Below, one piece after another: positions 1 through 64,000 of a stretch of DNA of 64,000 bases. Under the pieces are notes generated by a model that did no database searches, was not told the origin of the DNA, and saw only the letters and a list, made by a program, of their open reading frames with translations. The DNA is taken from NCBI GenBank assembly GCA_012932865.1, contig SAXG01000013.1:124001-188000 (forward strand), written 5' to 3'. The stretch is from Amylostereum areolatum. Taxonomy: Eukaryota > Basidiomycota > Agaricomycetes > Russulales > Stereaceae. Each line of letters starts with the position of its first letter. Within the stretch, counting starts at the first letter, position 1. The translations under genes were made by a program, and so were the position numbers.

Positions 1-1668
1 AGACGGCAGGTTGGATTCGGCGTCGGACATCTTGTCGAAGGGGAGGGGGACGGGAGGAGATTGGGGAGTTCTTGATCAAGGCGGCGTAGGGTTTCTCGTC
101 GGCTTCTTCTGCTTCTTCAACTTCGTCCTCAACTGTTTTGGCAACAAGGAAGTCGGCGGGGGTGAGGAATTGCTGGTTATGATGCCACGACCAGTGACTT
201 GGACGGGACATGAACGAAGAGTGGGCTGCCACTAAACTACTGATGTCCTGGGGTTCCGTTTTGTTCCGTCTATAGGCGTACCACTTCCCAGTGTGTGTTG
301 TGGTTGATTCCTTCGGGACTTCGATTACAGTACGTCGACGGGGTTGGGGCGAGTTGGTGATGGGGGGTTCAGGAAGCGCTGTAGAAACGTCCGCAGCAGC
401 GGTGGCAAAATCCGATCTTCGACGTAGGGTTGTTCGTCGCGGTCGTCGAAGTACCAGTCTCGACGTTGCCGGTTTGGTTCGTCGTGCAACCAACGTACGG
501 ATTCCTTGTCTGCTGCGAGGTGAGGATATATAAGTATTCTTCGGGAAGTAGTCTCGAAAAAACACCTGGGGGAGGTTCGGAGTGGGGGGACAAGGGCTGT
601 GGAGGACGTGATGATGGTCTAGAAGAAGTCCGCCGCGATGGGGCGACGGCCAGGAGTTTCTTGGTAGGTAGCCGGCTTTTACGCCTGGCGGATCTTATGT
701 TCGGGTGGCGGCGCGAAGGGTCTTACCCTTGATGGTGGGACGGAGGAATGGTGGCGGGGTGGATTTCGGGGGTCCGGCGGGTAAACTGGGAGACGGAGGT
801 GAAAATGGTTGGAGGATCGGGTTGGGGGCGTCTTGAGAGGTAGTGTGGTTGAGGTGGGGCGTGGAGGGTGAATTCAAGGCGTTCGAGATCTACGGTGATG
901 CACGTAGTGATCCGGACGTATAGGGCGAGGACGACACGTACCGTGATCCTTGTGCCACCTCCACTCGAAGATGCGGAAGTTGAAGGCTGCGCGGTCCAGG
1001 ATCTTTCTTGCAGAGGTTCGTACGGGGGACGAGGCAGGCAGTTGACGGGTGACGGCGTCGGACCAAGGGTAGGGGAGTGGTGCGTCGTCGCGGGGGGTGA
1101 TCGGCTTTCCGTTGAACGGGAGGAAAGACCGTGCGTTCGGGAGGTCCGTGGTGGGAGTTTTTACGTCGTAGAGACGGGGCAGAGGTAGATGGAGAGAGGG
1201 GTGCGAGGTGGTAGGCGTAGGGGTTAGACTGTCCAGGTGTTCAGAAACGCAGTTTATGAGACCGATGAACCGCCTAAGTCGCGGAGATGGGAGGAGCGAG
1301 AAGAAAAATGATTCGAGAGTGCCGGGGGGGTCTAGGGTAGTGCAACGTGCGCTACAGTACCGTATGACGAGATGGACAGTCTAGGGAAAAGGGAAAGAGA
1401 AACACTGTCCTATATACAAGTGGGAACGATGTGCGATGCGATGCGATGCGATAGTGGTGCGAGCAGGGGGAACAATAGGAAAGGAGTCATGGGGCGGAGG
1501 ACGAAGGTCCGGAGCAGTGATGTCATAGATAAGGATGCGGAATCCCGCCTCGGAAGTCGGGGCAATGACGTCATTGAAGCATGTGATGCAAGGGAAAGTC
1601 ATGTGCTGTGGACACGTCGCGGGTACGAGGTCTGCAAACGAGAAGAGAGAAATGGAGCGATCGTGACA
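1..1668 (-). mobile_element. Ty3/gypsy element E3, 5' end (continues past the left edge)
   Basis: Reading leftwards on the minus strand this is an LTR (1668 to 1238), an 11-nt primer site, a long leader and the start of gag, whose initiation region lies at about 29-31. The whole stretch is the reverse complement of 48835-50490 with substitutions and small indels, so it belongs to the same family as elements E0 and E1. The leader frame that is nearly open in E1 is broken here by indels. Gag and pol lie outside the window. The target duplication cannot be tested because the other end is missing. Confidence 0.85.
1238..1668 (-). repeat. 5' LTR of gypsy element E3
   Basis: It begins and ends TG...CA and aligns along its length with the 423-bp LTRs at 46741, 48835 and 62727, with small indels that make it about 431 bp. 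The TATA-like box and the 11-nt self-complement (1373-1383 on the plus strand) are kept. The matching primer site lies just inside the element at 1225-1235. Confidence 0.85.
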
Positions 1669-4600
1669 ATGGATGGCTGGCGAATGAATGGTCGGTGAGA
1701 TGAATGATCGGTGACAGGGAGATAGATGGCCGGTGGATAGCGAGATGGATGGTCTGCGATGGCCAGATAGATGGGTGGAGAGGATGGTGGCCGGGTGTTA
1801 CATTGGCGAAAGTGTGTGCATGTCGCTTGGGGTGCGTACACCTGCCAGGTATTTCGGCAAAATTCTGAGGGGCGGGGGGCTGGGCGGCGAGAAATCACAA
1901 TTTTTACGCTGCGCAGCTGGATCCTGCGCCAGCGGTCTATAGGGCTAAATACAAGGGCAGGGGTGGGTGAAAAAATCATAATTTTTCTCACTGCGCGGCT
2001 AGATACCATGCCCCCTACCCACCAGGGACGACCCACTCACTATCGCTTGCCCCGCCGCGTCCATCTGCCACCGCCAGAATACGGTCACCGGACCCCTACA
2101 AGACCAATGACGAGATCCTCCGTGCCCACTGATGCCCTATGCTGGTTAAATATTTAGCCCATGGGGTGCCATAGGGCTTCTCCTAGCGGGACCCGTCGGC
2201 CAACGTCTGCTGGCATGGACCGACAGCACTTCTGCGTGTTCGCTCCATGTAGACCACATGGCTTGGTTGCAACATAGGGTCTTGAACCAGCGCCTCTATG
2301 GTTCTAAGAACAAAAACAATGTACGAGGACCCAGTTCTGAGCATTTAAAAGCGATTACAAGGGCATGAGCAAAAGGAGCCACAGGAAAGAAACTACAACA
2401 ACTACTGTTACCACTTGCGCTGGTAAACATGACTATGCTGCAGGAACCTCTATGGCCTCTGGGCCAGCTTTTTCATGATGGCGCGATACGTCCTCCGATG
2501 GGTTTAAGTAGGTCTTGATGATGTGGTCGACGTTGAAGAATGTCACAGATGTGTTCCTCGACAGGCAGAAGATTCCATCATCAGAGAGAAGCGCTGTTGG
2601 ACACTCGAGCTATGAACCCGTCCCATAGCAACCTTGCGGGCGTATTTGTTAAAAGCAAACTTCATCGCCAGGGCGGCTGGGGTTGTATTGCCACTCTTCC
2701 TCGGTTACGACCAAGGTTACCCGCGCCATGCATCCAGATCTTTGTCAGACATTGGAGGCCCCATAGTTTTAATGGTCTCGTTGTGGTTTTAACGGGGCCT
2801 CATGTGGGCCAGAAACGGACATATTTTCCTGCCAGCTATCGAAAGGCACTGTCAGTGATGTGAAGAAACTGGAGAGACCAGTGACCGTATAGCTAGGCTA
2901 GGTAGAGCGGGTCGGTCATTGAGATTGACTTCGGGGCGGCGGTTTACTCTTGCGGTGGGAAGAGTATTGCTTCAATCTTCTGCCCTGGGATGGCACTTTG
3001 GCCTTGCTTGGTCCGCTTGGCGTCTTGTTATCACCGAGGTCTCTTCTCAGCATCCCTGAAAACTATCCCATCCTGAGTGTGGTCCCCGCAACTGGAAGCT
3101 AGCTTGGATGGATAGTGTCGATCTTCTCTTCCATCTGGGTGAAATGCTGTGTTCATAGGCACGCTCCCTTTGATCTGCTCATGTTCCTCTCGATCCTTGG
3201 CAAGGGTGGTGCAATTGGATTCACAATAGTGTGGGGCATACTGGTTATGTGGTCGTTGGTCTAGTGGGTGCCGGCGGTGCTGAATCTATCCAACTCTCAT
3301 CCATACGAATATCGAAATACCTCCCGTCTTCATGTGCTGGAGGTTTTAGGATTTTCAACAGTTGGAGGTGGCGGTCGGGGGGCTTATGGATGAACCAGGA
3401 TGTTGGGGCAAAACCAGCGGAGCAGGAATGAGCAGGGGTTTTGGTATCAGTAGGTTGTTGTTCAGCGAGGCTATTCCAATGCTGCTGAGTTCGTTCAATT
3501 CCACCCTACCAATTTCTGTCTTAGCTGTGCATCCTGCTTCATGGGTCTTGCTGTTCAGCTGTGGGAGCATCCCAGGTTTTCATCTGGATGGCCCGGCAGC
3601 CCCTGGGCTCCCTCCAACTCTTTATATGCGCTTTGACTCCGCCTCCATCTCTTCAAGGACTTGTGGGGGGCGGGGGAAACTCCTGTGTTTTCTCCAGTGG
3701 TGATCCTTCTCTCCTGGTACACTTCTCAATGCGTCTCTGCAACATCTTTGACTGCCTCTTCCACCCCTCCTGTTCGACTTCGTGCTTTTCCACCTCTTGA
3801 TGTCTTCTGCCACTCTTCGACGTCTCGTTCTATTTAATACTCCTCAGTCAATCTTCTTTGCCTCCATCTCTTCGACATTGCTTCTGCACTCTCGGTGTTC
3901 TCTTGAGGTGTTTTGGTCCAATGGTGTGATATTCTTCTCTTCTCCAGTGTCTTAGATGCATATTCACTCAACGTCTCTGCAGTCAACTTCAAGATGGTGG
4001 CCTCAGTGGTGGCCTTCTCCTGCTCCATCTTGTTCAAAGACACCTCGCAAACTCCTCTTATATTGCGAGGACTTCTCGGTCGCCTTTATGTTCTTCTCCT
4101 GGGTGACGCAAGTTCCTTCTTCCCCCTCTAGTGTGTCGCTTTGAATCACTACTTGTGCTGGGTCACAAACCACTGATCACATTCCGTAGCGACGTCATTT
4201 TGCGGGTTCTCTCTCATGTTTTAAGGCCTCTGCATCGATACGAACCTATGCATCTTGTCAGTGCGGGTCAATGCTTCTCGCAGCATATTGTTTGGGCTCT
4301 CAAACGCTTTCCATTCGCCTCCGCATGGTTACCTTGCTTCCTTGATGTGGGTTTCATCTCCTCCCATACGTTTTCTTAGGCCCTCCTCAACGCACAATTG
4401 CTTGACTCTCATCCTCCTACGTGTTGAGCCTGCTTGACGTGATTCACCTCTCCTTGAGGCACTCCTCCCTCTCCTTTATTTGCCTCTTGCATGTCCTATT
4501 GTGACGTTCCTTTGTGCCTTTCTCAATGTGTCTTGGTGTAGGGCACCAAATGGAAGAGAGAATCTCCCTCCATCCCAACAGGTTCCTCGACCCTCTCCAG

Positions 4601-7600
4601 AATGACCTGGCCTATGGATGGGTTGCAGTTCTGTTATGCAAAGTAACTGAGGTCGGCGCTTGATCAGCCGGAGTAGAGGAGATGGTGGGCAGGGGAGGAA
4701 AAACCTCAGTGGGGAAACACAGTTCTCCAGCGACTTTGTGCTTTCTTCCGGTGTGGGAGGGTGTTAGGTGTTGATTTGCGAGCGGCGAGGAACAAAGAAA
4801 AGAGCGAAGCCTCAGGATTGTTCAGCCATTTGGCCTCCTCCGTAGCAATCACAAGGTCCCTGTGTGCCTGACTCAAACGTCGGCGTGTATAGTGGAGAGG
4901 GCAGAGGGGGGGTGGGGAAGAATGAGGCCGAAGAGATAACGAGGGGTGTGATAGATGAGATAAAGTCGAAACGACCAGTGGGGCATTCCCATGAAAGAAT
5001 CCCAAACCGAGCAAGAGTATCCATTACTCTCATGTTGCTTACATTTTTGTGGCGCCACAGAGTGTTGCAAGCCAGAGGAATCTTAGGGTCTCGAGGTCAC
5101 TGGGACAATTTATCGCTGCCGCTTCTTCTTAGTAAGTGTCGGCTCTGCCACAGGTTGCCAAGGACTTGTCGGTTGTGTGCATATGCAAGAAACTGTGGAC
5201 AGTGAGGTAGGGGACACACGGCGCCACGACCGGGACTATTATTTGACCATCATGAAAAACAATTAACAAGAAAGCCAACTCAGTATATTACCTCCTCATC
5301 GAAAGGGACTTGGTCACACCGAAGAGGTGTCCTCGAGGGTATCATTTTAAGGCCTGTGGTGTTAATTTGTGTTGTGCGCTTAAATGGATTGATGTTGACG
5401 GAAAGTCAATTTGGAAAACTGCCTCTTGATTGTATTGCTACTCAGGTATAGTGAGGGGTGGCCGTGGGGTAAGGGAGCAATGGGTATGCCGGGTGGCCAT
5501 GGGGGCGTGGACATTAATGAGAGTAGACGTGGAGGAGATGTAAATGGGGAGTGGGGCGTAGGTCGTTAACGACGGTGTTATATATTGATTTGTAAGAAAT
5601 GGAGGTCCCAAAGATAGGAGAGCCTTAAGACGTACTATTTTTCCAAGGTCACATAAGGACCTTGTGTAGACACATTACGGTTTGCACAATGTAATATTGA
5701 TCATCAATGTGGTGAGTTGTCTGAGGAGCCACGACTCCTATCTAGGTAGGATAGCCAGGCAGGAGGGTGTGTTAGGGGGTGAGTAGGCCAGAGGCATGCA
5801 GCCAGGGTAGAAGGTCTAGAGAAGGAGTTAGCGCATATTGAATCCAGGGAGATCGATCTCGTTCCCAGTCCACCAATACTTACATAATTATTTTTTTTAT
5901 TAATGATAAACACAAACCGGCTGCTCTGTTTGCGCTCCCATGTCTACTTATTTCAGCGGGAAGAACCCTGAGCATCTAATGAGGATATGGGTTACCATCT
6001 GATAATATGGGGCCCAGGCACACCATATTATGGCCTACTTGATGGAGATGTTTGAGTAGTAAGAGATGGATGAAGGTAGTCCTGTGCGGGAGATGAAGGG
6101 TGATGGCGCCCAGATCAGTAGTGGGTATTGCTCACTAGATAACCATCCTCCTCGACCTCACCGAGTATATTGAATGTGGCACGTATGGAGAAACGTGTCA
6201 TTGCATAGTGTTGGCACAAGCGGAAAGTGTGTGAGCAAGGGACCATCTAAGTACATGGGCTCAACAACGAAAACCGGTTGCTGTCGACAGATGTCAACTA
6301 GGATCCAGAGTTCTGGTCAGCCGCACAGTTTGCTTCAAGCGTGAACCGGCGTCATGGTAAAAATCGTACTTGACCGAGGTATGAGGTGGGGCTCGAGCCA
6401 GCATTGGGTAATTGCACAGCGGGGGAAGCATAATCACAGAGGCAAGGGGCCAGAGAGGGGATTAGCAGGTCTGAAGAGGAGTTCAAGCCAGTACTGGAGA
6501 ATAAAGACACAGGCAGAGGAGGAAAGATAAGATGATGAGAAAGGGCGAGAATAGCCTCCGAGACGGAGGGACTCGGCATCTCGATGGGTCCTGGTCTGTT
6601 TGCACCGTAACATAAAGCGCAAAAAGTATATGGTGAACGTTCAATGTCAACAGTGATTATACAACCGGCAAAGAGTGCTTAGACAAGAACATTGTGAGCG
6701 CCAGAGTTAACACGTCAAGCTCGGAGGGAAAAAATGCAAGTGATGAAGGATTGATCAGTAAGATGATGACAGAACGGTAAAGATGGAAGATAGAAGGCAA
6801 AGGAGTGTGCGAGCAGAGAATGTGAAACGGCCCGAGCCGTTCAAGGAGCCGTCGAGGGCGAGAAGAAAAGTAAGGAGTTAAGCCAAAATGATAGGTAGAT
6901 GATGAAAATATATGTAAGAAAGTTCGTAAAGATTCTAGGTCGGTGTGAGGTACCGCTTTTGCCATCAGAGAAGCGCTTGGGGATCTCTCTCGACCATGGG
7001 ATGGTCAGTGTGACGACAACATGTCAATAGCCCCTATACTTTTCCTCAAAGGGACTTACGCCTTTTCATTTTATACTGCGATGTGGGTGGAGGGACATTG
7101 TTTTGGACTGGGGATTATGACTGGGTCGGTCACGTGACTAAGCACGTGTTTATCACATGATTTGCACACCTGATTTCGGACTTTGGAAACTCGCTTTACA
7201 CGCACAGCATAGAATCAGCGCACAGGATTGGTTAGGACTGATTTATATGGATTTATGGACTTAGGATATTTATGTGGGGTCAAGGGGCTCTGAAGTGGTC
7301 GCCCTAGTAGTGATAAAAAGGAAGTGCATTTGTACGCGAGCCTAGGTCCTCATCTCGACTCTCTTGGTCTTGGAACAGGTAAGCAGTGGTTCTACTGTAT
7401 CATTAGAAACTGTGGACTAATGCTAAAACTGGAGTCTTTTTTAGATAGTCGTTGCAGTGCCTAAGTAAGTGGCCCCTGCGGCTTCGCCGCGTGAACGTCT
7501 GTGTAGTCCTGCTTTTGAGGAGGTTGAATTCGAGTTCGGTTTATTATTTTGCTGGTGTGTGTTGTACATGTACGGAACAGTGATCGACTCCGTACGTCAC

Positions 7601-8470
7601 ATTAGGCGAGATTCTCTGTTGTGCACCCTGCTCAGAGAGGAGAGCTGTGCGACAAGTAGTTCCCTTCATGTTTGAGTCCCCAGTGAGCCCACACCTTCAC
7701 TGTAACGCGCAATTCACACGGATAGCAAGTTAATGGTCCGTACCAATCACAGCGTGGCGCATTTGGAGTGAAACCTTTGGGCAGATATGTACACGAGGCT
7801 ACCACTTGTTTTGCCTTTACCAGGGTGTGGAACGCCGTCGATTCTTGAAGTTGCACCTTTAGTGTAGGAGCTTGTGAACGTGGCTTTTGAACCGGGCAAC
7901 AATTACTGGTTGCCACTGCAAAAAAACCCCCTGTGAGATGTGCTATTGTCGAAACGTCCCCACAAACAGGCTGAGGAGGCTGAGGAAAATAAGGGGGTGG
8001 GTAGAGAATCGTGAACCTGTGAGGATTAAAGTGCCTGTGATAGGCAAACAAAGTTGGGAAATCTTTTGGTTCATGTTTGCACTACCGGGGCCATCCCTTG
8101 GTTAGGCCGAGAAGTATCCCTGCCTTAACCTTCCAACCGTTCCCTCGACCACCACCAGGACAAGCCAGTCCTGCGTACCTTAACTAGACGAGTATTTCAA
8201 TTAAGCGATTGACCTACTCGATACGATCTTATCAGTCGACTTTGAACTTTGGGATCAACCAACGCTACTACTATCAAACCCGACAACTCCGACGCCTCCT
8301 ACTTCTCTTTGATTGAGCTCCCACGAAACGACATGGGACACTGATCAGCTCCAACTGCTCCTCCAAGTCTTGGTACACACTGGAGAACTCAATAACACGA
8401 TGGCCAGCATCATACGGCGGTTGGGCTGGCGAACATCACATCACAATGGACACAAAGGCGCACAGTAGTT
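1669..8470. other. Unassigned region; no gene recognised
   Basis: No reading frame here has recognisable domains. 1680-1800 is low-complexity sequence built on GATGG/GATAGATGG. 1890-2000 holds a degenerate direct repeat around an AATTTTT core followed by CTGCGC. On the minus strand, 4540 down to 3600 translates in several frames to Lys/Glu/Arg-rich, coiled-coil-like stretches split by stops; this may be a decayed gene but I cannot name it. A 139-codon minus-strand frame at 7632-8051 has no recognisable motif. 7130-7170 has CACGTG and other palindromic hexamers. The tail near 8290-8470 may be decayed upstream sequence of the gag fragment that follows. Confidence 0.4.
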
Positions 8471-8674
8471 GAGTAGCAGCCCTCTAGTACAAACCCTGTT
8501 CAGGATCTCTGGTTTTGGAGACACAACCAGGAACTTGTCACACCCCTCGACTTCCAAGTTGCGTGTGAAGTCCAAGTTGAGCTTGACAAAGCTGAAGAAC
8601 ATTGCAAGGAACTCCGACGCCAACAAGAAGCAGCCTTCACCCGATCCCTCGACGTCGCCCTCCCCGCTGACAAA

Positions 8675-9682
8675 ATGTCCGATAAAGAAACCAAACCCTC
8701 GACCCCCTCCAAGCGAGAGATCGGCCTCAAGCCAAAGCTGTTTAAAGGCGATAGACGTGATACCCTCTGGTTCTCCCTCAAGCTCCGCATGTTCCTGCGC
8801 ATTAACAAAGATATTTACGCCACAGATGACGCGAAGATGATGCTCCTCCTCAGCCTGATGGAGAATGACAAAGCGAAAGCCTAGACCACGCATCACCGCA
8901 TGGAGCTCTTTGACGATGAAGACAAGAAGGAGGACACCAAAAGCCTCAGCCTCCTGGCCCTGGCGCTCCACTACAGCACCTACACGGAGCTCTTCGAGAA
9001 GTTCAACAAAGAGTTCATACTTATCGAGCCAAAGATGGAAGCTCAGTGTAAGATCAATGAGCTCACAATGACCACCTGGGATGTCACTGACTTTATCACT
9101 GAGTTCGAGATGCTGGCAACCATGTCAGAATACGACGAGGAAGCGCTGATCCACTTCTTCAAGAAAGGACTACAGTGAGAACTCGGCAAGCAGGTGGCCC
9201 GGTCGTACCCATTCCCCACTGACCTTGCGGAGTGGAAGGAGTGCGTCCGCCGCATCAACCACCAATGGCTCGAAGAGAATCCGGAGAGGAAGAGCAGTCA
9301 GTCCAAGGGGGCTGTCATGCTCACCTCGATCAGTTTGGCCAATAACTCCTTTTCACGCCGAGTCAGCGCCTTCACCAACACCTCAACCCGCTCTGCAAAG
9401 CTGACAGATGATGAGCGTGCAAAGATGATGCATGAGGGCAAGTGCTTCATGTGTCGACAGGCTGGTCACGTCTCCTGCGACTGCCCCAACCGTGACTCGA
9501 GCGTGCAACAGGTGGGCGCAGTGGAGACTAAATCCAAGACTCCTTTCCCACCTGCGAGCACGGCTTCACCCACTGCAAAAGCAGTTCCCGACCCATCCAA
9601 AACCATCGTGGCAATCACCCGCCAGCTGAAGAATCTGGATGCGGAAGGTAAGGAGCAGGCAGTGGCACTTGGTGGGGAGTAG
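8675..9682 (+). pseudogene. gag: Decayed gypsy gag fragment
   Basis: One reading frame from the ATG at 8675 matches the gag of E1 (50466-51491) codon for codon over most of its length, including the MSD start, the FKGDRRDTL block and a CCHC knuckle of the form CFMCRQAGHVSCDC. Two in-frame stops break it: TAG at 8882-8884, where E1 has Trp, and TGA at 9176-9178, where E1 has Arg. Similarity ends at about 9670, before the gag-pol overlap, and no LTR or pol adjoins. It diverges more from E1 than E3 does, so it is an older insertion or a sister subfamily. Non-functional. Confidence 0.85.
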
Positions 9683-9765
9683 GCCATTGCGAGCATGGCA
9701 GTACGGTTCCTCACATTTTAAGTTCTCAGGTCAAATGTTGTGCATTAAAGTTTTTTTTACAGAGA

Positions 9766-10245
9766 GTGTTCATCCTTTTTGTAGTCTCTGTTCATCTTTT
9801 TTGTAGTCAGGTTTCATCCTTTTTGTAGTCAGGTTTCATCCTTTTTGTAGTCCGTGTTCATCTTTTTTGAACCCGAGTGTTCATCTTTTTTGTAGTCAGG
9901 TTTCATCCTTTTTGTGGTCAGTGTTCATCTTTTTTGAACCCGGGTGTTCATCCTTTTTGTAGTCAGGTTTTATCCTTTTTGTAGTCAGTGTTCACCTTTT
10001 TTGAACCCGGGTGTTCATCCTTTTTGTAGGCAGTGTTCATCATTTTTTGCAGGCATAGTTAAAAATTTTGCAACCAGGGTGTTCACATTTTTTGTATGTA
10101 GGATTCAAATTTTCGAACTGTGGGGGCAAGGTATTTCAACCCAGGTGTTCAACTTTTTTGGAAGGAGCGTCCAGCTTTCGGCTAGGCGGGGGTACCCGTT
10201 TTATAGTCAGTGTTCATTCTTTTTGTAGGCAGGGTTTAGTCTTTT
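9766..10245 (+). repeat. 22-bp minisatellite array, first half
   Basis: About 20 degenerate tandem units of 21-23 bp follow the pattern GTGTTCATCCTTTTTGTAGTCA. Variants replace the second half with TTTTTTGAACCCGG. Units become more diverged after about 10040. No coding role is inferred. Confidence 0.85.
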
Positions 10246-10334
10246 GGAAAGCAGGGGCCCTAAACTCTTGCAACCCCTTACCAACCGGGTGCGAAACAAT
10301 TGAACCTCTCCTACAAACAACTGGCCCACCCGTC

Positions 10335-10680
10335 TTCGAAGAGGTGAACACTCCTCACACAAATTGCAAACACCGGGATACAAGAAGATGAACCCTCTCC
10401 ACAAAAAAGTTGAACACCTGCACACAAAAAAGATGAAGCTTTCTACACAGAATGTAAACACCAGGGTACAAAGAGGTGAACACTGCCTACAAAAGGTTAG
10501 AACACCCGGATACAAAAAAAGATAAACTCTCTCCACAAAGATTGGAACATCCTGGCACAAAAAATGCTGAACCCTCCCTCAAAAAAGTTGAACACTTGGG
10601 TACAAAAAGATGAACCCTCCAAACGAAAAAGTTGAACACCCGGGTACAAAAAGATAAACACTGCCTACCAAAGTTGAATT
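10335..10680 (-). repeat. 22-bp minisatellite array, inverted half
   Basis: The same unit appears in reverse complement (for example GGGTACAAAAAGATGAAC), so with the preceding array it forms a large imperfect inverted repeat with a centre of about 90 bp at 10246-10334. Confidence 0.8.
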
Positions 10681-11098
10681 ACCTTTTACATGGGTTATTT
10701 GCGCTGGTAGGCATGGCATAGCCGAAGACATCCTCAACAAGGCTGTTGAAGAAGAAGTGAATAGTATGTGCTTCCGCAATAACCTATGCCGTCCTATCAC
10801 TGCAGCCTACAGAGAACAGGAAGCCGGAGAAGTTCTTTGTCGACGAGTTCTTTGAAAATCCTGAGATCGTCACATGCCATTACCTTATCAACCATGTTTG
10901 GCGTGTGTAGTACAAATATCGTCAGAAGGACCAGAAGATTTAGGAACTTACTGAGGAGGTCAATAGGTAACTTGACGTTCTATTCATTGCATATGTATTA
11001 ACACCTTCTTCCCACTAGACTTGAATCCATTATTCGGGCTCAGGAGGAATGCATAAATAGTACTCCTGAACAACAGGCTTAATGAATAGGCTACGTTA
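10681..11098. other. Unassigned stretch between satellite and Helitron
   Basis: Short plus-strand pieces look codon-like in two alternating frames (for example FFVDEFFENPEIV near 10830-10870), which suggests a frameshifted remnant of a gene. Nothing is recognised. The Helitron 3' terminus should lie in or near here; CTAG occurs at 11020-11023 but no convincing terminal hairpin precedes it. Confidence 0.3.
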
Positions 11099-12082
11099 TC
11101 AAAGGATCGTATAAATGAGAAGCACTGCCTTATAGCTCCTAATACGGTACACATCTTCGAGCTGTGTGAATTTGCCCTCTGCTCGACAATTGCCACCTGT
11201 CTTGATCCCATCATAGTACCAAGTCTCACCGGCACCTGTAAGTAATCTACATACAAAATGGTTTCCATCCCAATATACGATCCCCTTCAGTCTATAGGTA
11301 TGTTTCACATTGTCAACCTCTATCGTCATCTACTGCCTGATTTTCACCAGGGTAAATCCATCTTCTGAACTCGACACATCGAGCAGAGGAGGGGGATACT
11401 CTCCCAATATGGTCTTCTTGCTAAGATAATGACCACATACTCTACACTCCTGAGCAGTTCTGTTAACATCCACCTGCCGCATCAGATCTGCTGCCACAGT
11501 ATGTGGGCCATCATTTGAGAGAAACCAATGAGCAACATGCCTTTCGCGCACACTGTCTACAGTGTGACATGGCTTGCAATAATGTTCCTGCCTTAGTGGA
11601 TACCTCCTACTGGTGAACAGCTTTTGTGCCAAGCTTGGAAGGTTAGTACCTTGTCTCCCAGTGACTGGGAATACCTCCGGGCTTACCTCATTCATCATAG
11701 AGTGAATCCTGTCCTTTCCCTCATCAACATGTTTCCAGTCGCCATCTTGGTCTGTGAGAGTCCAATCTGCTGAGAGTGTGGCAAGGTAATTGTTCATCGG
11801 CTTTACATTAGTATGCCAAGCATCTTTCCTTTCACACCATAACTGATACAGAATAGTCAGGACACTATCAAATGCACAACTCCAGGTTTCAGCATTCCAA
11901 GAAATTCCACGAGGGCCTGATACCTGACTTCCTTGTACATGTCTTCTCTTTATCCTTCCTCCTTGTGTCTCGCTCACAGCATTCAGCTTCTGGCTTCCAG
12001 CTGCAGGGAGATAGACAATACCTTCATGTGCATCACATTTCCACTTTTGACCCTCAAGAGCCTTCGTACGTGCCTCAGTTAC
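11099..12082 (-). pseudogene. Helitron C-terminal cysteine-peptidase-like domain
   Basis: In the helicase frame, after removing the TRIM and one copy of its duplication, the protein continues into a 320-residue domain. It contains TWSCAFDSVLTIL (candidate catalytic Cys at 11876-11878), two CxxC pairs (zinc-binding-like, near 11570 and 11440), GNHFVCRLL (candidate His at 11258-11260) and WYYDG (candidate Asp at 11210-11212). A Cys...His...Asp order with these surroundings resembles papain-fold peptidases of the USP/OTU type. A TAG at 11330-11332 separates the Cys half from the His half. The fold is inferred from motif order only. Confidence 0.6.
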
Positions 12083-12128
12083 TGTTGAAAACACAGAGGG
12101 ACCTTCAGTCATAAAGTGAAACACAAAG

Positions 12129-12202
12129 TGGACTGGCCGGGGATTGAACCCAGGACCTCCCATATTCTAGAAGGGTGCTCTAACCAACTGAGCTACCTGT
12201 CC
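12129..12202 (-). tRNA. tRNA-like sequence in TRIM 1 LTR
   Basis: 74 nt fold as a class I cloverleaf: acceptor GGACAGG/CCAGTCC (one A-A mismatch), D stem GCTC/GAGC, anticodon stem CCCTT/ATGGG (one T-T mismatch), 5-nt variable loop, T stem CTGGG/CCCGG with loop TTCAATC, discriminator A. A-box and B-box matches (GGTTCAATCCC) suggest Pol III promoter potential. The literal anticodon would be AGA, but Ser tRNAs have a long variable arm, so the isotype is unassigned and a translational role is unlikely. Confidence 0.6.
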
Positions 12203-12422
12203 GATAGTGGGAACAGGTTGGTAGTTGATATAGAGAATATCACCGAGCTCTGATTGTGTGCAACAGGCCAGGGCTTAGCCTTATTTCAACACACCCCCGT
12301 AAGACCAGGCCTGATGTGATCTTAGGCACTCGCCACTTGTGCCCAACAGTAATCATGAAGGCGGGTGCTGCTACCATGTTGAAAACACAGAGGGACCTTC
12401 AGTCATAAAGTGAAACACAAAG

Positions 12423-12496
12423 TGGACTGGCCGGGGATTGAACCCAGGACCTCCCATATTCTAGAAGGGTGCTCTAACCAACTGAGCTACCTGTCC
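12423..12496 (-). tRNA. tRNA-like sequence in TRIM 1 second LTR
   Basis: Looks identical to the copy at 12129-12202, as expected for the paired LTR. Confidence 0.6.
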
Positions 12497-12698
12497 GATA
12501 GTGGGAACAGGTTGGTAGTTGATATAGAGAATATCACCGAGCTCTGATTGTGTGCAACAGGCCAGGGCTTAGCCTTATTTCAACAGTTACAAGTCTCCAG
12601 TCATCTTCCTCTATGTCAGGTATTTCCATCTCCCTGATATGAGTCCATTGCAGAGCATCAGGAACATTCTCAGGAACATGCAGTGCACCAAACTTTGT

Positions 12699-14507
12699 TT
12701 AGTACCTCTTGATCAAAGTGTATCGTGTCCCATCTGTAAGCAGCTTTGCTTTCTTATTGTGATAAAATCTGAGTCGGGTTATCTCATCCAGCAATTCGAG
12801 CTCTCTAAACTCTTGACGTAGATATCCAGACAGCCCTCCCTGAATGAGCCTTGGCTTACAAGATCGGATTACAATTGTACCTTCTAGGCTAGAGCTTCTG
12901 GAAAGACATGTGTAGACAGATTGATGAGACCGACATTCAGCCAAGTCTACAACATTGAATGGACGTGTTCTGCCTTGTGACACATAATCTGTCATAGCAA
13001 AGTTGGGAATGACCGGCACCTGCTGTCTGGATATCCATAACCCTTCATCGTTTGGAAGAACACATCTTACACGCTGAGACTGTTTTGCTATTGGGATCAC
13101 ATTAAGTGGTAGACCATCCAGCTGAATATCAGAAGGAGGTTTGACCAGCTCAACGAACAGGACATCAAGCAGGTGTTGATTATCTTCTGTGATACATTCC
13201 TGCCACCCGCTAACAACACCTTCTGCCCCATTTATTACGTTCAGTTCAGTGGCCTCATTCTTCTTGATTAGAACCGGCATTCCTTTACATAGAGATAGTG
13301 TTTCAGGTATGTGCCCAGTCACACCTGGTCTGAGTTGTCTCAGTCTATCCTGTAGGGCAGGTGTAAGCCTATCGTCTGACCTCAAAGAATCCACCTCAGT
13401 TTTTCCTTTTCCTTTTTTTGACTTGGCCTCTGTTGATTGAAATCTATCCACAGACACAAAGTTGGACAACCTTTGATTTGTATCCTGTGCAAAGCGGGTG
13501 CAGCCCATCTGATTGATTTTGTCTCTATGAGAGTTGATTCCTGTAATAATCGAAACATTTCTAAAGTCAGGCTTGGTCAAGTCAACATCAGGATTGTTAG
13601 ATCCTGGAATCCGAGACTCAAGTAGCCGTATATCATCAGCTGTACAGCTATAGTAACGCAGATTCTCAAGCACGGTGCGGAACTTTGCATCACCCTCACT
13701 TTGTGTTTTTTGGCGCATATTTTGTCGGAGAATTACAACAACGGTGAACTGGTGCCATATTGCTTTACCAATACTCCTCTTTTGCTCTCGCACAGCATTG
13801 GTAGTACTCTTTAAAGTGGATACAGTATGACTATAAAGTGCCGGGCCCTTTGCACTTACAGGTGGGAGCTGAGCAAAATCTCCGGCCATGATCAAGTTCA
13901 ATCCGCCAAAGGCAAGGTCTTCATTTTGTAGTGCTTTACTCATTTGTGAGCTAATGAGATAGAGGTCTCCACAGTCGATCATGGATATTTCATGTATAAA
14001 CACATACTTCACACCTCGCAGTCGATCTCTAACGTTGTTCAACACCTTTGGTGTGTCATTCACACCGGATGAACCATTTCCATCTGCACTTTCTCGTCTA
14101 AAGCCTAATACTGAGTGATACGTTGATCCAGAGACCAGTGCAGCAGCCGACCCTGTTGGAGCCAATATCATAAAACAATGTGGATGTCCCTGCTGCTCAA
14201 AGAAGTACTTTAAGGCCTTGATGACTTGGGACTTTCCTGTACCTGCCATTCCACCTAGATGCATCTTCAGCTGATCTGGACATGGGTGTACAGAGTGATT
14301 CACAATGATCCTAAATGTCCTGCATTGCTCCTCATTCAAGGTGAACTTAGCAATCACATTTTCCATCATTTTGAGATCTTTGGGCTTACCCGCCTTGAAA
14401 TTCTCTGTCAGATACTCCAAATTCACCGTTTTGACTTCATTGACCTTGTAAGTTGGATAATTGCCGTTCTGGTTTGGCCCTTTATTCTTATTGTTTGATT
14501 CCTCCAT
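12699..14507 (-). pseudogene. Helitron PIF1-type helicase region
   Basis: A superfamily 1B helicase of about 600 codons. Walker A is GMAGTGKS (about 14235-14258). Motif II reads FIHEISMI where the family has D-E, so the Mg-coordinating Asp appears replaced by His. GDFAQLPP, LRQNMRQ and the C-terminal VSQGRT and YTCLSRSSSLEG blocks are all visible. The frame ends at TAA 12699-12701 but continues in phase for 37 codons to the TRIM insertion and then into the peptidase-like domain. The stop could derive from CAA by one C-to-T change. With the Asp-to-His change this copy is unlikely to unwind DNA even if expressed. Confidence 0.85.
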
Positions 14508-14519
14508 CAGAGCATTCTG

Positions 14520-17348
14520 TCAAGCTGTTATCTTTGCCTCCTTCGCTGCAGCAAGAACATTTTTCCAACCATTTCCTGATTGTCCATCTCTATATACAAA
14601 CTCTTTCTCTACTCGCGCTGTGGGGTGTTCAGGATCATTCATCCATCCACTCCTCTCAATTACATTCTCTATCTGCTGCATTTGAACCTCCTTATTCAAA
14701 GTACCTTGTCCCATGTCCTCCCACAATAACTCTACCTGTTCCATAAACTGCTCTGCCTCTAGACTCCCTGTCACTTGGTATTCAGTATGGTTCGCATCAA
14801 GATGGTCTGCATGCCGGCCCATTACAGGGTGGTCTAAGTCAGCCCTTTGTGAGTGACGCTGCGCAGCAAAGTCATCACGAGCATCATTACACTCATAACG
14901 GATTTGCATAAATTTCATGATGTCTTTCTGTCGAGAGGAGAATGTGTGCATCTGGAATGCCTGTTCCCAATTCTGCTCCATCTCTTTCAGGTCGCCCCCT
15001 TCTCTCCATGGTTTAAACAAAGTCAACATAGTCAAACAGTAGTCCTCATAGTTGCCTTGGTCTGCTCGTGGAAGAATACCTCCTACAAATGTTGGTACCT
15101 TAGCATTTGCTTCAGAACTTAGTTTCACGGTATGAGTCGTCCTCTGAGGATGATTTTGTAGGAAGCTGGGACACTTCTTTCCTTTCTTTTGTGTCACTCC
15201 TTTCTGATCTTCATCCTCTGAATCACAATCCTCATCACTCTCATTGTCAGTAGGGGCATATTCTTCATCATTCTCATCTACTGCTGTGGAGCCACTACTC
15301 CATTTGGTGTCAGAGTCACCATATCCACCCCCACTAATTTTATGGCTAGGTTCCATATCATCTATCATAGTCTCATCCGAGTCATATACTGGATCAATGT
15401 CCATCTGCATAGTCTTTTGTAAATATGTATCATTCATAACAGTGTCTTGAACACTATCAACTTCTACCTCCATACTATCATTGTTCTTCTTCTTCTGATT
15501 GAGAGACTTGATGGTCACTTTGGTAACAAGTCGGACCCAGTCATATAGACACATAGACCGAAACTCTGTGGGCCAATGCATGTAGTCTTGTACAGGTGAT
15601 ATGCTGACAACCTGCTCATTGACAATCTGAACAACAACTTTTTTGTGTGCAGTATCCTCTGCATTGAGAATATTCCAAGCCTTCTTTACTTCATTTACAT
15701 ATGACTTCCAAAAGAATGTCTTAAATTTGTGAGTTGTGTAGTGATCAGGATGGCCAAGAATATATGCCGATGTCATTGGTCCACCCATCTCCAGTTTCGC
15801 AGATAATGCATTCACAATGCGCACTATGAGTCGGCGGGCCTTCACTATGCGGTCTTCTATTCCATTGATCAGCTCTGACGATCGATTGAGAACACCCTTC
15901 ATTATCTCAAATATGACGTGCGTTCGTAGGGGAGTTTTTGTGATGTAATCTGTAATATACGCTATAATTGACTTGATAGCGGTTCCGGAGAGCAGGCTTG
16001 TAACATTGGTATTACATCTGGACACATAAGTTAACACAGGTGAGAATGTATTCAGCCATTTTTCGCCCTTTTTCAGGCGCAGACTTCCACTGTCAGGATC
16101 AACAAGAGTCTCCTCGTGCAATTCTCTGGGAAACCGAGATTTACAAGTTGGATATTTCACGCTTGTGCACCCCGCATGGCAGTTATGCTTGTTAGAGCGG
16201 TATAGAAGTTCATTTGTTGTGTCTCTAAACTGATTTCTCCAATCTCGCAATGCAGTACATTGCTCACAGTCGTCTTCTAGTTCCTCTTGGTGAGTAGTGC
16301 ATGCATCAGAAGGGGATACTGGAAGTGTACAAGTGGGATCAGACTCTTTGGGATTCTTATAACATTTCTCTTCTAACTTGCTTTGCATTCCAGCCATATC
16401 AGTCCCTATAAACTCACCACAGTGAACACCCTCCAGATATTCAACCATAGCCTTTTGAAAGTCTGACTTTTTATCCATAATCTTGTCCCGTATCTCCTGA
16501 GGTGTTAGAGCATTTGCTATCCAGATGAGCATATGTAGATGCAAAGTAAGATGTCCTTGTTCCTCAGCTGTGCCGTAGTATGCTGCCGTATTACCATAAA
16601 GTCCTTTGTGTTCAGACCCAACATCCAGCACATGCTTCAAAAACATCTCCACCATAAACTTAAAAAATCGAGCGCCTGCTACGGGATTGTTTGCAATTAG
16701 ACGGTATCCATCGCTATTAGTATATGACATTGGATACAATGTCTGATCTTGTTGGGCAAAATACAAAGCTATAGGGTGCTTAACATCAGCAGGTGCAAAT
16801 GTGATGAACCAAGACGGTGCGCCGAGGTAGGAGATTAATGCCCAGATTTCATTTCTCATATACTTACGACTTGTGCGTGACCCTTGAACATGATGTGCAA
16901 CTGAGTCTAGATCATTGATAACTTCATAGCACTCCTTTTCTGCTTGAGTAGCGGGTTTTACATGTTCATCTCTCTCTAGCCTAGCCACAAGGTCGGCAAG
17001 CACACCTACATCAAAATTCAGCAGTTTGTCCGCAATCTTTGGAAACTGACTTCTCTTTGCTGTCACAAATCCACCTGTAACACTACCTTTAACTTGTAAA
17101 TGATTCAATGCCACAAGAGGAAACATAGCCTCTCTCTGGAACCGCTTGTCGTAATATAGAAGTAGGGCCTTTTTACGTGCAGCATCCGACACCTTTGATT
17201 TTCCATTTCCATTCTCAATACCACCTAGACCATATGGAAACAACCAAGGAAATGCTTGTGGGTATAGTTGAGGATTCTGGTACAGGGACTCAGGAACAGC
17301 CTCATAGCCAATACCCAAGGCAGAATGGCCATCTGTGAGATGCTTCAC
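14520..17348 (-). pseudogene. Helitron Rep (HUH endonuclease) region
   Basis: This 942-codon frame holds the Helitron-like N-terminal domain. The HUH motif HLH lies at 16533-16541 in the context TLHLHMLIW. The two catalytic tyrosines, spaced Y-x3-Y, are at 15957-15959 and 15945-15947 followed by ITK. These residues nick and join single strands in rolling-circle transposition, and all are present. A long acidic linker follows (15500-15200). The frame opens with a GTG codon inside the original polyprotein, so its left boundary reflects a frameshift and not a real start. It ends at TGA 14520-14522; the helicase resumes in the same frame four codons later, consistent with a CGA-to-TGA change. Confidence 0.85.
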
Positions 17349-17453
17349 AGCGAGCGCCTTTAATTGCTTGGTAGTTTTATTGTGAGCCTGTTAATGTATG
17401 GACAACAAATGGACAGTCTCCATCATCTACTCCCTCCTCTTCTTCTGCTAGAT

Positions 17454-18521
17454 TTACTGGCTGATTCTCGGAGTCCTTATGTTTTGGCGGTAGGCGATAG
17501 TCGGTGTACACTTGTTGTCAATATCTGTAGGTTTACTTGGGCCAATGTAAATATATGCCAACACTTCATCCAGCTCCTCTGCTCTAGGTGGCAAGACATT
17601 GAAAACCTTGGGCATCGGAACTGAGAACATAATAGCATTAGCACACATTTTGTGCATCCCTGATTTCTCAACCTTGACAACACAGTAATTGTGACAGACC
17701 CTAGATATCATCATCTTCTCAGCATATCGTAGATCTTGCAGCTCTGGTGGGACCTCCCCAATCCAGTTACCATTCACTAGTGCCAGGGAGGGAATCTCCC
17801 CTTTGTCTAGCTTCTTTCCACATGGCTGACATACTTTTGAGCAACCTGATGCAAGGATAGGTCCTTCAATAGATTGCACAAGCTCCCGCTCAGAGTGTTG
17901 CTCCCGTCTTGTGACCAGATCGGTTGAGTGCTCAAGAATGTTTATGATGTCAGTGTACTCCTTCAAGGACTTCATATTCTTTGATAGAGTCAGACTGCCA
18001 CACACAGCACATCCTTCTTCAAGTACATTTTCTGGTAGGATGTTGTCACAGTACTTCCGAATGATGGTCTCCATTTCAGCATTAGATGGTGGCTCTGGTG
18101 GAAATTTTTTAGCATCTCGTGTAGGAGTTTGTTCTGAACTCCTGGTTTTAGGCTGCTTATTTTTCTCTAGGTCTCCGTCTATGCCATCTGATTTTTCTGG
18201 TGATGTCGACGTTCCATATTGACCATTGATTCCTGTGTGGGGTTTCTTTCCCGAAATACGAACATCTCCTACTTTGACAGCAGGAATGGCCTTTGCTCTC
18301 ATCTTACGCATACGCTCCGTTGAACCTCTGTGTTTTGGGATATATTTGAATACAGAAACACACTCTCGACAGACAGAGCACTGGGTTTTCCCATTTGTCG
18401 TATGCTCTAGTAGCAGTCGTCTGAGATTATCCACCGTCTTTTCTGCAGCCCCAATACGTATACTATGAATAGCGCAAACACTGAGCAATTGTGTTTTAGT
18501 TAGATATTTCAGAGCACTCAT
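17454..18521 (-). pseudogene. Helitron N-terminal zinc-finger/DUF6570-like region
   Basis: The likely ATG is at 18519-18521 (protein begins MSALKYLTKTQLL); the frame is open further upstream to about 18977 without an obvious start. Visible features are a CxxCxxC cluster (CSVCREC) near residue 50, a Lys/Ser/Asp-rich linker, CAVCG, CxxxCxxCG, and the block SRVCHNYCVVKV typical of the region preceding Rep in fungal Helitrons. The frame ends at 17454. Sequence continuing to the Rep start (an acidic segment, 17450-17350) lies in other frames, so at least two small indels disconnect this part from Rep. It probably binds DNA or the element's ends, by analogy only. Confidence 0.7.
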
Positions 18522-19002
18522 TGGGGCAGATGTGTACAGATCTCCTTTACGTGCATGGAAATCTGCCTGTGTCTTATTTATATAATGGCCTAAGAATATA
18601 AAAGCAGCATCGCCAGGGTATACAAGTCCAGAAGTGATTGAGTATTCTTCTAACTCATCATAATGCCAAACATGGAGCCCTCCTCCTATATGCTTTGGAC
18701 GCCACCAAAGTAGATGATAGATCACTCGTCGCTTGTATTCCAGAATGTGTAGAACAGCCACAAGTATTATGAACACACTTGTAGTTACAATGGGACCCAT
18801 ATGGGACATGGTTTGTTTAGGAGGCCCTATGGCCCACGGCCCTATAGCCGTTAGCCCTATGGCTAGATATAGTAGCAACCTGAGTATGGATATTGACAGA
18901 GTATAGCGAGATGAAGATACCAACGTGGTGTGACCAGTACAAGTAAAGAGTAAAGTAAGTGTCTGACAGCAGAGCACAATATGGCTTACTCAAGATGTTC
19001 AC

Positions 19003-19453
19003 ACGGTGTCAATTGTCGGTCCATAATAACAACTATGCAATAAGCATATAGCATGCATAAAATATCGGGCATGGTTGTACTGCTTTCAGCATCAGTGGGT
19101 CTACCACTCTATTGTATTTGACCAGACCTTGATTGTCATCAAAAACCATTTAGATTGAACGATAACACACTGTCCTGCTTCCAGCTCCAAAAGATATAAT
19201 TTCTAGGAAGGAACTGTCCAAACCTCCAATGAGCTTGTGTCTTCCAAAATGATTTGCAATCCTGCGCGACTGTATCTCCAAGCTGATATTGGACATGTGC
19301 ACAGAAATCATCTGAAAATGTGTGCAGCTGGTGGTGGCAGTGTGGAGAGGTTGCACCCTTGTGGCCTATAAGAGAGGTGTTAGTGATTCCCTACTCCAAT
19401 GCTGAGGATGTCCCTGCGTTTGAGACTACAGGATAGAGTAGTGAGGCAAATAT
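19003..19453 (-). pseudogene. 3' part of an unrecognised gene cut by the copia insertion
   Basis: On the minus strand the frame FASLLYPVVSNAGTSSALE ends near 19405. A further codon-like stretch follows at 19380-19100 (HIFR, then LCTCPISAWRYSRAGLQIILED, then LYLLELEAGQCVIVQSKWF) with two in-frame stops. The first segment joins in phase, across the duplicated AATAT, with the segment ending QNMAIF at about 25906-25940. This suggests the copia element landed in a protein-coding sequence. No family is recognised. Confidence 0.35.
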
Positions 19454-19499
19454 TGTTGAAAACACAGAGGGACCTTCAGTCATAAAGTGAAACACAAAG

Positions 19500-19573
19500 T
19501 GGACTGGCCGGGGATTGAACCCAGGACCTCCCATATTCTAGAAGGGTGCTCTAACCAACTGAGCTACCTGTCC
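19500..19573 (-). tRNA. tRNA-like sequence in TRIM 2 LTR
   Basis: Same 74-nt cloverleaf as at 12129-12202; no difference seen. Confidence 0.6.
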
Positions 19574-19793
19574 GATAGTGGGAACAGGTTGGTAGTTGAT
19601 ATAGAGAATATCACCGAGCTCTGATTGTGTGCAACAGGCCAGGGCTTAGCCTTATTTCAACACACCCCCGTAAGACCAGGCCTGATGTGATCTTAGGCAC
19701 TCGCCACTTGTGCCCAACAGTAATCATGAAGGCGGGTGCTGCTACCATGTTGAAAACACAGAGGGACCTTCAGTCATAAAGTGAAACACAAAG

Positions 19794-19867
19794 TGGACTG
19801 GCCGGGGATTGAACCCAGGACCTCCCATATTCTAGAAGGGTGCTCTAACCAACTGAGCTACCTGTCC
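19794..19867 (-). tRNA. tRNA-like sequence in TRIM 2 second LTR
   Basis: Same 74-nt cloverleaf as at 12129-12202; no difference seen. Confidence 0.6.
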
Positions 19868-20150
19868 GATAGTGGGAACAGGTTGGTAGTTGATATAGAG
19901 AATATCACCGAGCTCTGATTGTGTGCAACAGGCCAGGGCTTAGCCTTATTTCAACAGGGGCGTTGCGTGCGCGCTTGATGTTGCGAAATGCGCGCCCTGG
20001 AGGATGGGGATGGCGTTGGGAGGCGACGGATGGGTCGTTCGACTTGAAACTCGAGGGCTGGGGCCTCTAGGGATGGTAGGAGAGGTGTGTAGAAGGACGA
20101 GGCGAGGGGGGTGCTGTGAGGCGAGATAAAAGCGATGGATGTTGGCTAGA

Positions 20151-20167
20151 GCGCAGGGCCCATAACC
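20151..20167 (-). other. copia primer-binding site (half initiator tRNA-Met)
   Basis: Directly abutting the inverted LTR, the plus strand reads GCGCAGGGCCCATAACC, which matches the anticodon-arm 5' half of eukaryotic initiator tRNA-Met. On the element's sense (minus) strand it is therefore complementary to a tRNA cut in its anticodon loop, the priming mode known for Drosophila copia and Ty5. This identifies the inverted LTR as the element's true 5' LTR. Confidence 0.8.
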
Positions 20168-20618
20168 TGTTGAAGTCGCAGTTGAAGGGGCTAGCCAACT
20201 AGCTAGGGACGCTCAGAACTGACACAAACAGTGGATTGCTGCAGCACAGAATGAGCGACTGAGAAACAAGACAGAAACGAGCAAAGGGCATACCTGCAGC
20301 ACAGAATGAGCGACTGAGGAGGAGCAGACGCGTGTGGCTGCAGGTAGAGGCCATGGAGCGTGGGAGGAAACTCGGAATAAGCCGAGAATCGACCTAAAGC
20401 GGTAACTAACTCGAAACTGAAGCTAGGGAAGCTAGCTCAGGCTGAACTACAGTAAGTACAGTACAATAGCGAACAGTGGGTGAAGTGGAGAGGGCATGTG
20501 AGGGTATAGACGCGGAATTAGATGATAATAGGGTGAATGGAGCGGAATAGACGCGAATAGAAGGGAGATAGAACAGAATAAAGGCGTAGAAATCAGACAT
20601 AAATGAATATCTTCAACA
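20168..20618 (-). repeat. copia 5' LTR, inverted
   Basis: 451 bp, reverse complement of 25450-25900 with one substitution seen (near 20605). Ends are TGTTGAAG...CTTCAACA. Any promoter in it now transcribes leftwards, away from gag-pol. Confidence 0.92.
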
Positions 20619-21119
20619 GCCCCTTCATCCGTTCGCCTCGCCCTTGCATATTCCGCATCTACTACTCCCTATCCAACTTCGTGCCAAGCCCCAAGGCCGT
20701 CGCTTTTGTCGCTGCGCGTCCACAGCCTGTGACGCTTCCTCCTCCTCCTCCCACAAACATCAAAGGCGCCCTCAGCGCCCCTTCAACCGTTTGCTACCTC
20801 GCTTCGCGTCAGCCCTCCCTACCACCCTACCTACCCCCTCGCCAAACGCGGTAGCCGTCGCTGAAGCCGTTCGCCCTCAGGAGCTCGTTGTTTGCAGGAG
20901 GCTGTTTCGAGAAATTTTCACCTTGGGATCGGACGAGTGTAGCTTCCCATCGCGTTGTGCTATCGGTACGCGCTCTTCAGGCCTCCATCTAGACCATCCA
21001 CCCTCCCCATCGCCGTCGTACCCGCCCCCATCGCCCTATCCCATCGCCCTCGGCGCCCCCTCGAACCTCTGCTCGTCCAAATCGTCGCTTTTTGCGTATA
21101 TCCTCTCCAATTCCTCATT
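20619..21119 (+). other. copia leader (remainder of 5' UTR)
   Basis: GC-rich leader between the inverted block and the gag start. It begins with GCCCC, the TRIM 2 target duplication. A 55-codon in-frame extension upstream of 21120 starts at an ATG at 20955 but is Pro-rich and lacks gag features, so it is treated as leader. Confidence 0.6.
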
Positions 21120-24100
21120 ATGTCCGACTCTATCCCCAAAATCGACGCTCTCACCGGCCAAAACTACAAGGACTGGTCGAACGAGGTTCTGGCCTGGCTC
21201 CAGACCAAGGGCTGGGACGCTGTAGTGCTGGGGGAGACGTCCAAGCCGGCGGATACTGCTGCTGCCGCCCTCAAGGAGTACACCTCGATCTGCTCCAAGG
21301 CTGGGGGTGCCATCTACCTCCTCATCTCCAAGGACCAGCGAGGTCCTGTGGACGACCTTAGGCGCGACGCCCCTGCTATGTGGACGAAGCTCGAGGCGCT
21401 GCACGTCAAGAAGGCGCCTGGCGCGCGCTTCAACGCGTATGACGACCTCTTCAATGTCCGCAAGAAGGAGGACGAGTCCCTGCTCGCTATGGCGACGCGA
21501 GTCGACGATGCTATGCGTCGCATTCGTTCCCTTCGCCCTGCGTCTCTCACCCTCGAGGAGCTCGACAAGGAGCTCACCACCATGGCGTACATCCGCGCCC
21601 TCCCCTCGGAGTACTCCTCCTTCGTCTCGTCCCTCCTCCTGCTCGAGAAGCTCGACCCCGACAGCGTCAAGGACGCGTTTGTGCGCGAGGAGACCAACAG
21701 GGAGCGCAACCCCGAGTTCTTCAAGCCGGACGCTTCGTCTGCGCTCAGTGCGTCGTCGTCTGGCGCATCTGGCAAGGCCAAGGGGCAGTCCTCGCGTCCA
21801 CGTCTCACTTGCGCGTTCTGCAAGAAGAGCGGGCACGAGGAGAAGACCTGCTATCAGAAGCAGATCAAGGACCTGCGTTCTCGCCTTGGGGACAAGGCCA
21901 ACGCCGCTTCGTCGTCGTCTGACGGCTTCAATCCTGCTGGCGAACACGCTGGCAGCGCTGCATCCGCAAGTGTCGCTCCTTCCGACCCCCTCTCGCCGCT
22001 GCAGCTCGATGCTGACGTCGATTGGAATGCAGACACCGGCGCCACGTCTCATATGACCCCGCATCGCCACTTCTTCGCCTCCTACCGTCCCCTTCGCACG
22101 CCCATTCGCCTCGCAGACGGAAAGACGGTGTACAGTGCAGGAGTCGGTTCAGTGGTGTTCAATCCGGTTGTAGCAGGAAAGGCGCAGGGTGCCGTCGAGT
22201 TTACTAGAGTCCTCCATGTTCCCCATCTTCGCAATAATCTCCTCTCTGTCCTCTACCTTGCGAAGCATAAGGCGTTCGTCGTCACCATCAAGGGGAGCCG
22301 CGTCTCCTTCGCTAAGGACGGCGCTGTGTGGTTCACTGCAACGATCAACGATGCGAACACCGCCTATCTCGATGGTTCCACCTCTACAGCGTCGCACTAC
22401 GCCCTATCCGCCGCGCTCGCCGCCTCTACGCCGCTCGACGCGTCCCTATGGCACCGCCGCCTGGCTCACTTCAACCACGCTGGTCTCCAGCGCATAGTGC
22501 GCGAGAATCTCGTCACCGGTCTCGTCTTCAACTCGTTAGAGAAGCCCGACCCTATCTGCGAGCCCTGCCTCGCTGGCAAGATGCATGCCGACCCGTTCCC
22601 CTCCTCTACCACCGTCTACACAAAGCGCCTCGCCCTCGTCCACTCTGACCTGCACGGTCCGCTTCCAGTCCGCACCGCCTCTGGCTATCGCTACTGGGTC
22701 CTCTACATCGACGCCGCCTCGCGTTTCTACGCCGTCTACCTGCTTCGCAAGAAGTCGGACCAGTACGAGGCGTTCAAGGACTTCAAAGCGTGGGCCGAGA
22801 AGCAGACAGGCGAGAAGCTGCTCGCGCTGCAGGACGACAAGGGGGGCGAGTACATGGGGCGCAACATGGACGAGTTCTGTTCGCTGCACGGGATCGAGCG
22901 CCGTCATACGACGCGCAATCGCCCTCAGCAGAACGGCGTGGCGGAGCGTGCAAATCGCACCATTGAGGAGGGTGTCACCGCGATGCTTGCGGAGTCCGGC
23001 CTGCCTGCGTCTTTCTGGGGAGAAGCGCTCAGTGCCTACATCCACGTCCGCAACCGCCTGCCCACCGCCGCCATCAAGGCGCACACCACGCCCTTCGAGC
23101 TCTGGCACGGGTCCAAGCCGGATGTGAGTCGTCTGCGCGTGTGGGGATGCACCGCATACGTCCATATCCAGCGCGACAAGCGCAAGGGCCTGCAGCCGCA
23201 CATGGTGAAGGCCGCCTTCATCGGGTATCCGGAGGGGTACAAAGGCTGGAAGTTCTGGGACCCTATAGCGAAGAAGGTCATCATTTGCGAGCGCGCCGAC
23301 TTTGATGAGCGCGATTTCCCTCGCTCCAGGCTCAACAAGCCGCTCCTGCCCTCGCCTTCCGCTCCCCTCTTCCCTCCTCCGCCTCCATCGGAGCCTGCTC
23401 CCTCTCAGCCGGTGCTGGATGCCGGGGGAGACGACGACTCGTCCTCTGCTGAGCAAGACGAGCCTGATCTGCCTCCAGCTCCGCCTGCTGATGAGCATGA
23501 TCAGGATGCGGCCGATCCCGCTCCTGCGCCGCCTGCAGCCGATCCTGCACCTCCCTCTCCACATGCGGGTCCTTCGCGGCCTGCTCCTCGAGGGAGGAAG
23601 CGCGCCGCCTCGCCCACCGGTCCTCTGCGCCGTAGCACGCGCGACGCCGTGGTCAAGGCGCGATCGAACAGCTGGCAGCCTCAACCAGTGCCCTCCAAGG
23701 CGAAAGTGCGCGAGCCGCTTCCTGCAGTCGAATCCGACGAGGAGGACGATGCTCACAGCGACTCTCCTGAGCCGTGGGCGAATGACGACGTCTACTCTGC
23801 GCAGGAGACGCCTGAGGCCGCCTTTGCCATCCACACCGCGTTGGAGACTGCCCTTCTATCCGCAGACGGCGAGCCGCTCTCCTACAGGCAGGCTATGCAG
23901 CGTCCAGACGCGGAGATGTGGCTTGCAGCGTGCAGAGAGGAGCTCGACGCGCATGCAGCCAATGGCACCTGGTCTATCGCTTCCCTTCCCCCTGGCGCGC
24001 ACGCCGTCGCATCGCGCTGGGTCTTCAAGGTCAAGCGCAAGGAGGACGGCTCCATCGAGCGCTACAAGGCGCGCGTCGTCGCGAAGGGCTTTGCCCAGCG

Positions 24101-25430
24101 TCCTGGCTTCGACTACTTCGAGACCTTCGCTCCCACTGCCAAGTTCCAGGCCATCCGCACTGTCCTCGCCCTCGCCGCCGTCGAGGATCTCCACCTGCGC
24201 TCCATCGACATCTCCCATGCCTTCATCAATGGCGACCTCGATGCGGAGGTCTACATGAAGCAGCCTGAAGGCTTCGAGGAGGGTCCTCCTGGCGCGGTCT
24301 GCAAGCTGCAGAAGTCGATCTACGGCCTCAAGCAGGCCGCTCGCCTGTGGAAGATCAAGCTGATGGAGGTCCTGTGCGACAAGATGGGATTCCGCTGCAT
24401 CTACAGCGACGCGTCAATCTACGTGCTCCAGCGCGACGCTGTGCGCGTTCTCCTCCCTGTCTTCGTCGACGACGGCACCCTGGCGTCGAATTCGGAGCCT
24501 GTTCTCGACGAGATCATCGCCACTCTTCGCACGCACTTCAAGCTGCGAGACCTCGGCCCCACCTCCTTCCTCCTTGGCATCCACATCACTCGAGACCGCT
24601 CCCTTCGCACCCTCTTCCTCTCCCAGCGCCAGTACATCATCGACACGCTTGCGCGCTACAATCACGCCGACTGCCACCCTGTCACCACGCCTATGCTTCC
24701 TGGCTCGCGTCTGACGAAGGCCATGTCGCCCCAGAACGCTTCTGAGCGCGAATTCATGCAAAAGGTGCCCTATGGCAGCGCCGTCGGCTCCCTGCTCTAC
24801 ATCGCGACTGCGACCCGTCCAGACATCGCCTACACTGTCTCCAATCTCTGCCGCTTCATTTCGGACCCAGGTCCTCAGCATTGGCGCGCCGTCCAGCATC
24901 TGTTCAAGTACCTCCAGGGCACGAAGGACTTGAAGCTCGTGTACAGGCCGACCGACGACTCCGAGCTGTTCACCACCTTCACAGACTCGGACCACGGCGG
25001 AAACGTCGACAATGGCCGCTCCACAGGCGGGTATCTCGTCCGCATTGGTTCTGGCGCTGTCAGCTGGAGCTCTCGCCTCCAATCGCTCGTCGCACAGTCG
25101 ACGACCGAGGCGGAGTACATTGCTGCCGTCGAGGCTGGCAAGGAGATCGTCTGGATGCGCAACCTGCTCTCTGAGTTTGGCTACACAGTCGAGGGCGCTT
25201 CGCTCCTGTACTCGGACAATCAGTCGTCTATCAACGTCTCAAAGAATCCCGAGCATCATGGACGCATGAAGCACCTCGACCTGCGCTTCTACTGGCTGCG
25301 AGACGAAGTGGAGGCCGGCCGGATTGTTCTCAAGTTTGTGGGGACAAACGAGATGCCGGCCGACATCCTGACGAAGGCGCTGCCTCGTGAGCGCGTTGTG
25401 CGCTGCAGGGAGATGATGGGACTCGAGTAG
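21120..25430 (+). CDS. gag-pol: copia Gag-Pol polyprotein (intact)
   Basis: A single uninterrupted frame of 1,436 codons; the ATG at 21120 (MSDSIPKIDALTGQNY) was chosen because copia Gag typically opens near the LTGxNYxxW block. In order: Gag with a CCHC knuckle CAFCKKSGHEEKTC (residue about 231); protease DTGATSHM (about 305); integrase zinc finger around HRRLAHFNHAGL (about 445) and catalytic core with HSDLHG, DDKGGEYMG and QNGVAERANRTIEE; reverse transcriptase with FAPTAKFQAIR, YGLKQAARLW and FVDD (about 1115); RNase H with TDSDHGG (about 1289), AQSTTEAEY and DNQSS. PR-IN-RT-RH order is diagnostic of copia. All catalytic residues I checked are present, so the protein is probably competent, but the displaced LTR deprives it of its own promoter. 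Confidence 0.95.
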   Translation: MSDSIPKIDALTGQNYKDWSNEVLAWLQTKGWDAVVLGETSKPADTAAAALKEYTSICSKAGGAIYLLISKDQRGPVDDLRRDAPAMWTKLEALHVKKAPGARFNAYDDLFNVRKKEDESLLAMATRVDDAMRRIRSLRPASLTLEELDKELTTMAYIRALPSEYSSFVSSLLLLEKLDPDSVKDAFVREETNRERNPEFFKPDASSALSASSSGASGKAKGQSSRPRLTCAFCKKSGHEEKTCYQKQIKDLRSRLGDKANAASSSSDGFNPAGEHAGSAASASVAPSDPLSPLQLDADVDWNADTGATSHMTPHRHFFASYRPLRTPIRLADGKTVYSAGVGSVVFNPVVAGKAQGAVEFTRVLHVPHLRNNLLSVLYLAKHKAFVVTIKGSRVSFAKDGAVWFTATINDANTAYLDGSTSTASHYALSAALAASTPLDASLWHRRLAHFNHAGLQRIVRENLVTGLVFNSLEKPDPICEPCLAGKMHADPFPSSTTVYTKRLALVHSDLHGPLPVRTASGYRYWVLYIDAASRFYAVYLLRKKSDQYEAFKDFKAWAEKQTGEKLLALQDDKGGEYMGRNMDEFCSLHGIERRHTTRNRPQQNGVAERANRTIEEGVTAMLAESGLPASFWGEALSAYIHVRNRLPTAAIKAHTTPFELWHGSKPDVSRLRVWGCTAYVHIQRDKRKGLQPHMVKAAFIGYPEGYKGWKFWDPIAKKVIICERADFDERDFPRSRLNKPLLPSPSAPLFPPPPPSEPAPSQPVLDAGGDDDSSSAEQDEPDLPPAPPADEHDQDAADPAPAPPAADPAPPSPHAGPSRPAPRGRKRAASPTGPLRRSTRDAVVKARSNSWQPQPVPSKAKVREPLPAVESDEEDDAHSDSPEPWANDDVYSAQETPEAAFAIHTALETALLSADGEPLSYRQAMQRPDAEMWLAACREELDAHAANGTWSIASLPPGAHAVASRWVFKVKRKEDGSIERYKARVVAKGFAQRPGFDYFETFAPTAKFQAIRTVLALAAVEDLHLRSIDISHAFINGDLDAEVYMKQPEGFEEGPPGAVCKLQKSIYGLKQAARLWKIKLMEVLCDKMGFRCIYSDASIYVLQRDAVRVLLPVFVDDGTLASNSEPVLDEIIATLRTHFKLRDLGPTSFLLGIHITRDRSLRTLFLSQRQYIIDTLARYNHADCHPVTTPMLPGSRLTKAMSPQNASEREFMQKVPYGSAVGSLLYIATATRPDIAYTVSNLCRFISDPGPQHWRAVQHLFKYLQGTKDLKLVYRPTDDSELFTTFTDSDHGGNVDNGRSTGGYLVRIGSGAVSWSSRLQSLVAQSTTEAEYIAAVEAGKEIVWMRNLLSEFGYTVEGASLLYSDNQSSINVSKNPEHHGRMKHLDLRFYWLRDEVEAGRIVLKFVGTNEMPADILTKALPRERVVRCREMMGLE

Positions 25431-25440
25431 GCGTCTCATC

Positions 25441-25449
25441 ACGGGGGAG
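25441..25449 (+). other. copia polypurine tract
   Basis: ACGGGGGAG abuts the 3' LTR and would prime plus-strand DNA. The TRIMs carry ACGGGGGTG in the equivalent position. Confidence 0.75.
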
Positions 25450-25900
25450 TGTTGAAGATATTCGTTTATGTCTGATTTCTACGCCTTTATTCTGTTCTAT
25501 CTCCCTTCTATTCGCGTCTATTCCGCTCCATTCACCCTATTATCATCTAATTCCGCGTCTATACCCTCACATGCCCTCTCCACTTCACCCACTGTTCGCT
25601 ATTGTACTGTACTTACTGTAGTTCAGCCTGAGCTAGCTTCCCTAGCTTCAGTTTCGAGTTAGTTACCGCTTTAGGTCGATTCTCGGCTTATTCCGAGTTT
25701 CCTCCCACGCTCCATGGCCTCTACCTGCAGCCACACGCGTCTGCTCCTCCTCAGTCGCTCATTCTGTGCTGCAGGTATGCCCTTTGCTCGTTTCTGTCTT
25801 GTTTCTCAGTCGCTCATTCTGTGCTGCAGCAATCCACTGTTTGTGTCAGTTCTGAGCGTCCCTAGCTAGTTGGCTAGCCCCTTCAACTGCGACTTCAACA
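25450..25900 (+). repeat. copia 3' LTR
   Basis: 451 bp, TGTTGAAG...CTTCAACA, in normal orientation relative to gag-pol and followed directly by the AATAT target duplication. Confidence 0.92.
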
Positions 25901-25905
25901 AATAT

Positions 25906-26630
25906 TGCCATATTTTGGAAGGTGAGATCGGGGTAAGTGCAAACCATCTCAAAGGCAGATATGAAGTTCATCATATGTGTACTATTGTTCAATAGGATAG
26001 GCAACTCGGCAACACTAGAGGAGGTACATCAGACATTCACGTTCATCTGGGATATGGGATAGACAAAGAACAAGGAGGCATTGATATGGGGATTATGAAT
26101 TGGCACTTGCGGCTGCACTTTTTGCTGGGTCTGGGTGACGTGGACATCATAGCCACAGTTGTGAATGAGATAAGAGAAGACAGCTGTGCTATGCTTCATC
26201 TCACAATAGATGTCAAGGGCATAGGGCATCCATGGAGGAGGTGCTTCCCCTATAGAAAGGAGGAGATGGTGGACGAACCAGCCTCCAAGAACCGAGCGGG
26301 TCTCCGCATATCAAGTCCAAAATTTTACACCGCATTTCAATCGCACTTTGTAGTAGTCAAGCATTGTGAATTCAATACTGAAGCAATAGGGCAACGGGCA
26401 TCGTGATCTAATAGTCATTTACGGACTATGCAATATGATATTGTAACAAGTCTTGGGGGCATAAGAAACAGAGTATCCAGATAGAGTAGAAAAGCGGCAA
26501 TAGGTGAAATAGAAAACAGGAAGGCATTAAGCAGTGTGAAAGTAGCAATGGTGATAAGCATGGGCAAGTAAGTATATCATAAGTCTAGTGCAGATTGAAA
26601 GAAGATAATATGAAGAGGGTTTGTGGAGAT
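25906..26630 (-). pseudogene. 5' part of the unrecognised gene cut by copia
   Basis: Minus-strand frames are codon-like in patches: ALDIYCEMKHSTAVFSYLIHNC at about 26229-26150, and ISAFEMVCTYPDLTFQNMAIF at about 25970-25906 running into the insertion site. The frame changes between them and splicing was not resolved. No domain is recognised. The stretch between the patches and the gene that ends at 26631 shows nothing else. Confidence 0.3.
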
Positions 26631-29600
26631 CTAAACACCGACCGGAGAAGCAATTATAACAGCACCCGACAAGTTTAGGCTTACCATCTCAGAGGATCCC
26701 TTACCATCCTTATCCTTTGTGGTGTACAGAGACGCGGTATACAGACACATGATAAGAGCATGCGGTGGCAAGTTGCCCATCCAGAGTGTTGAAAACACAG
26801 AGGGACCTTCAGTCATAAAGTGAAACACAAAGTGGACTGGCCGGGGATTGAACCCAGGACCTCCCATATTCTAGAAGGGTGCTCTAACCAACTGAGCTAC
26901 CTGTCCGATAGTGGGAACAGGTTGGTAGTTGATATAGAGAATATCACCGAGCTCTGATTGTGTGCAACAGGCCAGGGCTTAGCCTTATTTCAACACACCC
27001 CCGTAAGACCAGGCCTGATGTGATCTTAGGCACTCGCCACTTGTGCCCAACAGTAATCATGAAGGCGGGTGCTGCTACCATGTTGAAAACACAGAGGGAC
27101 CTTCAGTCATAAAGTGAAACACAAAGTGGACTGGCCGGGGATTGAACCCAGGACCTCCCATATTCTAGAAGGGTGCTCTAACCAACTGAGCTACCTGTCC
27201 GATAGTGGGAACAGGTTGGTAGTTGATATAGAGAATATCACCGAGCTCTGATTGTGTGCAACAGGCCAGGGCTTAGCCTTATTTCAACACAGAGGGGTAA
27301 CTTGGCTTTGCCCTTAGCAGTAAGCATGTCGCTAAGCTTGGGGAACTTTCCAGTGTAGCCCTTCTTGTAGAGTTTGCGAGCATCCCAAACCGGAACTGAA
27401 GTATGCTCAAGTCAGCGGAGTCAGGTAGCAAGTTTAGTGCTGCACACTATTTACCTATCTCCTCCGCACTCAAAGCACGCCGTTGAAGCAGATTGGAAAG
27501 CCCAGGAGCTAGCTTAGACCGTCCACCCTGTTTGGCAATAGCCTTGCTGAAAAGGTTAGACTGGCCTATGGTAGGCTCATCCTCAACTTCTGTCAACAGT
27601 ATGATATCAATTCAATGGAAAGAACACATAAGATGTCGATTACATACCGGCTTCCTGAATCCTAGATATCTCGGCCCACTTGGTTGAAAATGAGACAAAT
27701 CCCTCCAGGTTGGTGTAGTAGCCCAGGTTGCGCTTCTTGAACGAAGTGGCAAGGAAGGCCTTCCGACGTTCAGAGTGCTGATATGCAGCAGCACCATAGA
27801 TCACCTTGAATCCTCGCAGCTTGTCCGAGGTGAGCTGCAAAGAGTCTACCTCTAGGTTGCTCTGGATGACCCACATGGGCTCAAAGAGGAGCGCAGGAGT
27901 ACCCTTGGTACACAGGATTAAACTGCCTGCACGACCTCCTAGCTTCTGCAGGCTGCACTCCCTGGGATCACCAAATGCAGGGCTGACTAGCTTTTCTTCC
28001 TCACTGCCGCGATAGCACACAGTATCCATGATTTGACTTAAACTTTGTTAGAACGATACAAACATATATTAAGACAGTCACTCACTCAATGTCATACTCA
28101 TTCCACATGTCCCACTCCAAGTTTTCGAACCCGTAAGCCGTCTCCTGGAAGGTACCCGTACAATTGACAGCCCTAACACATATAAGCCTTTAGGCACACA
28201 GGGCAAAAAATGTGGTAAACTCACGTGGTATAGCTGAAAACATTGTTCCAACGACCTTTTTCGAGATGACTCTGCATATCCTTGCTAGTATAGTAGCATC
28301 TGAATGTACGTGAGTACACGCTCATAGAGTAACAATATGAAACATACTGGGGCTGCTCTTCCTCGTTGTGATCCTCGCTCACTGAATCCTGGTCTGGCTT
28401 CTTGACGCTCTCTTCCTCATCACTCTCCGTTGCAACAGCCATGCCCTTGGTAGCCGCCATCTTGTTTTGTTGGACCAAACGCTTCATACCAAGGACCGCA
28501 TTGCCATCCACCCGGCCCTTGCCTTTGTTGGCCTTAGCCTCCTTAGCTGCACGTACCGCACTGGTAGGAAATATGTAAGTAGAAAATATAGCCAGAAAGT
28601 TGATTCCAACTCACAGCTTCTCATCACGTTCATCATCAGCAGCCGTTTTCTTGCGCAACTTCTTCGGCGGTACAGTCCTACACGCTATTCCGATCAGTTA
28701 TAATGCAATCCACAATAGAAGGAGTATGCACTCCAACTCGTCCTCAGAGACGATGAAGCTCTTTAGGTTGCCGTCAGAGTCAGCATCCGAATCAACATCC
28801 ATGGGCTCGTCCATTGACTCTTCGGCTTCATCGTCAACCAGATATTTAACACCTTTGGCCTTGATCTCTTTTACGTCCATATCCATATTGTCGTCTTCAG
28901 AGGCATCACCATCCTTGTCGGAGTCGGGCTGGACAGGGTGGGGAGTATCCTCCCGGCTAATAGCACATATATTCTGTCAGTCAAACCCTCATAAGATATA
29001 TATTAAGTGAGACGTACACTTGCTTACGCCTCTCAATAACAACCTCGGCTCTATTATGGATGATGCGTTTGATACCACGAGTGCTGAACTTTGAGTTAGC
29101 ATAAGTAGAAGCAGACAGGAGAAGAACAGACTTTATCTTTGCCTTCGCGTCTTTCTCGACCTTGACCTCCTCTTCTTCATCTGAAGAATCGATACTGATT
29201 ACATGGACCTTGGAGGGTTTGTTCTCCTCATCACTATCCCTAGAACAAGTTAGAATCTGTTGCTCACTCTACGAAGTGAAGAGCTCCTACCGAGTTTTCC
29301 GCTTTGAAGCACCTGTAGCCTTATCCTTTGCCGAGGACTGACTAGCCTTCTTGACTCCCTTTTGGGGCCCAGCACGAACTCTGATGTGTTATTTTAGACA
29401 AGAACAGGTATGGTGATGTAGATTAAGTACTCACCTCTTGCCACCTTTCTTTTGCACAGGCTGAGCCTTGCTATTAGATGGACCAGCCTGGGGGGAGTCA
29501 TGATCTGATGGAGTGTACGAAGGCACAAACCACCTAGCAGCACCGTAATCAACTTAAGCAATATGATGTCGCAAGAAGAACTCACGCAGGCTCTGGAGTG

Positions 29601-30406
29601 CAGGGCTCATCTTCACCATCCTTGCCAGGACGTATAGCATGGATCAGCTGTTTCACCTTCATGCGTGTGACCACCCCTGTCTTCGGGTCAACAATCTCCT
29701 TGATAGTCTTGAAAGGAGTGCTAGTGGTGTGTCAGTACATATACTAGAAAGACTAAGTATACAGAACACTCACTCCTTGTTGGGATTCTCCTTCAAATAC
29801 TTCTTTCCCGCCTCGAGGATAGAAGCGTCAGAATCAATGAGGGTATCGTCTGATACATTAGGAGAGCTATATTATATATAAGTATCAATGTGTGCTAGAG
29901 ACGGCAATCACATACGTCTTCTTGTTGGCCTGTTTAGCCCGTTTATCCTGGAGGGGAGGAGTGTTCCTAAAATGCAGTGAGTTAAGGTCGATAAAAAGAA
30001 GAAGTGCAACATACTTTGTATTTTTCCCCGTCTTCTTCTGCAAGGGGGTATCGGACATCTCATCGTCCTCCCCAGATGACCTATAAAATTGGTAGTAGAT
30101 GGGATAATTAGGATGGGTTAGGAACAGATGGAATCCAAAAATGTACACAGATGGCTCGCAGGTGTTCTTATTCTTGCCAGTCAGGTCAAGCGGCTTAACT
30201 CTATATTGAATCAAAAACCATTAGTATCCAGAAAATTCATTGAACTTAATAGCTCACTTCTTAGAGGGCTGTGCGCGAGAGCGAGCCTTTGCAACGGGGC
30301 TAACCTTCTTTATAACTGCCTCCTTGACCTTGACAGCAGTGCGAGGAGAAGCAGAGGTCTTGGATTTAGTCTGAGTGCGTGAGCTGGTGCGACGAGAAGG
30401 AGCCAT
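26631..30406 (-). CDS. Multi-exon hypothetical protein, last exon split by a TRIM
   Basis: Exon 1 (30406-30258) opens at an ATG with MAPSRRTSSRTQTKSK, a basic Ser/Lys/Arg-rich tail. GT-AG introns of about 50-80 nt follow; the first (donor at 30257) and second were checked for phase. Middle exons encode alternating Lys-rich and acidic Asp/Glu-rich segments (30060-28350), as in chromatin-associated proteins. The C-terminal part, about 28200-27290, forms a more globular region (for example LCTKGTPALLFEPMWVIQSN, FKVIYGAAAYQ). The last exon, from 27395, is interrupted at 27290 by TRIM 3 and resumes in phase at 26786, ending at 26631. Without splicing out the TRIM the protein would end in the TRIM sequence. 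No known domain recognised; internal exon borders are approximate. Confidence 0.55.
26833..26906 (-). tRNA. tRNA-like sequence in TRIM 3 LTR
   Basis: Same 74-nt cloverleaf as at 12129-12202; no difference seen. Confidence 0.6.
27127..27200 (-). tRNA. tRNA-like sequence in TRIM 3 second LTR
   Basis: Same 74-nt cloverleaf as at 12129-12202; no difference seen. Confidence 0.6.
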
Positions 30407-31262
30407 TGCTAGAGATTGAAAGGGGTGGTGGAGTGGAGGAAATTAAAGGATCAGTGGGAATGGGAGCGCAAAGTGGTGTCCGGGAGTTGGGGGAGACTAG
30501 GACGAGTTAACCATCCAAGTCCTGCACTCTTTTATACATGGATAGGGAGAAACTGTTTCAATACTAAGTCACAATTCCCTTGGGAGACAGATTTGCTCAC
30601 CAATATGCTGTGGACGGGCCATTCAGCCCGCCCATACCGAGCCTTGGCCTCCTCTATTGCGATGCCATTGCAGCCCCCAACGAGCCCATATTCTGGCCTC
30701 GCTAAGAAAATTCGTGAACAACTGCAAGTCATTGGAGGGCGGTAGACAGATGTGCAAAGAAGCTGAAGCCCCTGTCAACCAGAGATGGTGGAACCAGGCT
30801 AGACCATTGAAGCGGACTGGACCCTTCAACGATGAGAAGGCACATATTTCGATGTTAAGATGATCGACTTTCCAAACTTCACAACCTCTGCTGTAATCCA
30901 TGGTACTGCTCCAGCTGAACTAGGCTATTCACCCATCTCAATTCAATTGCCAGACAATAGTATCTCGTGCTTGGAATGCAGGAAAAGACAACATTTATCT
31001 CCTAAGTGGTTCTCCTCAAACTACTCCTTACGAAGGACATCGGCTAGATGTGACAATGGAAGCAGGAGATGATCGCGCTTGAAACAAAACTACGTCGGCA
31101 AGGCAATTCTAGGCCCTCACTTAGACATGGACTTGGTACATGGAGGAAGCGTTGGCCTTCATATTTTACCCTTAGAGTCTACGGGGTCTCCTCACTTTTC
31201 TGTCTCATCTCCCTTTCCCCCAGACTCTCTTTCTCACCTCCTCTATCTCTATCTTGCTGATA
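30407..31262. other. Divergent intergenic region
   Basis: Lies between a minus-strand and a plus-strand gene start and so probably contains both promoters. TTTATA-like sequence occurs near 30530 and pyrimidine-rich tracts at 31195-31250 directly precede the ATG at 31263. No coding feature recognised. Confidence 0.4.
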
Positions 31263-32532
31263 ATGGACTCTATCATTGAATTCTTCTCCAAAGAGCAGTA
31301 TGGTGTGTATGACAAGTTATCATCACTTGATCCCTTTTGACAAGATCTATCCTAGTGGAGCACTTGCATAACCTCACGTCTCAGTATATAGATGAGCGTG
31401 AGCCTTCAACTCTGCTTAGTATGCTTCCGACGGTGCGTTCATAGCCATTTACGTGATAGCTGCATATACCTAACCTATACTATGTAGCTTGACCTGTCTA
31501 CATGTGGCGGTATTGTGGTGCAAAAGGATAGCGACGGTGCTGCATCGGCCCATACTCGAAGTGAAGGTGGCTTGGAGGAAGGTGTATACATCGTTCATGG
31601 CTTGGTCGCTGCCCTTGATCTCTCTCCTATCACTCATAAGTCTCAGTAAGTTGCATTCAATTTATGCATAACCACAATGACTGACAGTTATCCAGACTTA
31701 TGCCAAAGCCTGCCTGGGCCAAACAGAGCATATCTATCATCGGCTTAGGCACACCTAGCTTTGACAAGGCGGTAGAGGGCCAGATACTCATTCACGACCA
31801 ACTTAGTACTGCGTATCGTCCAGGCTGCTTTGAGGAATAGTCGCCATCTCATTATGGCCCCTTCTTCGCACTAGAGTTCTCTAATCGCTACGTGACAAGG
31901 AGCAGTTCTGTCCGAGGCCAGCCAGCTATTCCCTTCACGCAGCAGGTCGACCCAAATGGAGTCATGGCAGACATTCTGTCTTCAGCCAGCACCCATCTGG
32001 ATGACAACAGGGTGCAATATTTCCGTCGCGATCCCACTTCGTATGTCTTATTCTCTATTGTTGATCCCTTATCATGTCTCTGATTGTATTCAATAGAGAG
32101 GATGGCTTTGTAGCTGAAGATCCCGCTCTCTTTCGTATTGGCCAAATCATTGAACTTCAAGTCTCATTCACTTCAGTACCCCTCTGGGGACGTAAAGGCA
32201 TGTTTCGTATGGCGACTAAGCTACGTGCTATAGCCATTCTGGATACCTACCTTCAGCAGGTCAGTCGTTTAGGTTGTAACTCTTACAATGTTGTTAACAC
32301 CTTGCAGGAATACGAGCAGCATCTTAGAAAAGTACGACTCATGGAGTTGACAGCTGTTGCGCCCCCTATCACAATCAAGCGCAGAGTTGGTTATGGAAAA
32401 GATAGTGCATTCAAGAGGGTCAAGGTTGCGGGGGAAAATATAGCTGTGCGGCAAAAAGGTGGTGAGGATCATATGGATGAGGATGTATTGTCTGTGGAGA
32501 GGGGTATTGGGGCAGTCGCTCTTAGAAAGTAG
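31263..32532 (+). pseudogene. Hypothetical protein gene, probably broken in its 5' half
   Basis: The 3' half is convincing: coding sequence ending YFRRDPTS, a 56-nt intron (32041-32096), EDGFVAEDPALFRIGQIIELQVSF, a 48-nt intron (32260-32307), then EYEQHLRKVRLMEL and a basic tail ending at 32532. All joins are GT-AG and in phase. The 5' half starts at an ATG (MDSIIEFFSKEQYGVYDK) but meets in-frame stops near 31338 and 31840 that I could not resolve as introns. It resembles repeated agaric proteins of unknown function. It may be a pseudogene or carry extra introns. Confidence 0.45.
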
Positions 32533-32709
32533 TATTATAGATATGAACAACGGATGGAATGTGGATGGAAATTCTTGATAAGACGTAGATGTGAGCAGTG
32601 AGTGAGGGATATCAAAGGGTTTTATAGACTTCCAAGAAAGATATAGGTGCAGAAAGACATCAATTGAGAAATGAAAAGCCTAGATTCCTAGTGTGAATGT
32701 CGAACACAA

Positions 32710-33653
32710 TCAAAACCCCCCAACAGCATTGTAACGAGGAGAAATTGTAAGGGTAGGAGTGAGGGGGGTACCATTGGAAACTATACCTTGTGAATCTATG
32801 AATGTGTGGCACCATATGCCATCCAGCACCCCAAACTGCCACATAACTCCTTCATCCTTGGCTCTGAAAAACATTCCATCTCCAAGTCGCGAAAGGTCCG
32901 GTATGAACCCATGCAATGGGCTTCCCGACACCAAAATGTATGCTCGTGGTGGATAGGAGGAAGGGTGTCTGGCCAACTGTAACCAAGGTATTTAAATGCT
33001 GCAACAACTTGAGTGAATTCTGGAGGAGAGGATGGCTCCACAGTGTAAAATGCAATACTGGAGAAGGTGTATTTGGGATATGGGACATAGAGAGTGTCGG
33101 CGGTGAGGAAGTTCATAAGGAGTGTGCATCCACAGTGGGTAAGGCTGAGGGAAGGCGGTCCAAAGGTGGTGACGGTGACATTGATGCGGGTGCCATCAGC
33201 ACGTCGGAGCTGGTAGATATATTCAACCCCCACTACGAGACTAGGGATTGTGGGTGGAATCTCGCTTATGACTGTATATCCTTCACTCTCTAGCTGTAGG
33301 AGATGGAAAAGGATGGTGCTGGCACTGCCTTTGGGTGCGAAGATGTCAAGAAGGTCTGTCTCCCACCGTCCCCAGTCTTCATTCTTGGATAGGAGCAATA
33401 GGAGAGCAGAGCCACCGAAGATGCCACCGGTAAGGCGAAGGACAAGGCAGAAGTGTGGAACTTTGTGCACCCAACGCCCAAAGAAGAACGTCAAGCGGTC
33501 TTCTAGGTGATCTTGGACCAGGACTTGTAGTTGTTTTGACACTATGCGGAGGGAGAGAAGATCTCGGATTGATAGAAATATGAAGATGTATAGGTGGATT
33601 TGGTCACTGGGAATGTCATCCATTTGGAGTTCGCTCTTGATAGCCAGAGACAT
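32710..33653 (-). CDS. F-box-like protein, copy 1 (frameshifted near C-terminus)
   Basis: Start ATG at 33651-33653 (MSLAIKSELQ), matching the paralogue's MSL start. Residues about 14-55 (DQIHLYIFIFLSIRDLLSLRIVSKQ...) fit an F-box, which would link substrates to an SCF ubiquitin ligase through Skp1. The rest shares the blocks LLMNFxTxDTLYVxYP and FWCRxxHCxGSxRTF with the neighbour at 33879. After RTFRD the frame runs to a stop at 32796, while the sequence matching the paralogue's VVWRFSIWDEIACV (VMWQFGVLDGIWCH) lies in another frame down to 32710. A one-base indel near 32890 or an unusual splice is likely. Confidence 0.6.
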
Positions 33654-33878
33654 AACAGTTAGAAGGGTTGCAAGATGGGAAGTGGGCAAGCAGTATGTTG
33701 CTGGCAAAACGAACAATTATTCCTGCGCCTAAGGCCCGAATACTTCCCAGGGTAGCGTGCTACTTGTAATTCTTACAAAAATCTCAAGCAATTCCAACTC
33801 CATCTTTGAGTCATCACATACATTAAGAGTTCCGCATACGTTAAGAGCTCAGTTCAAAAAGAATACATGCTCTGAGCC

Positions 33879-34778
33879 CTATTCGATTCTACCATCCTCC
33901 TTCAAGACCCCAACACATGCAATCTCATCCCAGATAGAGAACCTCCATACTACATTGTCGTCCTTGATATCCGGCAAGGCCATATCATCTCGCAATGATG
34001 CCCGTAAGACGCCTTGATCGTGAAAAGTCCGAAATGAACCGAGGCAGTGGGATTTACGACACCAAGGGGTATGACCAGGGTGCATCGTATTCATGGCTGC
34101 CTGGAATTTGTATGCAACATGGTGGTATATCAACAACCCTTCGCCGCCTCCATATTCTTGAGAAATTTTGACAGCAATTCCCTTAAGGGTGAAGTTGGGG
34201 TATGACACGTAAAGGGTATCGGTGGTGATGAAGTTCATGAGGAGAGTTGAACCGCTGTGGGGAAGAAGGGTGGCAGCAGGCCCTCTGGACACTTCTGTTA
34301 GGGAAACTTGAAGTCCATCTGGGCGGCGCAAGGTGTGGACTCTCCGGACACTGCTGTTGGTGCAACCCATGGAAGTGCTCGATAAGCTTGATATGGTCTC
34401 GTATCTTCCACCAGCAGGGCCTTTGAGATAGGATAGGAGAGTGGTGGCGCAACGAGGTGGCACATATATATTCAGGTGTCCTGCCCACGGGATGCTCCAA
34501 GGCTGATGCTGGCATATAAAGAATAAAGCAGCTGGGCCGGAGATAATACCGCTGGCATGACGGAGGGCGCAACGGAAACTGGCAGGGTTTTGGAACCAAT
34601 GCCCGAGAAAGGAAGTGAGGCGGTCAACCAAGTGGGCTTGGACCAGCGTATGCAGTGTACGTGATGTGAATCGAAGGGCGAGCAGGTCAGCCAAAGGCAT
34701 AAAGGCGAATATTTTGTCATGAAGGCGGTCTGTCAGGGTAGCTTCTTCATCGAGTTCGAGAACACTGGTGAGTGACAT
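33879..34778 (-). CDS. F-box-like protein, copy 2
   Basis: 299 codons without introns, start ATG at 34776-34778. The N-terminal region LHDKIFAFMPLADLLALRFTSR fits an F-box; the remaining 240 residues are shared with copy 1 (about a third to two fifths identical by eye) and have no fold I recognise. Tandem same-strand arrangement with 226 bp between the genes indicates local duplication. F-box families with variable C-termini are expanded in Agaricomycetes. Substrate unknown. Confidence 0.65.
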   Translation of the reverse strand: MSLTSVLELDEEATLTDRLHDKIFAFMPLADLLALRFTSRTLHTLVQAHLVDRLTSFLGHWFQNPASFRCALRHASGIISGPAALFFICQHQPWSIPWAGHLNIYVPPRCATTLLSYLKGPAGGRYETISSLSSTSMGCTNSSVRRVHTLRRPDGLQVSLTEVSRGPAATLLPHSGSTLLMNFITTDTLYVSYPNFTLKGIAVKISQEYGGGEGLLIYHHVAYKFQAAMNTMHPGHTPWCRKSHCLGSFRTFHDQGVLRASLRDDMALPDIKDDNVVWRFSIWDEIACVGVLKEDGRIE

Positions 34779-35106
34779 GGCAGTTTGCTACGCGTTGCCT
34801 CCCCAGTCTCTAGACAAATTATTCTCATTCACGTGACTGTCCACTCCTTGTTTTACGGCTACTATCGATATAGCAATATTGAAGGCTTGCAGATCTGGAC
34901 ATCACTCTAAACCACTACAGAGTGATTCATCTAGAAGTCTGACTGCTGAGCATTGCTCTATAAATTTGTTGCATCGATAATTGCAGCCAATGAATTGAAA
35001 AGTGAGAAAATACTTGACTGCATACAAAATCGCTATTCTAACACCACCCGATTCCAGTTCGTAGACTACTACTAAATACATAAGAGAATATAAGTAACTA
35101 TTCAAT
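34779..35106. other. Intergenic spacer
   Basis: AT-rich, no feature seen. It separates the start of the F-box gene from the end of the dioxygenase gene, so it may hold a promoter and a 3' end. Confidence 0.4.
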
Positions 35107-38100
35107 TCAGATGTAGTCCTTCAGTCGTGTCGCTTTACAAAGACTGTTCTCCCCCATCACAGTGTTCCAACTCATTTGTTCCTTTTCTGCCTCCGTAAAC
35201 TGCATTCCAGTCCATTCATACCACCTTCTAAATGCCTCTTGAACTTGCGGTGCAGGCAACTTGATGTTTTTTGGTCCAGAAGGTAGGACACCTAACTGTC
35301 TTAAGCCAGCAATAGCACCTTTGTTGATGGTACAAATAAGGCCTCCCATTTCAGATACAGTTGGAAACTGACATATGCCTGCATGGGCATAATCGCCAGA
35401 GAGCAGTAGGGCAGCCAAATCACCGCATTCAACAAAAGCCTTCTGTTTGAAGAAGTGGTGCATAACGCCAAAGCTGGGCATATCACTTTTGGCCCAAGGC
35501 AGTTTGCTATCGGGTGGCATCCCATTCCAGAGCTGTTCACATTTTTCGAACTTGTGGCCAGTACTGGTGCCATATATACCGGTCTCACAAAAGTATGATG
35601 TCTTCTTGGGGCCAGTGTCTAAGACCTGTTGTCTGACACTGTACAGATGGCTTGGATCACGAAAGTTGCATCTATATTCTAGAAGGAATTCACTCCCAAA
35701 TGTGATAGTCCGCACAACGAGCATATTCCAGAGCCCAACTTTGCTTTTCAACCAAGCAGAGTGATTTTCGCCCAAAGAATTAAGTTGGGCTGTAATCTTC
35801 AACATGCTAGGTGCACACTGGCGGAAAGGCAGGTATTTATCAACCCAAGTCAAAGTCTCAGCAAACATGGCCCGCTCCATAGAAGACAAATCTCGGGGAG
35901 GAGGAGGGTCTGGGAATGTCTTTGGATGGCGAGCGATAGGCTTGTCAATGAAATATTGTAGGGACTTCATGGCCTTGACCCACGCAATCATTTCTGGCGT
36001 CGGTTGGAATTGATTCTGCAGGTGTGTAACAGAAAGGGAAGTTGATGACAGAGGTACTGTTGCTGAAGGCGAAGCCAGAATGCTGGGAGAAGATGAAGGA
36101 AGCCCTTGGCTAGCCTCAAATATCCTGAAGGCCAAGGCGATCTGGTTCAGCAACTGATGTGATTCGCTAGTCTTATCTATAATAGATGTATTGAATAGGC
36201 CACATAGCGATGGAAAGAGATCTTTGATGTTGAGTTTCCTTTTAACACATTTAGTAGTCCCCTTGCTACACACCCGATTGAACAGAGTCTGTATATCCGG
36301 CAACAACAGGATATTATCGCCGGCTATGTGGCGTACACCATGAACGAACCAAGCCTGCATGCGAGATAGGCCATTGTCTTGGGGAAAGCCAAACATTTGG
36401 GATAGGGCATCAACCAGGAGTTCATATATAGTAGCCTGGAATAAAATTGACAGTGTTTCCGTGTCAATGATTCGACATTGTTCATGAGATATTGACAATG
36501 TTAGAGATTGATTTGGTAGTGCAGGAACAAAGGACACTGGATTTATCTGAACTTCCTTGCGACCCTCATAGAGTCCTTCCAATATTGTTGACACAAGGTG
36601 CACAGGCCCTGGATGGGAATGAGGATCCTTGAATTCTGGATTAGAGTGGCGGGCAGCAACCAATTCTAGCCAGCTCCACAGATCGGCGCGGTTCTTCATG
36701 ATATGGATGTGTTGGTAGGCCGACAACACTTCATTTCTACTCTTCTGGGCATCCAGCTGGTCTAGCGCACTCCAAGCATCTCGCAACCGCGCCATCTCAA
36801 CCCCATCCTCTCGCCCTGCAGATGGCATAGCTGCAAGAGCGGCGTGTGCTACCCCAATAGAGGTGACAATGAGAGGACGTGTGTCTATCTTGGCTATAGC
36901 ATGTTTGAAACTCCTAGTTGCTTTCTCGATTCGGTTCTGGCTGTATTTTTTTGCATCTGATACTGAATGAGTATGTAGTATACAAAGTGGTCCAAATATA
37001 CAAACTCACTCTTTGACAGCCAGACTTCTGTTTTGCAAAGTATATCTTCCACATCAATAGGGCGAATGTTAATATTTAATGGATTGAACCAAGGATTCAG
37101 GCGATTAAGACCGCCTGAGACCCGGAAAGAACCTTGCCCATTGGCCTTGACATTAGAGATGTCCCGAACAAAATTGTGGTGTAGTGCAGGAGCTGTACTG
37201 TCATTCTGTGTTGTCCCAGGTGAGGCAGAATCCTGATCTGTAATATGTTGATCTTGTTCTACTACTTCATCTTCATCATCTTCATCGTCCTCATCATCTT
37301 TATTGGCATCGGCAGCATGATTTGAATCTGCATACGAGCTGTTGAGCTCATCCTCTTCCTCCTCTTCTTCCTCCATTGCATCTGCCATGTTTTTGTTGAC
37401 ATAAAATGTGTTACTTCCGGTATTGAGAGGTTCTATATAACGACTGTTATACTTAACCGTCCACTTTCTTATGGTAGCGTGGAGATATACCACTCTGTAA
37501 ACGACGAGACTGTCGTGGCCGTTCACTATTGTCTTCCTCATCCTCCGCATCATTGCCTACTTCAAACTCTGCCTCATCTTCTGCGAGTCCACTCCGCCGG
37601 TGCTTGCCCAATACAGTACTCGAAACCCACTTTGTGTGTGTAGTTCCTTCAGTACGCAGATCTTCTATTGGGACTGCGGCCTTGAGTGCTGCTTTGCCCT
37701 TGATACTTTGACGACTTTTAATGGCAGATGTGGCCTGCTTCCTTTCTATTCTGCTCTTCCCCTTTCGTAGCTTCCTCACTTTTCAATTTATTAGGATGTG
37801 CCCGACGTGTAAAAGATCATAAAGATACCAATTGGGAGTGGCTTTATAGCCAATGTGTTTTCTGCAATGAGGTCGGGTTCTAGAAATTGTGTCAGCAAAG
37901 GTCAGACTCCACCAGAGATACCAGACATCGTACTTTTTTTGAAGTCTTCCTGAACTGGGCGCCCACCCACTCTCCAGTTCACCCGCAGACTTTTAGTATG
38001 GATGGCATTTCGTGCTTGTGCATGCAAAACAGCCTCAGGAATGAACGCTGTAACCTTGTCCTCATATGCTTGGACATGTAATATTGTAGCCTCCCGATTG

Positions 38101-40240
38101 GCGTCTTGTTTGGGATCTAGGTAAGATAAATGAGCATTTATAAATCTGTGAAAAAGCACGCAAGGTCACGTACCATTAACGTGGGGCGCATATGTCCAAG
38201 TTCGTGCCACAAGGCGTTCTGAGCTTGGAGACGGGCGTCCAGGTTCAGGAGGCTGCTGCTTGGCCATAGAAAAAGAGGAGAGAAATTTGTCGGTGTCAAT
38301 CTGAAACTGTATATATAGTCAAGATTGATATTCATGCAGCTACAACTGAAACAGAAAAAACCGACCTGGAACTTCCAATACACCTGGGCAAGTATAAATG
38401 TACAAAGCAAAAGTAGCATGCGAGCAACAAAGTTCAAAAGTGCTTCATCTGGCATGATAATGTGGCCATCGGCAGCCCAGGTCGTTTGAACCGACCATGC
38501 GCGTGAGTTGATATCCTGAGGACTAAACGGAGTAAGTAGAAGTTTTCATATCGAAAGAGCTGAACAAACTTGTTCTTCATCTTAGGTGAGATCCCAAGCA
38601 ACCCTTGTGATTGTTTTTGAGCCTTCTGCTCCTGCTTTTCCAACTCTGGATTTTTCTTTGCCAGCCTTTTCTGTTTGGCCTTTTTGGCATCCTCGCGGAT
38701 TTGATCCTTGGAGCGAAGCGTGCCCAGAGCCGTGATGCCTTTGTTGTTCAGGATAGACGCCGGTGGGTACAGAATGGGAGCCCATCTGTATGCGCCGTCC
38801 ACTGCCTTCTGTCCTGAAGGTGCCCGTGGAGCAGATCCACCATGCCGGCGGAGGCCACTGAAGAAGATCATCTTGAAGTCGCTCAACTCGACATAGACAC
38901 CTAGCTCAAACAAGAAAAAAAATCCTATTACACTGTCTTAGTTACAAGCGGGCACAAACGTTACAACTCAACATGCCTGGAAAGTAACCTTCAGGCATCA
39001 CACCACCGGAAATCATGCATGTCAACCCGCCAACGCCATCATGAGTATCCTTGTGTCCGCCTCCAAAAACTCCGAGAGAAGAACTGAGATCACCAACGTC
39101 TATACCAACCAGAATTAGTATAGTGGACGAGTAGCATTCCCATAGCGTACACGGGGAGGCCACACCATCCAACCAAAGTCCCAATACAGCTAATCAATAG
39201 AAAACTCACCAGCATCGCCATCGTCCGCATGAGACAAATTGACTTGAGCATTGCCCCAGAAAACATTGTCGCTGGTACCGATGGAGGGCGCATTGACAAG
39301 GTCGGCTTGGAGCGCCATGTGCGCACGAATTTCTTCAGGCAGGTACCGGGTACCAGCCATACCGACGCGAACACCATACTACGCTTGGTTAGACTCGCCT
39401 ACAAAATCAACCTGAATTGGTTTACCTTTAGGATGTCCTGGCACATTCGGAGGCCACGCAGGTCTTCATTTCCAGCCGAAGGTTTGTTCGCACGGGCGGG
39501 GGAGATGATGCCCGTTGCCTGCTCATACGAGGTTCCAATGCCATAGCACCGGGTACCACTGTGAACGGGGTGAGCATGGCCAGACCGCTCGAACGCGGTA
39601 CCACCGCGTTTGACGGTACGCCTGCTATCCTCGAGCTCATAATCATCAGGGAAGGAGGGACCGCGTTTGTCTTCGGGGCCTAAGATATTGTCGCGGATGT
39701 CCTCAAGGTCGTCGACCAGTTCGAGGTCAGGCATATCGTCGTACATCATACCACCATTTGGGGTGGTTGGGGCGCATGTGCCCTCATCCGTGTCCATTGC
39801 TTCATCAGGCGGGGTCGTGTCCGGGACATTCTCAGAGCTTGTGCGCTTGAAGTAAGACCTGGAAAGGATGAGGAACGATGCCGAGGGCGTGAATAAAAGA
39901 AATACTCACTTGTCCAAGATCAAGGCCTGCAACACGTCGTCGCTACTATCGCCTCGCGCACCTTTCTTTTGAGCCCAGATGGCGTCGCCAGCAAACATCC
40001 CGAGAAACCCTACAATGTATCAGCGGACGCGTGACGCGAGTGCAGAGGGACTCACCGTGTTTCTTTTTGAGAACATCGTGGTCCGTTGTCTTGAAAGGAT
40101 TCAAATTTTCAGCGCCATCGTTGCCACAGGACTTTGCATTCTGATCGGCCCACCTGATGAAATGTGGGCGCATGGGGAAATCACCGCCTTGGTCTCCGGG
40201 TACAAACGTGGCCGGTGTCCAGATCACGGGGTATGACGTT
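35107..40240 (-). CDS. TET/JBP-like 2OG-Fe(II) dioxygenase, multi-exon
   Basis: Exons on the minus strand, joined at GT-AG introns with phase kept, give one long protein. The oxygenase core shows HKD at 39055-39047 (GVFGGGHKDTHDGVGGLT), a second His at 38844-38842 (FSGLRRHGGSAP) and Arg at 38787-38785 (AYRWAPILYPP): the Fe ligands H-x-D...H and the 2-oxoglutarate Arg of a double-stranded beta-helix enzyme. The surrounding motifs match the fungal 2OGFeDO (TET/JBP-type) family, whose relatives oxidise 5-methylcytosine. Introns checked: 39110-39215 region, 38525-38578 region, 37382-37490 and 36963-37009. The C-terminal half, with an acidic tract near 37370-37260 and 600 further residues ending at 35107, has no recognised domain; the short introns joining it near 37900 and 37780 are the least certain part, so it could be a separate gene. 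First exon and start codon not found. Confidence 0.65.
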
Positions 40241-40291
40241 TTCCGGAGCCCACTTTTGAAAGTGGGCTCTGGAAAATGTCATGCCCCGTGA
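40224..40291. repeat. 33-bp near-perfect inverted repeat
   Basis: Arms 40224-40256 and 40259-40291 pair along their full length; the three non-Watson-Crick positions (40232/40283, 40238/40277, 40245/40270) are all G-T, so the transcript could form a continuous stem with G-U pairs. It overlaps the first recognisable coding exon of the dioxygenase gene. Confidence 0.8.
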
Positions 40292-42000
40292 CGAAAGCGA
40301 CTCCCCTCCCACCTGGTTTCCGAATCCAATGAGGATCGTGGGGGATTGGAAAGTCGGGTGCTCGGCCGCGACGTGAGGCACGATGGCGCCATGCGCAGGT
40401 CTAGGATATGGCCAGTCGTCCATGCAGGATCGCGGGGGGGCAGACACAGGCGTGGGCGCGGTCGTTGCGGTGTGTGCAGGCTAAGGGCGTTGGGCACGAT
40501 TGCACGTGACCGGGCACAGGGGGCGCGTTACATGCGTGGCCGTTGTAGCGCGTGCGAGCTGAGGGTGGAGGCGTGGACGTTGGCCGTGGTGAGTGTGGGC
40601 AGACTCAAGGCCTGGGCGTTGGGCGCGATTGCGCATTGCAGGCGTGGGCGTTGGGGCGTGGGAGGGTTGAGGGTGCGGGCGTTTGGCACGGTGGAGCATA
40701 GGCGGGGACAGGCATGGGCGTGCTGAGGGCAGCAGACTCGGGCGCGTAGAATTGGGGGGGTGGCTGGGTCTAGGGCGCGCACGTTGAGGGCGAGGTGTGC
40801 GCACGTTGAAGGCGGGCGGCCGTGGTGTTAACCCTAAGCCGTCGCGGCGCGGGCGCGGGAGCGTGGAGCTGGAGGAGGAGGGCAGGCGCGAGCACGTTGG
40901 AAGCGAGGTGTGCGCGTTGAGGGCGAGGCATGCGCTCGTCGAAGGTGGCAGCCAGCGCGGGCGTGGGAGCGGGAGCGTGGAGCGGGAGGAGGAGGGCGGG
41001 CGCAAGCACGTCGGAAGGTGAGGGCAGCCGGCGGGGGCGTGAGCACGTCGGAGGCGTGCGGGTATGGGCTTTCACGGAGGAGGGTCGGGGTACGTGGTGA
41101 GGGCGAGGGCGAGTCCCCAAAGCAAGCTCGGGGAGCGCAAAGAAAAAAGAACACTGAGTGGAATCGAGACAGAGCGGTCGAGTCTCCAAAGCGAGCTCGG
41201 GGAGCGACGTGGGAGGCAGGTATATAGGTACAGTAAATAAGGTTGGAGGAGGGTGGGAGGCAGAACGAAGGAGGGAGGAGGGACGAAGGAGTGAGGGGGA
41301 CAAAAGAGGGAGGGACGAAGGAGATGGGACGAAGGAGATGGGACGAAGGAGGAAGGACAAGGCGTGGGAGGCGCAGCGGATGTTGCCGATCCGGAAGTTG
41401 CCGAGCTGTCGAGGTGAAACACGTCAATTTGAAACACGTCTTTGAGCCAGAACCCATCGAGCCGGAAGGTCTGGAACCTTACGTAAAGATCAAACACGAC
41501 CAACCGCGACAAGTCTCAACACTCACCTTGTTCCCTCCTCCACCACTTGTCTCCCTCGTCCTCGTCTGCCTCCTCACGCGTTTCAAACGCGTGCTTTCCC
41601 ATTTACATACCTCTCCCGCTCCCCGAGCTCGCTTCGGGGACCGGTTACGTACTCATCGCGCGGGACTTCGGGCCTGTTTCGTCTTTTCCCCTTGTGTCTT
41701 TGTGGATTGCTCGCGCGTGCCCACCGGTTTCTTGGCCATACGTACACTTTCCCTGCTCCCCGAGCTCGCTTTGTGGACCGGCTCCTTGCGCGCTCGTCTC
41801 CGCCCTGCACTCACGCCGTGTCATACCTTGCTCTCGACGTCTTTCGGCTTCCCACTGGCTTCGATCTCTGCCCTCCGGCCTCCCGAACGTGATTGCGATA
41901 CTACGCCATGTTCTTGTGCGTTCCTTTTGTTGTTCACTCAGATCTTATACTAACTCCGTTCCCTGCTTGCGCCTTAGCTGCCTATCCCCGTTTGTCCAAA
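40292..42000. other. GC-rich repetitive region
   Basis: 40400-41060 is a degenerate G/C-rich repeat built on GCGTGGGCGTTGG and GGGAGCGTGGAGC motifs; long frames through it are Pro/Arg/Ser-rich artefacts. A motif around GAGCTCGGGGAGCG occurs at about 41112-41137 and 41180-41206, and in reverse complement at 41627-41652 and 41755-41781. 41230-41360 is purine-rich (GGACGAAGGAG repeats). No gene is supported. Confidence 0.55.
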
Positions 42001-42001
42001 T

Positions 42002-45000
42002 ATGTCCGCCCGCCTGACCGCGCACACGAACGCGAACGCGACCACCCGCCTGACCATGCACCCGACCATGAACGCACACGCACACCTGACTGCGCACACT
42101 AGCACCCACGCCGTCCTGCCTCCGACCGCGCAGCCTGGCCTGACCGCGCTCCCCCACTCGACCGCGCACGGGGGCGAGCGCCTGACCGCACAGCCTGCCC
42201 CGGCACTGGCGAGCAACTTGTCTGAACTTGAACACCTATAGAACCAAGCGAAGGCTCGCTCCATAGGGTGCGTTCTTCTGCTGGTCCTATTGCATCCATA
42301 GCTGACATCGTTCTCCAGCCGGCCGAGGGCCGTCCACTCGTTCGAAGGTTGAATTTTCGTCGGCTTCAACACCTTGGAGCCCCCGACTGCGCCGTTCAAA
42401 GTGTTGCGAGCGGGTCCTGTCGACTATTCCGACCTGCACCAGCCCCTGTTCGCTTGGGCTGGCGAGGCAATGCGATGATACGTCAATCAGCAACCGTACC
42501 TCACGTTTCTTCCCAAAATTTTCCGACCAAGGGGCGACTTGCTTGCGTCCCTTGGATGTAACACAAGAACGTTACCTCTCGAATCGGATGGCAAGGGTCT
42601 CTGGAGGCTGGAGCTCCCCGTTCGCGACCAGTGGATTCAAATCGAATGCGGGGTGATCGCCTTGTGGCGCGTGTGCAGCCAGTTTACGTCCCGACTGTAC
42701 CCGTTAGAGTACTTGGCTTCGCGCCGTCCGTCCTCAATTGGATTTCAATGTGTTTTTCACTCTCGCAAAGAGGCCCTGCGTAAGGCCATGGGCACGCGGC
42801 AAGCTTTCATGTCCATGCTCGCCAACCTACACTTCCTGATGAAAATTTTCCCGGATGGTCCTCTAACCCCCGACCTTGCCCACCGCTATCCTATGGTTCA
42901 GGGGAAATCCTGGTGGTACAGTGTTGCCAGGCGCAACGCGCCGGAAATCAAGATTTATTTCCTGGATGCTGTCAGCGAAATCCGGTTTTCAACGGACTTG
43001 GTTGGGGTCCTCGTTGGCCCTAAATGCCACTTTTTGAAAGACCTAGAATGCTGGCATGATGCGCCGTTTTGGATCGAATGGTCGTCTGCGCCCGAGTACA
43101 AGGTCCTGAACCCACATTGGGCACCGACTCAGGATGAGGTCATGGCCACCCGCATACAAGAACAGAAGAGGAATCAGGCCAGAGAGTTGGAGAAACAGCA
43201 GCAAGAGGAAGAGGCCCGCACTCGCTCGTATAACCGGTGCACGTTCGTCGTGCCATTTGAGAGGCAAGATTAGATCTCAATGAACCCCGCGTCAACCACG
43301 ACTTTGCCCATTGCTCTCGTTGGCGATCGGCACCTTATCTCGTACACCTCCAAACAGAAGCCGGGCGAGACTATGGAGGCCTTTTTCGCTCGATGGGATG
43401 AGGTTGACCGCCGCCAGATCGCGCGTCAGGAGGCCAATCCGAGGAAGTACCGAGTTCAAATTCTTACGTGCAAGCAGCGCGACGATCACGCACGTTCTTT
43501 CAAGAGGCCGGGTGGTAACAGTCCCGCCACTGTGTTCAAATGGGAGGAGCACGACGGCGCCTGGTATCGCTTGCACATTCCTCGTGCATATGTGCCCATT
43601 GAATGGCCATCATATCCGGACAGCGCGAAGCGGTTCAACAGCCACCACAACGAATGGGATATTGCAGAGTGTTGGGCCTCCGAGTTGCAGGACGTACCTC
43701 GCATGGTAGGGAGCAATCTGGAACATTTTTGGGAAGGTGGCGACTTCGATGAGGAAGACTGCGGAATGTTCGACACCGCGTTCACTTTGATGTACCCTGT
43801 CGTGGAAACAACAACAGTATCGCTGCGGCACGCATACCTCCTACAGCCACCCTCGACCAACCTCTCTGGCCGCCGATCTTCAGGTTTGGCCACAGACGCC
43901 GTGCGCGCCTCTCCATCCTCGTCTACCCAGGCTGTATCTCCTGCTGGTCCTTTGCCTGATGTGGACACTTTGGGGCTAACCTTGTACTACAGGTATGGCC
44001 TGATGCCTTTCTCGGGGTTGCCTTCATCGGTGCGTCCGCCAAGCTTGCAGTGGGCGGACTGTCTCGGTGTCTTGCAGGAGACGGGCATGACAACACCCGA
44101 GCATGGCCGTATTGCAATCCGTGCGTTTGTCAAACGGCTGCAGACGGTTGGGAAACATCAGAGTGATCCCCGAATTCCACCCGCGATGCATGACCTGTCT
44201 CGGACGTACATTAACCGGAATGTCATTCCTGCTCTGCGGGCCCCTCTCATGTTGACGCGGTTCGACCGCGACCATCTCTCTGGTTGGTGCGTGACTGAGC
44301 CAAATGCACGCTGGAGCGTGGTTGTGGAGGACGCACCGGCCGTCCTCCTCATCCTCCGCCTAGACAAGAGCAGCATTGAAGATCTGACCGAAGCACTCCT
44401 CAACTGGCAGGTCAAGATCCACCTCCTTGAGACCGGTGCACCCTTCGACGATCCTACACCGCCACCAATGTTGCCCCTCGGGATTCGACCGGTCGCATAC
44501 CGGCCCAAATTTGTGGACTACGGGATCTACATTACAAAGCGCAACGAATTCCTGTTGTCTCCACGAGGTATAGCCGCTCTGACTCATGGAGGGTTGATTG
44601 GCCGCATAGCTCGGGAGATTATGCCTGGCACGCATGCCATGTTTGGTATCCCCTTCGACGTGCAGCTGCATAGAACTGTGCACAGGCATGCCACTGGCGA
44701 CCTGTTGGAGAACACCCTGAGCGATGCGGAAAAGGAGTTGATCTGCGGTGTGTACCACATCTATACAGGTGCGTATGTAATGACATGCAGGCTATGTTCA
44801 TACTAACTCGTTCTGTGCTCAGGCCGGGGCAACCAAACGTCACAGCTCTCCTGGTGGCCGGCCGTAGAAGCCTGGAACAGTAGTGGCTACAACGTCGGCT
44901 ACTAGTGTAGCGCTGCAGAAGAATGGTACCAGGCTCATATCGTCGAGATCGAAGGGCACATCGCGACGGGCCAGACCGCCATGCAGCCTGTCTTATTCAA

Positions 45001-45142
45001 TGCGGCCAATTGGAAGAACCGTATGCGCAAGCATGTCACGGACACGAAGCAGCTGCTTCAAGCTAACAACACCGAGTCCTTGCATGCTGTGGAGGCCGCA
45101 CGTTCAGGCCAGCTGGCGTTTGGTTCGGGTTTCATCGGGTAG
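42002..45142 (+). pseudogene. Decayed gene of a multi-copy agaric type, function unknown
   Basis: One frame runs from about 42362 to 45142 across a 54-nt GT-AG intron (44769-44822). It is broken by TGA 42476-42478, TAG 43271-43273 and TAG 44903-44905; a further TGA at 42350 and a TAG at 42239 affect the probable 5' exon (42002 on, with a candidate intron 42269-42318). Recognisable text includes DYSDLHQPLFAWAGEAMR, a Gln/Glu-rich coiled stretch (43140-43230), and QTSQLSWWPAVEAWNSSGYN then AEEWYQAHIVEIEG near the C-terminus. Agaric genomes hold many proteins of this general look. No catalytic motif seen. Each stop is one C-to-T or G-to-A step from a sense codon. Confidence 0.6.
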
Positions 45143-45414
45143 AGGGCGGCGAGTGGATTTTTTCTTGAACTAGCATTCTGTTGCGGCATTGGCATGTTTG
45201 TATGATTTGTACTAATATCTGTAGAGTACGCACATGGGGACTGACTTCTTGCTTACGCGCGCAAAACGGCCTGTTTCACATCGCATTTCGTTAGGTTTTC
45301 ACATTGCATTTTCTTGGGTTACTTAGGCTTTCTTCGGTCTCGAAACATGTATATAGACCACTTCATTTTATGAACAAATTGATATTTTTTTGTACCCAAG
45401 TGATCAGTAGGGCT
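45143..45414. other. Spacer
   Basis: AT-richer spacer after the pseudogene; nothing recognised. Satellite-like words start to appear near 45400. Confidence 0.4.
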
Positions 45415-46440
45415 GTACAAAGTATTCAAAGGAAAATGCAAAAGAGTTCAACAGGTTTGTACCAAAATTTCTGTACAAAAATGTTTATGTGTTTTAGAAA
45501 GTGTTTACATGTGGGTACAAAGTGTTCAACTGGTTTGTACTAGGTGTTCCAACGTTCTGTACAAAAGTGTTCAAACTTTTTGTACGAGATGTTCAAAATG
45601 TTTGTACAAAGTGTTCAAAACCTTTGTAAAGACATGTTCAAAACCTTTGTACAAAGTGTTCAAAAATGTTGTACGCAGTGTTCAAAAATGTTGTATGGAG
45701 CCTTCAAAAATGTTGTATGCAAGTGTTCAAAAACTTTGTACAGTCTTCAAAAATGTGGTATGAAAGTGTTCAAAAACTCTGTACAAAGTCTTCGAGAACT
45801 TAAATTTGTGTACAACAGTCTTCAACGGGTTTGTGGTAGGTGCTCCAACATTTTGTACAAAAGTGTTCAAAATGTTTGTACGCAGTGTTAAAAAATGTTG
45901 TACGAAAGTGTTCAAAGACTTTGTACGAAGTGTTCAAACTTTTTGGACAAGGATGTTCAAAATTTCTGTACAATGTCTTCAAAAACTTTGTATAGAGTCT
46001 TCAAAACCTTTATATGGACGTGTTCAAAACCTTTGTACGAAGTGTTCAAAAATGTTGTACGAAGTCTTCAAAATGTTTGTAAGAAGTGTTCAAAACGTTT
46101 TGGCAAAGTGTTCAAAATGTTTGTACAAAGTCTTCAAAAATGTTGTATGAAAGTGTTCAAAAATGTTGTACAAAGTCTTCACGAACTTTGTACAAGGTCT
46201 TCCAAACTTTTGTACGGAGGTGTTCAAACTTGTTGTACGAAGGTGTTCAAAAATGTTGTACAAAGGTTTGCAAGTTGGATCACAAAAGGGTTCAAAACCT
46301 TTGTACAAAGGTGTTCAGAAGCTTGTACAGAAGGGTTCAAAAAGCTTGTAGAAGGGTGTTGCAAAGGCTGCCCAAAAAGGTTTAAAACATTTGGATGGAA
46401 GTCTTCAACCTGTAGTATTTGGCAGAAGGGGTTGTAGCGG
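45415..46440 (+). repeat. 22-bp minisatellite array, second locus
   Basis: About 45 tandem degenerate units with the pattern TGTTCAAAACCTTTGTACAAAG, 20-24 bp each, all in one orientation. The GTTCA...TTTGTA skeleton and the 22-bp period are shared with 9766-10680. Because 22 is not a multiple of 3, all frames stay open and give 22-residue-periodic Cys-rich translations, which are not taken as protein. Confidence 0.88.
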
Positions 46441-46577
46441 TTCTTACAGATGTGTTGTACCAAAAAAGGAGGTCACATGCAGCTAACCCTAACCTAGCCC
46501 GTCTCAGCGTCACAAATCGTGCGCGGATGGGAAGGAAAAGAATGACATAATAAATGTTCCTAGAGGAACCGTAACTA
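46441..46577. other. Short unique spacer
   Basis: No feature seen; contains CTAACCCTAACC at about 46484-46495, too short to call telomeric. Confidence 0.3.
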
Positions 46578-46740
46578 TTGAAGGATATCCTGGACTCGCA
46601 GGATTTTTGAAACACCCCCCAGTTGCGTCGTCTGGCGGAGGCAAAGGACTTATATCATCGGCATCTTACAATTGCTTCTCTGTACTATCATCTATGACCT
46701 CATGTGAGCAATTGCATCCATCGTGTGTGCACCTCTCTAC
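46578..46740 (+). mobile_element. Gypsy gag-pol junction fragment (E4)
   Basis: Matches 51459-51625 of E1 (end of gag, gag-pol overlap, start of pol) with about 10% differences by eye. It stops at CTCTCTAC exactly where the E0 LTR begins, so E0 inserted into it. The left end is truncated at 46578. Confidence 0.8.
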
Positions 46741-47163
46741 TGTCAGAAACGCAGTTTATGAGACCGATGGAACTGCCTAAGTCGCGACGACGGGAGGAGC
46801 AAGAGAGAACAGATGGATTCGAGAGTGTCAGGCCTAGGGTAGTGCAACATGCGCTACAGTACCGTATGACGAGATGGACAGTCTAGGGAAGAGGGAAGAG
46901 AAACACTGTCCTTATATACAAGTGGGTACGATGGTGCGATGTGATGCGATAGTGGTGCGAGCAGGGGGAACAATAAGAAAGGAGTCATGGGGCGGAGGAC
47001 GAAGGTCCGGAGCAATGATGTCATAGATAAGGATGCGGAACCCCGCTCAGAAGTCCGGGCAATGATGTCGTTGAAGCAAGTGATGCAAGGGAAAGTCATG
47101 TGCCATGACACGTCGCGTGTACGAGGTCTGCAAACGAAGAGAGAAATGGAGCGATCTGTGACA
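46741..47163 (-). repeat. E0 3' LTR
   Basis: 423 bp, TGTCA...TGACA ends, aligned with the LTRs at 48835 and 62727. A pyrimidine run at 47166-47175 (CCCCCCCTTT on the plus strand) is the polypurine tract of the element. Confidence 0.9.
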
Positions 47164-48834
47164 TTACCCCCCCTTTAAGACGCGCTTTCGCCTGGAGCGC
47201 GATGTCATCTGCAAGGGTAGATGCGAGGAAATCATCAAAGGAGATGCCGAGGGAACGCACAGGGCGGGGCGCGTTTGGATGGCGTTTGTGGAAGGCATCG
47301 ATCATGTCGGTGACTTTTGAGAGCGAGGAGCGAGGGAGCCAGGTATTCTCGGAGTCAGGATAGCCTGCCCACTTGACGAGGTATTGTATGCCTTTCTTGT
47401 TGCGGGTCGGCTTCGAGTCGATGATGTCTTCAACGTCATATTCTTCTTCGTCATCAACGAGGTCAGGTGGCGGTTGTTCATAGTTTGGACCATGTGCCGT
47501 TGTCTCCTTGTACGCGGTGAGCAGCGAAGCATGGAAGACTGGGTGGATTCTCCACGTCTTCGGCAGCTTCAGGCGGTAGTTCACTGGGCTAATAACGTCA
47601 ACAATCTCGAAGGGTCCAAATCGTTTGGCAGCGAGCTTAGCTTTCGGCCTCGTCGTCTTCAGGTTTTTGCCTTCGAGCCAGACCTTGTCTCCGACGGCGA
47701 ACAGTGTCGATTTGCTGATCGTGTCACCATTGTAGTGCTTCATTAAGTCGGATGCGAGGGCAAGGCTGGCCTTGATCTCCTGTCGGACTTCTTCAAGTTG
47801 ACGGAGGCGTTCTTCAACTGCAGGGACCTTTGAGGACGGGTTTACGGATGGGTACATCTTGGGGAGGAAGCCGTAGAGGACTTCAAAGGGGGCCTTTCCA
47901 GTAGCTGCATGGGTGCGGGAGTTGTGAGAAAACTTGAAGAAGGGCAACCACTTCACCCAGTCATCTTGACGGTAGTTGCAGAATACTCGCAGGAACTGCT
48001 CAAGGTTCTGGTTTTCGTGTTCGGTCTGGCCGTCTGTCTGTGGGTGATACGCTGTGCTAAGGGCAGACTTGATCCCGAGCTTCTCGTTGAGTGTACGCAT
48101 TACCTGCCCAGCAAATTGGGGTCCGCGATCCGAGATGATCTTGTCCGCTAAGCCATAGTGTCGGTATACCTTATCGAAGAGAATGTCGGCCGTGCCATCG
48201 CTGGTGATCTCCGTTGTACATGGGGTGGTAACCACCATCTTGGTGAGGCGATCAACCACGACATTGACGGCATTATAGCCTTCGCAGTCAGGGAGCTCGA
48301 CAATGAAGTCGGTAGAGATGACGCCAAATGGTCGATCGGGTACTTCGTTCGGGATCATATCGACGTGGGGTCGGCTGCTCTGTGTCTTTGTCGACTGGCA
48401 GGTTGCGCATCCTGCTACGAAGCCGCGGACGAAGACAGACATGCCAGGCCACCAATATTCACGACTCACAAGTTCGTAAGTCTTGAAGCGACCAGGGTGT
48501 CCAGCCAGGGGCGATTCATGGTACATTTTGACAATGTCACGTCGCAACTTGTTGTCTGCAGGGACATATACCTTTCCTCTGAACAGGACCAGGCCTCCTT
48601 CGTAGTTCCACTCTTGAAGGTTCTTGACGAGTGTACGTGGTCCGTTTCGTAAGATGGCATCCAGGGCTTGAACGACCTCGATGTCCTTGGTTTTGCAGTT
48701 GCGGATACGTCGTCGGAGTTCGACATCGCCGAGGGAGGTTACTGCTCCTGGCCTCGTTGCGCGTACCTGGAAGTACTTGGGGTCAAGCAAGACGTGCTCC
48801 TTGTTGCCGTTTTCAACACCATCCTTGTGATCGG
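47096..48834 (-). CDS. pol: E0 Pol: integrase and chromodomain (partial)
   Basis: Open through its whole length in this window, though cut from its RT half by E1. It holds the integrase zinc finger (H...YWWPGM...CATCQSTK), core with VISTDFI, ISDRGPQF and YHPQTDGQTE (D,D,E), the GPY/F region (KRFGPFEIVDVISPVNYRL), and a chromodomain (YDVEDIIDS...YLVKWAGYPDSENTW). The frame runs about 68 bases into the LTR and stops at 47096. Chromodomains direct integration to modified chromatin in chromoviruses. It has lost its N-terminal context and would be active only if supplied in trans. Confidence 0.9.
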
Positions 48835-49257
48835 TGTCACGGATCACTCCATTTCTCTCTTCGTTTGCAGACCTTGTACACGCGACGTGTCACGGCACAT
48901 GACTTTCCCCTGCATCACATGCTTCAACGACGTCATTGCACGGACTTCCGAACGGGGTTCCGCATCCTTATCTATGACATCACTGCTCCGGACCTTCGCC
49001 CTCCGCCCCATGACTCCTTTCTTATTGTTTCCCCCGCTGGCACCACTATCGCATCACATCGCACCATCGTTCCCACTTGTATATAAGGACAGTGTTTCTC
49101 TTCCCTTTTCTCTAGACTGTCCATCTTGTCATACGGTACTGTAGCGCACGTTGCACTACCCTAGACCCCGGCACTCTCGAATCTATTGTTTCTTCTCGCT
49201 CCTCCCACCGTCGTGACTTAGGCAGTTCCATCGGTCTCATAAACTGTGTTTCTGACA
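48835..49257 (+). repeat. E1 5' LTR
   Basis: 423 bp, TG...CA. TATATAA at 49079-49085 followed 25-30 nt later by TAGACTGTCCA (49113-49123), which is complementary to the primer site. Confidence 0.92.
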
Positions 49258-49259
49258 CC

Positions 49260-49270
49260 TGGACAGTCTA
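49260..49270 (+). other. E1 primer-binding site, self-complementary type
   Basis: TGGACAGTCTA lies two bases after the LTR and is the exact complement of 49113-49123 in the LTR, close to the expected transcript start. This is the Tf1/sushi self-priming arrangement. The same pair is kept in E3 (1225-1235 with 1373-1383). Confidence 0.75.
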
Positions 49271-50465
49271 CCCCTACGCCTACCTCGCACCTCTCCCTCA
49301 TCCACCTCTGCTGTCTCTACGACATTAAAAGCCCCTACACCACAGATCTCCCAAACGCACCGGTCTTCCTCCCGTTCGACGGTAAACCAATCACCCCCCA
49401 AGACGACGCACCCCTACCCTACCCCTGGTCCAATGCCGTCACTGTCAACTGCCTCGTCCCCGTCCAGAATCTCTGCAAGAAGGACCCGTGGACTGCACAC
49501 GGCCTCAACTTCCGCATCTTCGAGTGGAGGTGGCATAAGGATCACGGTACGGTCGTCCTCGCCCTGTACACCCGGATCACTACGTGCATCAACGTAGATC
49601 TCGAGCGCCTTGAATTCACCCTCCACGCCCCCACCTATCACACGTACCTCATCCAGAACGCCCCCAACCCGATCCTCCAGACCAGCTTCACCTCCGTCTC
49701 CCAGTTCAACCGCTGGACCCCCAAATCTACCCCGCCCCCAGTCCTCCGTCCCACCATCAAGGGTAAGACCCTTCGTCACCGCCACCACGAACACAAGATC
49801 CGCCAGGCAATAAAAGCCGGCTACCTCACCAAGAAACTCCTCGGCCGTCGCCCCGTCGCGGCGGACTTTTTCTAGACCATCATCACGTCCCCCGCAGTCC
49901 CTCGTCCCCCCACTCCGAACTTCCCCCCAGGCGTCTTTCGAGACTACTGTCCTGAAGAATACTATATCCTCACCTCGCAGCAGACTAAGGAATCCGTACG
50001 TTGGCAGCACGACAAACCAAACCCGCAACGTCAAGACTGGTACTTCGACGACCGCAACGAACAACCCTACGTTGAAGAATCGGACTTTGCCACTGCTGCG
50101 GACATTCTACAGCGCTTCCTGAACCCTCCCCCTACCAACTCGCCCCCACCCCGTCGACGTGCTGTAGTCGAGGTCCCAGAAGGGATCAACTACAACGACA
50201 CAACCAGGAAGTGGTATGCCTATAGACGAAACAAGAACGGAACCCCAGGACGATCCGTCCTGGGGTTCAGCCCACTTCATTCAGTCCCGTCCAAGATCAC
50301 TGGTTGTGGCATCATAACCAGCAATTCCTCACCCCCGCCGACTTCCTCATCGCAAAACAAGTTGAGGACGAAGTTGAAGAAGCAGAAGAACACCGACGAG
50401 AAACCCTATGCCGCCTTGATCAAGAACTCGCCCAATCCCTCACTGTCCCCCTCCCCTCCAACAAG
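49271..50465 (+). other. E1 long leader with ATG-less reading frame
   Basis: A frame entering from the LTR stays open to about 50240 except for one TAG at 49873-49875, but has no ATG. It encodes protein-like text (for example LEFTLHAPTYHTYLIQNAPN). 50243-50265 is a perfect 10-bp-arm hairpin absent from E3. Related leader sequence is present in E3. It could be a former N-terminal gag region or a leader ORF using another start. Confidence 0.5.
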
Positions 50466-51491
50466 ATGTCCGACGCCGAATCCAAACCTGCCGTCTCCAA
50501 GCGGGAGATTGGCCCCAAGCCAAAGCCATTCAAAGGCGATAGACGCGACACCCTCCGGTTCTCCCTCGAGCTCTGTATGTTCCTGCGCGTTAACAAGGAT
50601 GTTTATGCCACAGACGACACCAAGATGATGCTCCTCCTCAGCTTGATGGAGGACGACACGGCGAAAGCCTGGGCCACACATCGCCGCATGGAACTCTTTG
50701 ACGACGAAGACAAGAAGGAAGACGCCAAAACCCTCGGCCTCACGCCCCCGACACTCCACTACAGCTCCTACAAAGAGCTCTTCGAGAGGTTTGGCAAAGA
50801 CTTCGTGCCCGTCGATCCAAAGATAGAGGCTCAGCGTAAGATCAACGAACTCGCAATGACCACCCGGGACGTCACTGACTTCATCACCGAGTTTGAGATG
50901 CTGGCAACCATGTCAGGGTACGACGACGAGGCGCTAATCCACTTTTTCAAGAAAGGACTTCAGCGTGACCTCGGCAAGCAGGTGGCCCGGTCGTACCCAT
51001 TCCCCACCAACCTCGCGGAGTGGAAGGAGCGTGCCCGCCACATCAACCACCAGTGGCTCGAAGAGAACCCGGAGAGGAAGAGCAGTCAGTCCAAGGGGGC
51101 TGTCGCGCTCACCTCGAATGGTTCGACCAACTACTCCTCGTCGCGCCGAGTCGGCGCCTTCACCAACACCTCGACCAGCCCTGCAAAGCTGACGGACGAC
51201 GAACGTGCAAAGATGATGCGCGAAGGCAAGTGCTTCATGTGTCGACAGGCCGGTCACGTCTCTCGCAACTGCCCCAACCGCGACTCGAGCGCGCGACGGG
51301 TGGGCGCAGTAGAGACTGGGTCCAAGGCCCCTCCCCTGCCGGCGAACACGGCTCCGTCCACTGCAAAAGCGACCCCCAACCCGTCCAAAACCATCGCGGC
51401 AATCACCCGCCAGCTGAAGGATCTGGACGTGGAAGGTAAGGAACAGGCAGTGGCACTGTTGAAGGATATCCTGGAGTCGCAGGATTTTTGA
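50466..51491 (+). CDS. gag: E1 Gag (intact)
   Basis: 341 codons; the ATG at 50466 (MSDAESKPAVSKREIG) is shared with the gag fragment at 8675 and chosen for that reason. Contains the retrotransposon gag core (FKGDRRDTLRFSLELCMFL through FFKKGLQRDLGKQVA) and a CCHC knuckle CFMCRQAGHVSRNC near residue 256. Gag coats and packages element RNA. Its stop overlaps the open pol frame, which is in the -1 frame, so pol is probably made by frameshifting or reinitiation. Confidence 0.9.
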   Translation: MSDAESKPAVSKREIGPKPKPFKGDRRDTLRFSLELCMFLRVNKDVYATDDTKMMLLLSLMEDDTAKAWATHRRMELFDDEDKKEDAKTLGLTPPTLHYSSYKELFERFGKDFVPVDPKIEAQRKINELAMTTRDVTDFITEFEMLATMSGYDDEALIHFFKKGLQRDLGKQVARSYPFPTNLAEWKERARHINHQWLEENPERKSSQSKGAVALTSNGSTNYSSSRRVGAFTNTSTSPAKLTDDERAKMMREGKCFMCRQAGHVSRNCPNRDSSARRVGAVETGSKAPPLPANTAPSTAKATPNPSKTIAAITRQLKDLDVEGKEQAVALLKDILESQDF

Positions 51492-52593
51492 AACGCCCCC
51501 CAGTCATGTCGTCTGGCGGAGGCAAAGGACTTGTATTATCGGCATCTTACAATCGCTTTTCTGTATTATCATCTATGGCCTCATGTGAGCAATCGTATCC
51601 ATCATGTGTGCACCTCTCTACTGTCACGAAGAACAGGCAAACACCCTCGATAACGCTCAGAGTCAAGATGATTGGACGAGCGACAGGCCAACAAATCGAC
51701 GCAGATGCACTGCTTGACAGCGGTGCAGAAGGAATCATCATCAATCGAAGCTTTGCTGAACGCAAGAAGCTGACCACGAGAAAGCTAGAAAACCCGTTCC
51801 CCGTGCGTAACGTGGATGGCACCGAGAACGTCATGGGCTGGGTACGTGACACGACGACCCAGCAAATCCGGATATACTCGCAAGACTCAAAGGCATACCA
51901 TGAGGAAGAAGCTGAGTTCTTCATCACCGACATCGGTGATCACGATATGATCCTTGGAACAGACTGGCTCGATGAGCATAACCCCACCATAGACTGGCAG
52001 CAAGATCGCGTTGACATGCTCCGCTGCCCTCCCTCCTGCATCCTCTCCAAACCAACAGTGACAAACCTTACAACAAAGCCACGAAAGCCACTGTTGACCC
52101 GATCACAGCAAAAGGTTCAAGATGACGAAGCCCCCAAAGTGCCTCGAGTCCCGGACGATCCCTTCCCAGAACCAATGTATGTCTCCTGGGCCCCGATCCC
52201 TACGTATGTCATCCCCGCACGCAGGGTCAAAGGTGTTCGCATCCGTACATTCCATCTCTCACCTCTACCTGCCCGGCTTTTTACTGAGGATGACGACGAA
52301 CGACATATGGTCTTCCGAGACTGGCAGATCAATGGCCTACGTCGCGCTGGGATCCTCCCTGAAACTGACGGCCCCAACCCAGAGGCAGTGCCGATCCGTG
52401 TGGGCTTCACCAAGGCGCAAGAACTCGCAGAGCACTCAAAGGAAAATGCGTGCCTGCAAACCTTCAAAGATTTGGTTCCCCCTCCATACCGTGACTTCGC
52501 ACCGGTATTCGACAAGAAGACCTCTGAACGACTACCTGACCGACGACTGTGGGATCATGCCATTGACATGAAGGACGGCTTCGAACCTAAACC
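51488..52593 (+). pseudogene. pol: E1 Pol, protease to RT start (split by E2)
   Basis: Open frame with the aspartic protease ADALLDSGAEGIIINRSF and the conserved HDMILGTDWL, followed by the linker and the RT entry DRRLWDHAIDM. Interrupted by E2 after codons for EPK and two bases of the next Pro codon; the frame resumes exactly at 60122. Split by insertion only up to this point. Confidence 0.9.
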
Positions 52594-53052
52594 TGTCAGC
52601 AACGACTAGTGCGACAGCACCAAGTTACGACACAGCTGACTAGAAGATGAGGACGACGGAGGGGAGCCAATCAGACACGGCGACAGACAAGGGAAAGCAA
52701 GCAAAGTCGGTAGAATTGACTAGCTCGAGATAGGGAATATGTACAGCGAGAGTGAGCCTTATATACATGAGAGGAGAGAGACTTAGGTAAGCAACCAATA
52801 CACGGCGATCAGTAAGCAGACCAAGTTTAAGTAAGCAGTCGTATGTAAAAGAGCACAGCATGAGTCAGTATTGTACAGCATGAGTCAGGAGAAAGGAGTC
52901 AGACCCGGGCCGAGATGAGTCACGTGGGCCTGGGTGGGATATAGATGAACCGGGTCCGGGCCGAAGTGGAGCCGGACCGGTGATAAGCCAATAAGTCCTA
53001 AAGCGTGTAACCGATGTAAAGTAAAAAAGAAAACTATAGACCGTTCATGACA
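52594..53052 (-). repeat. E2 3' LTR
   Basis: 459 bp, TGTCA...TGACA. TGAGTCA at 52861, 52881 and 52916, the last overlapping CACGTG at 52921-52926. Confidence 0.93.
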
Positions 53053-56000
53053 TCACCCCTTCCTTAGATTCGACGTCCTCATCGCAATCAGATCCAGCTT
53101 CCTCTTCCACCAAGAGTTCCCAACGATTAAGGCGTGCAGGTTTTGGGGCACCCGGGTGCTCGCGGTGGAAGTCGTCAATACGTTTCTTGGCATTCTGGAG
53201 ATTGGCAAGAGGTTCCCAAGTATTGTCATTGTCTGGGTAGCCTTTCCATTTGACAAGGTACTTGAAGCCGCGACCAACTTTCTTGGAGTCTATAATCTTT
53301 TCGACCTCATAGACTTCCTCTCCTTGGACTAACTCTGGGGGTGGAGGTGCAGGTGCTTTCTGGTTGTCAAAGGCGGGACCATTGTGTGGAGATAGGAGGG
53401 ACTCGTTGAAGACCGGATGTTTTCGTGACCAGGATGCAGGGAGGCGAAGCTTGTAAGCCGATGCTCCGACTTTTTCCAGGATTTCGAAAGGACCGAAGCG
53501 CTTGTCATCTAGCTTTTGCATAGGACGTGCCGTTTTGATTACGGTTTGGCCATCTCTGGTCTTGGCTTCCAGCCAGACGAAGTTGCCAATTTTGTAATCT
53601 ATTGGTTCGTCCTTCTTGCGATCGTAAAAGCACTTTTGATCGTCCTGTGCTGCTTTTAGCGCAGAGCGGGCTTCCTCGTAGATGTCTCGCAGGCGTTGTG
53701 CAAACTCGTTGGCCAATGGGTTGTCTGTCTCGCGTCAAGGGTTTGTTCCCAGGTAGAGTTCCCGACCATAGTTGGCAAAGTTGGGAGACATCCCAATCGA
53801 ACTATGGACCATGTTGTTGAGCGCGGTCATGGCAAGTGGGAGGTAACGTGTCCAATTGTCTTGTCGTTGATTGACGAAGATGCGAAGGTAGTTTTCCATG
53901 GTCATGTTGGAGTGTTCGGTCTGTCCGTCCGTTTGAGGGTGGTACGCCGTAGATGGATTCCCTTCAATGCCTAGCAGTTGGAACAATGCCGTGGTGAACT
54001 TGGAGACAAAGACACTGCCGCGGTCACTGACAATCTTTCTAGGAATTCCATGATGGGGGACTACTTCTCGTAGGTACTCGAAGGCAAGCTCGTCTTCCGT
54101 TAGGTCTTTGGTCGTGGCCCAGAATACAACCTGCTTGGTACCCATGCAGTTCACATTGCAGATGGTGTCTTTTCCATCCAAGACCGGGAGTGGCATGACG
54201 AAGTCAATGGATATGTGCTCCCAAGGTGCTTGTGGCGGGTCATGTGGGTGGAGTGGAGCGGCAATGCGATCATGTCTAATCTTGGTACATTGGCAGGTCT
54301 CACATCCTTCGACATATTTCCGGACGTCATCTCTAATGGCAGGCCACCAGCAGTTGCGCGTGATGAGCTCGTGGGTCTTGTATCGTCCTGGATGACCAAC
54401 AAGCGGGCCGTCATGATGAGCTTGGATGATGTCTGCACAGAGTCCTTTGTCTCTTGGGACATAGAGTCTGTGTTGCCAGGTGACCGTTCCGTCTGCGTGT
54501 TCCAGCCATCCCTTCACTTTGAGTGCTAAGGCGCGTTCTACTGCATGGTCTCGGAGTAAGGTAGCCTCCTGAATCCGCTCAATGAAGGCATTGTCAGGTC
54601 CGTTGGTTACGATTCCTGCATGGTTGAGGGCGCGAAAGAGTTCTGGTTTCAGGAGGACAATGTTTTCATTGTCTTTCTCCCCCTTCTCAAGGCCTGCTAG
54701 TCGGGAAATAGCATCGGGTTTACCCATTGTTTTGCCAGGCTTGTGGAGTAGCGTACAATGATACTCTTGTAGCTCCGTTAACCATCATGCTTGTCTCCAA
54801 TTTAGCTTCTGCACCTTGCGGAAGTACGTGAGATTGCGATGATCCGACCAGATTTCAAACTCCTGTTGTGCCCCCATGAGGTATTGTCTCCATTCCTCTA
54901 GCGCCGTCATGATAGCCAGTAATTCCTTGTCATAAATCTCATAGTTCCTCTCAGCTTTGCTGAGGGACTTTGAGAGGAAGGCGACCGGGTGCCATTTGCC
55001 ATTGTCCTGTTGTTGCGAAAGTACCGCGCCCGTGGCATAGTCAGAGGAGTCCGCCTCAACACGGAACTGCCCATCGTCTGTAGGGATTGCTAGAACTGGC
55101 TGCGATGTTATACGTCACTTGAGTTCCTCAAAAGCCTCCTGCTGCGGGGTGTCCCAGACCCATTCCGTCTTCCCAGTGAGTTTAGTCATTGGGTGAGCAA
55201 TGCCGCTGAAGTCCTTGATAAAGCGACGGTAGAAGTTGCAAAAGCCCAAAAACGATTGAAGTTGTTTCTTCGTTTTGGGGGCTGGCCAATTGGTGATTGC
55301 CGCGACCTTTGCTGGATCCATGCGAACCCTTCCTCCACCGACAATCATGCCCAGGTATTCGATTTCTGCCTTCTCAAACTCGCACTTTTCTGGCTTCAGA
55401 TAGAGTTTGTTTTCTCGCAGGATCTGAAGGACCTCCTTGACTATCCGACGATGTTCTTCTAGCGTATGCGTGAAGATGAGGATGTCGTCCAAATAGACGA
55501 CCACAACTCCTTGGTGGATCAAGTCCTTGAACAGGTCGTTCATCATGGCTTGGAACGTAGACGGGGAGTTGGTGAGTCCAAAGAACATGACCGTAGGCTC
55601 GTAGAGACCTTTGTTCGTGTGGAATGCAGCTTTCCACTCGTCCCCTTCTTTAATCCGAACATTGTTGTACCCCCATCGGACATCGAGCTTGGTAAAGTGC
55701 CGTGCTCCCTTAAGCTTGTCAACTAACTCTTGGATGAGCGGGAGCGGGTAACGGTTCTTTATTGTCATCTCATTGAGCTTTCGATAGTCCTGCACAGGAC
55801 GTAGCGAGCTGTCTTTCTTCTTGATGAAGAAGAATGGGGAGGCCATGGGCAATTTGGACGGTTGGATCTGGCCAGATCTCAGGTTCTCTTCCAAAAAGGC
55901 GTCCAGTTGCTTCTGCTCGTCCAATGTGAGGGGGTAAACTTTGCAATTGACCGGTTTGAAGTTAGGAGTGAGTTCAATGGTGTGGTCCCATGGGCGTCGC

Positions 56001-57220
56001 TCAGGAAGCTTGTCGAAGTCGTCTTTGTCAAAGATGTCTTTGAATTCATGGTACACCGTTGGGACTCGCTCCAAGAAGGTCTGTTCCTTTTTCTTAGCAT
56101 GCTCCTCAATTGCAATGTCTGATGCATGGGTTTGGACGTGGTAGGTTGTCTTGTAACCGTCCCAGTCGAAAGCAAATAGCTGCTCGTCCTTTTCCATGTG
56201 GACTGGCTCTTCCTCCTCTTCTTCGTCATCATCAATATTGAGAAGGGGAGGGGGATGAGAGCAGCTTGTAGGGCATCGGTCGAATTCAATTGATCCTGAT
56301 TTCCAGTCGATGCGAGGATTGTGCTTTTTCAGCCACTCATGTCCGATGAAGAGGTCTGTATCTCCTAGATTGGAGACCGCGAGGTCGATGTTTTCTTCAT
56401 GGTCTTGAATGGTTAGACGAAGCGTGACATATTCCGTGATGGGACCTCCTGCGTTGAGCGTGCCGTCTGCATTTCGTACTGGAATTGGGCGAGCAGTCCA
56501 TCGCGTGGGGATGAGATTTTCCTGCACGAACTTCGTGTTGATACATGAGCCAGTGCAACCACTGTCCAGGAGTGCGAGAGCTCTGACAATGCGCTTGGAA
56601 TCTATCACAAGTTGTGTGGGAATGACCGTTTGTTCCTTGGCGCTGGAGGAGCGTATAAACTGCATAGGAGTGGCGAGCTCTAGTAGGGCTTGACATGCTA
56701 ACTCGTCTCCCATGCCAGTTATCTCCTTGATGGCTTCATAAGTAGCCTCGTCACGGCGCCGGTGGTGTGTCCAGATGCGAAGGATTGCAATCCTGCTTTC
56801 AGGTTTGTCTTCCCTTAAGCGACGAAGCGTCCATTGAGCCGTTCCAGGTGCCATATAACATGATTTGGGCGCCGTGCCCCTTCCATCGCACGGCATTGTC
56901 CCTGACTTCACAGGGTCCATATCCAAAACCGAGTCCATATCCAAAGCCGTATCCAAAACTGAAGCCGAAACCAATGCCGTATCCAAAGCCGAAGGCTCAC
57001 AAATTGAAGCCTGAGTATCTAAAATAACAACGGGACACGTGCCCGTACCGATAGAGTCCGTAAGAGAAGTCATAATGGGGATATCCCCCATAGTAGTACA
57101 GTCCAAATCAACAATGCGCATATGTAAACGAGAACCAGGCCACCGAGGCGCAACAAAACCAGACGAGCGAGAAACAGAAACTTGGGCTTCAGATGTCGTG
57201 TACATCGTCAGCCCCCTCAA
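53045..57220 (-). pseudogene. pol: E2 Pol with three in-frame TGA stops
   Basis: One frame from 57220 to 53045 encodes protease (LLDSGCTGSCINTKF, IGHEWL), RT (FFIKKKDSSLRPVQDYRKLN, YLDD in VVVYLDDILIF), RNase H (YEIYDKELLAI, SDHRNL), integrase (zinc finger, core with SIDFV, VSDRGSVF and YHPQTDGQTE), GPY/F region and chromodomain (YEVEKIIDS...YLVKWKGYPDNDNTW). It is broken by TGA at 55115-55117, 54785-54787 and 53735-53737. Each falls where related elements suggest Arg and each is one C-to-T step from CGA. All catalytic motifs are otherwise intact. The frame starts directly after the gag stop in a different phase. Confidence 0.92.
53053..53066 (-). other. E2 polypurine tract
   Basis: On the element strand TAAGGAAGGGGTGA abuts the 3' LTR. 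Confidence 0.75.
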
Positions 57221-59185
57221 AAACCCTCCTTCTTCTCCTCCACCTTCGGCTGAGCTTGAAGCGCGTCCATCACACTTTTCCGATCTTCAGCCGACAGGCT
57301 CCTAGCCCAGGCGGTGGGTGTCTCGAACGTCTGTGCTCGAGCCTCCTGCTTTGGTGGTTCCGTGTACCGGTCCCTCCCCCACATGTCTTGGATGTTCTTC
57401 ACGTCCACCCTGCAGTCCTGCACCTGGTGGCCATTCTGTCCGCAGCGGAAGCATCGGCCCTTAATGTCGACACGGTTGACGTCCATTGGCTGTCCTTTGC
57501 CACCGTGTACCGTGCCAGTTCCATCGCAGTGCCATGGGACCTGTCCCCCTTGCTGCCCATTGGATGACCCTTGTCCTTTGGGTTTTTGGTTCTGCGCGGG
57601 GCCGCTGCGTTGAGTTTTCAGGTCCTCCCGCTCCTGTCGCAGTCCATCAATCAGAATGATGCGCTCCTTGAGGTCCTCATATTTCTGAGGGACGTGACCG
57701 CTGTCATAGATGGAGTCGATGGTCCGGTAGTAGATGTTGTGCTTAAGCAGCTGCATGAGGTGGATGGGGTCCTGCGCCGTGGAGTACCCAGCCTTCCTTG
57801 CCAGTTGTTCAAACCTGGCAAAGTATTCATGGGCGGTGGTACCCTTCGTCTGTTTGAACCCGTCCAGTTCGACCGCGGCACGGTGCTGCTCATTGACGTC
57901 GGTGAACACGCCTTTGAGTGCCTTGTGGAAGTCCACCCAGGCGACCATGGCTCCATTGGCTAGGTGCGCATCCTCGTACTCGGCCTTCCAGGTGTGTGCT
58001 GCTTCCCCCGTCATGTAGGTGAGGATGAAGAGTACTTTGTCCTTGTCCGTCACGAGGTCATCCTCGGCGGCTTGCATGTACTCTTCGCATGACCGCATCC
58101 AGTCGTTGAAGTCCTCTCGTTTCCCAGAGAAGCCTTCAGGAGTTTTCGCGTGGACCTTCTTTCGAGGGGGTCTGGCGGCGGCGGCGGCTGGGGCGCTAAC
58201 AGTGACCGCAGGGGGGTTGACGGTGATGGGGGGGGGCAGTGACGTTGACGGTGGGGGGTGGCAGGTTGAGGGCGGCAACAAGCACGGCAGGGATGGCGAC
58301 CCATTGGCCATTTACTTCCATGAGCCATGCATCGTCGGTGCCGTTATTCATGTGTTGGATGGGAGAGCCAGTTTGGCCGATGACAATGTTCCATGTTCCA
58401 CCAATTTCGGTGCAGTTGGCAAGCTCGGCGGGGAGAGGGGGTTGGGGGTCGGTGCGGATCCACTGGGCAGCCATGACTGGTTTGTCAAGGTTAGAGAAGT
58501 CTTCGTTGGTAACAGGTGGTAGGGCGGAGGCGGCGATGAAGTCGAAGTCAGCTTCGGTGAGGTCGGGTTGGTCTCCGTCGGTGAAGTACCAGATGATGCC
58601 ACTAAGCTCAGTGGTTACAAAGGCAACTTCTTGGGTGGTGTCTCCAAGTCGAGCAAAGAAGAGGTCGTCGTCTTCTTGGGTGAAGCCTAGTGGGAGAGGG
58701 AAGATGCAGCAGTTCTCGATGTCGGTGTCAGAGCCTGTTTCGGAGCTGGAGTCGGAACCGTTGAGTCCGAACGAGGGAATTGTTTATAAGTGGGTGAGGT
58801 CAATGACCTCTGGCTGGGTGAGGTCGATGACCTCTGGCTCTGGTGTGGGGCTGGGGGTGTTGCCTGGTGTAAGGAGGCGGTGGGTGTGTCGAGTGTCAAC
58901 TGGTATTTTCTCGTTGGGTGCATAGAAGGACTTTGGGGGTTGCTCGAGTTTGTAGCGGTAGGTGACGTATGGGCAGAAGTGGACGTAGCGGTTTCCGGTT
59001 CCTTGTTCGCGTATTTTGAGGCGATAGAAGTGGACGTCTATGACGGAGTCTTCAAGTTCTTCTACGCCGAGGGCGACCTTCCAATTGTGCCAGGCCCAAG
59101 GGTCTTTAGATTCGTTGATGAGGGAGATGATAGTGTCGTCACTGATGGGGATGAATTCTTGTACTTGCGAGCGCCAATCTTCCAT
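57217..59185 (-). pseudogene. gag: E2 Gag with two frameshifts
   Basis: Likely ATG at 59183-59185 (MEDWRSQVQEF). The first frame ends in a short repeat (PEVIDLT twice) and stops at 58784-58786. The continuation FGLNGSDSSSETGSDTD lies in another frame through MAAQWIRTDPQPP to about 58230. A third frame (from the G-run near 58225-58235) carries the gag core (EGFSGKREDFNDWMRSCEEYM, FFxLKGVFTD-like region) and a CCHC knuckle CFRCGQNGHQVQDC near 57450, ending at 57217. The two shifts disable it unless the breaks are read through; the homopolymer one could be a sequencing error. Confidence 0.75.
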
Positions 59186-59645
59186 GCACGAGCCCCCAGT
59201 CGAAATGGTTACTCTGTGCGGCAAGGGAAGATTTTGTCGAGGGAAGGTGGTTCTGTTATGAGATCGCAAGACGGTCTGCCTCAGTCTTCTCGACCTGTTG
59301 GCTGTCTCTTCGTCTAGGGGACACGAGCCCAAAGACTTCCTAAACTGCTTTCCTTTCACCGCTTTTACTCGTTTCCTACACCAAAGGTGCACCTTCTACT
59401 GTCACCTCTGAGCTTTAAACTCCTGGTGTTGGAGAGTCTCGAGTAGGTGTAACGTTTCGGAGGAAACATCAAGCCGGCACCGGTATACGTGCGCACGACC
59501 ACAATGTCAGGGTAACGAGTCGCGTACTCTGGGGGCAACGGTCTAGGGCGGCACGGGGGAGGAACAAGGTCAGTACCCGACGGGTACTACTACTACTACG
59601 CTACAGTACGTAGGGACGGTCGTAGGGTGGTGCAAGAGTAAACAG
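59186..59645 (-). other. E2 leader
   Basis: About 460 bp between primer site and gag. The gag frame extends upstream to 59392 without an ATG. No other feature seen. Confidence 0.5.
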
Positions 59646-59655
59646 ATCTCGAGCT
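59646..59655 (-). other. E2 primer-binding site, self-complementary type
   Basis: AGCTCGAGAT on the element strand, two bases from the LTR, is the exact complement of ATCTCGAGCT in the LTR (plus-strand 59786-59795), which lies 26 nt after the TATA-like box at 59821-59830. Same arrangement as in E1 with unrelated sequence. Confidence 0.65.
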
Positions 59656-59657
59656 TA

Positions 59658-60116
59658 TGTCAGCAACGACTAGTGCGACAGCACCAAGTTACGACACAGC
59701 TGACTAGAAGATGAGGACGACGGAGGGGAGCCAATCAGACACGGCGACAGACAAGGGAAAGCAAGCAAAGTCGGTAGAATTGACTAGCTCGAGATAGGGA
59801 ATATGTACAGCGAGAGTGAGCCTTATATACATGAGAGGAGAGAGACTTAGGTAAGCAACCAATACACGGCGATCAGTAAGCAGACCAAGTTTAAGTAAGC
59901 AGTCGTATGTAAAAGAGCACAGCATGAGTCAGTATTGTACAGCATGAGTCAGGGGAAAGGAGTCAGACCCGGGCCGAGATGAGTCACGTGGGCCTGGGTG
60001 GGATATAGATGAACCGGGTCCGGGCCGAAGTGGAGCCGGACCGGTGATAAGCCAATAAGTCCTAAAGTGTGTAACCGATGTAAAGTAAAAAAGAAAATTA
60101 TAGACCGTTCATGACA
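59658..60116 (-). repeat. E2 5' LTR
   Basis: 459 bp. TATA-like GTATATAAGG at 59830-59821 on the element strand. TGAGTCA at 59925, 59945 and 59980 and CACGTG at 59985-59990 lie upstream of it. Confidence 0.93.
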
Positions 60117-61189
60117 AAACCCTGCAAAATCTATCCACTCTCCCCCTCCGAACAGATCGAGCTTGATACCTTCCTTGATGACCACCTGAAGAAGGGCTAC
60201 ATCCGCCCGTCGAAGTCGCCGCAGGCAAGTCCGTTCTTCTTTGTCAAGAAGAAGGATGGGAAGCTGCGGCCCGTACAGGACTGTCGAGAGCTGAACAACG
60301 GTACCGTCAAGAACGAGTATCCCTTGCCGCTGATCTCAGAAATTGTCGACCGCCTCAAAGGTGCGAAGATCTTCTCCAAGATGGACGTCCGCTGGGGATA
60401 CAACAATGTCCGCATCAAGGAAGGCGACGAGTGGAAGGCTGTGTTCAAGACGAATCGTGGCCTCTTTGAACCTACGGTGATGTTCTTCGGCCTTATGAAC
60501 TCCCCCGCGACGTTCCAGGCAATGATGAACGGACTTTTCAAGGATCTCATCGACTCGGGCAAAGTCATCATCTACATGGACGACATCCTTGTATTTACTC
60601 GAACCATGGAAGAACATCGCGTCATAGTACGACAGGTTCTGCAACGTCTGCAAGATAACGACCTGTTCCTCAAACCGGAGAAATGTGTCTTTGAGCAAGA
60701 CTCCGTTGAATACCTTGGGCTCATTATCTCACACGACAGAATCGCGATGGACCCTGTCAAAGTAGCGGGTATTCAGGACTGGCCGACACCTCGAACGGTT
60801 AAGGACGTACAATCCTTCCTCGGCTTTGGCAATTTCTACCGACGATTCATCAAAGACTTCTCCAAGGTTGCACGACCTCTGTTTGACTTGACAAAGAAGG
60901 ACTGCGCATGGAATTGGTCGATGGACTGTCAGACTGCATTTGATGCGCTGAAAGCTGCATTCACCTCCTCCCCTGTCTTAGTCATGCCTAACCCAAAGAA
61001 GCCCTACCTCGTGGAAGTCGACGCCTCAGACTTTGCCACAGGAGGTATACTCTCTCAGAAAGGTGACGACGGCCACTGGCATCCGGTGGCATATCTGTTC
61101 AAGGCCCTATCGGAACCGGAACGCAACTACGGCTTCTACGACAAAGAGCTGCTCGTGATCATACGCGCACTTGAAGCCTGCAGATCCGC
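60117..61189 (+). pseudogene. pol: E1 Pol, RT and start of RNase H
   Basis: Continues the E1 pol frame after E2. RT motifs SPFFFVKKKDGKLRPVQDCREL, FGLMNSPATFQAMMN and YMDD (IIYMDDILVFT) are complete. RNase H begins (VEVDASDFATGGILSQ, YDKELLVIIRALE) and is then cut: about 107 residues present in E0 (including the TDHKN region) are missing and the frame changes. Confidence 0.88.
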
Positions 61190-62794
61190 GACTGCAAGAC
61201 CAAGGACGTCGAGGTTGCTCAAGCTCTGGATGCCATCCTACGGAATGGACCATGTACACTCGTCAAAAACCTCCAAGAGTGGAACTACAAAGAAGGCCTG
61301 GTCCTATTCAGAGGAAAGGTATACGTCCCCGCAGATGACGAGTTGCGATGCGACATTGTCAAAATGTACCATGAATTGCCAATGGCTGGACACCCTGGTC
61401 ACTTCAAGACTTACGAACTTGTGAGTCGTGAATATTGGTGGCCTGGCATGTCTGTCTTTGTCCGCGACTTCGTAGCAGGATGCACAACCTGTCAGTCAAC
61501 GAAGACACAGAGCAGCCGACCCCATGTTGGCATGATCCCGAACGAAGTACCTGATCGACCATTTGGCGTCATCTCTACCAACTTCATTGTCGAGCTCCCT
61601 GACTGCGAAGGCTATAACACCATCAACGTTGTAGTCGATTGCCTCACCAAGATGGTGGTTACCACCCCATGTACAACGAAGATTACCAGCGATGGCACGG
61701 CCGACATTCTCTTCGACAAGGTATACCGACACTACGGCTTAGCAGACAAGATCATCTCGGACCGTGGACCCCAATTTGCTGGACAGGTGATGCGTACACT
61801 CAACGAGAAGCTCGGGATCAAGTCTGCCCTCAGCACAGCGTATCACCCACAGACAGACGGCCAGACCGAACACGAGAACCAGAACCTAGAGCAGTTCCTG
61901 CGAGTATTCTGCAACTACCGTCAAGATGACTGGGTGAAGTGGTTGCCCTTCTTCGAGTTTTCTCACAACTCCCGCACCCATGCAGCTACTGGAAAGACCC
62001 CCTTTGAAGTTCTCTACGGTTTCCTCCCCAAGATGTACCCATCCGTAAACCCGTCCTCAAAGGTCCCTGCAATTGAAGAACACCTCCGTCAACTTGAAGA
62101 AGTCCGACAGGAGATCAAGGCCAGCCTCACCCTTGCATCGGACTTGATGAAGCACTACAATGGCGACACGATCAGCAAGTCAACGCAGTTTGTCGTTGGA
62201 GACAAAGTGTGGCTAGAAGGCAAGAATCTGAAGACGACGAGACCGAAAGCTAAGCTCGCCGCCAAACAATTCGGACCGTTCAAGATCATTGACGTCATCA
62301 GCCCAGTCAACTACCGCTTGAAGCTGCCAAAGACGTGGCGGATCCATCCAGTCTTCCACGCCTCGCTACTCACCGCGTACAAGGAGACAACCGCTCACGG
62401 GCCAAACTACGAACAGCCACCACCCAACCTCATTGATGACGAAGAAAAATACGACGTTGAAGACATTGTCGACTCCAAGCCAACCCGTAACAAGAAAGGT
62501 ATTCAGTACCTCGTCAAGTGGGCCGGCTATCCTGACTCCGAAAACACCTGGCTCCCGTGTTCGTCGCTCTCGAAGGTTACCGACATGATTGACGCCTGCC
62601 ACAAGCACCACCCAAATGCGCCCCGCCCTGTGCGTTCCCTTGGCATCTCCTTTGACGATTTTCTTGCATCCACCCTTGCAGATGACATCGCGCTCCAGGC
62701 GAAAGCGCGTCTTAAAGGGGCGGTAATGTCACGGATCGCTCCATTTCTCTCTTCGTTTGCAGACCTTGTACACGCGACGCGTCACGGCACATGA
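61190..62794 (+). pseudogene. pol: E1 Pol, integrase and chromodomain
   Basis: Resumes in a different frame at IRDCKTKDVEVAQALDAIL and stays open to 62794, 68 bases into the 3' LTR. Integrase zinc finger, D,D,E core and a chromodomain (YDVEDIVDS...YLVKWAGYPDSENTW) are present. One core residue differs from E0 in the stretch VISTNFI versus VISTDFI: the first catalytic Asp is replaced by Asn, which would be expected to inactivate strand transfer. Confidence 0.88.
62713..62726 (+). other. E1 polypurine tract
   Basis: TAAAGGGGCGGTAA directly precedes the 3' LTR and lies inside the pol reading frame. Confidence 0.65.
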
Positions 62795-63149
62795 CTTTCC
62801 CCTGCATCACATGCTTCAACAACGTCATTGCCTGGACTTCCGAGCGGGGTCCTACATCCTTATCTATGACATCATTGCTCCGGACCTTCATCCTCCGCCC
62901 CATGACTCCTTTCTTATTGTTTCCCCCGCTCGCACCACTATCGCATTGCATCGCACCATTGTTCCCACTTGTATATAAGGACAGTGTTTCTCTTCCCTTT
63001 TCTCTAGACTGTCCATCTCGTCATACGGTACTGTAGCGCACGTTGCACTACCCTAGACCCCGGCACTCTCGAATCTATTGCTTCTTCTCGCTCCTCCCAT
63101 CGTCGCAACTTAGGCGGTTCCATCGGTCTCATAAACTGCGTTTCTGACA
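62727..63149 (+). repeat. E1 3' LTR
   Basis: 423 bp, followed by the ATCGG duplication at 63150-63154. Confidence 0.92.
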
Positions 63150-64000
63150 ATCGGGTTGTCGAGACATTGGATCCGGGCGATGGGATATTCCTGGTTTGTG
63201 AACGAGCGAGAAGTCAAATCGAGTGAGGAACAGAGCCCAACGTGCCTGTCGGCGGCTCAGCTTCTGTGCCGTCCTGAAGTGCTCCAGGTTCTTATGATCT
63301 GTCCAGATTTTGACGGTGTCGGGGGCGCCTTCGAGGTAGTGGCGCCAGGTTTCGAGCGCACGGATGATCGCAAGTAGCTCCTTGTCGTAGATGTCGTAGT
63401 TCCGTTCCGGTTCCGATAGGGCCTTGGACAGATACGCCACTGGATGCCAGTGACCGTCGTCGCCTTTCTGCGAGAGTATACCTCCAGTAGCAAAGTCCGA
63501 GGCGTCGACTTCAACGAGGTAAGGCTTCTTTGGGTCAGGCATGACCAAGACGGGGGAGGAAGTAAACACAGCTTTCAGTGCGTCAAACACAGTTTGGCAG
63601 TCCGTCGACCAGTCCCATGTGCAGTCCTTCTTTGTCAGGTCAAATAGGGGTCGTGCAACCTTGGAGAAGTCCTTGATGAAACATCGGTAGAAGTTGCCAA
63701 AGCCGAGGAAGGATTGCACATCTTTGACCATTCGTGGTGTTGGCCAGTTCTGAATACCTGCTACCTTGACGGGGTCCATAGCGATCTTGTCGTGTGAGAT
63801 AATGAGTCCGAGGTATTCAACGGAGTCTTGCTCAAAGACGCATTTCTCCGGTTTGAGGAAGAGGTCATTGTCTTGCAAACGTTGCAGAACCTGCCGCACT
63901 ATGGCACGGTGTTCGTCCATGGTGCGAGTGAATACCAAGATGTCGTCCATGTAGATAATGACCTTTCCCGAGTCGATGAGATCCTTGAACAGTTCATTCA
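63150..64000 (-). CDS. pol: E0 Pol: RT C-terminus and RNase H (partial)
   Basis: Minus-strand frame with RT ending YMDDILVFTRTMDEH, the connection (FLGFGNFYRCFIKDFSK), and full RNase H (VEVDASDFATGG, YDKELLAIIRALETW, WTDHKNLEHF). It ends at the E1 insertion after DPMSRQP; the next residues (HKDGVENGN) are found at the start of the E0 segment at 48829, in phase. It continues past the right edge. Confidence 0.92.

What the first reader, a model, noticed from the sequence alone, without database searches (positions are those of the whole stretch)
12083..12585. TRIM retrotransposon carrying a complete tRNA-like sequence in each LTR
Seen: 503-bp LTR-core-LTR units at 12083, 19454 and 26787 with 209-bp LTRs, 5-bp target duplications, primer site and purine tract. 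A 74-nt cloverleaf with A- and B-box matches sits in sense inside every LTR. Known: plant Cassandra TRIMs carry 5S rRNA promoters in their LTRs. Inference: this is a tRNA counterpart, giving the element a Pol III promoter or an RNase P/Z-processed end. A tandem-tRNA SINE model fails because the paired LTRs, PBS, PPT and 5-bp duplications are those of an LTR element.
Basis: partly seen in the sequence, partly recalled or inferred. Interest (0 to 1): 0.88.

Follow-up and report, generated by a model that had tools for sequence, protein, structure and literature searches.

The report
Miniature LTR retrotransposon with tRNA-like promoter
This is a 503-base mobile element, present in dozens of nearly identical copies in what is probably a fungal genome, that carries a tRNA-like sequence in each of its two end repeats; it belongs to a kind already described in 2024 (Helenus), the tRNA-like part is likely its promoter, and a Copia retrotransposon that sits among its copies likely supplies the enzymes that move it.

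Summary
Three identical 503-bp LTR(209)-core(85)-LTR(209) units lie at 12083, 19454 and 26787 on the minus strand, each LTR holding a tRNA-like sequence in sense (Rfam tRNA, 56.1 bits). One detail is wrong: copy 2 has no target duplication, explained by nesting in a Copia leader followed by an inversion. The assembly holds 55 matches of the LTR end plus primer site; 41 of 45 full-ended units have exact 5-bp duplications and 43 of 45 have identical LTR pairs. The interpretation (tRNA counterpart of Cassandra) is right in kind but already published as Helenus (Kojima 2024). It is not a normal tRNA-Ser: it lacks the long variable arm of the three host tRNA-Ser(AGA) genes examined, and its best fold lacks a normal anticodon arm. 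New here: a likely autonomous partner, Copia-B (same 7-bp LTR ends, purine tract differing at one base, 5-bp duplications, the same primer tRNA at a different site, 45 of 55 copies within 25 kb of a Copia-B against 1.3 expected), and a predicted U3-R-U5 layout in which the only T4 run lies 5 nt from the LTR end. Pol III transcription and mobilisation by Copia-B are untested. Verdict: new member of a known kind.

The parts
12083..12585 (-). Helenus copy 1, complete (LTR-core-LTR); 5' LTR 12377-12585, core 12292-12376, 3' LTR 12083-12291
   Evidence: identical LTRs
12078..12082 (.). 5-bp target duplication GTTAC (other copy at 12586-12590)
12423..12496 (-). tRNA-like sequence in the 5' LTR of copy 1 (LTR positions 90-163), A and B boxes
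12129..12202 (-). tRNA-like sequence in the 3' LTR of copy 1
12364..12376 (-). primer-binding site, 13-nt match to the 3' end (with CCA) of host initiator tRNA-Met
12292..12300 (-). purine tract ACGGGGGTG next to the 3' LTR
   Evidence: compare Copia-B ACGGGGGAG
12382..12385 (-). TTTT at LTR positions 201-204 of the 5' LTR, predicted weak Pol III terminator (the same run is at 12088-12091 in the 3' LTR); the only T4 runs of the sense strand
   Evidence: number not unusual against shuffles
12522..12526 (-). TATAT 26-30 nt upstream of the tRNA-like start, predicted TATA-like element (role untested)
19454..19956 (-). Helenus copy 2, complete but without a flanking target duplication of its own (AATAT/GGGGC)
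26787..27289 (-). Helenus copy 3, complete, duplications CAGAG
19454..20618 (.). inverted block: Helenus copy 2, 211 nt of Copia-B leader with its primer site, and the Copia-B 5' LTR (20168-20618, minus); outer ends TGTTGAA...TTCAACA, bounded by AATAT on the left and GCCCC on the right
20151..20167 (-). Copia-B primer site, 17-nt complement of the anticodon arm of host initiator tRNA-Met
20955..25430 (+). Copia-B polyprotein frame, 1491 aa (Retrotran_gag_2, gag_pre-integrs, rve, SH3_retrovirus, RVT_2)
25450..25900 (+). Copia-B 3' LTR (451 bp, TGTTGAAG...CTTCAACA), preceded by CACGGGGGAG and followed by AATAT

Best explanation
The 503-bp unit is a Helenus-type TRIM, a non-coding LTR retrotransposon with a tRNA-like sequence in each LTR, which is likely transcribed from that sequence by RNA polymerase III and likely mobilised by the enzymes of a Copia family (Copia-B) of the same genome. 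Shown: LTR-core-LTR anatomy, 5-bp duplications, a primer site for the 3' end of initiator tRNA-Met, a G-rich tract next to the 3' LTR, no stop-free stretch over 59 codons, 55 matches of LTR end plus primer site, LTR pairs identical in 43 of 45 full-ended units, and solo LTRs. Inferred: Pol III would start near LTR position 80-90, read through the single T4 run at positions 201-204 of the 5' LTR, and stop at the same run in the 3' LTR; the RNA would then carry about 115-120 nt of terminal redundancy (R), a U3 of about 80-90 nt and a U5 of only 5 nt, enough for strand transfer to rebuild the whole LTR. Inferred: Copia-B particles take up initiator tRNA-Met; Copia-B primes from its anticodon arm, Helenus from its 3' end; the Copia-B integrase recognises the shared TGTTGAA...TTCAACA ends and directs both elements to the same regions. 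The tRNA-like sequence would act as promoter, not as a tRNA.
For: Anatomy and copies. Promoter boxes and tRNA score. Not a normal tRNA-Ser: called Ser(AGA), but 74-75 nt without the long variable arm of the three host tRNA-Ser(AGA) genes examined (82-83 nt); best fold lacks a normal anticodon arm. Partner: Copia-B and Helenus share 7-bp termini TGTTGAA/TTCAACA and ACGGGGGNG next to the 3' LTR; solo Copia-B LTRs show 5-bp duplications in L002 (AAAAT) and L052 (GCGCA). Copia family A has the same ends but a different tract, GTGGGAG; the one copy examined of family C ends TGTCGA/TCGACA, and a Gypsy in the window begins TGTCA. 45 of 55 Helenus lie within 25 kb of one of 45 Copia-B RT matches (1.29 expected), 0 of 55 within 25 kb of families A (19 matches, 0.89 expected) or C and others (7 matches, 0.34). 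Copia-B looks young too: 20 of its 45 matches lie in a stop-free frame of 1494 aa or more (my count). Both families have primer sites for initiator tRNA-Met.
Against: No transcript data. The Helenus core is not significantly similar to the Copia-B leader or tail (leader P about 0.05 on a 12-nt stretch, tail 0.88). Primer sites differ: 3' end against anticodon arm. No other element with the Helenus primer site was found (55 matches of one pattern; a looser one adds 5, fewer than the 14 of its reversed control), so an autonomous element with the same site may be absent or missed. The 7-bp ends are shared with family A, and at 50 kb 3 of 55 Helenus lie near family A against 1.71 expected. Shared location may reflect common accumulation rather than a shared integrase. 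T4 would also stop Pol III early in the 5' LTR, and one T4 in LTR+core is what shuffles give (mean 1.2). Changes among LTRs fall inside the tRNA-like part as often as its length predicts (15 of 42 distinct changes, 36%, against 35%), so no selection on it is visible within the family.
Confidence: 0.58

Rival explanations
1. A Helenus-type TRIM that is transcribed by RNA polymerase II from the U3 part (TATAT at LTR 60-64), with the tRNA-like sequence a passenger.
For: A TATA-like sequence lies 26-30 nt upstream of the tRNA-like start. Among LTRs that differ from the window's, 15 of 42 distinct changes lie inside the tRNA-like part, just its share of the length, and several inside it recur in two or more LTRs (137-139 deletion, 144, 150, 153, 158).
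Against: A and B boxes are exact in the window copies; 25 of 27 distinct LTRs are still called as tRNA, with an ascertainment bias; the four commonest changes (LTR 48, 56, 70, 89; seen in 8-20 LTRs) lie outside positions 90-163; box conservation across Helenus families is reported by Kojima 2024.
Confidence: 0.22
2. A SINE or a tandem pair of tRNA genes rather than an LTR element.
For: Pol III boxes and small size.
Against: Paired identical 209-bp LTRs with TG...CA ends, 13-nt primer site, 41 of 45 full-ended units with 5-bp duplications, 14 of 22 solo LTRs with 5-bp duplications, and no tRNA-Ser variable arm.
Confidence: 0.01
3. The element is mobilised by another LTR family of the genome (Copia family A or C, a Gypsy, or one missing from the assembly), and its location with Copia-B reflects shared accumulation in repeat-rich regions.
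For: Copia family A has the same 7-bp LTR ends; no other element with the Helenus primer site was found.
Against: 0 of 55 Helenus within 25 kb of families A or C; purine tract closest to Copia-B; the Gypsy in the window begins TGTCA. Other Gypsy families of the genome were not surveyed.
Confidence: 0.28
4. The tRNA-like sequence is cut by RNase P and RNase Z and makes the RNA ends, or yields a usable tRNA.
For: 19 of 21 cloverleaf pairs are standard.
Against: Best fold lacks a normal anticodon arm; isotype mismatch; RNase Z cleavage in the 5' LTR would separate R from the primer site (inference).
Confidence: 0.05

Closest known systems
Helenus (Kojima 2024, PMC10886601; parts 1-4 of 6 of the text and the figure and table section read, no supplement)
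   Same: TRIM with a tRNA-like sequence in each LTR, primer site, purine tract, 5-bp duplications in fungi, anticodon and body type at odds in many families, initiator tRNA-Met as a primer, Copia proposed as helper; [quoted passage not shown]
   Different: This family could not be compared by sequence with the published ones. Added here: a candidate Copia partner within the same genome, shared location, shared LTR ends and purine tract, use of the 3' end of the tRNA while the candidate partner uses its anticodon arm, and a U3-R-U5 reading of the T4 run.
Cassandra (plant TRIM with 5S rRNA in its LTRs; facts as given by Kojima 2024)
   Same: Small-RNA gene with internal Pol III promoter in both LTRs.
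   Different: 5S rRNA instead of tRNA; transcription start and stop known; R of 18 bp, against about 115-120 nt predicted here.
Copia families of fungi primed by the initiator tRNA anticodon arm (Kojima 2024)
   Same: Copia-B in the window has a primer site for this arm.
   Different: Helenus here has a primer site for the other end of the same tRNA.

Membership tests
Helenus | TRIM: two LTRs, no coding capacity, short (published range 311-1263 bp) | tested here: met
   503 bp, identical 209-bp LTRs, longest stop-free stretch 59 codons
Helenus | tRNA-derived sequence within each LTR, boxes A and B kept | tested here: met
Helenus | primer site and purine tract at the ends of the core | tested here: met
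   13-nt match to host initiator tRNA-Met 3' end; ACGGGGGTG, short and impure
Helenus | 5-bp target duplications (fungal Helenus) | tested here: met
   41 of 45 full-ended units
Helenus | sequence relationship to a published Helenus family | not testable with these tools
   published sequences are in Repbase and a supplement, not available here
TRIMp3 (TRIM with a working Pol III promoter) | transcription by RNA polymerase III | not testable with these tools
   boxes only; no RNA data
functional tRNA-Ser gene | long variable arm as in host tRNA-Ser(AGA) | tested here: not met
   74-75 nt against 82-83 nt in the three host genes examined
tRNA-derived SINE | no LTRs, insertion by target-primed reverse transcription | tested here: not met
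   LTR pairs, solo LTRs, fixed 5-bp duplications

The most novel reading that the evidence does not exclude
Helenus and Copia-B form a parasite-helper pair that shares one primer tRNA at two different sites: Copia-B particles take up initiator tRNA-Met for anticodon-arm priming, and Helenus, made by Pol III with a T4-defined R region that leaves a 5-nt U5, uses the free 3' end of the same tRNA and the same integrase and target regions.
Probability: 0.3. Interest if true: 0.6.

Novelty: new member of a known kind. Interest (0 to 1): 0.36.

Why it matters
The element kind is known, but Pol III transcription of Helenus is described as unproven in the paper that named it, and its helper is there inferred from primer sites and one sequence match. 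This genome holds a very young family next to young, apparently intact Copia copies, so both points become directly testable. It also warns annotators: the assembly has 162 sites of the element's A-box pattern, none followed by C, G or T, that is, all consistent with this element, and ARAGORN of 27 distinct LTRs as tRNA-Ser(AGA) genes.

Tried and rejected
Autonomous element with the same primer site: pattern CATGGTAGCAGCNNC gave 55 matches, all with the same ACC extension, a number equal to the Helenus cores that I fetched (54 units plus one extra core in L028); TGGTAGCAGCAC gave 60, the 5 extra fewer than its reversed control of 14. Core similarity to Copia-B: none convincing. Other Helenus families by paired tRNA matches about 226 nt apart on C80, C77 and C178: these proved to be clusters of different tRNAs, probably mitochondrial. 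Donor tRNA: the A-box pattern followed by any base but A gave 0 matches; the closest of the host tRNAs sampled is tRNA-Ile(AAT), 54-56 identities. Initiator tRNA: one pattern gave a single match not called as tRNA, a second gave none, a third found six genes. Host species: a 573-aa window frame gave no homologue; among the 120 of 1239 Copia-B protein relatives listed, the named fungal ones, Taiwanofungus and Sparassis, are at 48% identity, others being unnamed or of Lolium, so the host is probably a basidiomycete but unnamed. Selection on the tRNA-like part within the family: not visible. T4 scarcity: not significant. RVT_2 rows: 130; 45 taken as Copia-B by score and full profile span (11 of these, L093-L103, checked by LTR), 19 as A, 7 as C or other; 59 partial rows were dropped.

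Full report
What is there. The three units at 12083-12585, 19454-19956 and 26787-27289 are exact copies of one another: LTR of 209 bp, core of 85 bp, LTR of 209 bp. The element reads on the minus strand of the window: its primer site, TGGTAGCAGCACC, follows the LTR at 12377-12585, and its G-rich tract, ACGGGGGTG, precedes the LTR at 12083-12291. The tRNA-like sequence occupies LTR positions 90-163 in the same sense. It scores 56.1 bits against Rfam tRNA, within the range of the other tRNA matches of the genome (34.8-67 bits), and has exact A and B boxes. No stop-free stretch exceeds 59 codons.

Copies. The assembly (57.1 Mb, 182 contigs) has 55 matches of the LTR end plus primer site. In the stretches fetched I found 54 LTR-core-LTR arrangements; 45 have both LTRs with full ends; 41 of these 45 have exact 5-bp duplications; 47 of the 54 have distinct 40-nt upstream flanks, the others sharing theirs in groups of two or three, as larger duplications would. 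In 43 of the 45 the two LTRs of the unit are identical, so the family moved recently (inference). Of 22 distinct full-length solo LTRs fetched, 14 have 5-bp duplications, as expected of LTR-LTR recombination. Of 27 distinct LTR sequences covering the tRNA-like part, 25 are called as tRNA-Ser(AGA) by ARAGORN; the two that are not share a 3-nt deletion. L047-L049 and L065 came in through their tRNA match and L104-L113 through an exact A-box match, so LTRs with destroyed boxes would have been missed. Of 42 distinct changes among the LTRs, 15 lie inside the tRNA-like part, which is what its length predicts: no selection on it is visible within this family.

Copy 2. It lacks a duplication: AATAT on the left, GGGGC on the right. 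The explanation lies to its right. A Copia element (Copia-B) has its 3' LTR at 25450-25900, followed by AATAT, and its 5' LTR at 20168-20618 in inverted orientation, followed by GCCCC. Reading leftward from the inverted 5' LTR come the Copia-B primer site, 211 nt of leader, and then Helenus. Four other Copia-B copies have this leader uninterrupted at that point, with a single GCCCC (L006, L032, L050, L051). So Helenus entered the leader with a GCCCC duplication, and the block from the start of the Copia-B 5' LTR to the end of Helenus was inverted; its two outer ends are the 7-bp inverted repeat TGTTGAA/TTCAACA that both elements share. The order of these steps is inferred; both duplications, AATAT for Copia-B and GCCCC for Helenus, are accounted for.

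Not a normal tRNA. ARAGORN names it tRNA-Ser(AGA), but the three host tRNA-Ser(AGA) genes examined have 82-83 nt with a long variable arm, and this one has 74-75 nt without it. Its closest relative among the host tRNAs sampled is tRNA-Ile(AAT). Two of 21 pairs are non-standard and the best single-strand fold replaces the normal anticodon arm by a longer hairpin; the fold is not clearly more stable than shuffles (z -1.25). This agrees with the isotype disagreement that Kojima reports for many Helenus families.

Primer and partner. A pattern search found six initiator tRNA-Met genes; the four examined end in TGCTGCTA. With CCA added, the Helenus primer site matches 13 nt in three of them and 12 in the fourth; the Copia-B primer site matches 17 nt of the anticodon arm in the same three and 12 in the fourth. 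Anticodon-arm priming is what Kojima describes for fungal Copia and most fungal Helenus; a few fungal Helenus use the 3' end of a tRNA, initiator tRNA-Met among them. No other element with the Helenus primer site was found. Copia-B nevertheless is the best candidate helper. Its LTR ends (TGTTGAA...TTCAACA) equal those of Helenus, its tract ACGGGGGAG differs from ACGGGGGTG at one base, and solo Copia-B LTRs in L002 and L052 have 5-bp duplications. Family A shares the ends but has GTGGGAG; the one copy of family C examined has TGTCGA...TCGACA and GAGGGAGGG; the Gypsy in the window begins TGTCA. Of 55 Helenus positions, 45 lie within 25 kb of one of 45 Copia-B RT matches, against 1.29 expected from the coverage of such zones; 0 lie within 25 kb of family A (0.89 expected) or C (0.34 expected); at 50 kb the figures are 45 (2.26), 3 (1.71) and 0 (0.64). 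Of the ten exceptions, five have a Copia-B LTR in the stretch fetched (L002, L022, L036, L037, L052). The two families also insert into each other. Of 19 contigs with two or more positions of either, 17 have them all within 100 kb, which would fit centromeres; this was not tested. Shared accumulation without a shared integrase remains possible.

How it would work. The sense strand has TTTT only at LTR positions 201-204, in both LTRs. One T4 in LTR plus core is not unusual against shuffles, so its place is suggestive only. If Pol III starts near LTR 80-90, reads through the first T4 some of the time and stops at the second, the RNA has R of about 115-120 nt, U3 of about 80-90 nt and U5 of 5 nt, and reverse transcription would rebuild the LTR. 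The first T run of four or more after 17 sampled host tRNA genes is 4 to 8 long, 4 in seven of them (probable mitochondrial tRNAs on L042, L043, L056 and L059 left out), so T4 may be a weak but real stop. A TATAT lies 26-30 nt upstream of the tRNA-like start and could serve either polymerase. All of this paragraph beyond the positions and counts is inference.

Known or new. Helenus was described by Kojima in 2024 (PMC10886601; I read parts 1-4 of 6 of the text and the figure and table section, and searched the text for terms; no supplement). A 2026 meeting report mentions it in one sentence (PMC12859917, passages only). Among the titles listed by my searches (25 of 297; 4 of 4; 15 of 474; 11 of 15; 3 of 3) I saw no other paper on tRNA-bearing TRIMs in fungi; the library holds only open-licence papers. 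In Kojima's text 'terminator' occurs once, for Cassandra, and centromeres are not mentioned. The finding is thus a new member of a known kind, with a candidate partner and a testable transcription layout added.

Noticed in passing
window 45497-46350 and 9747-10047: Arrays of diverged 22-23 nt units (in the first, units like AAAGTGTTCAAAANNTTTGTA), unexplained.
   Followed up: no
window 12699-18977: Minus-strand frames with PIF1-like helicase, Helitron_like_N and DUF6570 matches, probably one Helitron, between Helenus copies 1 and 2.
   Followed up: partly
window 46831-64000: Gypsy elements with chromodomain integrases, partly in inverted copies; one LTR pair at about 52594-53058 and 59658-60122.
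   Followed up: partly
genome contigs C148, C41, C85: Copia RT matches at regular spacing (about 4004, 3728 and 4278 bp), as in tandem arrays of Copia elements.
   Followed up: no
L042, L043, L044 (C80, C77, C178): The same cluster of tRNA-Ala, Phe, Thr, Gln, Lys, Tyr on three contigs, probably mitochondrial or nuclear copies of it.
   Followed up: no
L013 1227-2227: A Helenus copy inserted into the end of another Helenus LTR, with duplication GTTTT at its T4 run.
   Followed up: yes
C56:217300-218500 and 222200-223800 (L114, L115): A second Copia family (C) with LTR TGTCGACA...GTTCGACA, its two LTRs identical over 313 bp, whose primer site also begins with the initiator tRNA anticodon complement.
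   Followed up: partly
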